Shown here: piece after piece, positions 1-64,000 of the stretch | Numbering within the stretch: position 1 is the first letter of the stretch | Layout: every line of letters begins with the position of its first letter | From: Karstenula rhodostoma CBS 690.94 | Lineage: Eukaryota; Ascomycota; Dothideomycetes; Pleosporales; Didymosphaeriaceae | Assembly: GCA_010093485.1 (NCBI GenBank) | Contig: MU001498.1 | Span: 301,697-365,696 of the forward strand | Reading direction: 5' to 3' | Length of the DNA stretch: 64,000 bases | The notes under the pieces: generated by a model | The model's database searches: none | Told to the model about the DNA's origin: nothing | What the model saw: only the letters and a program-made list of their open reading frames with translations | Made by a program: the position numbers and the translations under genes

Positions 1-231
1 ACGTCGCGCAGGTAGTTGAGAGGTTCACCTTGGTTCGAAATTGATACCCATTTGCAATTACTATCCTCGTTCATATGACACATGAGCAGTGACAGAGAAC
101 GCCTTGAACGCCCTGCCGTCCAATTAACCGATCAAACATCCCAAACTGCCCACACACAGGACAAAGCAGCGAGCCCAAAACCCCGCCTAACACCATCCCT
201 CCTACAGCACCCCTCGTTACCCCAGGATACC

Positions 232-1656
232 CTACATGCCCCCACTCAACCACGGCACATCCCCCTCCCCAACCTCCACACAAGTCAAATACCCCACGCC
301 ATGCCCATCCGGCTCAACCATGAGTCCGTTCCTTGCCAACCTCCCCACCACCCCCTTCGCCTGCGCCCTCAAACTCCGCAAATCCTCCCCCAATTCCTTC
401 CACCCCAGCTTCATCGTCGGCTCCAGCATCGCCCGCACATACTCGGTGCTCATCCACTTCCAGTCCCCCCTCGCAATCCCACGATACAGCCTCCCCAAGT
501 GCAAGCTCGACGAAGGATGATTCCCAACCGCAGAGATGTGCTGCGCCATCTCGTCGCGGAAGACCTGGACAGCGAGCCAGGACTCGATCTCCGCTTTGTT
601 GCGGGGGTCGCAGGCGCGGTTTTTCTGGGTGAGTGGGTCCGCGATGTGCAGGGTGAGGAGGAGGAGGGCGCGGTCGGATGCCCCCCGGAGGTTTGCTAGG
701 TCGAGGGCTTTTTGCTGGATGAGGTGGTGGATGGGGTCTGGGATGGGGGTGGGGTGTTTGGGCCAGGGCATCTTTGGGTGCGCGCCGACGAGGTGGATTA
801 GGCACTCGGTGTAGATGGCGCGGTTTTGGAGGGCGAGGGAGAGGTGCAGCCAGCGGGGTGGGTTGTGGGCGATGGCGAGGTAGAGGGTTTGGCGGTAGCT
901 GGAGAAGAGGCTGGCGAGGTGCGCTTGGAGGGGTTGGACGCTGCCGAGGGAGGTGGCGAGCTTGGTGAGTGCTTCCGATTGCGCGACGGCGGTGGATATG
1001 TCGGTGGTGGAGACCTTGGGCGGGATGTTGTAGAAGGAGGCGAAGATTTGGGTGTAGCAGGCGATTGTTGTGGAGTGGCGGGGTGGTTTGGTCGCGGCTA
1101 CTAGAGCGGGAGAAGAGGGAGTAGGAACAGGTGAGGTCCCAGTGTCGGATGGGTCTTCGACCTTGATGTGGGTGCCGTCGATGATTTGGGGACTGTCTCG
1201 TGAGACGAGGGGGCGTTCACCGTCAGCGGATTTGCGGATGAGGCTGACTTTGCCTTTGATTTCCTCGATAGTGAAGTGGTACCAACTTTCTCCAGGGTAT
1301 GTTTCCATGCCATTGAATGGTGAGTGCCGGCAGAGCACGGAGCTGTGCAGCTGAAAAGTCCGCGGGAAAGGGCCGAGATCGGTGGTAATGATCACATCCC
1401 CATTCTTGAAGACAGGAAAAGCATCAGGCGGCTGGTGTTGTGCGAGGGTGCTTTCGTTTAGTGGAGACGGTAAGATCTATTCTATCAGTCGGTAACACCG
1501 AACTGATTTCGGTATACATACCTCCGTTCCGTCGTTGGAAGGCTCTTGCGTCCGTGGACTGGGAAGTCCGAAGTCCTCATTTACCATTGTGTTCGAAGAT
1601 GCTGGGGCCAATTTACATGCCTCCGCACAGAGGGGCGAGCCTGAGCGTTTCTTCAT
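232..1656 (-). CDS. BTB/POZ domain protein, fungal type
   Basis: Two exons: 1656-1522 and 1476-232, joined in phase 0 across a 45-nt intron (donor gtatgt, acceptor gaatag), giving 459 residues. I place the start at the ATG at 1656 because the long exon opens in frame upstream of its first Met. Residues ~65-85 read NGDVIITTDLGPFPRTFQLH, the first strand and helix of a BTB fold as found in many filamentous-fungal BTB proteins; the following SSVLCRHSP stretch fits it too. The middle (around residues 145-165) is Ser/Thr/Pro-rich and likely disordered, and the C-terminal ~250 residues are helical with no family I recognise. BTB proteins usually dimerise or bring substrates to Cullin-3 ligases; that role is family knowledge, not seen here. 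Confidence 0.85.
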
Positions 1657-2533
1657 GACGTACAGACAGGCAGGATCAAGGTCTAGGTTTTGAGATTGTC
1701 GAGAAAGAACTTTGGCACATGTCTATCGTGGAGAGGATGAACAAATTCCAGACCAGAAGGACGGTAAGTGAGTTGGTCGTCTGCTCAGATATCTGTGGAC
1801 GCGTAACTAAAGTGAGTGAAGGGTACATGAAATCAACCTTTGGTAGTGTATTGATATTGCCGCCGAGTTCAAGTGATAGGCAGGTGAGGTAGAAGAGGAC
1901 GACGAGGCGTTGAGGCAGCTTTTGAAGAGGACAGCAGACAATTTTCCAAAGAACTTCCTAAAGTGAGAGCCAATTACACATCTAACTTTCGAGCCAAGAA
2001 AGACGAAGCTTGAATGGTTAGAGCTCCGGGGGCATACACCGTCGTGGTGATGTTGCTGTCAGATGTCTAGTTTCTTGAACGCTGGGTAATGCTGTCGCCA
2101 ATTTGTGTACCATACCGTTCAGGATATCTAATGGACTCTGAGATTATGTACGAAAACAGAATGTTGCTGAAGCATTGTGTATTTGACCATGGTAACTATT
2201 TCAAGGTCGGTCGAAGGGAGCAACTTCGCCCTTGTTGTGTCCTGAAGGGATTAGATTAGGAAGTGGTGGCTAAAGAGGCGTCTTCTTACCTCTAGCTTCA
2301 ACATGTATCTGGATATCCATCCTTATCCTCCTTCTTGGTCGAGGATAAATGGTGTACCGGGTGTCTGTCTTGATTTCCCTCTGGGTATCGAAACTTTGAT
2401 CTCAACCCTGAAACCACTCTTCGGATGCTCTTGTTGCTAACCCAACACTCTTGGACTGTCGGCACTGTCCTTCTGCACGCAACTGCAATGTTGCTAGGGA
2501 AATCACTTCCTAACACCTCAGTCGAGCTCACGT
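1657..2533. other. Intergenic, nothing recognised
   Basis: About 880 bases between the 5' end of the BTB gene and the 3' end of the F-box gene. Short ORFs here have no recognisable domain and I see no repeat or RNA gene. It should hold the BTB promoter and the F-box 3' UTR. Confidence 0.5.
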
Positions 2534-3940
2534 TCAGTATGCAGCCATGGGCTCGATAGTCCAGTTCCACGGTCCTTCGGCGACAGCCCACCTCCACCCT
2601 TCCGGCAGAAACTGAGTTGCAACCTCCGTGTCGCCAAACCCAGCGACCTTGCGTGCACTAAGCAACTTCAACCGCGTAGCATCTTCATGTTTCCACAGTC
2701 GAAAGGAAACCCCAAACTTCTTAATAACAGAATCTCGCGGCGCCAGCTTAGTCCGATTGAGAACCCAGTCGTTGTTCCATTCATAGGGCTTCAGATATCG
2801 CGTGGCTTTGACACCCGTTTTTGTCCACGCAAGAGGCCCCTCTAAAGCACTGGATATGTCGGGGAACGAGCCGAACCAGTCGCCCTCGCCATCACGGATC
2901 ATGTACAGGGAGCTAGAGCCGCCTCTTGCGCAATAGGGCAGCGTAATCGTTTCGGATATACCGCGTGCAAACGTGCGGATCTTGAAGACGTTCCAGTTAT
3001 CATTCTGGAGGGTCGAGGGCGCGTCGACGCGGCCGATGACAGCAAATTCGCAGAGGGAAGGGAACGCTCCGATGTTGTACAGTTCTTGGAGAGTAGTCGC
3101 GAGCTTTGCGCCGTGGAGAAGTTTGTCGCCAGAATAGCATAAGGCGGTGTGCGCTGAATGAGCGCACTCCGGGCGTGCAATGACTTTGATGATGAGATAT
3201 TCCAGTGCAGATGCTCTGTTTGGGTGCTTCTTGGAGTTCGAAGGGCTGCTCAGGCGCTCATGGTCGAGTGTCGCTGCTAGGGAAAGGCTCGACAAGAGTC
3301 CGGAACAAAGATGTGACGTGCGCAGCCTCAAACTTCGAAGGCGCGGTAGCAAGGCGCTCACAGCATGACACACATGAGGCTGATCGATATCTGGACGGTT
3401 GATGCAGTCGCAATCAAGGTTGAGATTGACTACTGACGCAGGGAGACTCTGCAGGACCAACACAATGACAGCGCTGGGCACAGGAAAGCCTTCGAGGTGG
3501 TCCAAAGACTCTTCGAACGAGAGCGCAAATGTCCGTAGATTTTTCATCCTGCGGACGGCTTCGCACAACTCTGCTAGCCGGTCGAAAGCATCTGTTGAAC
3601 GGACACAAAAGCCCATCAGGTGCACTTGAGTTATGCGTACACTGAGCGACTGAATGAGGTGGTACTGCCGTGCGAATTTGCCGAATCGAGCGCCTGATGT
3701 ATCCTCTCGGAGTTTCGAGTCCAGCGATATGTGCTGATAGAGCACTGTACTCGCAATGTGATGCCATCTCTTGCAGGTGCGCATCGCCGCAACAAGGTTC
3801 GATGGCTTGTTCGTTAGTCTGTCGAAGACATCCATGAGGATCTCATTAGGTAGTCCCGTCCGATCATCTTCCCGCCGCTTCCTCTGCTTGTTTTGGATGG
3901 TGAGAGCATCTTCATGACGCATGCTGCAAAGTAGAGTCAA
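2534..3940 (-). CDS. F-box domain protein
   Basis: An uninterrupted reading frame of 468 codons. An F-box lies at about residues 28-70: GLPNEILMDVFDRL, then a CKRWHHIA helix and LYQHISL, the usual fungal F-box ending. The F-box recruits Skp1 in SCF ubiquitin ligases. The rest is Leu-rich with weak periodicity (residues ~120-300), a possible degenerate substrate-binding region, but I cannot count clean leucine-rich repeats. Just upstream the minus strand reads ...ctaacatcccgaattgactctactttgcag before the first codons, a good branch point and acceptor. The annotated start may therefore follow an intron, and a short 5' exon or UTR exon may lie near 3,960-4,280. A second Met at 3922 is an alternative start. 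Confidence 0.8.
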   Translation of the reverse strand: MTLLCSMRHEDALTIQNKQRKRREDDRTGLPNEILMDVFDRLTNKPSNLVAAMRTCKRWHHIASTVLYQHISLDSKLREDTSGARFGKFARQYHLIQSLSVRITQVHLMGFCVRSTDAFDRLAELCEAVRRMKNLRTFALSFEESLDHLEGFPVPSAVIVLVLQSLPASVVNLNLDCDCINRPDIDQPHVCHAVSALLPRLRSLRLRTSHLCSGLLSSLSLAATLDHERLSSPSNSKKHPNRASALEYLIIKVIARPECAHSAHTALCYSGDKLLHGAKLATTLQELYNIGAFPSLCEFAVIGRVDAPSTLQNDNWNVFKIRTFARGISETITLPYCARGGSSSLYMIRDGEGDWFGSFPDISSALEGPLAWTKTGVKATRYLKPYEWNNDWVLNRTKLAPRDSVIKKFGVSFRLWKHEDATRLKLLSARKVAGFGDTEVATQFLPEGWRWAVAEGPWNWTIEPMAAY

Positions 3941-5153
3941 TTCGGGATGTTAGATGACGACGGGTGAGTGGTAGGTAGGACGTCCGCGCGGCAACAACGT
4001 CCACGAGGAGCTGGAATTCCGAGTATATGGTGCCCAGTCATGATATACGAAGGTCCAGTGCCTCGGTCGATCGGCGGCAGCTCATGTAAGCGTTTCGGCT
4101 GGGGCATCGTGAGCACAATGATGATCCGGCAGTTGACGCGCTGATGAGATGGTGATCGAAGATTGGACGACCGGGTGGGGGACACGAGCCGTCTTTCCCA
4201 AGCCGGCAAGCTTCCCCGCAATTCCTCACGTGGGGCCTTCACGAAACCCTGGAATTGGTGCATTCCATCTTGCAGCAAGATATCGACCCTGGCTTACGGA
4301 CTTTGTGACCAATGACGTATGAAGCTATGTTGAGCGGTGAACACATGCACACGATAGCGATCGGCAAAATGTACGGACATCGCTGTCAGATAGAAGCGAG
4401 ATGGCACCCTTCGCCACGTTTACATTATACATTTGGCCTACTATCTGAGGATTCGCATGTGATACAGTCAAATCAGCACCTAAACAAAGGAGTGAAAGAG
4501 CAGATGCCACAAAGACGGGTATATGGTCAATGGTTTGCGCTAACATGCAGGTACACCGTAGCGCTTTCCCAGGGTATAGAAAAGTTCTAGCGTGTTTACA
4601 CATAGACAACCATACCAAATAGTTTCTCACACAATGCCAGTACTACTCGATCCTCATAACGTGTATAAGATGGTCGCATATCGTTCCTATCCACGCCACC
4701 GCGTCGTACGGTAACAAGCACCGCTATGTCATTCAGCCCCATGCCAGCATAGTCCATTTCGAACCCTACAACAAGACAAGTATAGTAGAGGTTTCCACAA
4801 TCCAGCTGCCAGCCAGGCTCTCGCGTCGAAATCGTGATTCGGCTATCTGGAATATCTGACATGCATCTCGCGACGCGGTGCCAATAGTGAGACTGATTTA
4901 CGCCCACAGCATCGTAAAATTCCATGTGAAGTGATTCTCGCGTGATAATGGGCATCAGTTGTCCTTCACCTGTGGAGCGAGGCGTTGCACTGGAAATAGC
5001 CGAGCCATCGATCGAGGTGTATTACCGAAGAGTGCAGGAACATGCGGGTCTACCATGCAACAAGGTTTATCATTCTACTCCAAACCGAATATAAAAAGAT
5101 CCTTTACAAGATGGTGCTGATCCATCTTCCCACTCAGCTGCCCCGCATCTCAT
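3941..5153. other. Intergenic stretch with one doubtful small ORF
   Basis: About 1.2 kb between the F-box and amine oxidase genes. Overlapping short ORFs occur on both strands at 4,312-4,630 and 3,937-4,278, none with a recognisable motif. It may contain a 5' exon of the F-box gene and the amine oxidase 3' UTR. Apart from the separately listed ORF at 4,596-4,955 I see nothing supportable. Confidence 0.4.
4596..4955 (-). CDS. Hypothetical protein, 119 residues, unsupported
   Basis: A single open frame with no family I recognise, no signal peptide, no membrane helix and no low-complexity bias. Composition looks protein-like, with aromatic and acidic residues evenly spread and three Cys. I see no clear introns around it. 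It could be a real small gene, an exon of one, or chance; nothing in the neighbourhood helps decide. Confidence 0.25.
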   Translation of the reverse strand: MPIITRESLHMEFYDAVGVNQSHYWHRVARCMSDIPDSRITISTREPGWQLDCGNLYYTCLVVGFEMDYAGMGLNDIAVLVTVRRGGVDRNDMRPSYTRYEDRVVLALCEKLFGMVVYV

Positions 5154-7291
5154 CTACAGCTTCTGACCAGCAGAGCAGCAGTCCTTCGCCAGCACACTAG
5201 CCTGGTTCTTCGACGACGGCACATCAATGGCCGGATTCCTCTCGAAAAAGTCCGAAGGCTTGAAATGCACCTGGAAAATCTCGCTCGGCATGACCGGCCA
5301 GTCTTCAACGCGGGGGTTGTGCGTCAACCCGAACACGCTCCAGACAACGAGGTCCTCGTTCGTGATGTCGTCCTTCCGCTGCACCATGTCGTGTACGCCG
5401 CCCTTCTCCACTTGGCTCTGCAATGTATACCGGCCCGCAGCGTACAGCTCGTCTTCCTGGTACTTTGTCGCCCAGACGTGGTGTTGGGCGAAGAGAGCGC
5501 GCTGATATTGCAGACTGCCCGGTGCAGCGAGTAGCTTCTGCGTTGCCGGCGGCTGGAACTTGTAGCCCACTGGGTTACCACTGTACCTATTCTTCTTGTT
5601 CGGGTTTATGATCTTGAATGTGCGGTTGTGTTCTGGCGCGGCGTCGAGACCCTGTGAGCGGTTGACGATGGTCTTGCGGATCTCGTAGAAGTTTCCGTTT
5701 GGGTTTGTCTCCTTGTCCCACGGAGCGGTGTGGGATTCTTCGTAGAGGAGCGTGTTGTTGTGGCCGTCGATCGCGGGGTCGAGACGAGCGGCGAAGATGT
5801 GCTGGTGGTTCTGCGCGAGCACGCCTCCCGAGACGACGTTGCCGTATTCTGACGTCTTTCCAGGATCGATGTTGACCGTGGAGACGATACCCGTAGCCCG
5901 CACTTCCAAAGTGATTCCACCTGCAGTGTCCAGCTTGTACGCGAAGACGTATTCGTAGTTTGCGAGGGTGATGATGAACTGGACGACGAGCTCGCGTAGC
6001 CTAGTCACGACTGCTCGACCGGTCCTCGAATTGGTGTGCTTCCAGCCGATACCGTTATCCTGCTCATGTAGGCAGATGACGTTGGGATGCTCCTTCGGCT
6101 CACCATCTGAGCCAACGATGACGGCATCGAAGTACTTGATCACACCGAGACAGTCGCATCCGAGAGACAGGTTATTCGCGCAATTACCCGCACCCCCGTC
6201 GCCAAAGTCGAACGCTTGCTTCCGGTGGAAGGGAACTCGTGCATCGGCATAGGGTACGCTCATTTCGCTGATGCTGAGACGGTAGATGATGCTTCGGCCT
6301 TCATATCGCACGTCGTGCAGAACTGCTCCTTCGCGAGCGTTGAAGGACACGCGGAAACTCCACTTCTGCCACTCCACAAACGAATCGTCAGAGACCTTGA
6401 AAGACGTGCCTTCTGGCTGAGTAATGTTGATAGGCTTCATATCCTTCCGTGTGCCTCCTTCCACCAGCTCCGGGACGTACTCGGCGGATTGGCAGTGGTC
6501 AAGGATTCGAGGAGAGTGAGTCTTGCCTGTCAAGCTATCCCCTTTTCCTCCGGTAGCGAGTCTATCGATTCGGCAGATCTTTTTCGTGTGTGCGTCCATG
6601 ACAGGAATGATGGGGAGAGGGTAAGCGTAGAAATTTGAGTCAGGGTTGCCATTCCTGGTATCTTGACCAAAGCACAGTCCTTGGAAGTACCTTCGATTCT
6701 CGGAAGTATCGTCTCGTCCGCCATAAGGCCTGTAACTCTATTAGTGACCGTCCGATTCGCGACTTATTTATCAACAATCATGCGCCCACGGGAGCTGGCG
6801 GTGGGAGATACCACGGGTATAAAGAGTAGTAGCGAATTAACTTACCAAGGCTCGATAACGAGCTCAAAGCCCTCCGGCAAGTGGAACTCCTTAATCGCTT
6901 GCTGAAACTCCTCACTCTCCTTGCACGCCTGCACAAGATGTTCAAACTCCCACAAAGTCAAAGAAGCCTGATGCTCCTTCCCAACAACCTCGTGCCTGAC
7001 TCTCTTCCTCGTTTCAACATCAATGAGTGATTCGTTGTACTCCGGGACCTTGTCAGGGCCGATTACATCGTACATGCACTTCGCCAACCGCGGGGGCCGC
7101 TTCGAGTGTACTGACTGTCCGGGTTGCGCCGTATGCTCGGCCTCAAGATACTGCTTCATGAGCTCCTTGTTAGGCTCCTGGAGGAAGATCTCTCGGAAGT
7201 CGACAATGACATCGGGGTGGAGAGACAGGATGACGTCGCGGGCGAGGCGGGTCTCCTCAATGCTGAGGATCTTGAAGGGATGTGGCGCCAT
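5154..7291 (-). CDS. Copper amine oxidase (peroxisomal/cytosolic type)
   Basis: Two exons: 7291-6846 and 6729-5154. The 116-nt intron has donor gtaagt and acceptor ttacag, phase 2, and 673 residues result, normal for the family. I chose ATG 7291 (MAPHPFK) because fungal homologues start with a similar peptide; the upstream extension begins with GTG. Residues ~10-150 are the small N-terminal domains and the rest is the catalytic beta-sandwich. Key sites: TLANYEY, whose first Tyr (about residue 407) is the one converted to topaquinone; the copper ligands HQH just downstream and the His of HNPRVEDWP near the C-terminus; and AFDFGDGG (about residue 323), which carries the catalytic base. The enzyme oxidises primary amines to aldehydes with release of ammonia and hydrogen peroxide, giving nitrogen from amines. 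The C-terminus ends in QKL, not a clear SKL-type peroxisomal signal. Confidence 0.95.
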
Positions 7292-9432
7292 TGTGGTGTC
7301 CCTGATGGGGAGCTGCCCGTTCAAAAGACTAGACACTATCCAAGGAGACTAGTCAGCGTGGTGCTCTGCTGTACGTAGAGGATATGTGGACGGCGCGATG
7401 GAAGACAAAGAGCAAGCGGATCTGAGCAAACGTCTGGTAAGAATGTTGAACTTTGAGGGGGAGCAAGCTAGTAATGTACTTATATTGCTTTGAGGAAGAC
7501 CTCCGCTACTGATAAAGATAGGTCAGGCTAGTATACCGTGCGTTCACTGCGAAGAACGACACAACCGCGGCGCAGACCTTTCGCGTGGACCTCCCGGTTT
7601 TGTACTAGCCCCTAAATCGCGTGAGGTGCGTTTACTGATTCGCCAACACCTCCCCCACAATCGGTCTTAGAACATCACAATTCCTGAATACAGCCTACAC
7701 TGGCAATCGTAGGATGACTTCCCAATTTTCTAGCTTGCAATAAAGCAGGACTATTGAGGGTCTTTCTCGCTTCAAAGGCGTAAAAGGACTTGACATCAGG
7801 CGGCCCGTTAAGCTTCTCACACTTGTGCTCCCATTCCTTATCTTGCCATTGTCCTGGCAGATGGCAGATACAATCAATAGCATTACCACCTGCTAATAGG
7901 CAGAACACAGCGGTAAGTGTATAGCCAGTGGTTCGTGTCAATGATCAGAAAACAATGGATTGTCCGATCTCGCCGCGCGGACTTGTCGGGCCCCGGCGGA
8001 AACGATTCCGCATTTGCGCTGCTGCACGCACAAGTTGAACACCAACTGCTCGAAATGGCAGCTCGGGCGCGATGGCTGCATTCCGAATGCACGTGGCTTT
8101 CTCCTCTCTGAGAGCTTGCGCCTCTTTCCCCATGTTTATGCCTTCTTGAGGGATCCTAGATAAATGAGATGTCGTTCCGAGTACGAAAGATGCAGTAGGA
8201 AATTCCCCAGAACTACGTACAGGAATCGGTGTGCACGTCTTGTCTTGAATCTAGAGTGCTAGCCATAACAACACAATGTACTGGACTTTCTGCCCAGGCA
8301 TTGTGCTCGGTGCCCCCGCGTGCAGTTCTCGCAACTTCTCTCACCTTCGGAGGTACTCTGTATTCGTAATGCAGAGGGAAGAACAAAACAAAGATATTTT
8401 GTATGGCCTTCAACATGATCCTCCTGTTCCCTTGGTGGTCACCATCTGACTCCAAGTATAAGCATTGCACTTTATGAAATCTTCTCACGGGGCATTCGAC
8501 ACATCTGAGGCTTTCTGTTGGGCGATTGTTGATATTTGAAAGACAACAGTCAAGCTCAGAATGTTGTCGCGCGGGTCTGACATGATGCAGTGAGCGTGGG
8601 ACAGGGGTTGATGCTCCAATCCGACAACGTCCGGTCTAGAAGCTCATCGATCCACAGCTGAGAGTCAAGGCAACACATCCTTTCGTTCTAGCCGAGAGAT
8701 GAAGCTGTTGTAGCTTGCGTCCGAGTTGTAGCCATCGTGATCGGACAGGGACTCCGTGAAGTCCAATGTGCCAGGATGCTACAAAGCCCCGGAAGCTGAT
8801 GGTCTGCGAGGCGTCTGGTCTGCAGTCGAATCAAAGACCTTCGTCGGATGTGGTGCTGCCATCAGTTCATTCAACGTTGTGAGGTTATGTGTTAGCCTGG
8901 GGATGCGTGCTTGTGCGCTCTTGCGCGTAGTTTTCGTCGAGGTTCCTCGTCTGTCCACGGCACGCGGCGGCCGGGGCGTCAGCACGCCCGGTGGTAGCGA
9001 CACAGGCATATTGGCAAGCAACGATTCGTACGTCTCGTAGTGAGATGACGGAGGCAATCTGTGAGAGCGATGGAATGAGCGACGCTGATGTGAGCTTGCC
9101 TCCTCTGGGTGGTAGCGCTTTACGCTTTGGAACGGCTTCTCCTCCGCTCCTCCCTGCGTTAGTAACAATTTCCAACACCATCTTACACGACCTGGCAGAC
9201 AACAGTACAACATACGACAACTGTACGGGCGGCACGCAACCAGACGCTCCTGACGTCATCGGTTGAGGAACGTTGTGAGTGGCTACATCTAGAACATCAT
9301 CGCAAGTGTCAACCGCCGCCACTGTTGTGCTTGATCTTCGACCATAGAAGGTATAGGACGTTTAGCCACCAGTTGGGAACGATTCCACCGATTCTACGCA
9401 AGTTAGAATATACCGCCAACGTTTCCACCAGA
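7292..9432. other. Long intergenic region between divergent genes
   Basis: About 2.1 kb separating the 5' ends of the amine oxidase (minus) and the methyltransferase-GFA gene (plus). Apart from the candidate secreted peptide at 7,675-7,941 I find no convincing coding sequence. The overlapping ORFs at 8,779-9,322 on both strands have no motif. It should contain both promoters. Confidence 0.45.
7675..7941 (-). CDS. Candidate small secreted protein, 88 residues
   Basis: The frame starts MTRTTGYTLTAVFCLLAGGNA, with a positive N-terminus, a hydrophobic core and a small-residue AxA-like end, which looks like a signal peptide cut near residue 21. The mature part is about 67 residues with four Cys (two close together just after the putative cut, one in the middle, one near the end) and no membrane helix. 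It lies alone between two larger genes. Small size, secretion signal and Cys content are the usual profile of fungal effector-like or other secreted peptides, but I recognise no family. It may also be a chance ORF or part of a spliced gene. Confidence 0.35.
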   Translation of the reverse strand: MTRTTGYTLTAVFCLLAGGNAIDCICHLPGQWQDKEWEHKCEKLNGPPDVKSFYAFEARKTLNSPALLQARKLGSHPTIASVGCIQEL

Positions 9433-10793
9433 ATGACATCCGAACAAGCTGACAGGGCTGTCCTTTTCTACGAATCACGGTCCTTCAACTACGATGACTC
9501 CTGGCACGACCACTTTACCCAAAGGTTTGCGGCCGAAATCAGCATCCAACCAGGCCAGCATGTCCTCGATCTTGCCTGCGGAACTGGACTGCTCACCTTC
9601 CTGGAGGCAGATGCTGTCGGTTCATCTGGACATGCAATCGGCGTTGACGTGACCCCAGGGATGCTTCGCGTGGCGGAATTCAAGAAGAGAAAAGAACCCG
9701 AGAAGTACGCCAAGGTGGATTTCTATCAGGGCGATATCCTCAAACTACAGGACATCGAAGCACTGAAAGGGAAGCAATTTGACGTCATCACTGTGTCGTC
9801 TGCTCTCGTGCTGTTTCCAGATCCCGCGTCAGCAATCGAACATTGGACCGAATACTTGAAGCCAGGAGGCACCTTCGCAGTGGACTCAACGCATCCTCGG
9901 AATCTAATACCGGGTATGGTATTGGAACGTGTCGCAAGACGGCTGGACCTGCAGGTGCCGTACAACCGGGAGTGGAGCCAAAACGAATCTTCACTAAAGG
10001 GTGTACTTGAGTCTGCGGGGCTGAATGTTGACAAGGTCATCACTGTGGAAAACCAGTCTGGATATGGGAAGCGACAGTATGAGGTAGGCCAATGGGATGA
10101 TTTCTTCGTCGAGAACGTCATCGTGAAGGATGTTGCGAGGACATTCGCCAACAACGACATACGACGCAAAGCGCAGGGTCTCTACAAAGAGGAGTGGGAG
10201 CGGCTGGCTGTGAACGGACAAGTGGAGGAGATCGATTCTGTATTTCTTGGAGTTGCTCGCAAGCGTAAGTAAAAATTGAAGACCTGAAGCGAGTTCCGCT
10301 GACCAGGACGTCAGCTGCCGATGGCTCAAGGTATGTCGCAAGCTCCTCAAGCAAAGAAACGGTCTTTGAAGGAGGCTGCCGCTGCGGCGGCGTGCGGTAT
10401 ACGTCGACCCAACAGCCGTCTCACGTTACCTTCTGCTACTGCCGAGCCTGTTCTAGTATCTCGGGATCTGGGTACTTGCCGTTTTTCCACGTTGACGATG
10501 ATGCGCTCAACTTTACACATACGTCTACGATGAAGACGTTGGTGCTCTCCAAGTTCGCAGACCGCTTTTTCTGCACAGGCTGTGGGGCACCAATCGGCAT
10601 GAAATACCATTTCGAAGAGGGTGTTACGGCACTTGTACTTGGCTCTCTTGATCTGGACACATTCAAAGGGACGATACCGAAAGTAGAACAGCACATATTT
10701 CTTAGGGAGAAGGCGCCATGGGTCACGGTGCCAGACGATGGTGCAAAGCGGTTGGAAACGTTTGCCTTTGCAGGACAGATGGGGATCGAGTAA
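9433..10793 (+). CDS. SAM methyltransferase - GFA zinc domain fusion
   Basis: Two exons, 9433-10264 and 10315-10793, phase 1, giving 436 residues. The 50-nt intron begins gtaagt and ends gacgtcag, with a ctgac branch-like site. Residues ~1-275 are a class I SAM-dependent methyltransferase: VLDLACGTG (44-52) is motif I, GVDVTPGML follows as motif II, then GDIL. From about residue 294 starts a GFA/CENP-V-like zinc domain: GGCRCGG (C299, C301), CYCRAC (C318, C320, C323) and CTGC (C364, C367). The GFA part has no ATG before its first Cys pair, and its frame is open back to the acceptor, so it cannot easily be a separate gene. If the intron is retained, a TAA inside the donor ends translation after a complete methyltransferase of 279 residues. 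Substrates are unknown; GFA domains are linked to glutathione adducts. I start at ATG 9433 rather than an upstream in-frame Met at 9325 because the extension shows no domain. Confidence 0.8.
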
Positions 10794-11560
10794 GGCTTAG
10801 CGGGTACGGGCTATTGATGTCGATACATAAAGCGTAAGCACCGGTCAAAGGACTGCGTAGGAGTGGCAGAGCAGAGGGACTGTCAGGCCGGAAGGATGCG
10901 CTAACGGAGTGTTTCAAGCGGCGGTTTGGCCGCGATGGTACCGGGTGGATGTTTGGGCGATCACTTAGCACGCGCGCAAAGACACTATTAGCAAGTGGAG
11001 GATGAATGCGTTGGCCACATGTTGTGGATCTGGTGGTGATGTCAGGTTGGTGGCCAAGTGTGTTAGGTGCAGGTTTCGTGGTGGGTGGATTGATAGGATG
11101 CAGGCTTGCCGCGTCATGGTTGAGTGCGAAGGCTGGTCGGTCGCCAGCCTCCAGCAAAAGTTGCCAGCCCCCCTGCCAGCACCTTGTCGTGGCAGAAAAC
11201 CTGACGTGACGACAGGATGCATTCTTTTTCAGTGGGACCCGTCCTTCACTTCTGCACAATTCTTCAGCTCGTACCACGGCAGCCTTTGTTGCATTCCCTC
11301 GCTGCTGCGTGCTTCCTCCTTGCGTAGGGCACCGGGGTTATCGATAGTCCCGTTGCCGGGAAACCGCACCCGCAGCCCTCAACAACGGACAGGGCACCGG
11401 AATATCGCGTTTCAACTTTCAAGCAGCCTGCCTCGATCTGTCGCCCTTCTTCCAGGAGTACGGACCCCAGGGCTGCGCAAAAGGCCAATCCCTTCATCCC
11501 CGGCTCGTCCTGCCCGGCCTTGCCCATTCCTGTGCGAGCGCGAACCTAGCCCGCCAGACC
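10794..11560. other. Intergenic, promoter and leader of the next gene
   Basis: About 770 bases. ORFs on both strands across 10,965-11,527 have no recognisable domain and lie in GC-rich leader-like sequence running up to the ATG at 11,561. Nothing else is supported. Confidence 0.45.
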
Positions 11561-13204
11561 ATGGCCCCAGCTACACTCGGCGCCGTTCAGAGCCCCAACC
11601 CCAACCCACTCGCCCTGCAGTCCCCGCAGGCCTCTCATGCGACCAGTCTCTCGTTGAAAGACCGCCGGAACTCGCTGCACCCTCTCCGACAAGACGCGCC
11701 ATCCATCGCACACGCCAAGCTCGACTCTTTCGACGATATCGACATATCAGACTCCATCCGACCGCCGCCTTCCGCACTCACCTCGACAGCCGCCACTGCC
11801 TACAACCCGGGGCCCGCCCCCCTCGAGAACTACTCCTCCTCGCCCCGTACATCACACCAAAGATCTCTCACCGGCACCTTCTTGGACAACTGCCAGCCGC
11901 TTATCAATCGCGCCGCATCTACACTCCAGCAACATACTACGCGCACATCTTTCCCTTCGCCTACTAAGTCGCTGGCAAGCTTCATTCCCTCCAGGAGCGC
12001 AATCGAATCGTCCGCAAGTCAACCCACGATCCGCGCTGGTGCAAAGGCGCTGCAGAACTGGTTCAACGGCGCAACCACGGGCGCAAGCGGACAGGTCGCA
12101 TTTGGTGTGGGCATCCGACAGGAAGACTCGGAGGAGGGGGGGTACGACTCGGAGGAGGACGACATCGACGACAACATGATGTCAAGCATCTTCAATCGTG
12201 GAACCTCGTTCACGCGTGTGTCCGACGATTCGCAGGAGCCCCGTCAAAACCCAACCTCCACCAAGCGCCCCGCGCTGTCTTCGACGTCAACAGCGAGTTC
12301 GAGATTTTCTTGGCTGCTCAACACGCAGAAGAATGCAGCAGTACCACCTCCTGCTGCATCGCCCACCTACCACAATGCCGAGGACGAGCTGCTCAACCTC
12401 AACATCTCGCAGGCGCTCTTCCCACACGGCCCTGTCGATCCGCTTGCACCTTCGTCCTTCAATGATCTTCTCTCGAGCGCCGAATCATTGCTATCCCGAT
12501 ACCAGGCCTCGTACCGCCAGCTCTCCACCGCGCTGGTAGATGCTCGCGCCGAACAGGGCGCGCAGGATGACGAACTGGACGAAGCAGATACACGGATCAT
12601 GCATCTGAAATCACAATTAGAAACCATGGCTGCGCGGGCAAATGACCAGGACGAGCAGATGCGCAGGCTCATGGAGGAGCTCATGTTTGAGCGCCGCGCA
12701 CGACAGGAAGAAGAGGCCGCGCGGAAGCAGAGCTTGACCATGGTGCGGAAGGACACACACCACGACATCCAGGACACAGACAGCGATCACAGCCCACGGC
12801 GGCGCAACCGCATCTCCAACTCGGATGTCAGCGTCGACTCGGGCTTTGAGTCCGAGTGCGAGGCCGACGCCGCAAGCGTCTTCTCGCGCAACAACTGCCT
12901 GAGTCCCACCGGCACGGATCTTTCTTCTGTCGCCGAGACGGACGACCGACAAACCACGCCCAAGGGCAAGAAGCCGGTGCTTCTGAAGCGGAGTAGCACG
13001 TACGACAAGGTGCGGGACGGCACGGCGCGGCTCGAGAAGAAGGGCTGGGGCTGCACCAACTGCGAGGGCGGGTCCCAGTCGGCAGTATGGGGGCGGCTTG
13101 CCAAGGAGCGCGAGGAGAACAGCATGCTTCGGAGGCGCGTGGGCGAGCTTGAAGAGGCTGTCGAGGGGGCTCTTAATGTCGTGGATGGGCCGTGGGGGAT
13201 GTAG
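11561..13204 (+). CDS. Conserved ascomycete coiled-coil protein, function unknown
   Basis: One uninterrupted frame of 547 codons; the ATG context gccagaccATGG is a good fungal start. The N-terminal ~280 residues are Ser/Pro-rich and disordered, with an acidic patch (EEGGYDSEEDDIDDN) near 195-210. Residues ~300-390 form a long coiled coil (DELDEADTRIMHLKSQLETM and following). After a second disordered stretch, the C-terminus carries KKGWGCTNCEGGSQSAVWGR and a final short coil (residues ~485-540). That C-terminal block, with its CxxC pair, resembles a conserved end seen in many Pezizomycotina proteins without known function. The CxxC pair could bind metal only with a partner or in a dimer. Domain order suggests a scaffold; that is inference. 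Confidence 0.85.
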   Translation: MAPATLGAVQSPNPNPLALQSPQASHATSLSLKDRRNSLHPLRQDAPSIAHAKLDSFDDIDISDSIRPPPSALTSTAATAYNPGPAPLENYSSSPRTSHQRSLTGTFLDNCQPLINRAASTLQQHTTRTSFPSPTKSLASFIPSRSAIESSASQPTIRAGAKALQNWFNGATTGASGQVAFGVGIRQEDSEEGGYDSEEDDIDDNMMSSIFNRGTSFTRVSDDSQEPRQNPTSTKRPALSSTSTASSRFSWLLNTQKNAAVPPPAASPTYHNAEDELLNLNISQALFPHGPVDPLAPSSFNDLLSSAESLLSRYQASYRQLSTALVDARAEQGAQDDELDEADTRIMHLKSQLETMAARANDQDEQMRRLMEELMFERRARQEEEAARKQSLTMVRKDTHHDIQDTDSDHSPRRRNRISNSDVSVDSGFESECEADAASVFSRNNCLSPTGTDLSSVAETDDRQTTPKGKKPVLLKRSSTYDKVRDGTARLEKKGWGCTNCEGGSQSAVWGRLAKEREENSMLRRRVGELEEAVEGALNVVDGPWGM

Positions 13205-13477
13205 ATTGTTTGCGTTTTTAATCTTCTTTGTATACACCTCTAGGGAAAGAAAAGGAAGACTGGGCGTTTGGAGAGAGGCATATAGCATCAGACTGCGTTT
13301 TTGCATATCGCATCGGCATCGGCATCGTCATTTTCAATACCACACGTTTCGTATCGTATCGACCTCAGCTACTCTCGCACTCGCACCATCCTACCCAATG
13401 TTCTTGCGATACTAACATCCCCATACCTATACCCTCAACCTATCGTACACCCCCCATCCGAAAAAGAAACCACAAAC

Positions 13478-14219
13478 TCACGCCCCCGACCCCTTCCCCT
13501 TGACATTGCTCTCGGCACCCACCCCAGGCGTGCCCCGCGCCTCAAAGTCCTCCTCGTAGCGCCGCCACACTTCCATGTCGCGGCGCAGGCGCTTCTGGTG
13601 GCGCACGTGGTGCTCGTAGGCGATCATGCGCTTGTCGGCTTCGATCATGGAGCCTAGGATCATGCCGGACATTTGGATGTAGCTGGTGGGTTGGGTGTTA
13701 GAGGGGGTGTGTTGGGATGGGATGGGATGGGGTGAAGGGATAAGATGGGATGGGGGATAGGTGAAGGGTGAAGGGTGAAGGGTGAAGGACGCACACTTTG
13801 AATTGGATGGTGAGGCCGCGGTAGATGGGGGAGAAGGCGTAGGCGACGCCGGCTGCTACGGCGGCGAAGGAGCCCCACTGGCGGTGGTTGTTAGCTGTGG
13901 TTCTGGGAGGGGAGGTTCATGATTCCTGTAGTTGTGTGGATTGTTGAAGATGTCCGCCCGCGTTGGAGGCACGTGGGTGGTTAGTTGGGGCACGTCTGGA
14001 GTTCTTGGACCAGGCGATATCCCGACCACGCTGTCTGTTTGTTTCTCGCGATGCAATCTTTTCAATGTTGCGATGCTTGTGACATGTGCAAAAACAGTGG
14101 AGGCTATGTGCGAAACTGACCTTCGTTGCACCCCATCCGGCGCCTCTCGCAGCCTCCCACGCAGCAGCATTGGTCTCCTCGTCTTTCGTCAAGCTGGCAT
14201 GATGCCGTGGCCCTGACAT
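13478..14219 (-). CDS. Small conserved membrane protein, 128 residues
   Basis: Three exons, 14219-14121, 13877-13795 and 13682-13478, with phases 0 and 2 that close exactly. Donors are gtcagt and gtgcgt; acceptors are ccgccag and cccaccag. The start is the ATG of MSGPRHHASLTKDEETNAAA; a longer frame upstream begins with TTG. Residues 1-33 are polar, and ~34-52 form a hydrophobic helix (WGSFAAVAAGVAYAFSPIY). A second amphipathic stretch (IQMSGMILGSMI) follows, and residues ~75-115 are a charged helix with HVRHQKRLRRDMEVWRRYEE. The layout, one or two short helices plus a basic tail, fits a small mitochondrial or ER inner-face protein, but I cannot name the family. The second intron holds a minisatellite. 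Confidence 0.75.
13713..13789. repeat. Minisatellite in an intron
   Basis: Runs of gggat/ggatg units are followed by four consecutive gtgaagg units. The whole run lies inside the second intron of the small membrane-protein gene, so copy-number change would not alter the protein. Confidence 0.8.
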
Positions 14220-14708
14220 AGCGTAGGGTTCGGTTGGGTTCAAGGCGATCCTATCATCAGGATTCGACCTCTTTGGAGCCGTGTATGGTGGGCGCGCGAG
14301 CTTGATATGGTGACATCAAACTGCAGCTTCGGCAAGTGGGTCATGCCGATGCTTGTCGGCCAATAATCACGCCAGGGTGCCTGAGGGCGCGACAGCCACC
14401 ATTTGAAAATCTACTTCGTGTGTAGATGCCTTCCAATTGAGACGACCAGGGCGACAACAGGCGTATAAGAAAGCCCCATCTCGATGTGGTCTTTCCTGCC
14501 CGTTTGAAGATGGATGGGAGCATGCGCGAGCTTTGTCCCATCGGGCAAGCGCGTGCGGGATAAAGATCGGGCCGCGCACGCCCCACCACTGCGCCTGCCT
14601 TAAAGTCAACCGTGGCTTTTCTTTTCTATTTCTTCCTCCAGGCTGCAGCTGCAGTTCTCGTAGCACCACTCCTTCACTCAACTCTCGCTCGACTAACAAC
14701 AGCTCGCC
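14220..14708. other. Divergent promoter region
   Basis: About 490 bases between the starts of the small membrane-protein gene (minus) and the Derlin gene (plus). The last 100 bases are pyrimidine-rich and lead to the Derlin ATG. No coding sequence or RNA gene recognised. Confidence 0.5.
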
Positions 14709-15854
14709 ATGGACGTCTTCTGGACTTTACCGCCCGTCACGCGGACCATCACCGCTGCGGCTGTCGTGGTGTCTGCGTTGGGATACGCACACATCATCGA
14801 CTTGATGAAGTTCGTCTTCATCCCGCAGTATGTCTTCACCACGAAGATGGTGCCGCAGGTGTGGCGGCTTGTCACGGGGTTCTTCATAACCAAGAAGAAC
14901 ATGGCGATCGCATTGGATCCGTACTTCCGTACGTGGAGCCCTGCGCTCTGTCGGCCCGCACTAACAGCGCGCAGTCTACCAGTACGGCAGCGGTCTTGAG
15001 CGCGAGTCGTCGCGGTTCTCGCAGCCCGGCGACTTCCTCGTCTACACTGCGTTTGTCGGCTCGTTCATCGCCGTAAGTAGGCCCGCTACCTCTCTGCTGC
15101 GCTTTGCGCATGCATACATATCTTCCGTGTCTTTGGACAACCCCGACTATCTGCCCGCCCAGTTACTATTGCTGAAGCGGTTCCTGAATTTGGGGGAGAG
15201 CACCCTTGCACAGTACGCGCCCCGTCATTCGCATAAAACTAAAGGGGTTTGCGTGGTGTGTGAGCATGGTGGGAATGCCATTTGAGAAGCACAGCGGACT
15301 CGCAATTCCGTCGTGCGGTATTGGCTCCCTACATACCTTCACTATCTTTTTTCTTATGTCGTGACGTGAGACCGAAGCTCTGGAGGCCGTTGCTGACTTG
15401 CTTCAAGGTGCTTGCAGGCTACTTCCTCAGTGCATGGACTTTCCTCCCCGCCCTCACCCTCGCCTACGCATACACGTATGCCCAGGACAACCCGACGCGC
15501 CAAGTCTCGTTCTTCATCCTCACCTTCGACGCAAAGTACCTGCCGTTCGCGCTGATCTTCCTGACGCTCATCATGGAGAACGCCGATGCGGCCCTCGCGC
15601 AAGCCACAGGTCTCATCGCCGCCCACCTCTATGACTTCCTCACCCGTATCTGGCCTACCTTTGGTGGCGGCACAAACTACCTCACTACACCTGCGACCGT
15701 GAAGCGGTGGTTCGGCGGAGGTCCTGGTACCCAGCAGGCTCGGGGATACGGGTTCGCTCAGGCGGCTCGATCGCCTGCTGAGCCACCCGCCGCGGGTCGC
15801 ACGACGGGTGCCGCTGTCCCGCAATGGGGTCCTGGACGTCGGCTGGGCGAGTAA
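14709..15854 (+). CDS. Derlin-type ERAD rhomboid pseudoprotease
   Basis: Exon 1 is 14709-14928 (donor gtacgt, phase 1), exon 2 is 14975-15072 (donor gtaagt, phase 0), and the last exon starts near 15,402-15,412 and ends at 15854. Derlin signatures: VPQVWRLVTGFF near residue 50 (the conserved WR), SRFSQPGDFLVYTAF, YTYAQDNPTRQVSFFILTFD, and AAHLYDFLTRIWPTFGGG before a polar Pro/Gly-rich tail. Derlins sit in the ER membrane with about six helices and help pull misfolded proteins to the cytosol for degradation. The join between exon 2 and the final exon is uncertain. The family expects about ten residues there (an LN...GG loop); LLLLKRFLNLG is encoded at 15,162-15,194, but I find no canonical donor straight after it. 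Either a longer exon to a gtgtga donor near 15,255 is used, or the loop is missing. Confidence 0.9.
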
Positions 15855-16106
15855 TCGTGTTTTTGGAGTTGTGGGATATGATACCAGGTGCTTGCGACGG
15901 CTGCGCATGCATCACTGAGGGAGCACGGCATAGCACTGGAGTTGGACGTGGTATTCGAAGATACAAATCATTCATACAGGCATGCTTAGCAGCTAATAGC
16001 ATAACACCCTGCAAAGAAATTCACATCAAAACATGCACATTTCCAACATCATATCTTCACACATCTACAGTCTATCGTACACCTCCCCCATCTTCCCTAC
16101 TACCAT

Positions 16107-16530
16107 CTACTGCGTCCCACTCCCCGCCGGATTCCGCGGCCCATCCACAGCCCTCTCCACCTGTCCCGCAATCCCATCCTTACTCGCATCGAACTGACTC
16201 CCAATGGCGCCCTCCTTGCCCAACGGCCCGCCAATCTTCTGCCCTATCTGCCCGATCGCGCCGTCCGGGTTGAACTGCTTGCCGATGGCGCCTGCGGAGG
16301 AGAGAATGGAGGGGTTCTGGTAACCACGCGTTAGTACTGCGGACGGAGGGGAGACGTGGGGGAGACGGAAAAGTACGGGTTGGGAAGAGGGAAAGGCACA
16401 CCTGCTGCGGGATGGCGTTTGTGTCTTTTTTCTGGCCGAGGGCGTCGGCGGCCGAGGTGGTGTTTGCGGACATGTTTGTGTCGTTTGCGATGTTGGAGGG
16501 GGAGCCGATTTCGAGGCCGTGTTTAGGCAT
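16107..16530 (-). CDS. Small hydrophilic Gly-rich repeat protein, 112 residues
   Basis: Two exons, 16530-16402 and 16316-16107, phase 0, with donor gtgtgc and acceptor gttaccag. The N-terminal part is KHGLEIGSPSNIANDTNMSA and an ALGQKKDTN block. The C-terminal half has near-repeats of the type GAIGKQFNPDGAIGQIGQKI, then GKEGAIGSQFDASKDGIAGQ. There is no signal peptide, membrane helix or Cys. I recognise the shape as a family of small, very hydrophilic proteins widespread in filamentous ascomycetes, but not its function. Such proteins are often stress- or desiccation-linked; that is only analogy. Confidence 0.75.
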
Positions 16531-17003
16531 GGATTGGGTCTTTTGGGAGGTGTGTGGTGTGGTTTGTACGAGAGGGTGGGGGTTGGGGGTTGGGATTTGT
16601 ATGTATGGAGGTGGTAATGTGTGCGTCACGGATGCTCGTCGCGAATGGTGATGTCATGGTGAGGGCGCGACGCGGAATTGGGGTCACGGGGATGTTGTGT
16701 GGTCTATCTATATGGCGTCTTTGATGTAGGTGTTGGGAAATTGTGGAGATAGATGGGTGGGTGGGGAGTGTGAGTGGTGCGATGGACGGGGTGGGTGACG
16801 GTGTTGCGGGTGGATTTGGGGTCGACCTCGTCTTTGTTTGATGGTGGCGTCTTGCATCGGCGAGAATCATGTTTTTAGATCGTTGATATAGTCATATTGG
16901 AGGGAATCTTTGGTATGGAAGATGCTGAACGCGCGTGTCCTGTCGTAGACGGATTTCAAAAACGTTCCTCTGTACCACGAGGCTGTGCACGAGGGGAGCG
17001 GTT
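16531..17003. other. Intergenic, nothing recognised
   Basis: About 470 G/T-rich bases between the 5' end of the small repeat-protein gene and the 3' end of the A49 gene. ORFs on the minus strand are low-complexity Pro/Thr shadows. Confidence 0.5.
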
Positions 17004-18480
17004 CTAACGTCTCTTCGGCGGTCCTCTTCTCAGTGTAGGGAACCTGAGAGGCAGTCGCAACTTCGCAATAGTGTGGCTGTTGCTCTCTGCTTTTGTGATC
17101 TTGAGTTTGGTGCGGTCGCCCTCGGTGGGGACGTTGAGTCGGCAGCCCAGTTCTGAGAAGTACTGTTTGATCCTGTTTTGGTCAGTACTGCAGGATCATG
17201 CGGACAACTAGTTTAAGACGTACTGCTTGTTTTCAATCTTGAAGTCTTCTCGCAAATCGTTCACATCGACCTCGAAGTCGTCTACCATGAGCGCTGCGGC
17301 GCAAGCGTGGGTCATCAGGTTATCGATATTCCATCGCGGTAGTTCATTGGTCCTAGATTCGATCAGTATGTGTAGCAAACCACCATTCAGCAAACGTACT
17401 CTGACGCGAATTTCCTTCTGATGGTGTTGCCCACTGATGCCGGCACGTCGTCGCCCATGGCGGTCTCAAATTTCCCCTTCGGGGGAATTTTCTTCAGTCC
17501 GCTCTGTTTGGTGGTTTTCGTGATGTCGTTGAGCTTCACGCAAAGTAATATGAAGCGCAACAGCTTCAGCTTCTGATACTGCTTGTTCTTGACCAGTTTC
17601 GATATGCGCTTGGCAACGAATCTGCTGCGGACCTCGACACCAGCACCAGACTCCGAAGCGCTGACCCAGTCGTTGACCTCTATCAGCGCCATAAGTTCTT
17701 TGCCAACCACGTTATCGACTGTGTACACGTCGATGGGGTATTCGGCGGCAATGTTCGCTTTCGGACGCGGTTTCGACTCGTCCACTGCAGCGGCAAGCTC
17801 CTCGGTAGTAGGCATCGCAGCCGTCGCGCCCGACATGCCCTGCAAAACGTTATCCGCAATGCCTTCATCTTTGGTCGCATCTCCGCGCTGGATAGCGTTC
17901 TGGGTCATGTCTTCGATGGCCTTCCGCGACCTCTTAGATCCGAACTCGGCTGCAAGCGCATGTCTCTTCGCGGTGAAGGTAGACTGCGCCGCCTCAATCC
18001 TGGCCTGTCTGTTGTGTAGCTCCTCTGCCTCGCTCCGCAGCGAGCTCCTCACAGTCACTCTCTTCACGGGCATGAGCTGCATCTTGCCGGTCGCGGGGTC
18101 GTATACGCCGACATAGTCCTTGGTCCGGCTTTCCGCGCTGCCGTCCTTTTCTTCGCGCGCAATATAGTCGAGGCGGGAGTGGGCGGACGACTGGAGGAGC
18201 AGGTCGGTATGGCTGCCCTCGGGGAGGACCTTGGTGCGCTTGTAGGACTTGAAGGTGATTTGCGAGGGGAATTTGAGGCCTGGTGTAGATGCTATCATAC
18301 GATCAGCTGCCCGATTATATCCCACGTGGTAGCGACCAATATACCTATGATAGGACCCAGCATCTCGTCGTTGTCGACATACTCCACCTTCACATTCCCT
18401 TGGACAGGTGCAATGGCGGGCTTCTTGGAGGGCCGCTCGCCTCCCTGCTCCTGTCTCTTTCTCTTCTTATCGCTGGCCAT
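17004..18480 (-). CDS. RPA49: RNA polymerase I subunit A49 (RPA49)
   Basis: Four exons: 18480-18345, 18291-17400, 17352-17224 and 17172-17004. All three introns are 47-54 nt and close in phase, giving 441 residues. The start MASDKKRKRQEQ is basic and nuclear. Residues ~45-110 correspond to the A49 dimerisation domain that pairs with A34.5. The C-terminal half (YPIDVYTVDNVVGKELMALI, then a helix-rich part with RSRFVAKRISKL) is the tandem winged-helix domain that binds DNA, and it ends with IKQYFSELGC and a basic tail. A49 helps Pol I start and elongate rRNA transcription in the nucleolus. The gene shares a ~350-bp promoter region with the promethin-like gene. Confidence 0.93.
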
Positions 18481-18831
18481 TCTGCTGAACTGTAAATCTC
18501 AGTTTGGTGCGGTGGTTGGGTATTGTCGTCGCCGGCGCGCGGGCCAAAACTTTTTGGAAAACGCCAAGATTTCGCTCCGGCTGGGAGCCACAGTGTGGCG
18601 GTGCGCATCCATTCCGGAAGTGACGGCTAGCGTGGACGCCATCCCTGGTTGCGTCCTGCCCTGAATCGTGACCACGACTACGTGTGTAATTCAATCCGCA
18701 TGCGTCCTGCGCCTTCTCTCTCGATCTGAAGTCTTCTGTTTCATCATTCGAGTGCTCACAGACGTCGATTCTGAACTTCTCGGCAACACACCAGCGTCTA
18801 TCCTGACCATCCCCAGCACCCTGAATACGCG
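18481..18831. promoter_or_regulatory. Short bidirectional promoter region
   Basis: Only 351 bases separate the ATG codons of A49 (minus) and the promethin-like gene (plus), so both promoters must sit here. I see no clear TATA box or known operator. Confidence 0.6.
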
Positions 18832-19760
18832 ATGTCTAGTCTGGTAAACAGCATCCAGTCAATACTGGGAAAGCTATGGACCAACACGGCCAATGGCTTC
18901 AACAAGATACTGCCACCAGATAAGCGAGCCGAGCTGCTGTCGAAGTTTCAGGACTTCGCGAATAGCAACCCTAAGCTTGCCGTAAGTCCCCTGCTATTCT
19001 TCCCTTTTAGGATACCACATTGCTTTATTGTCGAACACAAGCAAACCACACCCAAATTGCTTCCGAACTTTTCCCCCGTGCTGACGAACCCCAGGCCTTC
19101 TTAGCCACCCACGTTTTCCTCACCGGAATCCCCATTCTCCTTTTCACACTCTTCTCCATATCCGTCCTCGTCTTCTCCCTCGTCACCGCCCTCCTCGCCA
19201 GCATCCTGGCCGCCCTGTTCTTCACCTTCTTCATGGTGGGCGTGGCGCTGCTGTTCCTCGTACCCACGCTCTTCTTGACGACGTTCACGGCGAGCTTCGT
19301 CTTCCTGTGGGGGCTGGTCGGGTTTTATGTGCTGAAGTGGTGAGTTTAGTTTCTGACCATGACGCATGGGGTAGGAGATGCTTATGTTTGTGTTAGGTTC
19401 ACCCAAGGCGAGGGAAATGCGTCTGATGGTAAGAGTGTTAGCGAAAAAGTTGACAGGTTTACGGGCGGTCGCGCAAAACGGGTAACCAGCGGTGTGAGCG
19501 AGAAGCAGGAGCTTACGCATATTGGGGACGATAAAGAGGTCAGAGCGCATGCTGACGATCACGACGAGTCGGATGGGACGGCTACTGAAAGGGAATTGGA
19601 GAAGGTCACGGAGAGTCTGAGGGATGACATTACTCATCAGTCGAACCGCTCGCCAGTGAAGATTCTGAAGATCGTGGAAGGCGATGAGAATGCTGCGGAT
19701 AGGGAAATACCCGCGGTGCCTACTGCGAAGGAGACAGTGGGCGAGGCTGCAGAAACGTAA
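18832..19760 (+). CDS. Promethin/LDAF1-like lipid-droplet membrane protein
   Basis: Three exons, 18832-18981, 19095-19339 and 19397-19760, phases 0 and 2, 252 residues. Donors are gtaagt and gtgagt; acceptors are accccag and gtgttag. Residues 1-50 are an amphipathic N-terminus; ~52-130 are almost wholly hydrophobic, with two long re-entrant-looking stretches separated by a short turn (VALLFLVPTLFLTTF). The last 120 residues are charged and disordered (DDKEVRAHADDHDESDG). This fits the promethin family, whose members act with seipin at lipid-droplet formation sites in the ER. The identification rests on topology and residue pattern, not on a signature motif, so another hairpin membrane family is possible. 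Confidence 0.7.
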
Positions 19761-19927
19761 ACACGCATACGAGCATTGTTGAAATGTGTGTGGATTCGAG
19801 GGAACGACACGCGATATTGTATCCTTTACTAGTGTACGACCAACTGACGAATTATCGATTACGAAATAAATATCGTACCCCTTTTACATGCCTTGATTGG
19901 CCGTCATAAATTCACCCAAATATACCA

Positions 19928-22900
19928 CTACTCCTTACTATGCTCCTGCGGCGTAAACCGATGCATCTTCCGCGTCTCCTCGTGAAACCTAAGCACCTCC
20001 TCCTTCTCAACCCTCTGTAAAACAATCCACCCCTCCCCCACATCAAAGAACCACAGACTAGCCTCTCTGAGCACCTCTTCGTACACCAATCTCTTGTCAA
20101 TATGGGTATAAACCTTTCCACTGTCGGGGAAATCGTCTCGAGGGACGTGCTTGAAATAGGCTTCAATGTTGAGTTCTTCGAGGGGGATCAGTTTGGGGTC
20201 GATGAGGCTTGCTGGTGAGGCTGATGAGCCTGCAGGTGGAACATCAGATGAAGCATCCGATGCAGCGATAGAATCAGTAGGTACACTGATCGCGGTTGGA
20301 CCTGGTGACATGTCGGGCGGTAAATTTCCCACGTCATCGTTTGATGGCAGCTTCGGATTTGCATCAGGCTTAGGTTCTGATGTTTGTGGCTCTTGGTGCT
20401 CGGTGCCAGTCGCAGGTGCTGTGTCAGGTTGGTCCTGGACGTCTGTTGGCATGTTCTGCGACTTGTTTATGTCTTCGCTGAGGCTGAGATGCGACTGGTT
20501 TGATGTGCTCACGGGATCTACTGTTGGGACCGAGAGTGAATCTAACTCTGCCAGTTGTCCCGACTGTAGCTGTTCGCTAAGGTTCTGCACCCGGTTCTCC
20601 AATCGTTGGTCCAATGCTTCTAGGTCCTCCCTAAAGCTTGACTGGGTCCCTGAAGTGGTTTGCGTGGGTGTAGGGGGCTGAGAAGGCGTAGGTGGTCTTC
20701 CCGAGAAGTCTGCAGCATGTCGGAGACTTGCCAACAAACTATCTCGTTCCGACTGTGAGCGAAACTTCAGCATGATACGTTTCCAACGCCCAAGTTCGGT
20801 GTCTGTGTCTCCGGCTGTGGTGACCCTATCTATCAGAATCTCGACGCCCGCTTGCTCTTTTATGATTGAGTAGGACGTTAGCTTCAGCCGCCACGTAGAT
20901 TCCGAAGCACGTTGGAGAATCTCGAGGCTGCCCGGCCTGACGGAAAGAAATGCTTCGGACTGCTCAGCATCAAAGGTCTTCCAACTCTCTGTCGCTGGCG
21001 ACCACCGAAAAACCTTCGCAAATGCGTTCTTGTATTGGCCTTGAGGCGGGATGGTGGCTTCCGCGCCATGGGTAGCAGCGTCCCGGGGCGGATCTTCTTG
21101 AACTGCTGAGCTTGGGCTGTTTTCAGCAGCATGCTTTACTCGGGTCAGCAGCATCTTGCAGTCCGATTGCGATCGAACTCCAAGCGTGAACCGACTACTG
21201 ATTTCGTGCGCAAAACCTCCATCCGCGATAACGTCATCCACGACAATCTCGGTGCCCGACTGCACACTGATGATGGAGCGAGGCGACAAATTCAAACTTT
21301 TAGGTGGCTTAGAGTCATTGTCAAAACCTCCCTGCCGAATCAAAAGTGCGCCCCGAGTTAGGTGTAATGTTGACACGGGAGCTTCGAAGTGCTGTATTCC
21401 GCTCGATGGATCCGACCAAATATATATGCGATCGAACGCTTGTTGAAGGTGGGGTGGGTTAGATACAGTGACCTCGATGTTGTACACCGCATATTCGGGG
21501 ATGCGCCCCTTCAGTCCCAGGGACGGCTGGTTGCTAACGAAAGGTCTGTCCCGGTCTGGGTCGCGGAAGCTTTTCTCAACTGTATGGAGAAGTTCCAAAG
21601 ACAATGGAAATACATCTGGGATCTCCACCTCTAGGGGAAAGTCTTCTACAGATCGAAGCGGATATACGGATTGGTCGGCCCGCATGTGCAGATGCCGTAG
21701 AATCTGTGCTGCGAATCGATAACCATCGTCGCAGAGATCTCTGCCTTCTGTGTAAAGCTTGGAGATGTTACTACAAGTTGGGCATCCCTGCGCATGTTTT
21801 TCGAAGACAATGAGCAAGTCCTCCTCGGTAGGCTCCAGTGGGCGTATGTTGGAAGTAGATTGCTTCCCTGGGCCTAATTTGCGAATCTGATCTCCCAAGG
21901 CGGTGAGCAGACCGCGAGATTCTTGAGGAATCGGTATAGGGGATGAGCGAATGCTCTCAGAATGATCGACGCTCAAGCTGACAGGTGGGAAGTACGTGGG
22001 CAGGATAGATTTGTAAACAAATTCATCGTTGGAAGAAAAAACCTGGAAATGATGGCTCAGGTCAGTGTGCCTACATCAAATACACGGGCCAGGTAGGGTA
22101 CTACTGACCACGAGAACAATCTTCTCGATTGAATTGCTCTGTTCGTTCGATTCCTGGAATTCCAGGAACTCCTTCACTTCACTCAATGCAGTCGCTGCGG
22201 AGTCTCTTCTTGGATAGTTGAGCATACCTATATTCAGTCAGTCAGTCCTATCAACCATACTCGGCAAAGGGTGTGTCATCTGATTAGAGCGATTATACGG
22301 TAGGAATTGTTCATATAGATTCACGTACCAGTTCCAAGCGTCGGGATCGCTATTGATGTGGCTTTCAGATAACTCGCCATGTGGAGAATCTTCCTGTACA
22401 TATCTCGCAGAACCTGCAATGTATCTGTTCGGTAGATGGCGGGTGGTATCGCGTGCAAAACGTGTTTAGCAGACAGAGAATAACCTCCAGTCAGTATGAC
22501 TTCCCCTTCGTTGCACGGCGCATGGCTGGCAATTTCTTGTTGCAGCTCGGGACCGCCGCCTAAGAAAACAGTACGATCTAGTCTCCCGATTCCCGAAAAT
22601 TCCGTATCAGTGCTGCTCACTTCTTTTTGTTAGCTATCACAAGATAACGTTCAGCATCAACTTACCGAGAATATCGACCTCTAATTTTGTGATATCCTCC
22701 TGGGCGAGACACAATATGTCATTGAAACGAACTGAGGGTCTAACTTGAGTGTCTTTCGCTGGCAAAATGCCCTGCTGGTATAGCTGAGCAAGGGTGGGAA
22801 CTTGATGAAGTTTTACAGTGTCAGTTCGCTTCGACACTGGCACATCTCGCTGATATTCGCGTGTCAACATGACCTCCTCAAAGTGATCACGGGTACTTTG

Positions 22901-25900
22901 AGGCCCTGATCCAGTCTGTATTGTAAGCCAAGTCTCTAATCGACTACCAATCGTCTTCATCTCGTGCGGCACGGCGACGTCGTGCTCCAAGACGTCATAC
23001 AAATGTTGTGCAAACTCCTGGGTAATGTCGACTAGCTCCACGATCGTCAGTCTTTGATAACTATACATGTGGTTATTGTGGTCGTCCCATATGACGTTGT
23101 GGCCCGGGAATCCCAGATTCTCCTTTGCTTTAGCAAGCTCGGTCATTTCCGTCAAGTGTCCGCAGATTGCATTCATGACTGAACATAACAGATCTATGTA
23201 CCGCATCATGCGCGATAACAGACGTTCGGTCTCGGCCTCTGAGGCTATCTCTTTGAAGGTTTCCAAAAGTACCGCTATGCTCGAGAGCTGTTGGACCACA
23301 CGTTGCGGCATATTCGTGGCTTCCGCGTTAAACGTCTTCATCTGTTGGGTGACAACGTCGACCTGCGTGTACACTTCCTGAATCAGAGCGCTCAGTCTGG
23401 CAACGTTTTTGTTACCCTTGTTCGAAATTGCGGTATCCAGATCTTCCCGAGTGGGAGGAAAGAAGTTGGAGAAGAAGTCAGTATATGCCATTGAATCATC
23501 CTCTGTGTACACACAAAAAACGATGCGTTTGAACGAGTGCCTCGGGTGAGCGTCCAGAAACTCACGGACTTCTTGAAGAGCAATACGGGCGGCGATTCGA
23601 GTTGGAAATCCTATTCCCCCTGTACCTAGGCAGCAAAAGGCAATAGTCTGCAAATTCTTTTTCATGGCCAACTTCAAAGCACTGCGATAACCTTCAGTGA
23701 GAAGGTTGTATTGTGCCATCCCTTTGCTGCTGGCGTAGTGCGGTCTTGCGACGTGGATAACATGAGTACATGGGAGGTTATAGCCACCTGTGAGAACAGA
23801 TTGAGAAACCTGGTATAGATTCAGTGACTTCTCACAGGCTCACAGTGACCCAAATGACGGTCCAATAGAGCGTGGAAAAGATAACTGACCTTCAACCTGT
23901 CGATGCGTGAGCATTCCTCGCCTAATCCTGGTCCAGCAGCTTTATGGATGATGCTGTTTAAGGTCCACTCTGCTCTTGATGGGGCCAACCCTCGGTTGGA
24001 ACTGTTGACTAGAATGCGAATCCAAATTAGCAAAGCCGGGATGCTACACAACAACTATCATATCAAAACATGATCTTCTTTTTGGGTCTTAGTTGCCTAA
24101 AACTTGGTTCTGCGACGTTCGAAAACACACCCTAACGCGAAAGCCAAAATAAGACGTACCGATAGCGTCAACTTTTAGACGAGTGATATCATAGTAACAG
24201 AAGGCTACAATCCCATTGTGATCATCATTCGGGACATAGCTTGGATCGTCTTGAGGTGCAAGTTTCGAAGATCGGTACAGTGCACGTATGCTTGGTATGT
24301 CGGCCACGTCCAGTATCGGCGAGGTTCCTCCTATGTCTCCTATGTTTGATTGCGTTGAGTCATGCTGTGACCCAGACGACTCACTGTACGGAAGACTCGT
24401 CTGCGCCACATATATATCTGGGTCGAAAGAGTTCGCAACCGGTTTTACGGCGTAGAGCGCACGGAACTTCAACGTTTCCTTCTTCGCATCTTTCTGACTG
24501 AGTTGTACACTGGGATATTGCTCTTTGTCAAATGTCTGCAGCGCCCTGGCTGCGGAATCTCCGTCCTGGAAGTTGATGTTGCCGTTCCACAAACCGTACC
24601 GCTTGTAAAACCGTACAGACTGAGCACCTTCCAATGACAAAAGATACTTGCGGAATGCCTCTCGTTCGGCCATGTGTTCCTCAACATTCAAACCAGTCTC
24701 GTCGAAAATATCTTCTTCCTCCTGGTCTTCTTCTTCTGAATTCTGAACATCATCTGGCTGGCTGGAAAAAAACAGGTTCAATCTCTGTCCGCTGTCATCT
24801 GGAAGAGCCCGAATGAGCGACTCAGAGAGAAGTCCTGGTTGTGTACTGGTCCCTTTCATATCCAACACATTGCGACCTCGGCTATTCTCAAGCTCAAAGG
24901 CTACGTTACATACCGGGCAGTGCTGCAAAAACGCACGGACATATCCGGTTAAACAAGCATCATGTGAGATATGGCCGCAAGGCAGCTGGAGTATGCGCTC
25001 GTCACGGAGAGTGTGCTCCAATGTCTCCTCACAGACAGCACACTCGAGTCGCTGATCCGTAGCACCATGCCCAAGTATGATTTCCGCAGCAGGTAATGTG
25101 CCCACTCCGATCTCTTGTTCATTGCTGTAACCGCTGTAATCGCTGTCCCCCGAAGACCGACTGGCAGTAGGTATCGCCGAGCTATTGGTGCCACCACGAG
25201 ATGCTCGCGAGCTACCCCCGTCCGAATCATCATCCACATCAATAGGTAGCGAGAAGGCCGCTATCCTCTCTAGATGGTTTGCAATGTGGTTTTGCAACGT
25301 ACCCATGCCCTCGGTCTCCACCGAAGCCCAGCAAATCGGACACTTTTTACGCAGGTCGATAGTAGATGTCTCGCCGACTTTGACGATGCTAGGTATTTGA
25401 CCTTCGGGGACGCTGTCTCCATGGTGCTTTCTAATGTGCTCTTCGAGACCGGAATAAGAGTTGTATACTGCTTCGGGGTGCTCTGGACATCTCCATGCCT
25501 TGCGATGGGTGCTTTCGTGCTCAAACCAATCTCGTCGGCTTCTGAAGAGCTGGTCAGACCCTTGACACTCTAGATAGGTACAAACATATGGCTGTAGGTC
25601 CTGCAGAAGATGCGTTCTCCACGGTCGTCCTTTTCCATATCTTGCGGGACAAATGATGAAGCAGTACGGGCATTCGAAGTCTTTATCTCCATCAGCTGCC
25701 TTTGGTGGCGGGGGCAAGTTGATTCCTTTGCCTGACAGATCCTTTACAGTGACAGCATAACTGGTAATAGATTTGGAATCAACGATATCATCCAGAGATT
25801 GATGATGATGAGTTGCCTCAGTGCCAGAAAGAAGGGTTTTTCCAGTCCTCTGACTTGGCGCTTGCTTGGGCAGGGGATCTATGCCTGGTGTGCCGGGTTG

Positions 25901-26759
25901 TGCTTCGAGGGTGTCGTGTCGGTGAGGAGCTTCTGGTCGTTGAACCGCGGCGGGTGTCTGCGGTTCTTCCTGGAATGTTGAGATGCCCAATTTGTCCCGA
26001 TGCCGTCTCCAGTATTTGAACTGTCTCCTGCGCAGTGTGACAGCTCGCGCGAGGCGGTCCACTAAGTCGTCGTTCTCTTCCGTACGTTCGCCAGCCGAAA
26101 TATGCGGCATCCTAAGATGTCTCACAAGCTCTCGCGTATGAATGTTGTCAAATATCGCGTATTGTGCTAGTAGATCAACCCCAGTTTCAGGATCTTTGGG
26201 TTGGTAGGAAGTTGCTTTTAGCGACCTGGTGTGAACAGTCGGCGCTCGAATCCTGACCGAAATCTTGTAGAGGTGATCTATGATGTCGACAACCTCTCGA
26301 AAGCGCATGCTCAACTCGGTTTTGGGAACGTCTGGATCACTCCCCTCGTCCTCATCTTCACTAAAGAAGGAATCGTCGCCGTCTTCATCTTCGGAGCCTG
26401 CCGGGCGCGACTGCTGCTCGTACGGTAGGCGAGCACCACTAACAATATCATATGCTGGGGGTGTTAGATCCGAGAAAGACCGATATGGCAGATCAGGTAC
26501 CTGAGCGTAGGTTCTCCTCGAGCTCTTTCAACAACTTCGAAACTTCGTTTGAAAGCAGGGGTGCATCGCGAAGTCGATAATCTAAACTGCTGTGACCCTT
26601 CTGTAGAACACCTAGGTTGCCACTCCAAACCCTGAATCTTCCAAATTCATCTTGCAGAGCTTCAGGGTCTACCGTATGGCCTTGGTGGGTGTCCAGCGAG
26701 TTGATGAGGCTCTGGAACTCGCGAACGTTGACAGCGGCGCCTAGTCGGATTGCAGACAT
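19928..26759 (-). CDS. Giant C2H2-RING-tandem macro domain protein, 2,113 residues
   Basis: Seven exons: 26759-26501, 26454-24160, 24008-23890, 23809-22666, 22619-22329, 22227-22109 and 22042-19928. All six introns have GT-AG ends and all phases close. Residues 1-250 are a fungal helical regulatory region (SLINSLDTHQGHTVD, FGRFRVWSGN, SSLDYRLRD). Residues ~345-485 are Cys/His-rich C2H2-like fingers. Residues 558-602 are a RING-H2: CAVC, PCGHISHDAC, CPVC. Residues ~698-755 are an RRM-like fold (YGLWNGNINFQDGDSAARAL). Macro domain 1 is ~833-1000 (YYDITRLKVDAIVNSSN, LGTGGIGFP); macro 2 is ~1250-1412 (EDITKLEVDILVSSTD, LGTG and LNYP). Residues ~1410-2113 hold two PH-like segments and a long Ser/Pro-rich linker. 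The likely roles are a ubiquitin ligase (RING) and an ADP-ribose reader or eraser (macro). The combination suggests ADP-ribose-directed ubiquitination; that is inference. The exact domain family of the C-terminus is unknown to me. Confidence 0.85.
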
Positions 26760-27180
26760 GTCTCCGATCGCTCATTGCAGTGATGAGAGCATTAAACATA
26801 CGCGGTGAATGCGATTATAAGTGCTATGTAAAATAAAGAGTCATTGAATGTAAAGCAAAGAGTCATTGTAGGTGCCTATCCGGTGCGGTGTGGTTGTGTC
26901 GGTGGGCTAACCAGTTGGAGGCAATCTGATCGCGAAGGCGGGGTGGTTTGTGCGAGCTGAGGCCTCCATCCCGCACAGCCTCGACGACCTGCGAAGCTCC
27001 AGGCAACCGCTATCGCACTTTCCTACACATACAATGAACACACGGAAGTGAAAAAGTCGGCTGGCTCCCGTGGCTCCGCGCGTTCCTGCTCCCCAATATC
27101 TTCTTGGTCGTGCCTACCAAGCTTAGAAATGCTGCTTTCGACTGCGCTAGATTTCTGCCTACAAGTCCCCAAGAGCGGTC
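26760..27180. promoter_or_regulatory. Bidirectional promoter between two immune-like genes
   Basis: About 420 bases lie between the ATG of the RING/macro gene (minus) and the ATG of the DUF7580-type gene (plus). Near 26,840-26,875 there is a short direct repeat of the form aaagagtcattg. No classic core element is clear. Confidence 0.5.
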
Positions 27181-29322
27181 ATGTCTGGAATCGAAGTTGC
27201 TGGCCTTGGTAGGCGACCGTGCTGGCAGTGAACCCTAATACTGACTCGTGAACAGTGAGTGTTTCGGCTACCCGCCTGGAAAGATCGAACGCCAACAGCA
27301 CAATAATGTACACGTTGATAGGGCTAACAGATTACACCCTCGTAGGTCCTGGGCGCATTACCACTGATTATCGCTGGTAAGCAAGGTTCTATTTTGTTTC
27401 GCGATGCGACTGGCTGAGCATTCGGTAGGTATCGAAGCATACAATGACGGTCTCGATCCCGTAAAGAGCTTTATGCGATGGGAGCGCGAGCTTCCTCAGC
27501 TTATTCGCAAACTTCGCAACCAGCATGTGCATTATTCGCAAACGATTCGTATACTCCTCGAACCCATCGCAGACGAGTTCGAGCTCGCAGAGCTCCTGCA
27601 AGAGCCCAATGGACAGCTATGGAAAGGTGATAAAATGGCGCGCAGGTTGGGCGAGCGGCTGGGAGACTCATACAGCGCGTATCAGGGCACCATCGGGGAT
27701 ATAGAGCGCATCATTAGGAAGATCGCCAGTAAGCTGGACCTTGAACGGGCAGCTGAGGTATGTAACACCACTAGGCTTTCGGTACGGATCTCCCTTACTT
27801 ACACCACTAGCTCACACGGAACGACCTTGAAGCGATGCTGGCAGCGAACCCCAAAAAAGGAAACGATCGATTTGAGTTCCGCAAAAGGGTCAAATTCGGT
27901 ATGTCTAAAAAATCCATCAAAGCATTGCTTGAAGAGTTGGACGACTGCAACAAGGAGCTCGAGAGATTTACCGATAAAAGCGAAAGAATCGAGACGATCC
28001 GCCGGAAAACAATCAAGCCATCATTCGCGAACCGCCTGCAGCGCATCCAGAAGTATGCTTCCACGTTGCACGAAACGCTCTCGACGTGTTGGTCTTGTAC
28101 CTGTGAATCGTCGCATCGAACCAGGCTTCAGCTGGATCAGCGCAGCGATCTCTATACGTCAGCCACTACAAAGAAGTCATCGCAAAGCTCTGCAACATGT
28201 TTCAAGGTGTCCTTCTCGAGCGACCCAGGGGATTCGCAATTGTGGAGTTGGCAAGCAGCAGAGATTCTGGTAGAAGAGGAAGAAGACGACCTCTCGCTGC
28301 TCAGGCCGCCCACGTTATCGAAGTAAGTATTTGCGAACGACCTGATTTCGTCGAACCCTTTATTCGTAAGACCGCGGGTTCAACTCACAACCCGGCTGAC
28401 ACTGCGCCTCAGGATGCGGAAAACGGTCTCTTTCGGAGATAAGCCGCCACCGCCCTATTATGTGGACAACCCTACGACCGCTGGAGCCACCGCCCCCTCG
28501 CTAGAGGAAATCAAAGATTTGTGCGCGTCAATCCAGAAGTTCCACAAGATTTCACACTGCATAGGCTTCTCCTTCGATACGAAAAATAGACTGCGGGGCG
28601 CTTACACAGTAGATACGCTTGTCGGAAAGCAGGTCGTCCCTTCGGAATATCTTACATTAGAACAGCTTCTCGATCAGCCGCCGACAATCAAAGGTAGAAT
28701 TGCCAAACTCAGCAAGAGGGAACGATACAGCCTGGCTCTTACACTTGCAAGCAGCACCCTACAGCTAAATGCAACACCTTGGTTCAAAGATCAGTGGTCC
28801 GCGAAGGACGTTTTGTTCCAGCAGACAGAGAGCGGTCCTCGATTGGTAGACGTTGACCGACCATACGTTGCCCCGAAAGTCGAAGCTCTGGCTGCTCTCA
28901 CCAATGGCCGTCCAAAGCGAAGCTTCCAGAACAAAAACACCGTCTTGCTGGCGCTTGCTGTTGCACTGTTGGAGCTATACTTTGGCGTTAGTGCGGAAAA
29001 CCATCGCGATCTGGAGAAACAACCCGTCGGAGCTTTCAATCCTTGGATGCTCTGCGCCATGGCTTATGAGTGGGCGGACGAGGAACAAGAGAACCTGTCA
29101 GCAGCCTTCTCAGGTGCAGTAAGTAAGTCAGGCTAACTCCGCTCCCATGATATAATTGGGTATGCGCTTATCTCGAACCCACGTCTAGATCACTGCTTGC
29201 GTTGCTTTAACGATCCCAGTGCCAACTTGCAAGACGCCGAGTTCCTGCAAGCGGCCGTGGAGTGTATCGTCCTCCCGTTGCAAGAAGAGCTCCATCAATT
29301 CCTGGGGAAGGCCGGTCCATGA
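27181..29322 (+). CDS. DUF7580-type fungal protein (HeLo/prion-associated family)
   Basis: A spliced gene. The start MSGIEVAGL at 27181 and the exon at 27346-27376 (VLGALPLIIAG) match the usual family opening. Further exons: 27429-27757, 27811-28322, 28413-29126 or nearby, and a last exon ending at 29322. Family marks are a Trp-Cys motif (CWSCTCESSH, ~residue 220), KTVSFGDKPPP, a kinase-like remnant with SLALTLASSTLQL, WFKDQWSAKDV, and a C-terminal HCLRCFND block. The family is a degenerate kinase-like fold common in fungi, often near incompatibility-type genes. Two oddities: the first splice is off by one base if the donor at 27209 joins the acceptor at 27345, and the last acceptor expected before LGYALISNPRLDHC reads ataa instead of atag. 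A frame-keeping alternative uses donor 29127 and the tag at 29188, skipping about ten residues. It may be functional or in early decay. Confidence 0.7.
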
Positions 29323-30380
29323 GGCTTACAATACGATTGCGCCATCTGTAGGGACCCGAGTGCGTTCACACCAAAAAGAGACCGTGGCCGAAGACCGTGG
29401 CCTGGCGTACGGAAGTCGTCAGCAGATGGTGCTTTGCCACCGGCCGCTACGCAGCCATGTCTCGTATCTTTACTCCGGTCCACGTGGCCAAGATCCATTG
29501 TGAAGATCGGGAAATCCGGGGTAAGAACTAGCGCGAGCTCGCGCAACGGCTGGACTCGAACGTCTTCCATGGTGAAGATTTCCTATTTCTCGATTACGCA
29601 GCGATACGCTGGTATGACTTGGCAACTTGCAGCCTCGTGATGTTGGGGAGGTCCCCGTAATCGACGTGCTGCATGTCAACTCGGGTAAGACAGGGCGTCG
29701 GGAGCCTCTGGTGACCGAGCGAGGCATGTACAGCGGCGCACAGCAACCGAAGGCGGCGCCACCAGCGCGAGCTGCCGAGTACGTTGCCAACGGAGGGATA
29801 CGAGTGGCTTGAGGAACGGTGGTACAGGTAACAACAAAAGGCGATGGCAGTGTCAGCCTTCACCATAGTGGTAGTGGCGACTGGTAAATACAAGTGGCCT
29901 CTGCGTGTTTGGCACTCTCGCTTGCACATGATGTTTGATGTTGATAGCAGGCGTTCCAGCTACCGAGTGATTGTCGAAGTGGAGTGCATGGGCGGCGCTA
30001 TTGTGCGGGGAGCCAGAGATTCCTAGCCTGCATGTTCGTGATAGGGGCCATGGTAGAAGCGCCAAGGCGAGCCGATACGCTCGAATGCTTGTTGTCCCAG
30101 TCCCACAGGTCGATTTCGAGGGCTGAGGCTTGAGGATGGATTTGACGGTGGCAGCAGGCGACGGCGCAAACAAGCGAGCGGCGGCAAAAGGCACCCAACG
30201 GCGGTGGCGCACTTGGCCAGAGGGACTGTGAAACACCAGGTCGGTTGGCCGGTGGGCGTGGAGCAGGTCAGGGACAATGACGGGCGCTGGCGAATGGCAG
30301 GGCGTGCAGCAGAGCACTGCAGATTGCCGCTATCACGGCTTCACACATGCGAAAAGGGGCACACGGGGGGCGACTCGCAC
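29323..30380. other. Intergenic, no supported gene
   Basis: About 1 kb with overlapping ORFs on both strands (for example 29,470-29,790 and 29,853-30,317), none with a recognised motif and none with intron signals. The right edge is the target duplication of a foldback element. Confidence 0.45.
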
Positions 30381-30386
30381 GGCGGC
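30381..30386. repeat. Left target-site duplication of the foldback element
   Basis: ggcggc, repeated directly at 30,549-30,554. It directly abuts the inverted repeat. Confidence 0.6.
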
Positions 30387-30548
30387 AACAGGTGGTGCAA
30401 TAATTATTGAGCGCTGTAATAATGACTCATACCTTACTAATACAATTCTAGTAATTCTACTGGAGGAGAACAGGTCTCGCAGGGAAGAATTAGGGCGGCA
30501 GAGTATTAGTCATCATTACAGCGCTCAATAATTATTGCACCACCTGTT
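30387..30548. mobile_element. 162-bp MITE-like foldback element
   Basis: The two ends are inverted copies: the left starts aacaggtggtgcaataatta and the right end is its reverse complement. About 45 bp match with two mismatches (a/g and c/a), through the inner sequence gagcgctgtaat. It is flanked by a direct 6-bp duplication ggcggc at 30,381-30,386 and 30,549-30,554. There is no coding capacity, so it must have been mobilised by a transposase elsewhere. The superfamily cannot be assigned: the 6-bp duplication sits in GGC-rich DNA and the true length may be 4-6 bp. Confidence 0.8.
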
Positions 30549-30554
30549 GGCGGC
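30549..30554. repeat. Right target-site duplication of the foldback element
   Basis: ggcggc, the partner of 30,381-30,386. Confidence 0.6.
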
Positions 30555-31082
30555 ATCGCAACGGCCTATTGATAAAAGGCGGCCGGGTTGGAGCAAGTCC
30601 GCACGGCGCCGGTGTGGGTGACGTGAGGCTGGACTCTGGAGATACTGCGACGACTACGGGTTGCCCAGGACAAGACAGGAAGCCGGCGTGGCGTGCACGC
30701 ACTCGCGCAAGCTAAAGCTAGCATGGCCGAAACAACAAAAACACAGCGCCCGAACAACGGGCGCTCTTCACTTTCCACTGCGTGTCGCCGGCAGCGCATG
30801 AGAATAACAATAGCAACGTCCAGACGTGCAATTATCCCTATCCTATCCCTTTACCAGCCCAGTGACGCACTATCTCGCCTTGGGAGACACCTTGGCCCGT
30901 GCAGCCGACTTCCTTCCTAGACTACAACAGGGCTCTTTCCTTGGACTCTCCTGCTCGACCCTCGCCCTCGCCCTCGCCCGCAGACCGCCTTTCTCTCCCA
31001 CACACACCACACCGCCCGAGCCAGCCTGTCCTCGCCCCTCTACAGCGCAGCCTGAGCCTGCCGCTCGCCCGCCGCCGCCGCC
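30555..31082. other. Promoter and leader of the Smi1/Knr4 gene
   Basis: About 530 bases; the last 150 are C-rich and pyrimidine-biased, as in many fungal leaders. The foldback element lies about 530 bp upstream of the start codon and so may touch the promoter. Confidence 0.45.
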
Positions 31083-32707
31083 ATGGCACAATCGTAAGCT
31101 CTCCCCTGAGCACCGCCGCCCTGACGGCATCGCTAACGGCGAGCAGCATAACAGACTCGTGGAAGACTTTCTGGCACACAATGACCTCGTATGACCGCCA
31201 CGCGTCCCACAACTCGCCCTACCGCACCGGTCGCCACATCCCGCTGCCCCAGAGCCGCCATGCTCCCCTGACCAACGTCGCGACCAGCGGCGCCGAATCC
31301 CGCGTCGATCTCTCCTCGCCCTACGCCCACGACGAACCCGCCACGAGCAACGGCTTTATCGGCTCGCCCAAGGGGCCTCTCTCCCCGTCATCGCCCTACT
31401 CCCCCGGCATGCGTTCCACCCTGAGCCGCCAAGCAACCGCCGACTCGGACACGTTCGACAAGGCCGCCAATGGCGAGATCCAGATGCGCGACTTCAACGA
31501 GGGCCTCCCTCCGGCCCCGCCCATCGGCCACTCGTGGCGGCGCATCGACCGCTGGGCCGAGGACAAGTACGAAGAGCTTTTCGACAATCTCTGCGAAGGC
31601 GCCACGTCGAATGATGTCAATGAGCTTGAGCACGAACTGGATGCCACCCTCCCCATGGATGTGCGCGAGTCGCTACAAATTCATGACGGCCAGGAGCGCG
31701 GCGGTCTCCCCACGGGAATCCTTTTCGGGTGCATGCTGCTTGATTGCGAAGAAATCATCATGGAGTGGCTGAATTGGCGCAAGGTGGCCGAGGAGTACCT
31801 CTCGCCCAAATCAGACGCCAGGGCGACGCCCCAGATACCAGTCAAGGCTTTCGCGGGCTCATCGACCGCACCGCCCATCGCACAGGTTCAGCAACCCAGC
31901 AACCCGCTCTGGCGACAAGAGCTGCTCGCTCGCCAAGACTCTCAGCCGCCGAACGCTGTGCAAAAGGCCTACGCCCATCCCGCCTGGATCCCGCTCGCTC
32001 GCGACTGGGGAGGCAACTACCTCGCCACCGATCTTGCCCCCGGTCCCACTGGTACTTGGGGACAGATCATCATCTTCGGGCGCGACTACGACTGCAAATA
32101 TGTCGTGGCTCGTTCGTGGGGAGCCATGCTCGCCATGGTTGCGGATGATCTCAACTCCGACAAAGTTTACATTGAGGAAGAGAGTGGTGACCTGAAGCTT
32201 CTAGAATTCAAGCGACAGAACGTGGAGCCTCCTTATCTCGAGATCCTCCGCTGGCGCACCGACCAGAAGCACGGCCGGCGTCAACCGAAAAAGCGGCCCA
32301 ACAGCACCCTCCGCGTCAACTCCAATGCTCCTACAGGGGCAGGTCCCAGCAGCGCTAGCAGCAGCCCGTACGGTAGCCCAGTGATCGCACCAGAAGACCG
32401 TGGTAGAAGTCCTCATCGCCTTTCGCAAAAGCCCAAGAAGAAGGGCGCCAGTCCCATGTCAAGCCCGCTGGCAAGGGTTGCGGAGGAAGCGCCGCAACCG
32501 ATTCGCGTCCAGACCAACATCGACGCCAAAGCTGGTCTGCCTATGGAGAAGCTCATTTCTGTAGACACCCCCCGACCAAGCGATGACCTCCCTCCCGTGA
32601 GGCAGAGCTTCGGCAGTGACAAGGAAAACAAAAAGGAGTCGAAGCCGTCTTCGTTGAAGAGCCCAGTGACAGCAGAAGGGCCCGAACTGAAAACAGTCGA
32701 GTTATAG
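31083..32707 (+). CDS. Smi1/Knr4 cell-wall synthesis regulator
   Basis: Two exons: a tiny 11-nt first exon 31083-31093 (MAQS) and 31147-32707, with a 53-nt intron (donor gtaagc, acceptor gcgagcag), 523 residues. The longer open frame starting at 30,899 is unlikely: its extra part is low-complexity leader sequence, while the spliced start gives ITDSWKTFWHTMTSYDRHAS, the usual family opening. The Smi1/Knr4 domain spans about residues 135-390, with GILFGCMLLDCEEIIMEW, AYAHPAWIPLARDWGGNYLA and IIIFGRDYDCKYVVARSW. The C-terminal 130 residues are Ser/Pro/Lys-rich and disordered. In yeast the protein links the cell-wall integrity MAP kinase pathway to glucan and chitin synthesis. Confidence 0.93.
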
Positions 32708-34529
32708 AAGACCGACAGATCTGAGACGGCTTACCGCATCTTCGACTTTTAATAATCTATTCTCTTCGGAGCCGCTGGATACGGGCAGTGCTACTTAGGT
32801 ATTGCATTTGATCTTTCTTAACCACTTCGATCCTTGGACAGCAGGGCGTATCTTGGCGTCGTGAGAATACCTGGCGGAAGCCACATGTTTTGAGATTGCG
32901 ATACGGCTGGAGTATTATGAACGCAGACATTTCGAAGTTCAAGCAGCTCGCACGTTGCTGGAGATACTCTCCTTTTTTCGTTTCACATACTGGAGGAACA
33001 CAGTTCGGCGGAGGCAATGATGTAATATATCCGCTTTTCAGCCTACCCCCTATACGTGTCAGCAGTTCTCAATTTCTTCGGCCACTGGCTTTCGTACACC
33101 ATTACTCTGGGCGTTTAGCGCACAAGCATGAGGCACACACGGAACATGTTTTAGCATCGGTGGATTGAAGCTTTTTGCACTTTGAGTGGGAAAGGGGGTT
33201 TTACACTTTGGATTCGTCAGCGGGCTTTGATAGCTTTTTGGTTGACTCGCAAAGGAGTAGTGTGCATGGGGTGGTCAGCGAGCGTGTTTAAACAGGATAT
33301 GCGATTTGGCGGTAGTGTACGAATTTCCTAGGGAAGGCATATAGGATACGTAGGATGAATTGAGAGAATGCAAGCTCTACATTACAGTGTAAGGTATGGT
33401 GATAAAGATTTATGCAAACTTTTGGAAAGCGCCGAGGTTTTATGCTGATGCTCATGAATCTTTCCATGTTTAAAGTCTTTAAGATATTCTCGGTGAAAGA
33501 CAACCACCGCACGTCGTCACAGAGCCCGAGCAAATTTTTTCTTACCTCCTCCACCACGGCTGGTTGCACATCACATGCGCGGAAGCGTATAGAGAGTGGA
33601 GAACTTTATGTTTTTCAGGCCTGCTGCATTACACATTGCTAGCCGCATCAAGACTTTTCCCCCTGGCTTAATGGTGGACTGATCGCAACATGCATGATAT
33701 GAGGCCGAGGCCGTAGAGACGCCGGTCATTGATTTCGCCGATCCCCTTTGATTCTTTGTACGATCTGTGACGTGGAAGTTGTGCAGATCAAGGTATGGTT
33801 TGGGCGTTTGAGGGCTAGAGTTACCTTCCATGAGGGGGTGGCGAGGGATTGGACATGGGATTGTGGGTGTGCGATATGGAGTTTTGGCTGTGTAAGATGT
33901 GATTTGCTCTCTACGCACGTGTACATGGTTGTCCGGAAGTTTTGTCCGTGGGGTGGAGGTAGGGTTGCATGACTCGTGCTTGCCTTGGCGCGGAAGGAAC
34001 AACCCGCTGTCCGCGCGCCCGCATCATTGTGGAAGTCGCGGTGTGCCACGCCTGCCGTGCGCTTAACCAGACGCCGTCTTTCATCCCCAACAACCCCTCT
34101 GTACAAATCGCGCGCGGGGTCATTGAGAACCTGTTCACCCGTCCTGCCGCCTGCGTATCGCACCGGATCCGAATACCCCACCAGTTCCTGCGCGACCACG
34201 GACTTCCGCCCTTCGTTCTCCAGCCTTACGGAAAGGGCTTTCTGACACCGACAATTGCGACGAGGGTGCGAGCGATTCTTCGAGCCTCTCACACGATCAC
34301 CATTGTTTGCGAATCCTCGTCAGGTGGAGAATTATTGGCCTCGTGGGTTTCGCATGCGAGAGGAAAGTTTGGGAGAGAACAATATAAAAAGCGCTACAGT
34401 CCAACGCCTGGCTGACAAATTCTTACCTTGATCGCCCCGAACGACGCGACTTCCAGATTGAACTTTTCAGTAATAGACCGCTTCGGAAACTCTCTTCTAC
34501 AGTGCGGTCAGCCCGCGACTAGGTGACAC
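32708..34529. other. Long intergenic region upstream of the heat-shock factor gene
   Basis: About 1.8 kb. ORFs at 33,726-34,292 (minus) and 33,969-34,415 (plus) overlap each other and show no motif or intron signals. I see no RNA gene. The last 200 bases are the likely promoter of the heat-shock factor gene; I did not find a convincing nGAAn array. Confidence 0.45.
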
Positions 34530-36886
34530 ATGACAACTCGAAAACGACGTGCGCCCGGCGCATCTCCCATAGTCCCGCAGAATACGTTCCAAGACCCTAG
34601 CGCGACAGGAACAGACACATACATGAACAACTGGGAGCCTGCGTCAGCAACGGGGGATATGAGCGGGTTCGGCGAAGGAGCATTCTACGACCAGCTCGGA
34701 GCAGGCTACGGCGCGAACTTCGGTCAACAGCCGTCGACGCACAACCGCGTTGTGTCACTGGACGGGCTGAACGATGGTGCAGATATGGGTGCTGGTCAAC
34801 TTGTCAGGCGGAATCAAAACCAACAGCTTGCGGCTAGAGGGCGCAGTCCGTGGGGTTTCAACGAGCAAGGGCAGCCGGGTACATGGGAGAATGCGGACGA
34901 TGACGAAGAGCTGGAGCGGAAGGCGGCCATCGCTAAAAAGGATGCGTCTGCGAAGAGGAAAACGATACCACCGTTTGTCCAGAAGCTCAGCAGGTATGTT
35001 CCGCTCGCCAGCTTGTTTGTGAAAACTTTTGACTGACATGCGCTAGCTTCCTTGACAACGGCAACAACACAAACCTCATCCGCTGGTCAGACGACGGCAA
35101 CTCGTTCATAGTACTTGACGAGGACGAATTCGCGCGAACGCTTATCCCGGAGCTGTTTAAGCACAACAACTATGCTTCGTTCGTGCGGCAGCTGAACATG
35201 TACGGTTTTCACAAGAAGGTCGGCCTTTCAGACAACTCGATGAAGGCGAGCGAGACGAAAGCAAAGGCGCCGAGCGAATATTTCAACCGATACTTCAAAC
35301 GCGGACGACCCGAGCTGCTCTGGCTGATCCAGAAACCCAAGAATGCCCCCGCCGGCGTCCCGAAACGGAAGAGGGATGACGACACGAAGGGTGACAGTGA
35401 CGAAGATAGGAAATACACACCGGATGGGGGTGGAGGAGGCTATGTTGAGGAGCTAGCTGTGCGAGGAAACAACGAGGGGATGGCCATGATACCGAGAGCG
35501 GAGTACAACAGCTTGCGCGCAGAAGTGCGGACGCTGCAGCAACAACAAAAGGTTATATCGAATGTCTTGGGCCAGATACGAAGGCAGAACGACCAGCTCT
35601 ATCAGCAAGCAACAGCATTCCAGACGCTGCACGACCGCCACGAGAATTCGATCAACGCCATACTTACTTTCCTCGCTACTTTCTATAACCGGAGTCTCGA
35701 AGGCAATACCAACAACATCAATATTGCGGATATGTTTAGCTCTGCCATGGGTAACCAGCAGCCTCAAGGTAGTGTGGTCGATATGGAGAACTATCCCGAG
35801 GCTCCTATCGCCAAATCACCGCAATTGCAAAAGAGGACGCCCATGAAACTCCTTCCGGCGCCGCCCGCGAGAAACGTGGAATCACTCTCACCACGAGCAA
35901 AGACTGTTAGCCCCACTGTTCGCACGGCTTCTAACACTCCGATGGATATCCCAGACGAGAGGCCAGCCGTTTTCCAGCCCAACATGCCTCAGTCTCGGAC
36001 AGCTAGACCCACAAATACTAGAACACCGTTTGGCGCGCCCCTGAAGGTTGAGAGTGCATCTCCTTCTCAGGAGCCCATGCCGCTACCAGAGAACCACGAG
36101 ATCATGTCTGCAATCCAAAACGCAAATGCAAACGCTACTGCCGGCGGCTTCAGGCAGGCCCCGCAGATCGACCTGCCAACAGCTCTGGACAACTACCAGC
36201 ACCAGGGTGGACATACGCCCTTGACTACTCAGCAGCGCAACGATGTTCTATCTCTGATGGCACACAACACTTCCGCGGCCTCTCCCAACAGCGCGTTCGC
36301 GGCGAACACCAACAACGCACTCAACAACCCCCAACCCCCGCCGATGCCCAACCTCGCCCAAATGCAGGAGACAGAGGCCCAGCTCGCCTATCTCCAGCGC
36401 GTCTCCGAGGAGCAGAACTCACGGGTCCAGAGCCTCCAGGAGCGCCTCCAGCCGCTCAGCCCCTCGGGCCAGATCCCAGGTCTCGATAGCGGTAACTCGT
36501 ATTTCGGCACCGCGGGCCTCGGCGAGCCTGGCGCATACGACCTCGATCTCGACAGCTTCGTCCAGGACAACGACTACTTCCCGTCGACGACGCAGGGCAA
36601 CAGCGCCGCGCTGCCGGACCCTACGCTGCCGGATCTGAACTACCAGCTCACGGGAGATAATTCGGGGTTCGGCGATGGGAATGTGGATGTGGGCGAGGGA
36701 TTTGACTTTGGCGATGGTGGTGGTGGGGATACGCATGGGCATGGGGATGGAAACGGGCATTTGGGCGTCAAGGATGCGGGGGGCACGGTGGAGAGTGTGA
36801 GTAGTAGTGCGACGAGTCCGGCGAGTGCGACGGTGGAGGAGGTCGAGGATGAGAGTCGGCGCAGGAGTCCGAAGAGGAGGAAGTGA
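34530..36886 (+). CDS. Heat-shock transcription factor
   Basis: Two exons, 34530-34993 and 35047-36886, with a 53-nt intron (gtatgt ... gcgctag, phase 2), 767 residues. The intron splits the DNA-binding domain between its first helix and the next strand. The domain, about residues 143-250, contains PPFVQKL, IRWSDDGNSFIV, LFKHNNYASFVRQLNMYGFH and the recognition-helix end HKK. A leucine/glutamine coiled coil for trimerisation follows at ~285-350 (EVRTLQQQQKVISNVLGQIR). The remainder is a long Gln/Asn/Pro-rich activation region. A second short coil lies near residue 610 (ETEAQLAYLQRVSEEQNSRV) before an acidic Gly-rich tail with a basic end. Trimers bind inverted nGAAn repeats in chaperone promoters. 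Confidence 0.95.
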
Positions 36887-37122
36887 GCTAGCTGGTGAGT
36901 GTGGGGATTGGCAAGCAAGCCAAGCCAAGCAAAAAGTTCTGGACTCTGTTCCCGTTTGGGCAAGTGGGATGGGATGGGATCGGATGGGAATGGGATCGGA
37001 TGGGGAGAAGGAGGAATTCATGACGTTATGATAGCGAGGGGTGCAATTCCCCGTATTTGGGTGCACGGGATGGCGTTTCGGGCTTTGGGTTTTGAACTGG
37101 TAGTTTCTCATGCCTAGTTACC

Positions 37123-37136
37123 TTTTTTTTTTTTTT
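37123..37136. repeat. Poly-T run, 14 bases
   Basis: An uninterrupted T tract in intergenic DNA downstream of the heat-shock factor gene. Confidence 0.9.
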
Positions 37137-37240
37137 CCCTCGTCTTCTTGGGGGGAGAGGAAGAGGAATTGATACCCGTCCTCCGTTGTGCTGCGAGACT
37201 TTGTTTTGGGTTTGGTGCGTGCGTGCTTGTGTGATGGGAT

Positions 37241-37260
37241 GTTGGTGGTGGTGGTGGTGG
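37241..37260. repeat. ggt trinucleotide microsatellite
   Basis: Six consecutive ggt units after a leading gtt, in intergenic DNA. Confidence 0.85.
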
Positions 37261-37885
37261 GGAGGAAGTTGGTGGTGTAGGCGTCTGGGCGGGAGGAGGT
37301 TGGCGGTGAAGGCGACTGGGCTGGGAAGGGGTTGCGCGGGTGTTGGGATGGCGTCGGCCTTCGCCCGACAATTTGGGGTCTACCTTGAACATGGCTGCAT
37401 CCTTTGGTAGGTGCTGTACTTCTCACCTGTCCTGTCTTTGTGAAGTCACGTGGTTCGCGGCCTGGTCTGGGTATTTGACGTTGTCTTGTGTTTCTCGAGT
37501 GAGGTTTATGGCCAAAGTCGGATGGATGTTGCGGTAATTGCGGGTGTCTGGTGATTTGCGAGCGTTAGAGGCGCTATATGTCTTCAAGCTTGGTCTCTCC
37601 AAAGACCAAGGGTTTTGTTTCGCTGGCTTAGGTATTCATCGTATCGCATCGCATCGCATCTCTACAGAAGACGTCGCGTAAATGGGCGACTGGGATTTTG
37701 GGGGATGGCAATGTCGATAGGAGGTGTAAGCATGAGAGCTGCATTGAAGATACGTGCTGAGTATGCTGTGCGTAGTGAGAAGGCGCAAAGGGAGAAGAAA
37801 AGATTGGTGAAGGTTATAACTTTAGACCTTGGTTGAATTCATGAGTATTATTCTAGTAACTCCAGCTCCTTGAGCACCTCGCCCC

Positions 37886-37978
37886 TTACATGTAATAGTG
37901 ACGAAAAGGTGTTCTGGTGTAACAATGACCAATAGACACGCTGGAGTCGGGGTAGAACCAAATTGGGTTGCGTGGCCC
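37886..37978 (-). pseudogene. Cut-off 3' end of the ULD zinc-ribbon gene
   Basis: Thirty codons and a TAA stop on the minus strand, read directly off the left end of the big insertion. They begin Gly-Pro, continue RNPIWFYPDSSVSIGHCYT and end YYM. In the empty-site frame they follow the codons for Cys-Gly-Asp in the 9-bp duplication and rebuild a CGDGP motif, typical of the WxCxxC...GP zinc ribbon found in fungal ULD proteins. The 5' part of the gene is now 23 kb away at 61,343-63,436. Only one Cys remains in this tail, so the second half of the ribbon may already have been degenerate. Confidence 0.85.
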
Positions 37979-37987
37979 ATCACCGCA
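37979..37987. repeat. Left target-site duplication of the large element
   Basis: atcaccgca, repeated directly at 61,343-61,351. In the host gene frame it encodes Cys-Gly-Asp. Confidence 0.9.
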
Positions 37988-38059
37988 GGATCCACGTCGC
38001 GGGCAGGCCTCTAAGTAATCGCGGGCAGGCCTATAACTAAATTTAGTTAAGTTTTATAT
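37988..38059 (+). repeat. Left terminal inverted repeat
   Basis: The first 45 bp, to 38,032, are identical to the reverse complement of 61,298-61,342. Beyond that the pairing continues to ~38,059, with G-to-A and C-to-T changes on this arm. The motif tcgcgggcaggcct occurs twice, 22 bp apart, within the first 45 bp. Confidence 0.95.
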
Positions 38060-41000
38060 AAGCTAAGGAGCTATTTTAGGATACTACTTTATAGGGTAAA
38101 TTACTATAGAGAGAAGGTTTTTTTTAATAACTAAACTATTATATTACTTAATATATAGATTCTTAGTATTAGTATTTTAGCTAGTATTATATATTATATA
38201 TTATATCTATTACTCCCTATTACTAATACTAACTATTACTCTTTATTAATTTAACTAATTATATACTTATTTTATATAGAAACTTAGTTATAATTATATT
38301 AAACTCTATTTTTAATATCCCTAATATTAATAATAGTGCCTTATTACTATATTATAAAAAGTTTTTACCTTACTAATATATATAGGTAGCTAGTATAGTC
38401 CTATATACACTTATATATAATTATATATACTAGGTACCCTAGATATACTAGCTAGCCCTATATTTTTATATATATATATATATAGAGTTATATATAAGCT
38501 TATACTATTTATATTATCTATAGATTTAATATAATAGGTATAGTAGATATAGAGTATATAGTAAGTTATAATAATTATATACTATAATTTACTATAAAAT
38601 TATACTTATTCTATATATTATAGAGATTTATTATAAAATAGGGTAATTTAATAAAGTAGGGGGGATAAAAAGGTATATTATACTTTACTAATATATAAAT
38701 AAAAGAGGACTAAAAAAGTAGCTAAGGTATATACTTATTCTATACTATAGACCTCTATATAAGAGGTAGTATAAAATATAATATATTACTATAGCTTTTA
38801 GAACTATTTACTTCTAAATAGTATACTATAATTTATTATAAAATTATAAATATTTCTATTATAAACCTATATATAATTAATAGTATAGAATATATTATAC
38901 TATTCTAGTTCCTAGAACTATATACTCTCTAGTATTATTTTTATAACTAGGTTTTTTTTATACTATACCTAGATAACTATTTTATTAAAGGTCCTATTAT
39001 CTATAACTAAATACTTCTAAGGGCTATAATAAACTATATATAGTATTAGACCTATTTTAAGTCTTTTCCTTATATATCTTATTATACTAAGAGCCTTATT
39101 TTTTAATATCTCTAGTAGCCCTTTACTCCCTTTATACCTCTATATAAACTCCCTTTCCTTATTACTAGTATTAAGGGAAATTATAAATTTAATAGGGTTC
39201 TTTTATATTATTAGAATAATAATATCTAAGAATTTATATTTTATAAACTATCTTATATATATATTAGATATTATTATATATATTAATCTCTATAGAAACT
39301 TCCTTATTAGATATATTTAATATTAGCTTATCTATATTACTTATAATTATACTTATACTATTTAGTATATTATTTTATATACTACTACTATTAACTATAT
39401 ACTAATTTTATTAATACCTAAATTATTATTATTTATAATAAATTTATTATAGAGTTAAGTATAGTAGTTTTAATATATATAGTTCCTATAATAGTAGTAC
39501 CTACTTTACTAGAAATATTATAATTATTATAGTTAGATAGTATACTATTTATTAGCCCTATTTTTTTATACTCTACTAGTAATATAAGGGTATAGATATT
39601 AGTTAGATTATTATAGTTACTATTATCTAGGAGTAGTAACTCTACTATAACCTAATAGCCCTATTTAATAATATAGTACTATATAAGCTCTTTAATAAAA
39701 ATTTATTTTACTATACTTATTTAATTTTATAATCTTTTAATAGTATTATATACTACTTATAGTATTAGTAAATACCTTTATTTAGTAGTAAGGTTACCTA
39801 CTTTTAGCCTTATTTATTAATATTTATTAACTTAATCTTATACTCCTCTTTTATTCTAATAGGGCTATATATAGTAGAAATTTAAAGAAAGTTATTATAC
39901 TTTCTATTAATATTTAGAAATACCCTTCTAATTTAGCTACTTTAGTAATAAGGCTAAAGATAATATTAATTCTAAATAGATACCTATTAATTAGAAGAAT
40001 AAAAATTTTACTATAGAACTTACCTTTTTCTAGCTACTTTAGTATTACTATATTATAGTAGCTAGTTATTACTAATATAAATAGGTTATATATATAATTA
40101 ATATCTAAGGATAGGAAAGTAAACCTATATAGTATTTTTAATACTAGTATTTAGAATATAATACCTATATTAGGGGCTAATAAATAGTAGTAGTTATATA
40201 CTACTTTTTAAATAGCTACTAAGTATTATAAATAGTAAATCTAGATTTTATTATATATCTTAGTCTTATTAGTATATAAAAATTACCTTAAGTTTTAGTA
40301 TATATACTAGTTATAAACTAATATCTATAATATTATATAGTATATCCTATTACTCCTTAATATTATACTTATTATAGATCTAAGTCTAGATAGTTATAAT
40401 TAGGTACTATAGTAAGTTTATATATCTATCTATATATAAAGTTAGCTTTATTATTTTAATAGATTTTTCTTTAATTAGTAATATAGTAATTACTTTTATA
40501 GTAATAGTAACTATAATAATAGACTCTTCTTATAAGAATAGTTTAGATTTCTACTTTACCCTCTACTATAGTATCCTTATAGTAGATATAGATAATAATA
40601 TTAATAATATAAAACTAGATTTATTTATTAGTAATCTTAGAGTAGTAATAGGTAAAACTATTATATAGTTAAATTATACCTAAGTATTATAATAGTATAG
40701 ACTTATAATAGTCTATATAAGATAATATTTAAGGTAATTAAAAAGTTATTAGTAGGCCTTTTTACTTATTTTATTTATAATACTAGATTAATAGTAATAT
40801 TAATACTCCCCTTTTTCTTTTTAAGGCTTTTAGATTCTAGGTATATTAGTAGTATATAGCTATAAATAGTAAGTAACTTATACTCTATTATACTTTTATA
40901 CCTTTATAAAAGTCTTTTTCTATACTACTTTTAAAAGAATTTATATAGTTTTACTTATTAATATACTCTATTAGCTAATATTAATATCTAGTAAAAGTAT

Positions 41001-44000
41001 TAGTTAACTACTTATATAATATAAACTTTAGTAACTTATAGTAAATTTACTTAACTAGGTTAATATACTTATAGTACTACCTTACTCCTTATTATTTATA
41101 GAACTAGATAATATATATATTACCTACTTAAATTCTTTATTATCTAATAATACTTATTATATCTTATTAGCTTTAATATTAGAAGTTTATATATACTATA
41201 GATATAGTTAGTATAATTAATAGGAATAATAACTATTTAAAAAACCTATATTTATAACTCGCTAGGGGTATATATTAATTTTATAATCCTATAGTCTATA
41301 TATAAGTATATTCCCTATATAAGTATATTCCCTATATAAATATATATAACGCGCTAGCTAAAAGTAGTCTACTATTATTATTAATTATTCTATTATATTA
41401 TAGATTATTTATATTTATTAGTTAGTATACCCTTTTTTAGAATAATATAAGTATATTATACTATTATATCTATATTAATACCCTATTATCTATATACTTA
41501 TCTACTTAAGATATACCTTAGGTATAAATAGATAAGGTTTAATATATCCTTTATTAAGTTAGCTATTATATCTAGTCTATATATAAGTTTATAAATACTT
41601 ACTATTTATATTACCTATAGGATATATAATTAGGGATAAATATAATATATATAACTTAGTAATTACTAAGGTAGAATAGCTATCTTATATTAGTTTACTA
41701 TTAGACCTAAAGTTAGATCTTATATTAACTTATAGTATTCTAGCTATATTATACCCTTATATAGAGTTATTTATAGTTAACTACTATTAAGTTTTTATTA
41801 TATTAATATATCTTATAGAATAGAGGGAGTAGGGATATAATAGATATAATAGATATATTTATTAAATTACTTATTATTAAATTTACTTTTAGACTAAGTA
41901 TTAGGGTTTAGTATTTAACTATATTAAAGATTATTCTTAGAAGGTATTCTACTAGATATTATTTTATTAATACTACCTTTTTATACTTCCTACCTATAGG
42001 ATTTTATACCCCTTCTAGTACTAGAGTAGATTTATTTAAAAATCTTATAGTAAGACTCTAGTTATATATATTTACCTTTTTTTTATATTTTTATATTTAT
42101 TTTATAGACTTTAAAAAGTTTTAGTTATATTATCTTATAATTTCTAATAGATATTCTACTACTTTTAGGGATATAAATATTTTAGAATATATATCTACTA
42201 CCCTATATACTATCTAGAGTATCCTTCCTTTTTCTAAGTTTATTTAAATAGGTTTTCCTAGTATTTTATTCTTAGCTAGAGTAGCCTCTACTCCCTTATA
42301 TATAATATAATACTTTTTATTTAATATATTAAGAATTACTTATATAGTATTCTTAGCTATATATATAGAGTATTATATATATATATATTTAGATATTTAG
42401 AATTTAAATATATATATTATCGCGTGTTAGTATAGAGTATATACCCTAAAACTCTACTTAATTCCTTAGTATTTTATAGTTAACTATTAGAGGGATATAT
42501 ATAGTACTTAGTAGTATTAATTCTTATAGTAAACTATATTAAAGTATAATAGGATAATTTATAGTATATTATAGAAATTTACTCTAATATATTCTAATAT
42601 TCTAAAACTATTACTATAATTATATTACTTACTAGAGTTTAAAAGTAAATCTATTAACTTATTATATATATTTATATACCTTTTCTTTACCTATTTAATA
42701 TTATATTTTAATATATTTTATTTATTCTTTAACTACTAGTCCTTATTATATATAGTATTATATTCTAAAAAGTTAATATAATTATTAATAATAAATATAT
42801 AGTTATTATCTACTTTAGATTTACTATTAGACTATATCCTATTTCTTAGGTAGTTTATATTAGCCCCTTCTATTAGTATAATATATATTATATTAATAAT
42901 CTATACTATATAGAAATACTAATATACTCCTTAGTATCTATTCCTCCCTAAGTATATCTCTTATACTAACTAACTATAAAATTTAATAAATCTATAAATA
43001 TTATCTAGTTATTTCTAGTTAATTATATTAAATATTTTTAGTAAAAAGTAGATATAGGTATTCTCTTATTCTATAGAATATATAGTATACTATTCTATAA
43101 TAGTAAATATTAGCTAGATCTAGCTAATATATCTACTATTTAGAGGGGTATTATTATACTTATACTTTTAGACCTATATATTATACTTTAGCTACTTATT
43201 TTTACTTTACTAGTTTAGTATATAGTAGATATACTCTTAGTCCTTTTATAATATTTTACTATTTAGTTTTCTAGTCTCTTTCTAGTACTTAAAAGATAGG
43301 TAGATTATTATTATATAAAGACTAATTTAATTAGGGTTATTTTTAAATTACTTTATATCCCTCTAATAAGAGTTTATTCTACTAGTCTAACTCTTATTTT
43401 TTTCTTTTAGTATTACTACTAGTATATTATATAACTTAGGATAGTTACTATAAGTTATAGTATTTTAGACTATTATCTAAAAATATAGATTTAACTCTAT
43501 TTTTTATATAAGTAGAGAGTTAGTTATATTAATACTATAGTAGGCTAGCTATACTAGTTTAACTAATTTAGCTATTCTCTATTAGTCTAGCTATTATATT
43601 CTAACTAATACCTCCCCTATATTATATTTTATAAGGGTTTTATATATTTATATTCTTATCTAGTAAGTATTTAGGTTATATATCTATACTAGAGTATCTT
43701 TATAGTTAGTTAGATAAAACTATATTTTAATAAGGAATATATATAAGGCTTTTATATATATAATAGAATTATAGTTTAGTAATAGCCTATACTACTTTAC
43801 TATCTATATATAGTAAGTAATTATATATAGTTTTAGTATCTAAAAATACCTTATATTTAATAGGTAAAAGTTAACTAGCTCCTATTTATATATATTAACT
43901 TACTAGAATACTTTAAGTATATAGTTAAGTATTTCTTTATTATAGCTATAGTAATAGGAAAGTATAATAAAGTTATATATATTATAGAGATACTATATAA

Positions 44001-47000
44001 TATTTAGCCTACTCTTTAAAAGTAGAGTAAATACTACTAGTATCTATTTTATAAGTACCTTTTACTTATTTCTAGTCTACTATAATATTTAGCTAATTAG
44101 TATATTATTAAAAATCTTTATATTTAGAAAGTAAGGTATCTTATAGTAGTATTTATTAATTTAACTTATACTAAAAGTCTTATATTTTACCTTTAAGTTA
44201 TTATAGATTAAGTTAACTAAACTAGATAACTAGTTAATTATATACTTTATAAGTTCTTTATAGAGTTAATAAAATAGGTCTAGTATAAGAGTAGTATATA
44301 TATTAATAAATAGGAACCCCTATATAAAGTTTTTAATCTAGTATATATACTCTAGATATAAACTTTATATACTATCCTACTTTATTCTCTATATTATATT
44401 AATAGTACTCTTATAAGAGTAATATAGTATATACTCTATAAATATTTTATCTATATAGTAGGTATATACTATTATATTTTATATTTCTAGTAATATTTAA
44501 TATACTATATAGTATTATCTTATTTTTACCCCTATTATTATTACCTATTCTTTATAGTCTACTATAATTCTATAAATAATTAGATAGTATATTCTTTCTA
44601 CTCTATCTATATATTTTATATATATACCTATTTAGCTAATATATTTAATAGCTATATAAATAGATATTAGATAGTATTATATAATTAGCTAATAGTACTT
44701 ATAATCTAATAATTTTACTATTACCTTATAATATATATTTATAATAATATTTCTATTATACTACTTAATAATTAGTAGTATAGTAGTAAGGATATTATCT
44801 AAGACCTTTCTTAACTATTAGATATATATATCTAGATTACCTATTAATATATATACTAGCTATACTACCTAGTTACCCTAATAGTTACTAAATTATATTT
44901 TATTAACTCTAATTATAATAGGTATAATAGTAGAGTTATTAAATAGTTATATTTATATATTCTACTATTAGTTAGAATTTTATAAGTCTATATATATCCT
45001 TATCTTATAGTAAGAACTATTACTATTAGTTATATTCTTTAGTATTTACTCTAGGGTATATATTAAGTATTCTTTAAATAGCTTAAACCTAATCTAAAAC
45101 TCTATTACCCTAAGTATATTTTATAAGAGAAGTTACTCTACTCCTCTAGTCTAGGCTTTATTAAGTATCTTATCCTAGGTAGGTAGGTATATAGAGTATT
45201 CTTCCTAACTATAGTTAGTAGTACCTATTTTAATATTATCTAAAAGTATATACTACTATTTAGTATTTTAAAATTATATATTAGATAAAAAGTTTAATAA
45301 ATACTTATCTATAAATAAAAGGTTAATATCTCTTTTAGTATACTAGATATTATATAACTACTTAGTAAATATATAGCTTATTTTATCTTTAAATAGTATA
45401 TATAGATTATTATTATAACTTACTATTAGTATACTATATACTAGTATATATACTAGAAGGTAATACCTTTATTATAACTAATAGAATAATCTATATATAG
45501 GGGTATCTACTTACTAACTAGTAATATCCTTAAAAGTCTAGTAATTACTTATAACTAAAGTACTTACTATATATAAGGATATTAAAGCTATCTATTAATA
45601 ATTACTAGTAATATAGTTAATATCTTTATAATACTTATATACTAATACTATATTAAAGCTCTATATACTATAGTCTTTAATATTACTACTAGCTTTAATA
45701 TCTATCTTATTATTATTATTTTTAATATATATCTTACTATTATTATCTTTACTACTATAGTCTATATTATTATTATATAGGCCTATATTTAATAGACTAT
45801 TTACTTAGTTTATATTAGGTATAGGTAGTATAAACCTAGCTATATAGGTTTTATAATTATACTAATACTATAGCTTATTAGAATATTTTACTATATTTAT
45901 TACTAATAACCTATAATCTATCTCCTAACCTTTATATACTATAAGTAATATATACTTAATCTAGACTAGCTCTTTAATATCTAGCTATATATATACTAAA
46001 GGCTAAAAATAGAATCTATATTTATATAAGATACTCTAATATATACTAAGTAAATATAAAATATAGTATACGATTACTTACTATAAACTATAGTAATTTA
46101 TATACTACTTTTAATATATTTAATTTATTTATATAGTAATATTATATATACTAAGCCTATATCTATTATACTCGAAAATTAGGGAATTTTTTAGTAAAAC
46201 CTTAATTTTTTTCGTGTATTATCTAAAATATACGGGGATATAAAACCTATATAGTATATACTCTATAGCTAGTTAAATATAATACTTCGCGAGTTTCTAT
46301 AAGCTAATTAAACTAAATATCTATTATAATAAGTTAAGGTTATTAAATTATATATAAAGCTTTATTCTAATAAGTTTTCTAGTATTATAGATATTACTAT
46401 ATATTACTTTAGAAATTTTTTAAAGATAGTAATTAGTGAGAGTTATTATAATTACTTTATAAAGAAGTACTTTTAGTATATAGTAGATAGTTTATATTTT
46501 AATAATAAGACCTTACTAAGAGTATAGGGGGAACTAAGGATAGAATTTAACTTTAACTTTAACTCTAAGGTTAGATATAAGGGTATTCTTAATAAATAAG
46601 GTTATAGTAAGTTATTATAGAATTAATTATTAATAATTCTCTATAATAGAGATTATTAAAGTGTCTTTTTTACTAAGCCTTTAATAAGGGCCTTTCTAGT
46701 ACTAAGTTATACTATATCCCTTATATAATAGTATAGTATTAATATATAATAGTAGTATACTAGCCTTCTAGTAATTACTTAACTATACTATTTTTAATAG
46801 TATATAGTAGGCTAGCTATATATTTAGTTATATTAACCTATAATAAGTTACTATAAATTACTATAATATCTAATACCCTTATTAGTCTTAAAGGAAATCT
46901 TATTATTACTAGTAATTTTATTATTACTTTTATTATTACTTCTAGTATTCTAGTTAGTATTACTTTTACTATTAGTTTTATTATTACTCTTATTCTTATT

Positions 47001-47107
47001 ACTATAGGATAAATATAAAAACCTATCTTTTAGGTTTAAATATTTATATTTTTTAATAAAAATAAGTTCTATTTACTCCCCTTATCTAGAACTATTATAA
47101 TATATAA
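38060..47107. mobile_element. Degenerate AT-rich interior, left part
   Basis: About 9 kb of RIP-saturated sequence with no open frame of 60 codons and practically no CA or TG dinucleotides. Isolated CG dinucleotides survive, for example near 41,348 and 42,420. It does not obviously match the two copies further right in direct orientation, so it probably derives from other transposons, whose class cannot be read by eye. Confidence 0.7.
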
Positions 47108-47440
47108 TAGAGATTTTCCTACTAAGAAATTCTATCCTTTCCCCCTAGAAGTTCTTCTATTTCCCCCTACTTCTTAGAGAGAATTCTAGATTACCTCTCC
47201 CCTATCTATCTTATACTAGCCCTATATCTTTAAATACTTTTATAAAGTATATAGAGGTTCTTTAATACTAACTAGTTAGTATTAAAGAACCTCTATATAC
47301 TTTATAAAAATATTTAAAGATATAGGGCTAGTATAAGGTAAATAGAGGAGAGGTAATCTAGAATCCTCTTTAAGAAGTAGGGGGAAATAGAAAAACTTCT
47401 AGGGGGAAAGGAGATAGAATTTCTTAGTAATAGGAAAGCT
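47108..47440. repeat. Large palindrome, arms about 165 bp
   Basis: A near-perfect inverted repeat with essentially no spacer, centred at 47,273/47,274 on aactagtt. Arms share blocks such as taaagaacctctatatactt, gatatagggctagtataag and aagaagtagggggaaatag. Most differences between the arms are A/G or C/T. It is either a relic foldback element or two inverted element ends. Confidence 0.85.
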
Positions 47441-47733
47441 ATAGGGTTTTTTTCTACTAGAATTTTATAATTACTACTAGTTTAATAATAGTATACCTAG
47501 TAGTTATATTAATAGTAACCTTAGTAGCTATATAAATATTAACCTTAATAGTAGAAATAAATACTTTTTCTAGTAGAAGAGGTATAATAATAAATATTAT
47601 AGCTACTATCTAAAGTATTTTATTAAGATATTATTTATAGGTATATATTTATACCTTTATATTAGTAAGTTAGCCTTTACTTTAGTAAGATATATAATAG
47701 GTATAGTAATATTTATTATAAATTATACTAACC

Positions 47734-50700
47734 TATTATAACTAGCTTAGTAATATATATAATAAAGTATAGTAAGTAAGTTACTCTAGTAATATATAGC
47801 GCGTAGATATATAGTAACTATTTATTATATATAAATATATCTACTATCTACTATAATCTATAATTACTATACTTAATTAAGACTATTACTTTTTTTCTCT
47901 CTATTTATAATAATCTATATCTTCTCTACTACTTTATAATTACCTTAATAAATTATAACTATAATACCTATACTTATAATACTAATAAGTATTACCTTAC
48001 TAGACTTAGCCTATATTAGTATATTTTATAATCTTATTATAAAGTATAATAGCGAGATAACCCTTAATATACTTACTAGAGTTTTTAACTATAATATATT
48101 TATATTTAACCCTATATTTATTATAATTAGGGAGATAATAGGCTTATACCTAGATATACTCTCCTATTTAAAGGGCTTAGATAAATTAGTAGCTATTATA
48201 GTAGTAAAGAGTAAAGTATATAATAAAATAGAATAGATAGAAAAGGGTATTATCCTATAAGAGTTAGGGATTCTACTAAAAGTTTTTAACTATCTATAGT
48301 AAGTAGTTCTTTTAAGGTAATAAGAGGATTAGGCCTATAAAGACTTTATAATAATACTAAAATATACTTACCTACTACCTTAAAAGTAATTAATAATTAA
48401 TAGTATATATAGAACTAAAGAGTATATATCTAAATACTAGTATATAAAGAAGAATATATAAGTATTACTTAGAGAAAACTAGCTCTTTTAATTTAATAAA
48501 ATTCTTATTATAGTATATAATAGCTATAGCTAATAGCTTACTAATCCTATTATCTAGCTATATACTAGAAATCTAATTTAGTCTATAGATAATATAAAGC
48601 TTATTCTCTATAAAAAAGATTAAATTAATAGATTTACTTATAAAAGTATAGAGTATAGTATACTCTAAATTAAGATATAGAAAGTAATAGAGATATATAG
48701 TTATAAGCTATTTAATAAAGTAGTAGAATTAAGATAATAGTTCTAGAGTATAGTAGAGGATATTTTTATTCTACTAGAAATATAGAGCTTTATTACTAAC
48801 TAAGCTTATATACTAAAGGAACTTAGTTAGGCTATATAGCTAGTTATAGTAGTTAATAAGAATAAAAATATATATAGTATACTTCCTATATTTATATATA
48901 CTATAGTATACTAATAATTATCTTAAATATAGTAATTATATAATATATACGTTAGATTAGAAAGGCTATCTAGACTAGTAATATAAATAATATAATAATA
49001 TTAAAATAGGGATACTAATATATAAAAGGCTAATAATAAGAATATAAAATTCTACTTCTTACTATAATTTATAGTATAGAGCCTTTATACTATATACCCT
49101 TTTATAGTAAAAATATATAAAAAACTACTACCTTTATACTCTCTTAATAGACGAAGTACTACTATATATATATCTAGTATAAGTATATAGATATACTAGA
49201 TATTATAATAACTAGTACTAAAGAATTAATCTTATAAAATATAGTAATTTATTATAGTATTTAATAAGAGAACCTTATAAATAAAGTATAGCCTAGTAGT
49301 ATAAAGATAATTATAAAATAGAATAGAAATATTAGGAGTTATAGTAATTTATTATACTACTTAGTAGTTAAACCTAGTATAGATAGTATAGTATAGGAAT
49401 ATAAATATACCTATAGTATAAATAGAGAGGAATATAAGTAGGGGTAATTTAGTAATAATATAGAATTATACTATATAATAAAGTAATTTATAGTAAAAGT
49501 AGTAATAGTAAATAGCGGTATTATTTATTAGCTAGAGAGGGTAACTATACTAGTTTAAAATAGGTTAGATTACTAAGCTAAAGTTATATAATAACTAATA
49601 TAGAGTAATAATAATAAACTAAACCTTCTCTTTTATATTAAGTAATTCTATAATATAGGATAATAATAATAAACTAATATTCCTCTTTTATACTATATAA
49701 TCTTTATAATACTATTTATTTTTAATATATTATATATATATCTATAGCTATAGTAAAGTAAAAGTAGGTTATAGTAGTCTAGTTTAAAGGTATAATAGAA
49801 TAGTATAAGTAGATAGTAATAAACTACTAATAATAGATATTTAAGGGTATTATAATAGTTAGGCTTTAACTATAAGGATTATAGGTTAGTATATAGGGTA
49901 AAATAGTATAGTATACCCTCTATAAGGCCTATAAGGATCTAATATTATTTAGTTATACCCCTTAAATAGATATTTATAAAATAGTATATAATAAGATACT
50001 TAGTAAACTATAAATAGATAAGTAGTTTAAGGTCTTTTAGAACTACCCTTATTTAGTATTTTAGGATAAGGAGAAGGTAAAGATTTAGTATAATAGAGTT
50101 ATACTTAGAATTTAAATAGTAGTATTATAGGTAATAAAAAGCGAGTAGAAAGCCCTAATAATAGGTATAGTAAGTAAAGGAAAATTTAAAAACCTAAATA
50201 TATTAATTCTACTATAAACTTTAAAGTATATAGAATTAGTTAGTTTTACTATAAGTACTAGTATAACTAGTATAACTATACTTTATATACTCTATCTTAA
50301 TACTAATTTAATAACTTATATTAAGAATAACTAGCGCTCTTTTAATATAAATAGACTAAATTTCTAGGTATATAATAAGAGTATAAAAGTCTTTTCTATT
50401 TAATTTTTATTATTTATCTAATCTAACTATATTTCTATAATAATTAGCTAAGAAAATAGAGAGGTTAGGTTAACCTTAGTTATACTTAATATATTAAAGG
50501 ATATTACTAGTAAGAATCTTAGTATACTAGATTTAAAAATAGTATAGTTTAATTTATAGTTACCTAGTACTATAATACTAAAAAAGATTAGGACTACTAC
50601 TATACTATAGACTAAGGTATAGTAATAAGTAGTAGATAGGGTATTAGAATAGGATATTATAGTTACTTCCTTAAATATTATACTAGAGGGTATATATATT

Positions 50701-53700
50701 CTTACCCTACTTCTTTATAATATTATACTAATAAATCTACTAAATAAGACTCTTATTAAACTATATAGTAGACTCTAATAATAAGGTATTAGGAATAAAA
50801 TAGTTTATAGCTAGTATAATAATACTAATAGTTAAAAGAGTAATAGTTATATATAGCTAGTATAAAAAGATAAGAACCTAGTATCTATAAATAGAAATTT
50901 AGTATAAATTATAGTAAACTAATATCTAATAGCCTCTAGCCTATTAGTATAAAGGATATTATCTAGTCTACCCTCTACTACTATTAATTTCTTAAATACT
51001 AAGTAAAGGTAATAAGGACTATTTAAAGATTTAGATAGTAATAATAAGTTATTAATTTTATACCTTTTTATACTAGCTCGCGACTTATTAGTATATTTAT
51101 AAGCCTCTAGTAATAGCTTAATAAGTATATATTATTTATCTCTATAAAAATTACTATTACTATATATAATAATACTATATAACCTATTATTAGTAGATAT
51201 AAATAAAGTAAAGGTACTTATAATAGTAAATAGGATAGACCTATTTACTAGTAGTAAGGCCCTAAATATAGAATTTAGATAAACTTTAATATAGGAATAG
51301 TTAGAGGAGCTTAAATATATATTATAGTAAGTTACTATAAATTCTTATCTAGATAGAATAATACTAATAACTATATATAGGGTAAATACTACTATTAATA
51401 CTAAACTTAGCTAGGTATATACCTAGATAACCCCTAAGTTATACCTTAAGATAGCTAAAATATTTATACTTAATAAGAATATCTTAATAATATTATATAA
51501 ATAAATTCTATTCCTATCTATATAGGGCCTTATATCTAAAATAGGAATATTCGCCTATTAATAGATAGTACTAACTAAAATAGTTATATAAAGTAAAATA
51601 TTTAGAGGTAGTAGTAATAGATTTAGACCTAGTATAGAAAAGTTATACCTATATCTAGTAAAGTTTATTATAAAGTACTAGATTACTTAATAGAATATAA
51701 GTATCTAGTAGTATTAAAGTAGTTATCTAGTAAAGACTTATTTATAAAAAGGCTAGAATAGTCCTTATCTAAGCTAGAATATATATTTATTCCCTTATTT
51801 ATACTTAATATAGTCTTAAATATATATATATAAGATATTAATAAAATATAGTTAGCTTTTTATAGTTATAAATACTAGTAGTAATTAGGTAAATATTATA
51901 TTAAGTTTACTATACTAGACCCCTATAGTAGGGTATAAGGTACTACTATTCTATTTTATAATTAAATATAAACTAATAAGATATATTATATATAACTAAC
52001 TTAAAATATACTACTAGTAGAAGGTATAATAGGATAAAGAGAATATAGAATATAAATAGCTATAATAATATAATTTACTTAAAGGCTTTATACTACTAGC
52101 CCTATAAGAACTAATAGATATTACCCTATTCTCTAAACTTTCTAAAGATAAGCTAGCTATTATATATATAAAGCTATAGTATAGTAATATTATTATTAGT
52201 AAAAATAATAGTAAGAGTCTAAGTTAGGTATATAACCTTAAAGAGTTTAAAGAAAGGGTTATAGTATAATATAAAATAAGCACTCCTATACTATATAGCC
52301 TAAATCTAGTAAATATACTAGAAGATATAATATTCTAGGGGTTAAGTATAGAGGTAGGGGTATTCTATACTTTACTTATACTATAAATTATATACTAATA
52401 GATTAAGAAGACTAAGGCTATAATAACTAAAAATAAGAAGAATATAGAGTTAAGTAAAGCCCTAATTAATATTAGAGATATTATATAGAATAAAGATTAT
52501 AATATCTATTCTATAAAGTTTTAAATATTTAAGTCTCTAAGTAGGCTCTAGTATATAAAAGTAGCTTAAGATAATTTTAGCCCTATAGTTTATTAAATTA
52601 TATTAGAAACCCTATATAAAAATAGACCTAGAATACTTATAAACTACTTCTCCTATTTTATAGTATAGGAGTTCTAGTAATCTAAGTATAAGAGTAGCTT
52701 TCTAAATAAAATATATAGGGTAAAGTATAATACTATTCTCTAGTACCTCTTATATAAATATAGTTTAGCTAAATAAAGTATTATTAATAATTAGTAAGTC
52801 TAAGGGGTAAAGTTACTACTATATCCTTATAAAAGGCTAACTAGAATCTTTAATATAATCTAAAAGGGGAATACCTAAGTAGGTTATAATATAAAGAAGG
52901 TAGGCTAAAAATATAATATATTCTAAGATACTAAGTTTATTAATTATAGTAAGACTATAGTATATATTATATAGACTCTACTTATTAAGTATAATAAGTA
53001 TATACTAAGACTTAATAAGAAGCCTCTACTATAGATAGCCTAAATAGAACTTATCTAGTAGGATATTACTATTTAATATAATAAGGTAAGTAGAGTAGTC
53101 CTCTAAGATACTATTTAAATAGTATAGAAGAAAAAAGAGAGTGCTATAACTAGTAAAAGTAAAACTATTAATATTAGTATACTTAAATTATACTATAACC
53201 TCTATATTATAAGTACTTTACTATTACTAGTATAGTTCTATAAAATATATAGTATTAATACTTATACTAATAAACTCTACTTAATCTATAATAATCTTAA
53301 AAACTCTATACTCTTTATATACTTTAATAAAGTAATAAAGGGTAATATAAAATAGATTAAAATTAGAAAATATATCCTTAAAGTAGAGAATATAAGGAAG
53401 AGTAAAAATTTAGATCTTAGCCCTAATAGGAAGCTCTACTAAAATAAAATACTACTTAGTACTAAAATACCTATTATAGCCCTTCTCTACACTATTATAA
53501 GTATACTATATATTACTATAAGTTACTATACTAATAATAATAGAGTATCTAAAAGCTACTATATAATTAAGTAAATATAACTATTAAACCTTAATCTATA
53601 AATAATACTATAGAGATAAAACTTAAAATCTCTCTAATTTATAATAGCCTTATATTTCTAGAGTAGTAGGTTATAGTTAATATATTTAATAATATTAATA

Positions 53701-54290
53701 GTCTATTAAGGGTTATTATAGCTAATATACCCTTATATACTAAGGGGGTTAATCTAATAGGAGTAAATATAGTAATTCTTAACTTATTATTACTAAAAAT
53801 TAAGATATATAAATAGTTTATTTAAAGACCTATATATATAGGATAGAAAGAGTTAAAGGTATATATAATACTATTCTATAATATATATAGTTAGGTAGAT
53901 ATATATATAATAGAGTGTAAAATATTTTTAGAGAAGATAAATAAGGTAATTATAAAGAATACTAAAGGTATAAATATTTATAAGGAAAATAGTACTATAG
54001 TAATTAATTAAAGTAGTAAAGGATAGTATTATAATAAGGTATAAGGTAAAGAGAATATAATATAGTAGTTAGTATAAGTAGTAATAAAAGTTAGCTTAAA
54101 GTAGACCTATATATAATATCTAGACTGAAATATATATAGTAAACTATAGTAATTTAGCCTAATATTAAAATAAAGAAGTAATAATACCTAAATATAATAA
54201 TAAAATATATTAGTAGAGGATAATTAACTAGAGGGTAGTAGATATAATATTACTTCTAGTAGTTATAGAGAATTATACTAAATTATTATA
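47734..54290. mobile_element. RIP-degenerate repeat unit, copy 1 (~6.6 kb)
   Basis: Starts at tattataactagcttag and ends at aattatactaaattattata, both shared with copy 2. Many long blocks match copy 2 in order and orientation, for example the one starting actataatttatagtataga at 49,061. The length, direct orientation and lack of recognisable long terminal repeats would suit a Tad-type LINE or an LTR element with unrecognised ends. No reading frame survives, so the class is unresolved. Confidence 0.75.
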
Positions 54291-54611
54291 TATAATATAT
54301 AGGTTTTCTTATATATATTTTAACTATATTCTAATAGCTATATATAATAAAGATAACCTTATACTAGCTCTAAAAAGTATAAAAGCCCTTAATTAACTAA
54401 AGGTATAATTTCTTAGCTATTTAGCCCTTATATTTAGCTATAGCACTTAGAATTCTTTAATAATTATAATAATATAGGAAAATTCCTAAAACTTAAAAGT
54501 TATTATTAGGCTCTTATAAATAAGTAGTATAGGTAAGAGCGCTAATCTAGAAAATACTAGAGCTAAGTTTAACTATATCTTTATAAAGATCTATAATTCT
54601 TTTTACTAATT
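54291..54611. other. Spacer between the two repeat copies
   Basis: About 320 AT-rich bases with no counterpart beyond either copy end. RIP-mutated like the rest. Confidence 0.5.
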
Positions 54612-57600
54612 TATTATAACTAGCTTAGTAGGATATATAATAAAGTATAGTAAATAAACTATTTTAGTAATATATAGTATATAGGTATATAATAACTATT
54701 AATTATATATAAATATATCTACTACCTACTATAATTTATAGTTACTATACTTAAATAAAACTATTATTTTTTTCCTTTCTACTTATAATAACCTATACCT
54801 TCTCTACTACTTTATAATTACTTTAATAAATCGCGATTATAGTATCTATACTTATAATACTAAATAATATTAGTCTACTAGATCTAGACCTAGTCTATAT
54901 CTATATATTTTATAATCTTATTATAGAGTATAGTAGTAAGGTAACCTTTAATATACTTACTAGAGTTCTTAACTATAATATATCTATATTTAACCCTATA
55001 TTTACTATAATTATAGAGATAATAGGCTCGGCCCTAGATATACTTTTTTACTTAAAGAGCTTAGATAAACTAGTAGCTATTATAGTAGTAAAGTATAAGG
55101 TATATAATAATATAGAATATATAGAAGAGGTTATTCTTCTATAATAATATAGAATTATATTAGAAGTTTTTAACTATCTATAGTAGGTAGTCCTTTTAAA
55201 TAAATAAGAGTATTAGGCTTATAGAGACCTTATAATAATACTAAAATATACTTACCTATTACCTCTAAAGTAATTAGTAACTAATAGTACGCGTAGAATA
55301 AAAGTATATTTACCTAATTACTAGTATATAAAGAAAGATATATAAGTATAGCTTAAAGAGAACTAGCCTTTTTAATTTAATAAAATTCTTTTTATAGTAT
55401 ATAATAGCTATAGCTAATAGTTTACTAACCCTATTATTTAACTATATACTAGAAATCTAATTTAGTCCCTAGATAATAAGAAATTTATTCTCTATAAGAA
55501 AAATTAAGTTAGTAGATTTACTTTTAAGGGTATAGAATATAGTATACTCTAGGTTAAAATATAGAAGGTAATTAAGATATATAGCTATAAGCTATTTAAT
55601 AGAGTAGTATAATTAGGATAGTAGTTCTAGAGTATAGTAGAAGATATATTTATTCTACTAAAAATATAGAACCTTATTACTAACTAGGCTAGTATACTAG
55701 AGGAGCTTAGTTAGGCTATATAGTTAGTTATAGTAGTTAATAAGGATAAAAATATAGATAGTTAGTAATATCTAGATAAGGATACTAATATATAAAAGGA
55801 TAATAATAAAAATATAAAGTTCTACTTTTTACTATAATTTATAGTATAGAGCCTTTATACTATATACCCTTATATAGTAATAGTATATAAAAGACTATAG
55901 CCTTTATACTCTTTTAATAGATAAAGTACTACTATATATATATCTAGTATAAGTAGGTAAATATACTAGATATTATAATAGATTATACTAAAGAATTAAC
56001 TTTATAAAATATAGTAGTTTATTATAGCTTTTAGTAAAAGAATCTTATAGGTAAAGTATAGCCTAGTAGTATAAAGATAACTATAAAATAGAATATAAAT
56101 ATTATAGGTTATAGTAATTTATTATATTATTTAGTAGTTAAACCTAGTATAGATAGTATAGGATAGGAATATAAATATATATATAGTATAAATAAAGAGG
56201 AATATAAGTAAGAGCTATTTAGTAAAGATATAGAATTATACTATATAATAAAGTAATTTATAGTAAAATAGTATAAAATATACTAGGTATTATCTATTAG
56301 CTAGGGAGGGTAACTATACTAGTTTAAAATAGGTTAGGCTACTAAGCTAAGCTCGTGTAATAAATAAGATAGGGTAATAATAATAAAAAACTAATACTCC
56401 TCTTTTATACTATATAATCTTTATAATACTACTAATTTTTAATATACTATATAGGTATTTATAACTATAGTAAAGTAAAAACTAATTATAGTAGTCTAGA
56501 TTAAAAATATAGTAGAGTAGTATAAGTAGATAGTAGTAAACTACCTATAATAAATACCTAAGAGTATTATAAAGAGTAGGCTTTAATTATAAAAATAATA
56601 GGTTAGTATATAGGGTAAAATAGTATAGTATACCCTCTATAAGATCTATAAAAATCTAATATTATTTAGTTATACCCCTTAAATAGATACTTATAGGATA
56701 GTATATAATAAAATACTTATTAAACTATAGATAAATAAGTAGTTTAAGGTCTTCTAGAACTACCCTTATTTAGTACTTTAGGATAAGGAGAAGGTAAAGG
56801 TTTAGTATAATAGAGCTATACTTAGGATCTAAATAGTAGTAGTATAGGGTTTAAAGAATATATATAAAGACTTAATAATAAGTATAGTAAATAGAGAAAG
56901 AATTTAAAGTTAGAGTATATTAACCTTACTATAAAATATATAGTAGAGAAAATTAGTTAGTTCCTCTATAAGTACTAGTATAACTAGTATAACTAAATTT
57001 TATATACTCTATATTAATACTAGTTTACTAACTTATATTTAGAATATCTAGTATACTTTTAGTAAGAATAAACTAAGCTTCTAGGTATATAGTAAGAGGT
57101 TAAGAGTTTTCTTTATTTAGTTTTTATCTTTTATCTAATATAACTATATTTCTATAATAACTAGCTAAGAAGATAGAGAGGTTAGGTTAACCTTAGTTAT
57201 ACTTAATATATTTAAGGATATTACCTATATAAACCTTATTATATTAGGTCTAAAAATAGTATAATTTAATATATAATTACCTAATACTCTAAGACTAAGG
57301 AAGATTAAAACTACTACTATACTATAGACTAAGATATAATAACTACTAGCTAATAGAATATTAGAATAAAATATTATAGTAGTTTCCCTAAATATTATAC
57401 TAGAGGGTATATATATTCTTACCCTACTTCTATATAATATTATACTAATAAATCTATTAGATAAGACTTTTATTAAACTATATAGTAAAATCTAAATATA
57501 AGGTATTAGAAATAATATAGACCCTACTAATAAAGCTATTAGTAACTATTATAATAAGGCTAGTACTTAAGAGAGTAATAGTAGTATATAGCTAGAGTAA

Positions 57601-60600
57601 AAAGGTAAGAGCTTAGTATTAATAAATAGAAATTTAGTATAAATTATAATAAATTAATATCTAATAGCCCTAGCCTATTAGTATAAAGGATATTATCTAG
57701 TCTACCCTCTACTACTATTAATTTCTTAGATACTAAGTAAAGGTAATAAGAACTATCTAAAGATTTATATAGTAATAATAAGTTATTAAGCTTATACTCT
57801 AATATACTAGTTTATAACTTAAGGATAGGTTCGCGAACCCTTAGTAATTATATAATAAGTATAAGCTATTTATTTCTATAAATATTACTATTACTATATA
57901 TAACTTTACTATATAATCTAATACTAGTAGATATAGATAGAGTAAAAGTAGTTATAAAGGTAGATAGGGTAAATCTATTTACTAATAGTAAAGTCTAGAA
58001 TATAAAATTTAAATAGAGTTTAATATAAAAATAGTTAAAGGAACTTAGATATATATTATAGTAAGTTACTATAAATTTATACCCTACTAGAATTATACTA
58101 ATAACTATATATAGGGTAAATACTATTATTAATACTAAACTTAGCTAGATATATATTTAAATAACTATAGAGTTATATCTTATAATAGCTAATATATTTA
58201 TACTTAATAAAGATATACTTATAATATTCTATAAATTAATTTTATTCCCCTTAATATAGGGCCTTATATCTAGAGTAGGAATATCTACCTACTAATAAAT
58301 AGTATTAGCTAAAATAGTTATTTAAATATTTAGAAGTAGTAGTAATAGATCTAGACCTAGTATAGGGAAATTATATTTATACTTTTTAAATTTTATTATA
58401 AAATACTAGATTACTTAATAATACCTTAGTATTTAGTAATATTAATAGGGCCTCCTAGTAAAGTCTTATCTATAAGAAGGCTAGAATAGTATTTATCTAA
58501 GCTAAGATCTATACCTACTCTCTTATTTATACTTATTATATTCTTAGATATATATATATAAAATACTAATAGGATATAGTTAGCTTTTTATAGTTATAAA
58601 TACTAGTAGTAGCTAGATAAATATTATACTAAGTCTACTATACTAGGCCCCTATAGTAGGGTATAAGATACTACTATTCTACTTTATAATTAAATATAAA
58701 CTAATAAGATATATTATATATAATTAATTTAAAATATACTACTAATAAAAGGTATAATAGAATAAAGAGAATATAGAGTATAAATAGCTATAATAATATA
58801 GTTTACTTAAAGGCTTTATATTACTACCCCTATAAGAAGTAGTAAATATTATAGTCTTTTTAGAGCTCTTTAATAATAAGCTCGCTATTATATATATAAA
58901 ACTATAGTATAATAATTTAGCTAGTAGTATAAATAATAGTAAAAGTTTAAAGTAGGTATATAATCTTTATAAGTTTAAGGGAAGATCTATAGTATAATAT
59001 AAAATAAATACTTATATAGAGTATAGCCCCCCCTTAATAAAGATACTAAGTAATATAATATTTTAGAAATTAAGTCTAAAGATATAGATAGTCTATACTT
59101 TACTTATACTATAAATTATATAATAGAGGTTTAAAAAGACTAGGGCTATTATACTTATAGCTAACTACTATATAAACCTAAGTAAGGCCCTAATTAATAT
59201 AAGGGATATTATATAGGATAAAGGCTATAATATCTATTTAATAAAGTCTAAAATATTTAAGGTTCTATATAAACTCTAGTATTAAAAGATAATTTAAGAT
59301 AACTTTAGTCTAGCTATTTATTAGATTATATTAGATACTATATATAAAAATAGTACTAGAATTCTTATAAACTATTTTTCCTACTTTATAGCTTAGAAGT
59401 TCTAGTAATCTAGTAATATAGATAACTTTCTAAATAAAATATATAGGGTAAAGTATATTAGTATTTTCTAATACTTTACCTATAAATATAGTATAGCTAA
59501 GTAAAAGACTATTAGTATTTAGAAGTCTATAGGGTAAAAGGTACTACTATACCCTTATAAAAAGCTACCTATAGTATTTACTATAATTTAAAAAGGTAAT
59601 ATATAAGTAGCTTATAATATAAAGAAAATAAGCTAAATATATAATATATTTTAGAACCTTAAATTTATTAAATATAGTAAAATAATAGCTAATATTATAT
59701 AAACTCTACCTATTAAGTATAATAAGTTTATAAAGAGATTTAATAGAAAGTTTTTACTATAGACTACTAATATTAATTTTATCTAGTAGAATATATCTAT
59801 TAAATATAATATAGTAAGTAGAGAAGTATTTTAAAATATAGTTTAAATAGTATAGAAAGAATAAAAGGACTATATTATAATAAAAGAGAGTAAGATTATT
59901 AATATTAGTATATTAAAGTCCTATTATAACTTCTATATTATAAGTACTTTACTATTACTAGTATAATTCTATAAAGAGTATAATATTAATACCTATACTA
60001 ATAACCTTAACTTAATTTATAAAAATATTTAAGCTTTCCTACTTTTTATATATTTTAATAAAGTAATTAAGGGTAATATAAAATAGGTCTAGATTAGAGA
60101 GTATATTTATAAAGTAGAGAGAACTATAAAAAGCTAATAGTTAGAACTTAGCCTTAATAAGAAGTTCTACTAAAATAAAATATTACTTAGAACTAAAATA
60201 CCTATTATAGCCCTCCTCTATACTATTATAGATATACTATATATTATTATAATTTATTATACTAATAATAGTAGGGTATCTAGAATCTACTATATAATAT
60301 AGTAGATATAACTACTAAACTTTACTTTATAAACTAAGCTATAGATAATAAGATAGATATTATACTTATCTATAATAGTTTTATATTTCTAGAGTAGTAG
60401 ATTATAGTTAATATATTTAATAACTTAGATAGTATACTAAGGATTATTATATCTAATACTAACTTATATACTAAGGGTATTAATCTAGTAGGAGTAAATA
60501 TTATACTTATTAACTTACTACTACTAAAAATTAAAAAGTTTAAATAATTTATTTAGAAACCTATATATATAGGGTAGAAAGAGCTAGAAGTAATTACTTT

Positions 60601-61033
60601 ACTATTTTATAATATAGATAGCTAGGTAAATATATATATAATAAAGTATAAGTAATTTTTAGAGAAAATTAATAAGGTTATTATAAAGAATACTATAGGT
60701 ATAAATATTCTTAAAAAGGATAGTAATATAGTAGCTAGTATAAGTAGTAAAAAATAGTACTAGATTAAAGTATAAGGTAAAGAAATTATAATATAGGTAA
60801 GAATATAAGTACTAGTAATAAAAGTTATCTTAAGATAAAAATATATATTATAAGTAAAATATATATAGTAAACTATAGTAATTTAAACTAATATTAAGAT
60901 AAAGAGCTAATAATATTAGGGTATAGTATTAAGATATACTAGTAGAGGTTAATTACTAACTAGAGGCTATAATAGTAGACTTTATAATCTCTTAGGCTAT
61001 AGTAATTATAGTAAATTATACTAAATTATTATA
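54612..61033. mobile_element. RIP-degenerate repeat unit, copy 2 (~6.4 kb)
   Basis: The second copy in the same orientation. The offset to copy 1 falls from 6,878 at the start to 6,770 near 55,821 and 6,729 near 60,940, so this copy has lost about 150 bases by small deletions. Substitutions between the copies are largely A/G and C/T exchanges, as expected when RIP acts separately on two copies. Confidence 0.75.
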
Positions 61034-61159
61034 AATTTATTTATATATACTTATATATACTTATATATATTTATATAGTTAGTATATAATTATATATAGT
61101 TATATATATTTATATAGTTAGTGTATATTTATATATATTTAATATACCTATATATACCT

Positions 61160-61297
61160 ATATACACCTGCGCACTCTAGATAGTATAGGCACAAATACG
61201 CACGAATGTGCACATCTACGCAGCTCTCCTGAAAAACTTTTCATGATGTGCCTTGGCCTGTAGGACCCCCTATATACACTTAACTGGATTTAGTTGC
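61160..61297. mobile_element. Unmutated right end of the large element
   Basis: From about 61,160 normal base composition returns, with CA, TG and CG dinucleotides present (cacctgcgcactc, gaatgtgcacatctacgcag). The sequence is still inside the element. This is the only substantial piece of the transposon that escaped RIP besides the TIR tips. It has no counterpart at the left end beyond the TIR. Confidence 0.7.
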
Positions 61298-61342
61298 AGG
61301 CCTGCCCGCGATTACTTAGAGGCCTGCCCGCGACGTGGATCC
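61271..61342 (-). repeat. Right terminal inverted repeat
   Basis: The reverse complement of the left TIR. The outer 45 bp, 61,298-61,342, are identical to it. The inner part keeps TGCA and CCA where the left arm has TATA and TTA, so this arm appears to be the unmutated original. Confidence 0.95.
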
Positions 61343-63436
61343 ATCACCGCAGTTACTACAAAACCAGCTCGTTTCCGGAAGTGGTTTTGGGGTGTATGTG
61401 CGCATCCACCTTTCAAAAGTGGGTGTACGTATCGGCTGTTCAATAAAGTGCGTGCGTTTGTAAATACTTTCGCCCCTATTTGTTATTTCCCAAGAAGGGA
61501 CCGCTTGTGAACTAGTACTTGTGTAGCTTTCCCACGAGCAACCTTCACTGTATCGCCGATTAGTTATAGATGCTATGCGTGCTAGAGTATAAGGGGTGAC
61601 ATACCAGAAGGACCGAGAAGCATGAGTCTGTGTTGTGGTGGATCCACACCTTGGACACTGTCCCGCAGTGACTGCGGTAGATCTAAACATTATAGCTGAC
61701 ATAGCTATACGTTGACCAGGATAGATTGAGCGATTCCACTTGGAAGATTGTTTCCCAATGATTCGACCCCGGTCATCGATGATGTGGAACAGATCTTGTT
61801 CAATCAGAAGACCCTCAGATTCGTTGCGGAACAGTATCTTCAGCTGCACTTGAAAATGCTGTTGGAAAATGAGCCAGAGCGAAACACACAAAGATTGCAT
61901 ACTCACATCCCAGTGCCTGAAATACTCGTACGGTAATCGATGAACTCTGCCCAATACGTCCTCGAAAAGGATTAGGTCTTGGAGGGACATTCGCGAGGTT
62001 GTTGGAAATATCCTCCAGATATGGCTAATGGTCACTAGAAGCTGCGGTGATATAGATCTGAATAGAAATTAGTTGGTGTCGCATTATGTAGAGTGTATAA
62101 GGTGAAATTCCATCACGGGATTACCCAATTGAACGAATAGACGCGAGGGCAGAAGACGCACATGAAGTATCTTGCAAGCGCAATGAGCTTTACCGTTGAT
62201 TCCAGAAGTCTAAAAGGCATTTGGTCAACTAGGGAATCTCTCGAGTTCATGGGGAAAGGGTAGCTAACTTACAGTCTACACAGTTGAAGCCCAATCTCTC
62301 GTAACAGTATCAGGTGTTCTTGTTCCAGCGGAAGTCGCGGTCCAGACACTACGATACCCTGGCTGTGAATGCTGCAATTCTGCCGTTGGTCTGCGTCCCC
62401 TTCCTCGGCATCTTGCGTTGTGTTTGTTGCACAAGTACAACTGTGTCCACGGCGTATGCCAGAAGAATCAGAACTGATGGGGTCAATAGGCGCATTTGGT
62501 TCTGTCATCGATGCTGAGCCAGCTGCAGGCGCAACTGAGACACCATATGCAGTCCGATGCTGTGATACATTTGCTAGGTCAGCCCCCAGTTGCTTGAGTG
62601 TCTGGCGTTGCTTCGAGAGTTCGGCACCCTGTCGACCCATATTCCTGCGGACCTCATCCTGGTCGATCTGTATATTGTTGATGGCAGCGGTAAGGTCTTC
62701 GAGTGTGTCTTCCTGCCGAGCTTGAGATTCGGCTTGTTCGTGTACATGGCGCCGCATTTCAGACTGGATATTCTGGATGATCTGCAGTTTGCTCGTCTGA
62801 GCCGAAACCACATCAACCAACTTTAAAAGCTTTGCATTCAGTTGAACGCATAATTTGGATTGTTCTTTTTGCATATCCTTCTGCTCGGGTTGCCCCGTTT
62901 CGATCTGAGCCTTGATGAGATCACATTGCTTGCCGATGGATTCGCCATGTTTTCTAATAGTGTAATTAGTGTGCCATCGCCTGTATCGTGTCGATATCCA
63001 CTTACAGCACACATACGCTCAGCAAGACAATAATCTGATCAATAAACATGCCCAAGTTTTGTAAAAGCTTCTCCACCTTCTTGGGCAAATCGAATGTATA
63101 CCGTGTCTTCTTCGCGAATCCAGACAGTCTGCTCTTCTCTTTACGGGACCCCAGAGTCGACTCATATTTGCATAGCTCATTCTGCTCAAATTTGATGAGA
63201 AGTGCACCGGCTGAGCTTGCGAGTGCGGTTAAAGCATTCAGGCTGGCTCGATCAAGACCTTCAGGTCGAAGATCTTGCAACGTTCCTAGTACAAGAACAT
63301 AGCGCTTCAGGTTGGCCGTCAAGAGTTGATACTCTGATGCGGCACCGCCCGTCTCCTTCAGAGCCTTGTAGGTCCGATTGAGGATCGATATCGCCTTTGC
63401 GATGTCACCAGCGCTCCAGCCGAAGCCCACCGACAT
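61316..63436 (-). CDS. STAND/HeLo-like N-terminus, ULD and zinc-ribbon protein, 3'-interrupted
   Basis: Exons: 63436-63006, 62953-62273, 62209-62125, 62041-61907, 61858-61605, then 61547 into the element, stopping at 61316. Phases close throughout. The 48-nt and 57-nt introns at 61,859-61,906 and 61,548-61,604 lack in-frame stops and could be mistaken for coding. Residues 1-143 (FGWSAGDIAKAISILNRTYK, a helical bundle) look like the N-terminal domain of fungal STAND/NLR-like proteins. Residues ~145-370 are coiled coil. About 430-505 are a fungal ubiquitin-like domain (ULD_2 type): FEDVLGRVHRLPYEYFRHWD, IIDDRGRII, YPGQRIAMSAIM. Then come CPRCGS and FCEGC (Cys from a spliced codon), a zinc ribbon, and WFCSNCGDG, the start of a second. 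The insertion replaces the last 30 residues by 8 element-encoded ones (GSTSRAGL); predicted length is 605 instead of 627. The exon 3/4 join (gtaatc to accgcag) has an alternative using a gtgatg donor and the earlier attcag. Confidence 0.8.
61343..61351. repeat. Right target-site duplication of the large element
   Basis: atcaccgca, partner of 37,979-37,987. It coincides exactly with three codons of the host gene. Confidence 0.9.
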
Positions 63437-64000
63437 CGCTTGATCGTACGCTCGTCGGTGTCAAGGATAAAAGGGGATTCCTATGGAGGGAATGAATGCA
63501 AAAGTTATCGAGCCAATCTTCCGGAGGTTGTGCGTTCTCACAGGCCGACGCGGTACGCGACGAGGCTGAATATGCATGACGTGGCAGCTTGTGTAGGCTG
63601 TTTCTGTGCCTGAGGCATCCATGCAGTTGATGCGAGGCTGAATATCGTGGCAGGTACCGATTGATAGGTTCAAATATTACAAAGAAGTCCGTAACAAAAC
63701 ATTCGACTTCCGCACGAATCACTTCTGATCTATATAGTGATGCTATCTGTACATGTGCCCCGAAAAGTCGGTACTATAGGTATAGGCAAGATACAACTAG
63801 GGTTAGAGCTTGTCAATCTGTGTACGCTCTTCTTGGCAGTGCGCGCTTCTGCGTGATGTGGTCGTTCGGTGCGCATTTTTGGCGCGGCACTGTGACGAGC
63901 CTACAGCTTACAGTTGCGGGGCAATCGCACTACGATATCGAGTTTGTACCTTTGATTGAGCAGTCAGGGACGTGCGGGAGATTGGAGGCACACGGAATGT
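63437..64000. other. Upstream region of the ULD gene
   Basis: About 560 bases. Short minus-strand ORFs (63,405-63,722) overlap the start in other frames and have no motif. It contains the promoter of the ULD gene; nothing else is recognised. Confidence 0.5.

Follow-up and report, generated by a model that had tools for sequence, protein, structure and literature searches.

The DNA analysed here, a stretch of 64,000 nucleotides from Karstenula rhodostoma CBS 690.94 (the window), contains an AT-rich block of 23,355 bp (37,988-61,342) that is bounded by 45-bp perfect terminal inverted repeats (TIRs) and interrupts a gene, which raised the question of whether the block is a single transposon of unusual size, as an initial annotation had proposed, or has a more complex make-up. 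A copy of the 9-bp sequence ATCACCGCA lies directly outside each end (37,979-37,987 and 61,343-61,351), the only other occurrence on the plus strand being at 35,815, and with ungapped extension the outer inverted repeat comprises 65 nt at 94% identity. The TIR, the duplication and the span had all been annotated exactly to the base. The single insertion read from them holds for the outer ends and not for the contents, in which two nested families can be recognized, and we consider it very probable that the block consists of one transposon nested within another, each of them badly degraded by repeat-induced point mutation (RIP).

The outer junctions are recorded in the reading frame of the interrupted gene, which lies on the minus strand at 61,316-63,436 and encodes a ULD_2 domain (PF22893, E 1.8e-12). 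In our own three-exon model (63,006-63,436, 62,273-62,953 and 61,316-62,057) the gene as it stands specifies 617 aa and now ends ...CSNCGD-GSTSRAGL-stop, eight codons within the right end of the element, while joining the frame across one copy of the duplication adds 30 further codons and a stop at 37,886, so that 37,886-37,978 (minus strand) represents the detached 3' end of the gene. On both points translation bore out what had been annotated. The deposited protein of the locus (P171DRAFT_519710, Karstenula rhodostoma CBS 690.94, 598 aa) differs from our model in its middle splicing and ends CSNCGDGSTSRAGL, indicating that the annotators likewise used the stop of the element; the deposited gene model, which is a predicted annotation and no proof of expression, thus terminates at an element-encoded stop codon.

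It had further been suggested that the join rebuilds a CGDGP zinc ribbon, and for the first half of the motif this stood. The rejoined gene reads CGDGPRN, compared with CGDGPHN in a ULD paralogue on contig C17 that reads WYCGNCGDGPHNIAIQTGCSSCGH; the match of the paralogue spans the join, weakly (E 0.008), and so weakly supports a P-x-N following it. The second half was not recovered: the rejoined tail, PDSSVSIGHC, is without the second pair of cysteines of the paralogue, and the zinc ribbon would therefore be rebuilt in its first half only. A protein database search for more ULD relatives, in which the best 8000 candidates were scored, returned, apart from the query protein, a single relative from Lentithecium, which does not have the tail. 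A gene close to the nest, at 35,183-36,886 of the window, has an HSF-type DNA-binding domain (PF00447, profile positions 53-99 of 100 in an open frame).

Given that the TIR, the duplication, the reading frame and the independent copies of both families described below all agree, an isochore edge, against which the initial annotation had also argued, and a misassembly were each rejected as the main reading of the block. The GC content of the inner 22.9 kb is 20%, versus 53% for 17.9 kb of host sequence, and without its 250-bp ends the inner element has 3 CA and 8 TG dinucleotides in 22.4 kb, as against 1174 CA and 1267 TG in the 17.9-kb host stretch; it is nearly saturated with RIP. The marks of RIP start 45 bp within the left end of the block, where the TIR copies begin to differ, and at the right end the last ~180 bp are largely free of RIP mutation. 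The outermost bases of the nest are unmutated despite the near saturation inside.

Copies of the outer TIR elsewhere allowed the family to which it belongs to be defined. The genome was searched with a TIR pattern of 24 bases, permitting up to 3 mismatches, and 70 sites were found, against 0 for the reversed pattern used as control. From these sites 30 TIR pairs were formed, the window included, that range from 182 bp to 33 kb (11 of the 70 sites stayed unpaired, and the left end of one pair was taken from a different search). A 9-bp duplication is exact in 15 of the 30 pairs and agrees at 8 of 9 positions with one transition in another 9, together 24/30, whereas only 1 of 870 mismatched flank pairs, used as a control, reaches 8 of 9. 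A fitting 9-bp duplication is absent in 6 pairs, one of which, on C24, has, as judged by eye, one of 10 bp. MULEs make duplications of 8-11 bp, and the fungal MULEs named in the survey that gives this range include Hop, Phantom-Ca, Mutyl and others (PMC6446971); the duplications of the 24 pairs fall within it.

Copies of 3.47-3.52 kb recur alongside many of 0.18-0.73 kb, and those that bear a putative transposase measure 3.47-3.49 kb: the MULE domain PF10551 was matched at the same place in all three ~3.5-kb copies examined (six frames were scanned for one of them and the three minus frames for the other two), with E values of 4.7e-6, 2.5e-5 and 3.3e-4 and with scores of 27.4, 25.1 and 21.5 bits that all lie below the Pfam cut-off of 27.6. 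The first 362 bp of the block match 15 of the 29 other MULE copies (83.6-94.5%) up to position 361 or 362 and not beyond. These matches, together with a base-by-base comparison with copy C7s, delimit the left part of an outer MULE-derived element at 37,988-38,349 (plus strand), in which the first TIR (37,988-38,032) is followed by subterminal sequence; the right part, 94 bp at 61,249-61,342 (plus strand), contains the other TIR of 45 bp as well as the stop codon at which the gene now ends. Between the two lies an interior of 22,899 bp. The family resembles the fungal MULEs of PMC6446971 in its 8-11-bp duplications, its TIRs of tens of bp and the probable MULE domain of its 3.5-kb relatives; the copy in the window differs from those elements in being a 454-bp derivative without a transposase.

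The interior has termini and copies of its own. It corresponds to a RIP-saturated, Plavaka-type transposon at 38,350-61,248 with the ends 5'-CATCACGAAAAG...CTTTTCGTGATG-3', placed with the help of the other copies and of a BLAST alignment with the C22 copy that covers its full length at 93.5% identity over 22,918 columns. The left end in the window has been mutated by RIP to TATTATAAAAAG, and it is on this RIPed form of CATCACGAAAAG that the left ends of the copies align, CATCACGAAAAG itself being seen in one C4 copy; right ends read CTTTTCGTGATG or RIPed forms of it, and the sequences outside the ends differ among copies. In PlavakaB, 2- or 3-bp duplications accompany CATCA...TGATG ends (Kojima 2025, PMC12730594). 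The window has RIPed TATTATA on the left and TGATG on the right, and the C4 copy in which both ends are un-RIPed reads CATCACG...CGTGATG, with the 5'-CATCA...TGATG-3' termini of PlavakaB.

With 22 of 762 candidates scored, at least nine further copies of the left block (38,340-47,120) were found that measure 8.6-8.8 kb at 92-94% identity, and the right-hand 6.5 kb also has further copies (28 of 104 candidates scored). The right-end pattern, small derivatives counted in, occurs at 79 sites, with 0 in the control. Seven copies have two ends, at 22,899 (the window), 22,917, 23,089, 22,988, 16,639, 16,579 and 30,129 bp; four of the seven are thus 22.9-23.1 kb, the lengths being taken from end coordinates and the sequence read through only for the 22,899-, 22,917- and 16,639-bp copies.

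These observations bear directly on the proposal that the 23.4 kb form a single giant element, whether a MULE or some other kind with TIRs, that moves by its own genes, a reading that we now regard as very improbable. It is true that the outer TIR and duplication are perfect, and that other MULE-end pairs of 10-33 kb are present in the genome. However, the interior is found elsewhere with its own ends, and the MULE TIR core, sought in 12 flanks of six other long copies, was present in 0/12; the interior resembles the interiors of 3.5-kb MULEs weakly; at least three of the large pairs (C13, 27 kb; C17; C19) clearly contain the sequence of the 3.5-kb MULE itself together with other DNA; and among the copies fetched no other locus combined the two MULE ends with this interior at the same junction. 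The TIR that had been assigned to one unusually large element belongs to a family whose copies with a putative transposase measure 3.47-3.49 kb, and the interior to another. Matches to the MULE at 1e-5 were obtained in 6 of the 12 flanks, five of them weak, AT-rich and like those given by a reversed control. The sixth, 265-400 bp outside the right end of the C8 copy, is a real piece of MULE (83% over 136 bp), indicating that that region contains MULE sequence as well.

The content of the interior points to its family. On the minus strand at 44,239-45,273, with stops read through, the Plavaka transposase domain PF18759 can be followed over profile positions 1-321 of 325 with E values of 3.5e-13 to 3e-12, interrupted by many RIP stops; the domain was also recovered from the C22 copy (E 6.7e-15) and a C4 copy (E 8.5e-17), so that all three copies tested were positive, with scores of 49.9, 55.6 and 61.8 bits against a cut-off of 26.3. 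The read-through transposase, damaged as it is by RIP, gave no match in a protein database search, and a genome-wide Pfam search for Plavaka returned no candidate, its controls being silent too. Matches to HcgF and HTH_37 in the left block were below the Pfam cut-off. Two 139-nt arms without a spacer form a near-perfect palindrome at 47,135-47,412 (132/139 arm positions pair), which lies near the sign change in the AT skew of the block and is present in the C22 copy too. To its right lie two diverged tandem units of 6.5-6.6 kb each, U1 (47,723-54,348) and U2 (54,601-61,090), both probably on the plus strand, that are 81.7-85.5% identical to each other.

What the tandem units encode is less readily approached. 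When U2 was scanned in six frames, both in the window and in a C4 copy, nothing rose above the Pfam cut-off, DUF3876 falling below it. When U1 and U2 were compared, 8 of 14 gap runs were multiples of three, versus ~4.7 by chance, which hints that the two may have diverged as coding sequence; in amino-acid conservation one plus frame was best in 7 of 9 windows, at about positions 3300-6000 of the unit, a comparison made by eye and not decisive. Neither the density of stop codons nor the phase of U1/U2 transversions, as tests of coding frames, gave a result. A TET/JBP domain was not seen in the frames scanned of the inner element, where RIP could hide one. Starships are giant fungal mobile elements defined by a tyrosine recombinase captain. 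The present element is giant like them and may differ in its content: no such captain (DUF3435) was found in six frames of 38,350-47,120 and U2 or in U2 of the C4 copy, in a scan whose sensitivity RIP lowers.

That the tandem units lack a recognized domain, and that RIP may hide their genes, would also fit a stack of unrelated transposons, a Plavaka block plus two others, that does not constitute a unit. The C11 copy, which is ~7 kb longer, and the C3 copy (22,988 bp), which has no U1 among the matches listed (28 of 104 candidates scored), are compatible with such a stack. On the other hand, the end-to-end alignment with the C22 copy preserves the order of the blocks and both ends, and the C4 copy at 74-97 kb has the same blocks in identical order among the matches listed. 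Deletions reaching into the units or lying between them would account for the two copies of 16.6 kb: one, in C4, is without the stretch from the centre of the palindrome into U1, and the other, in C8, resembles a fusion of U1 and U2, so that both look like deletions of a longer form. We therefore judge a stack to be unlikely, and treat the 22.9 kb as one element.

How the two elements came together can be proposed in three steps. In the first, a short non-autonomous MULE derivative, of 454 bp without its insert, would have entered the last exon of the ULD gene, with a transposase presumably provided by the 3.5-kb relatives; the structure shows the result, a 9-bp duplication and a gene that ends eight codons into the element. 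In the second, the 22.9-kb Plavaka-type element, which has its own TIR and resides inside the MULE derivative, was probably moved by its own transposase, which its left half encodes on the minus strand, as the domain, the ends and the copies suggest. In the third, because both families are repetitive, RIP would have converted almost all CpA and TpG within the nest, sparing 45 bp at its left end and ~180 bp at its right. The giant element may have landed in a MULE already within the gene, or the MULE may have acquired it elsewhere and brought it along as cargo, and the resulting structure would be identical.

At its own junctions the inner element is flanked by TA on the left (the last 2 bases of the left MULE part) and TG on the right (the first 2 bases of the right part), which would be equal only if RIP changed one of them. 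Of the seven long copies, three have TA on both sides, weak evidence in flanks that are AT-rich, and the two flanking dinucleotides are one transition apart in three (TA/TG in the window, TA/TG in C4 and AG/AA in C3) and two transitions apart in one (C22, TA/CG). The long copies are thus mixed, and support for a 2-bp duplication, as against the 2 or 3 bp of PlavakaB, comes from C2, where a small derivative of the inner element lies in a MULE copy with TA on either side and the empty site, in MULE copy C8s, is TA. Compared with C7s, the junction in the window lacks about 150 bp (149) of MULE sequence, which points either to a target that had suffered a deletion beforehand or to a loss of DNA upon insertion; none of the copies fetched was an empty 454-bp MULE with this junction.

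A composite of MULE and small Plavaka derivative, with the derivative at the same MULE site, is found not only at C2 (L025) but also at C20 (L018-L019) and C12 (L046), and the outer flanks of the three differ. This related composite makes a cargo route feasible, and suggests that MULEs in this genome may carry nested Plavaka DNA. It speaks for the variant in which the Plavaka element first entered a MULE elsewhere and the MULE transposase then brought the entire 23.4 kb to the ULD gene in a single step. The C2 composite retains a 9-bp duplication with one transition, and MULE ends may thus have moved the nested derivative. However, the known composite is ~1.3 kb rather than 23 kb, and the one at C20 is without its left 103 bp and any remaining duplication (2 of 9), so that the three loci may instead have been copied by segmental duplication. 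For the window, transport as cargo is accordingly conceivable but rather doubtful, and under either order of events we retain the nest of two transposons as our reading.

As for known systems, the inner element shares with PlavakaB (PMC12730594) a Plavaka transposase domain, a CATCA start and TGATG finish, and probably a 2-bp duplication. The families in that study were reconstructed from Agaricomycotina, whereas the present host is an ascomycete of the Pleosporales, and the present element differs from those families in its 22.9-kb length, its tandem diverged units and its palindrome and, as far as the frames scanned show, in having no TET/JBP domain. The 'Plavaka giant repeats' of Amoebidium (PMC11244446) are similar in being giant, at up to 50 kb, and in having tandem sequence beside a Plavaka transposase; they differ in their host, a unicellular relative of animals, and in that many of their genes encode tyrosine recombinases, none of which we recognized here. 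Passages in two further papers concern a mushroom (PMC8290104 and PMC9674265), and another paper names a Plavaka transposase, with no further detail, among the secreted-protein groups of necrotrophic plant pathogens. Among the papers listed by a literature search on Plavaka, one that did not extend to the founding paper, none described an element of this kind from Dothideomycetes, and the giant repeats of Amoebidium were the sole parallel it yielded for the size and layout of the 22.9-kb element.

What had appeared to be a giant TIR element or an isochore thus resolves into three layers, a gene, a MULE and a giant Plavaka element, with all junctions visible. An ascomycete is shown to contain a Plavaka-type element of 22.9 kb whose two ends are known and which has further long copies. 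It is possible, and we suggest it only tentatively, that giant Plavaka transposons of ~23 kb, marked by a palindrome at the centre and a tandem pair of large genes that have diverged, form a class of their own in Dothideomycetes, with MULEs as carriers. If this were so, one transposase would move the whole giant element of another family, and some AT-rich blocks of RIP-active fungi would be explained by mobility at two levels.

Two of the large MULE pairs have internal structure of their own. In the 11.7-kb pair on C19 (L044-L045), ~8.1 kb lie inside a 3.5-kb MULE, with ~9 bp of MULE imperfectly repeated at the junctions, and related sequence occurs in the C17 and C20 pairs. Within the 33-kb pair on C17 (L040-L043) there are direct repeats in tandem, one set of 5.1 kb (92.7%) and one of 4.7 kb (93.7%).
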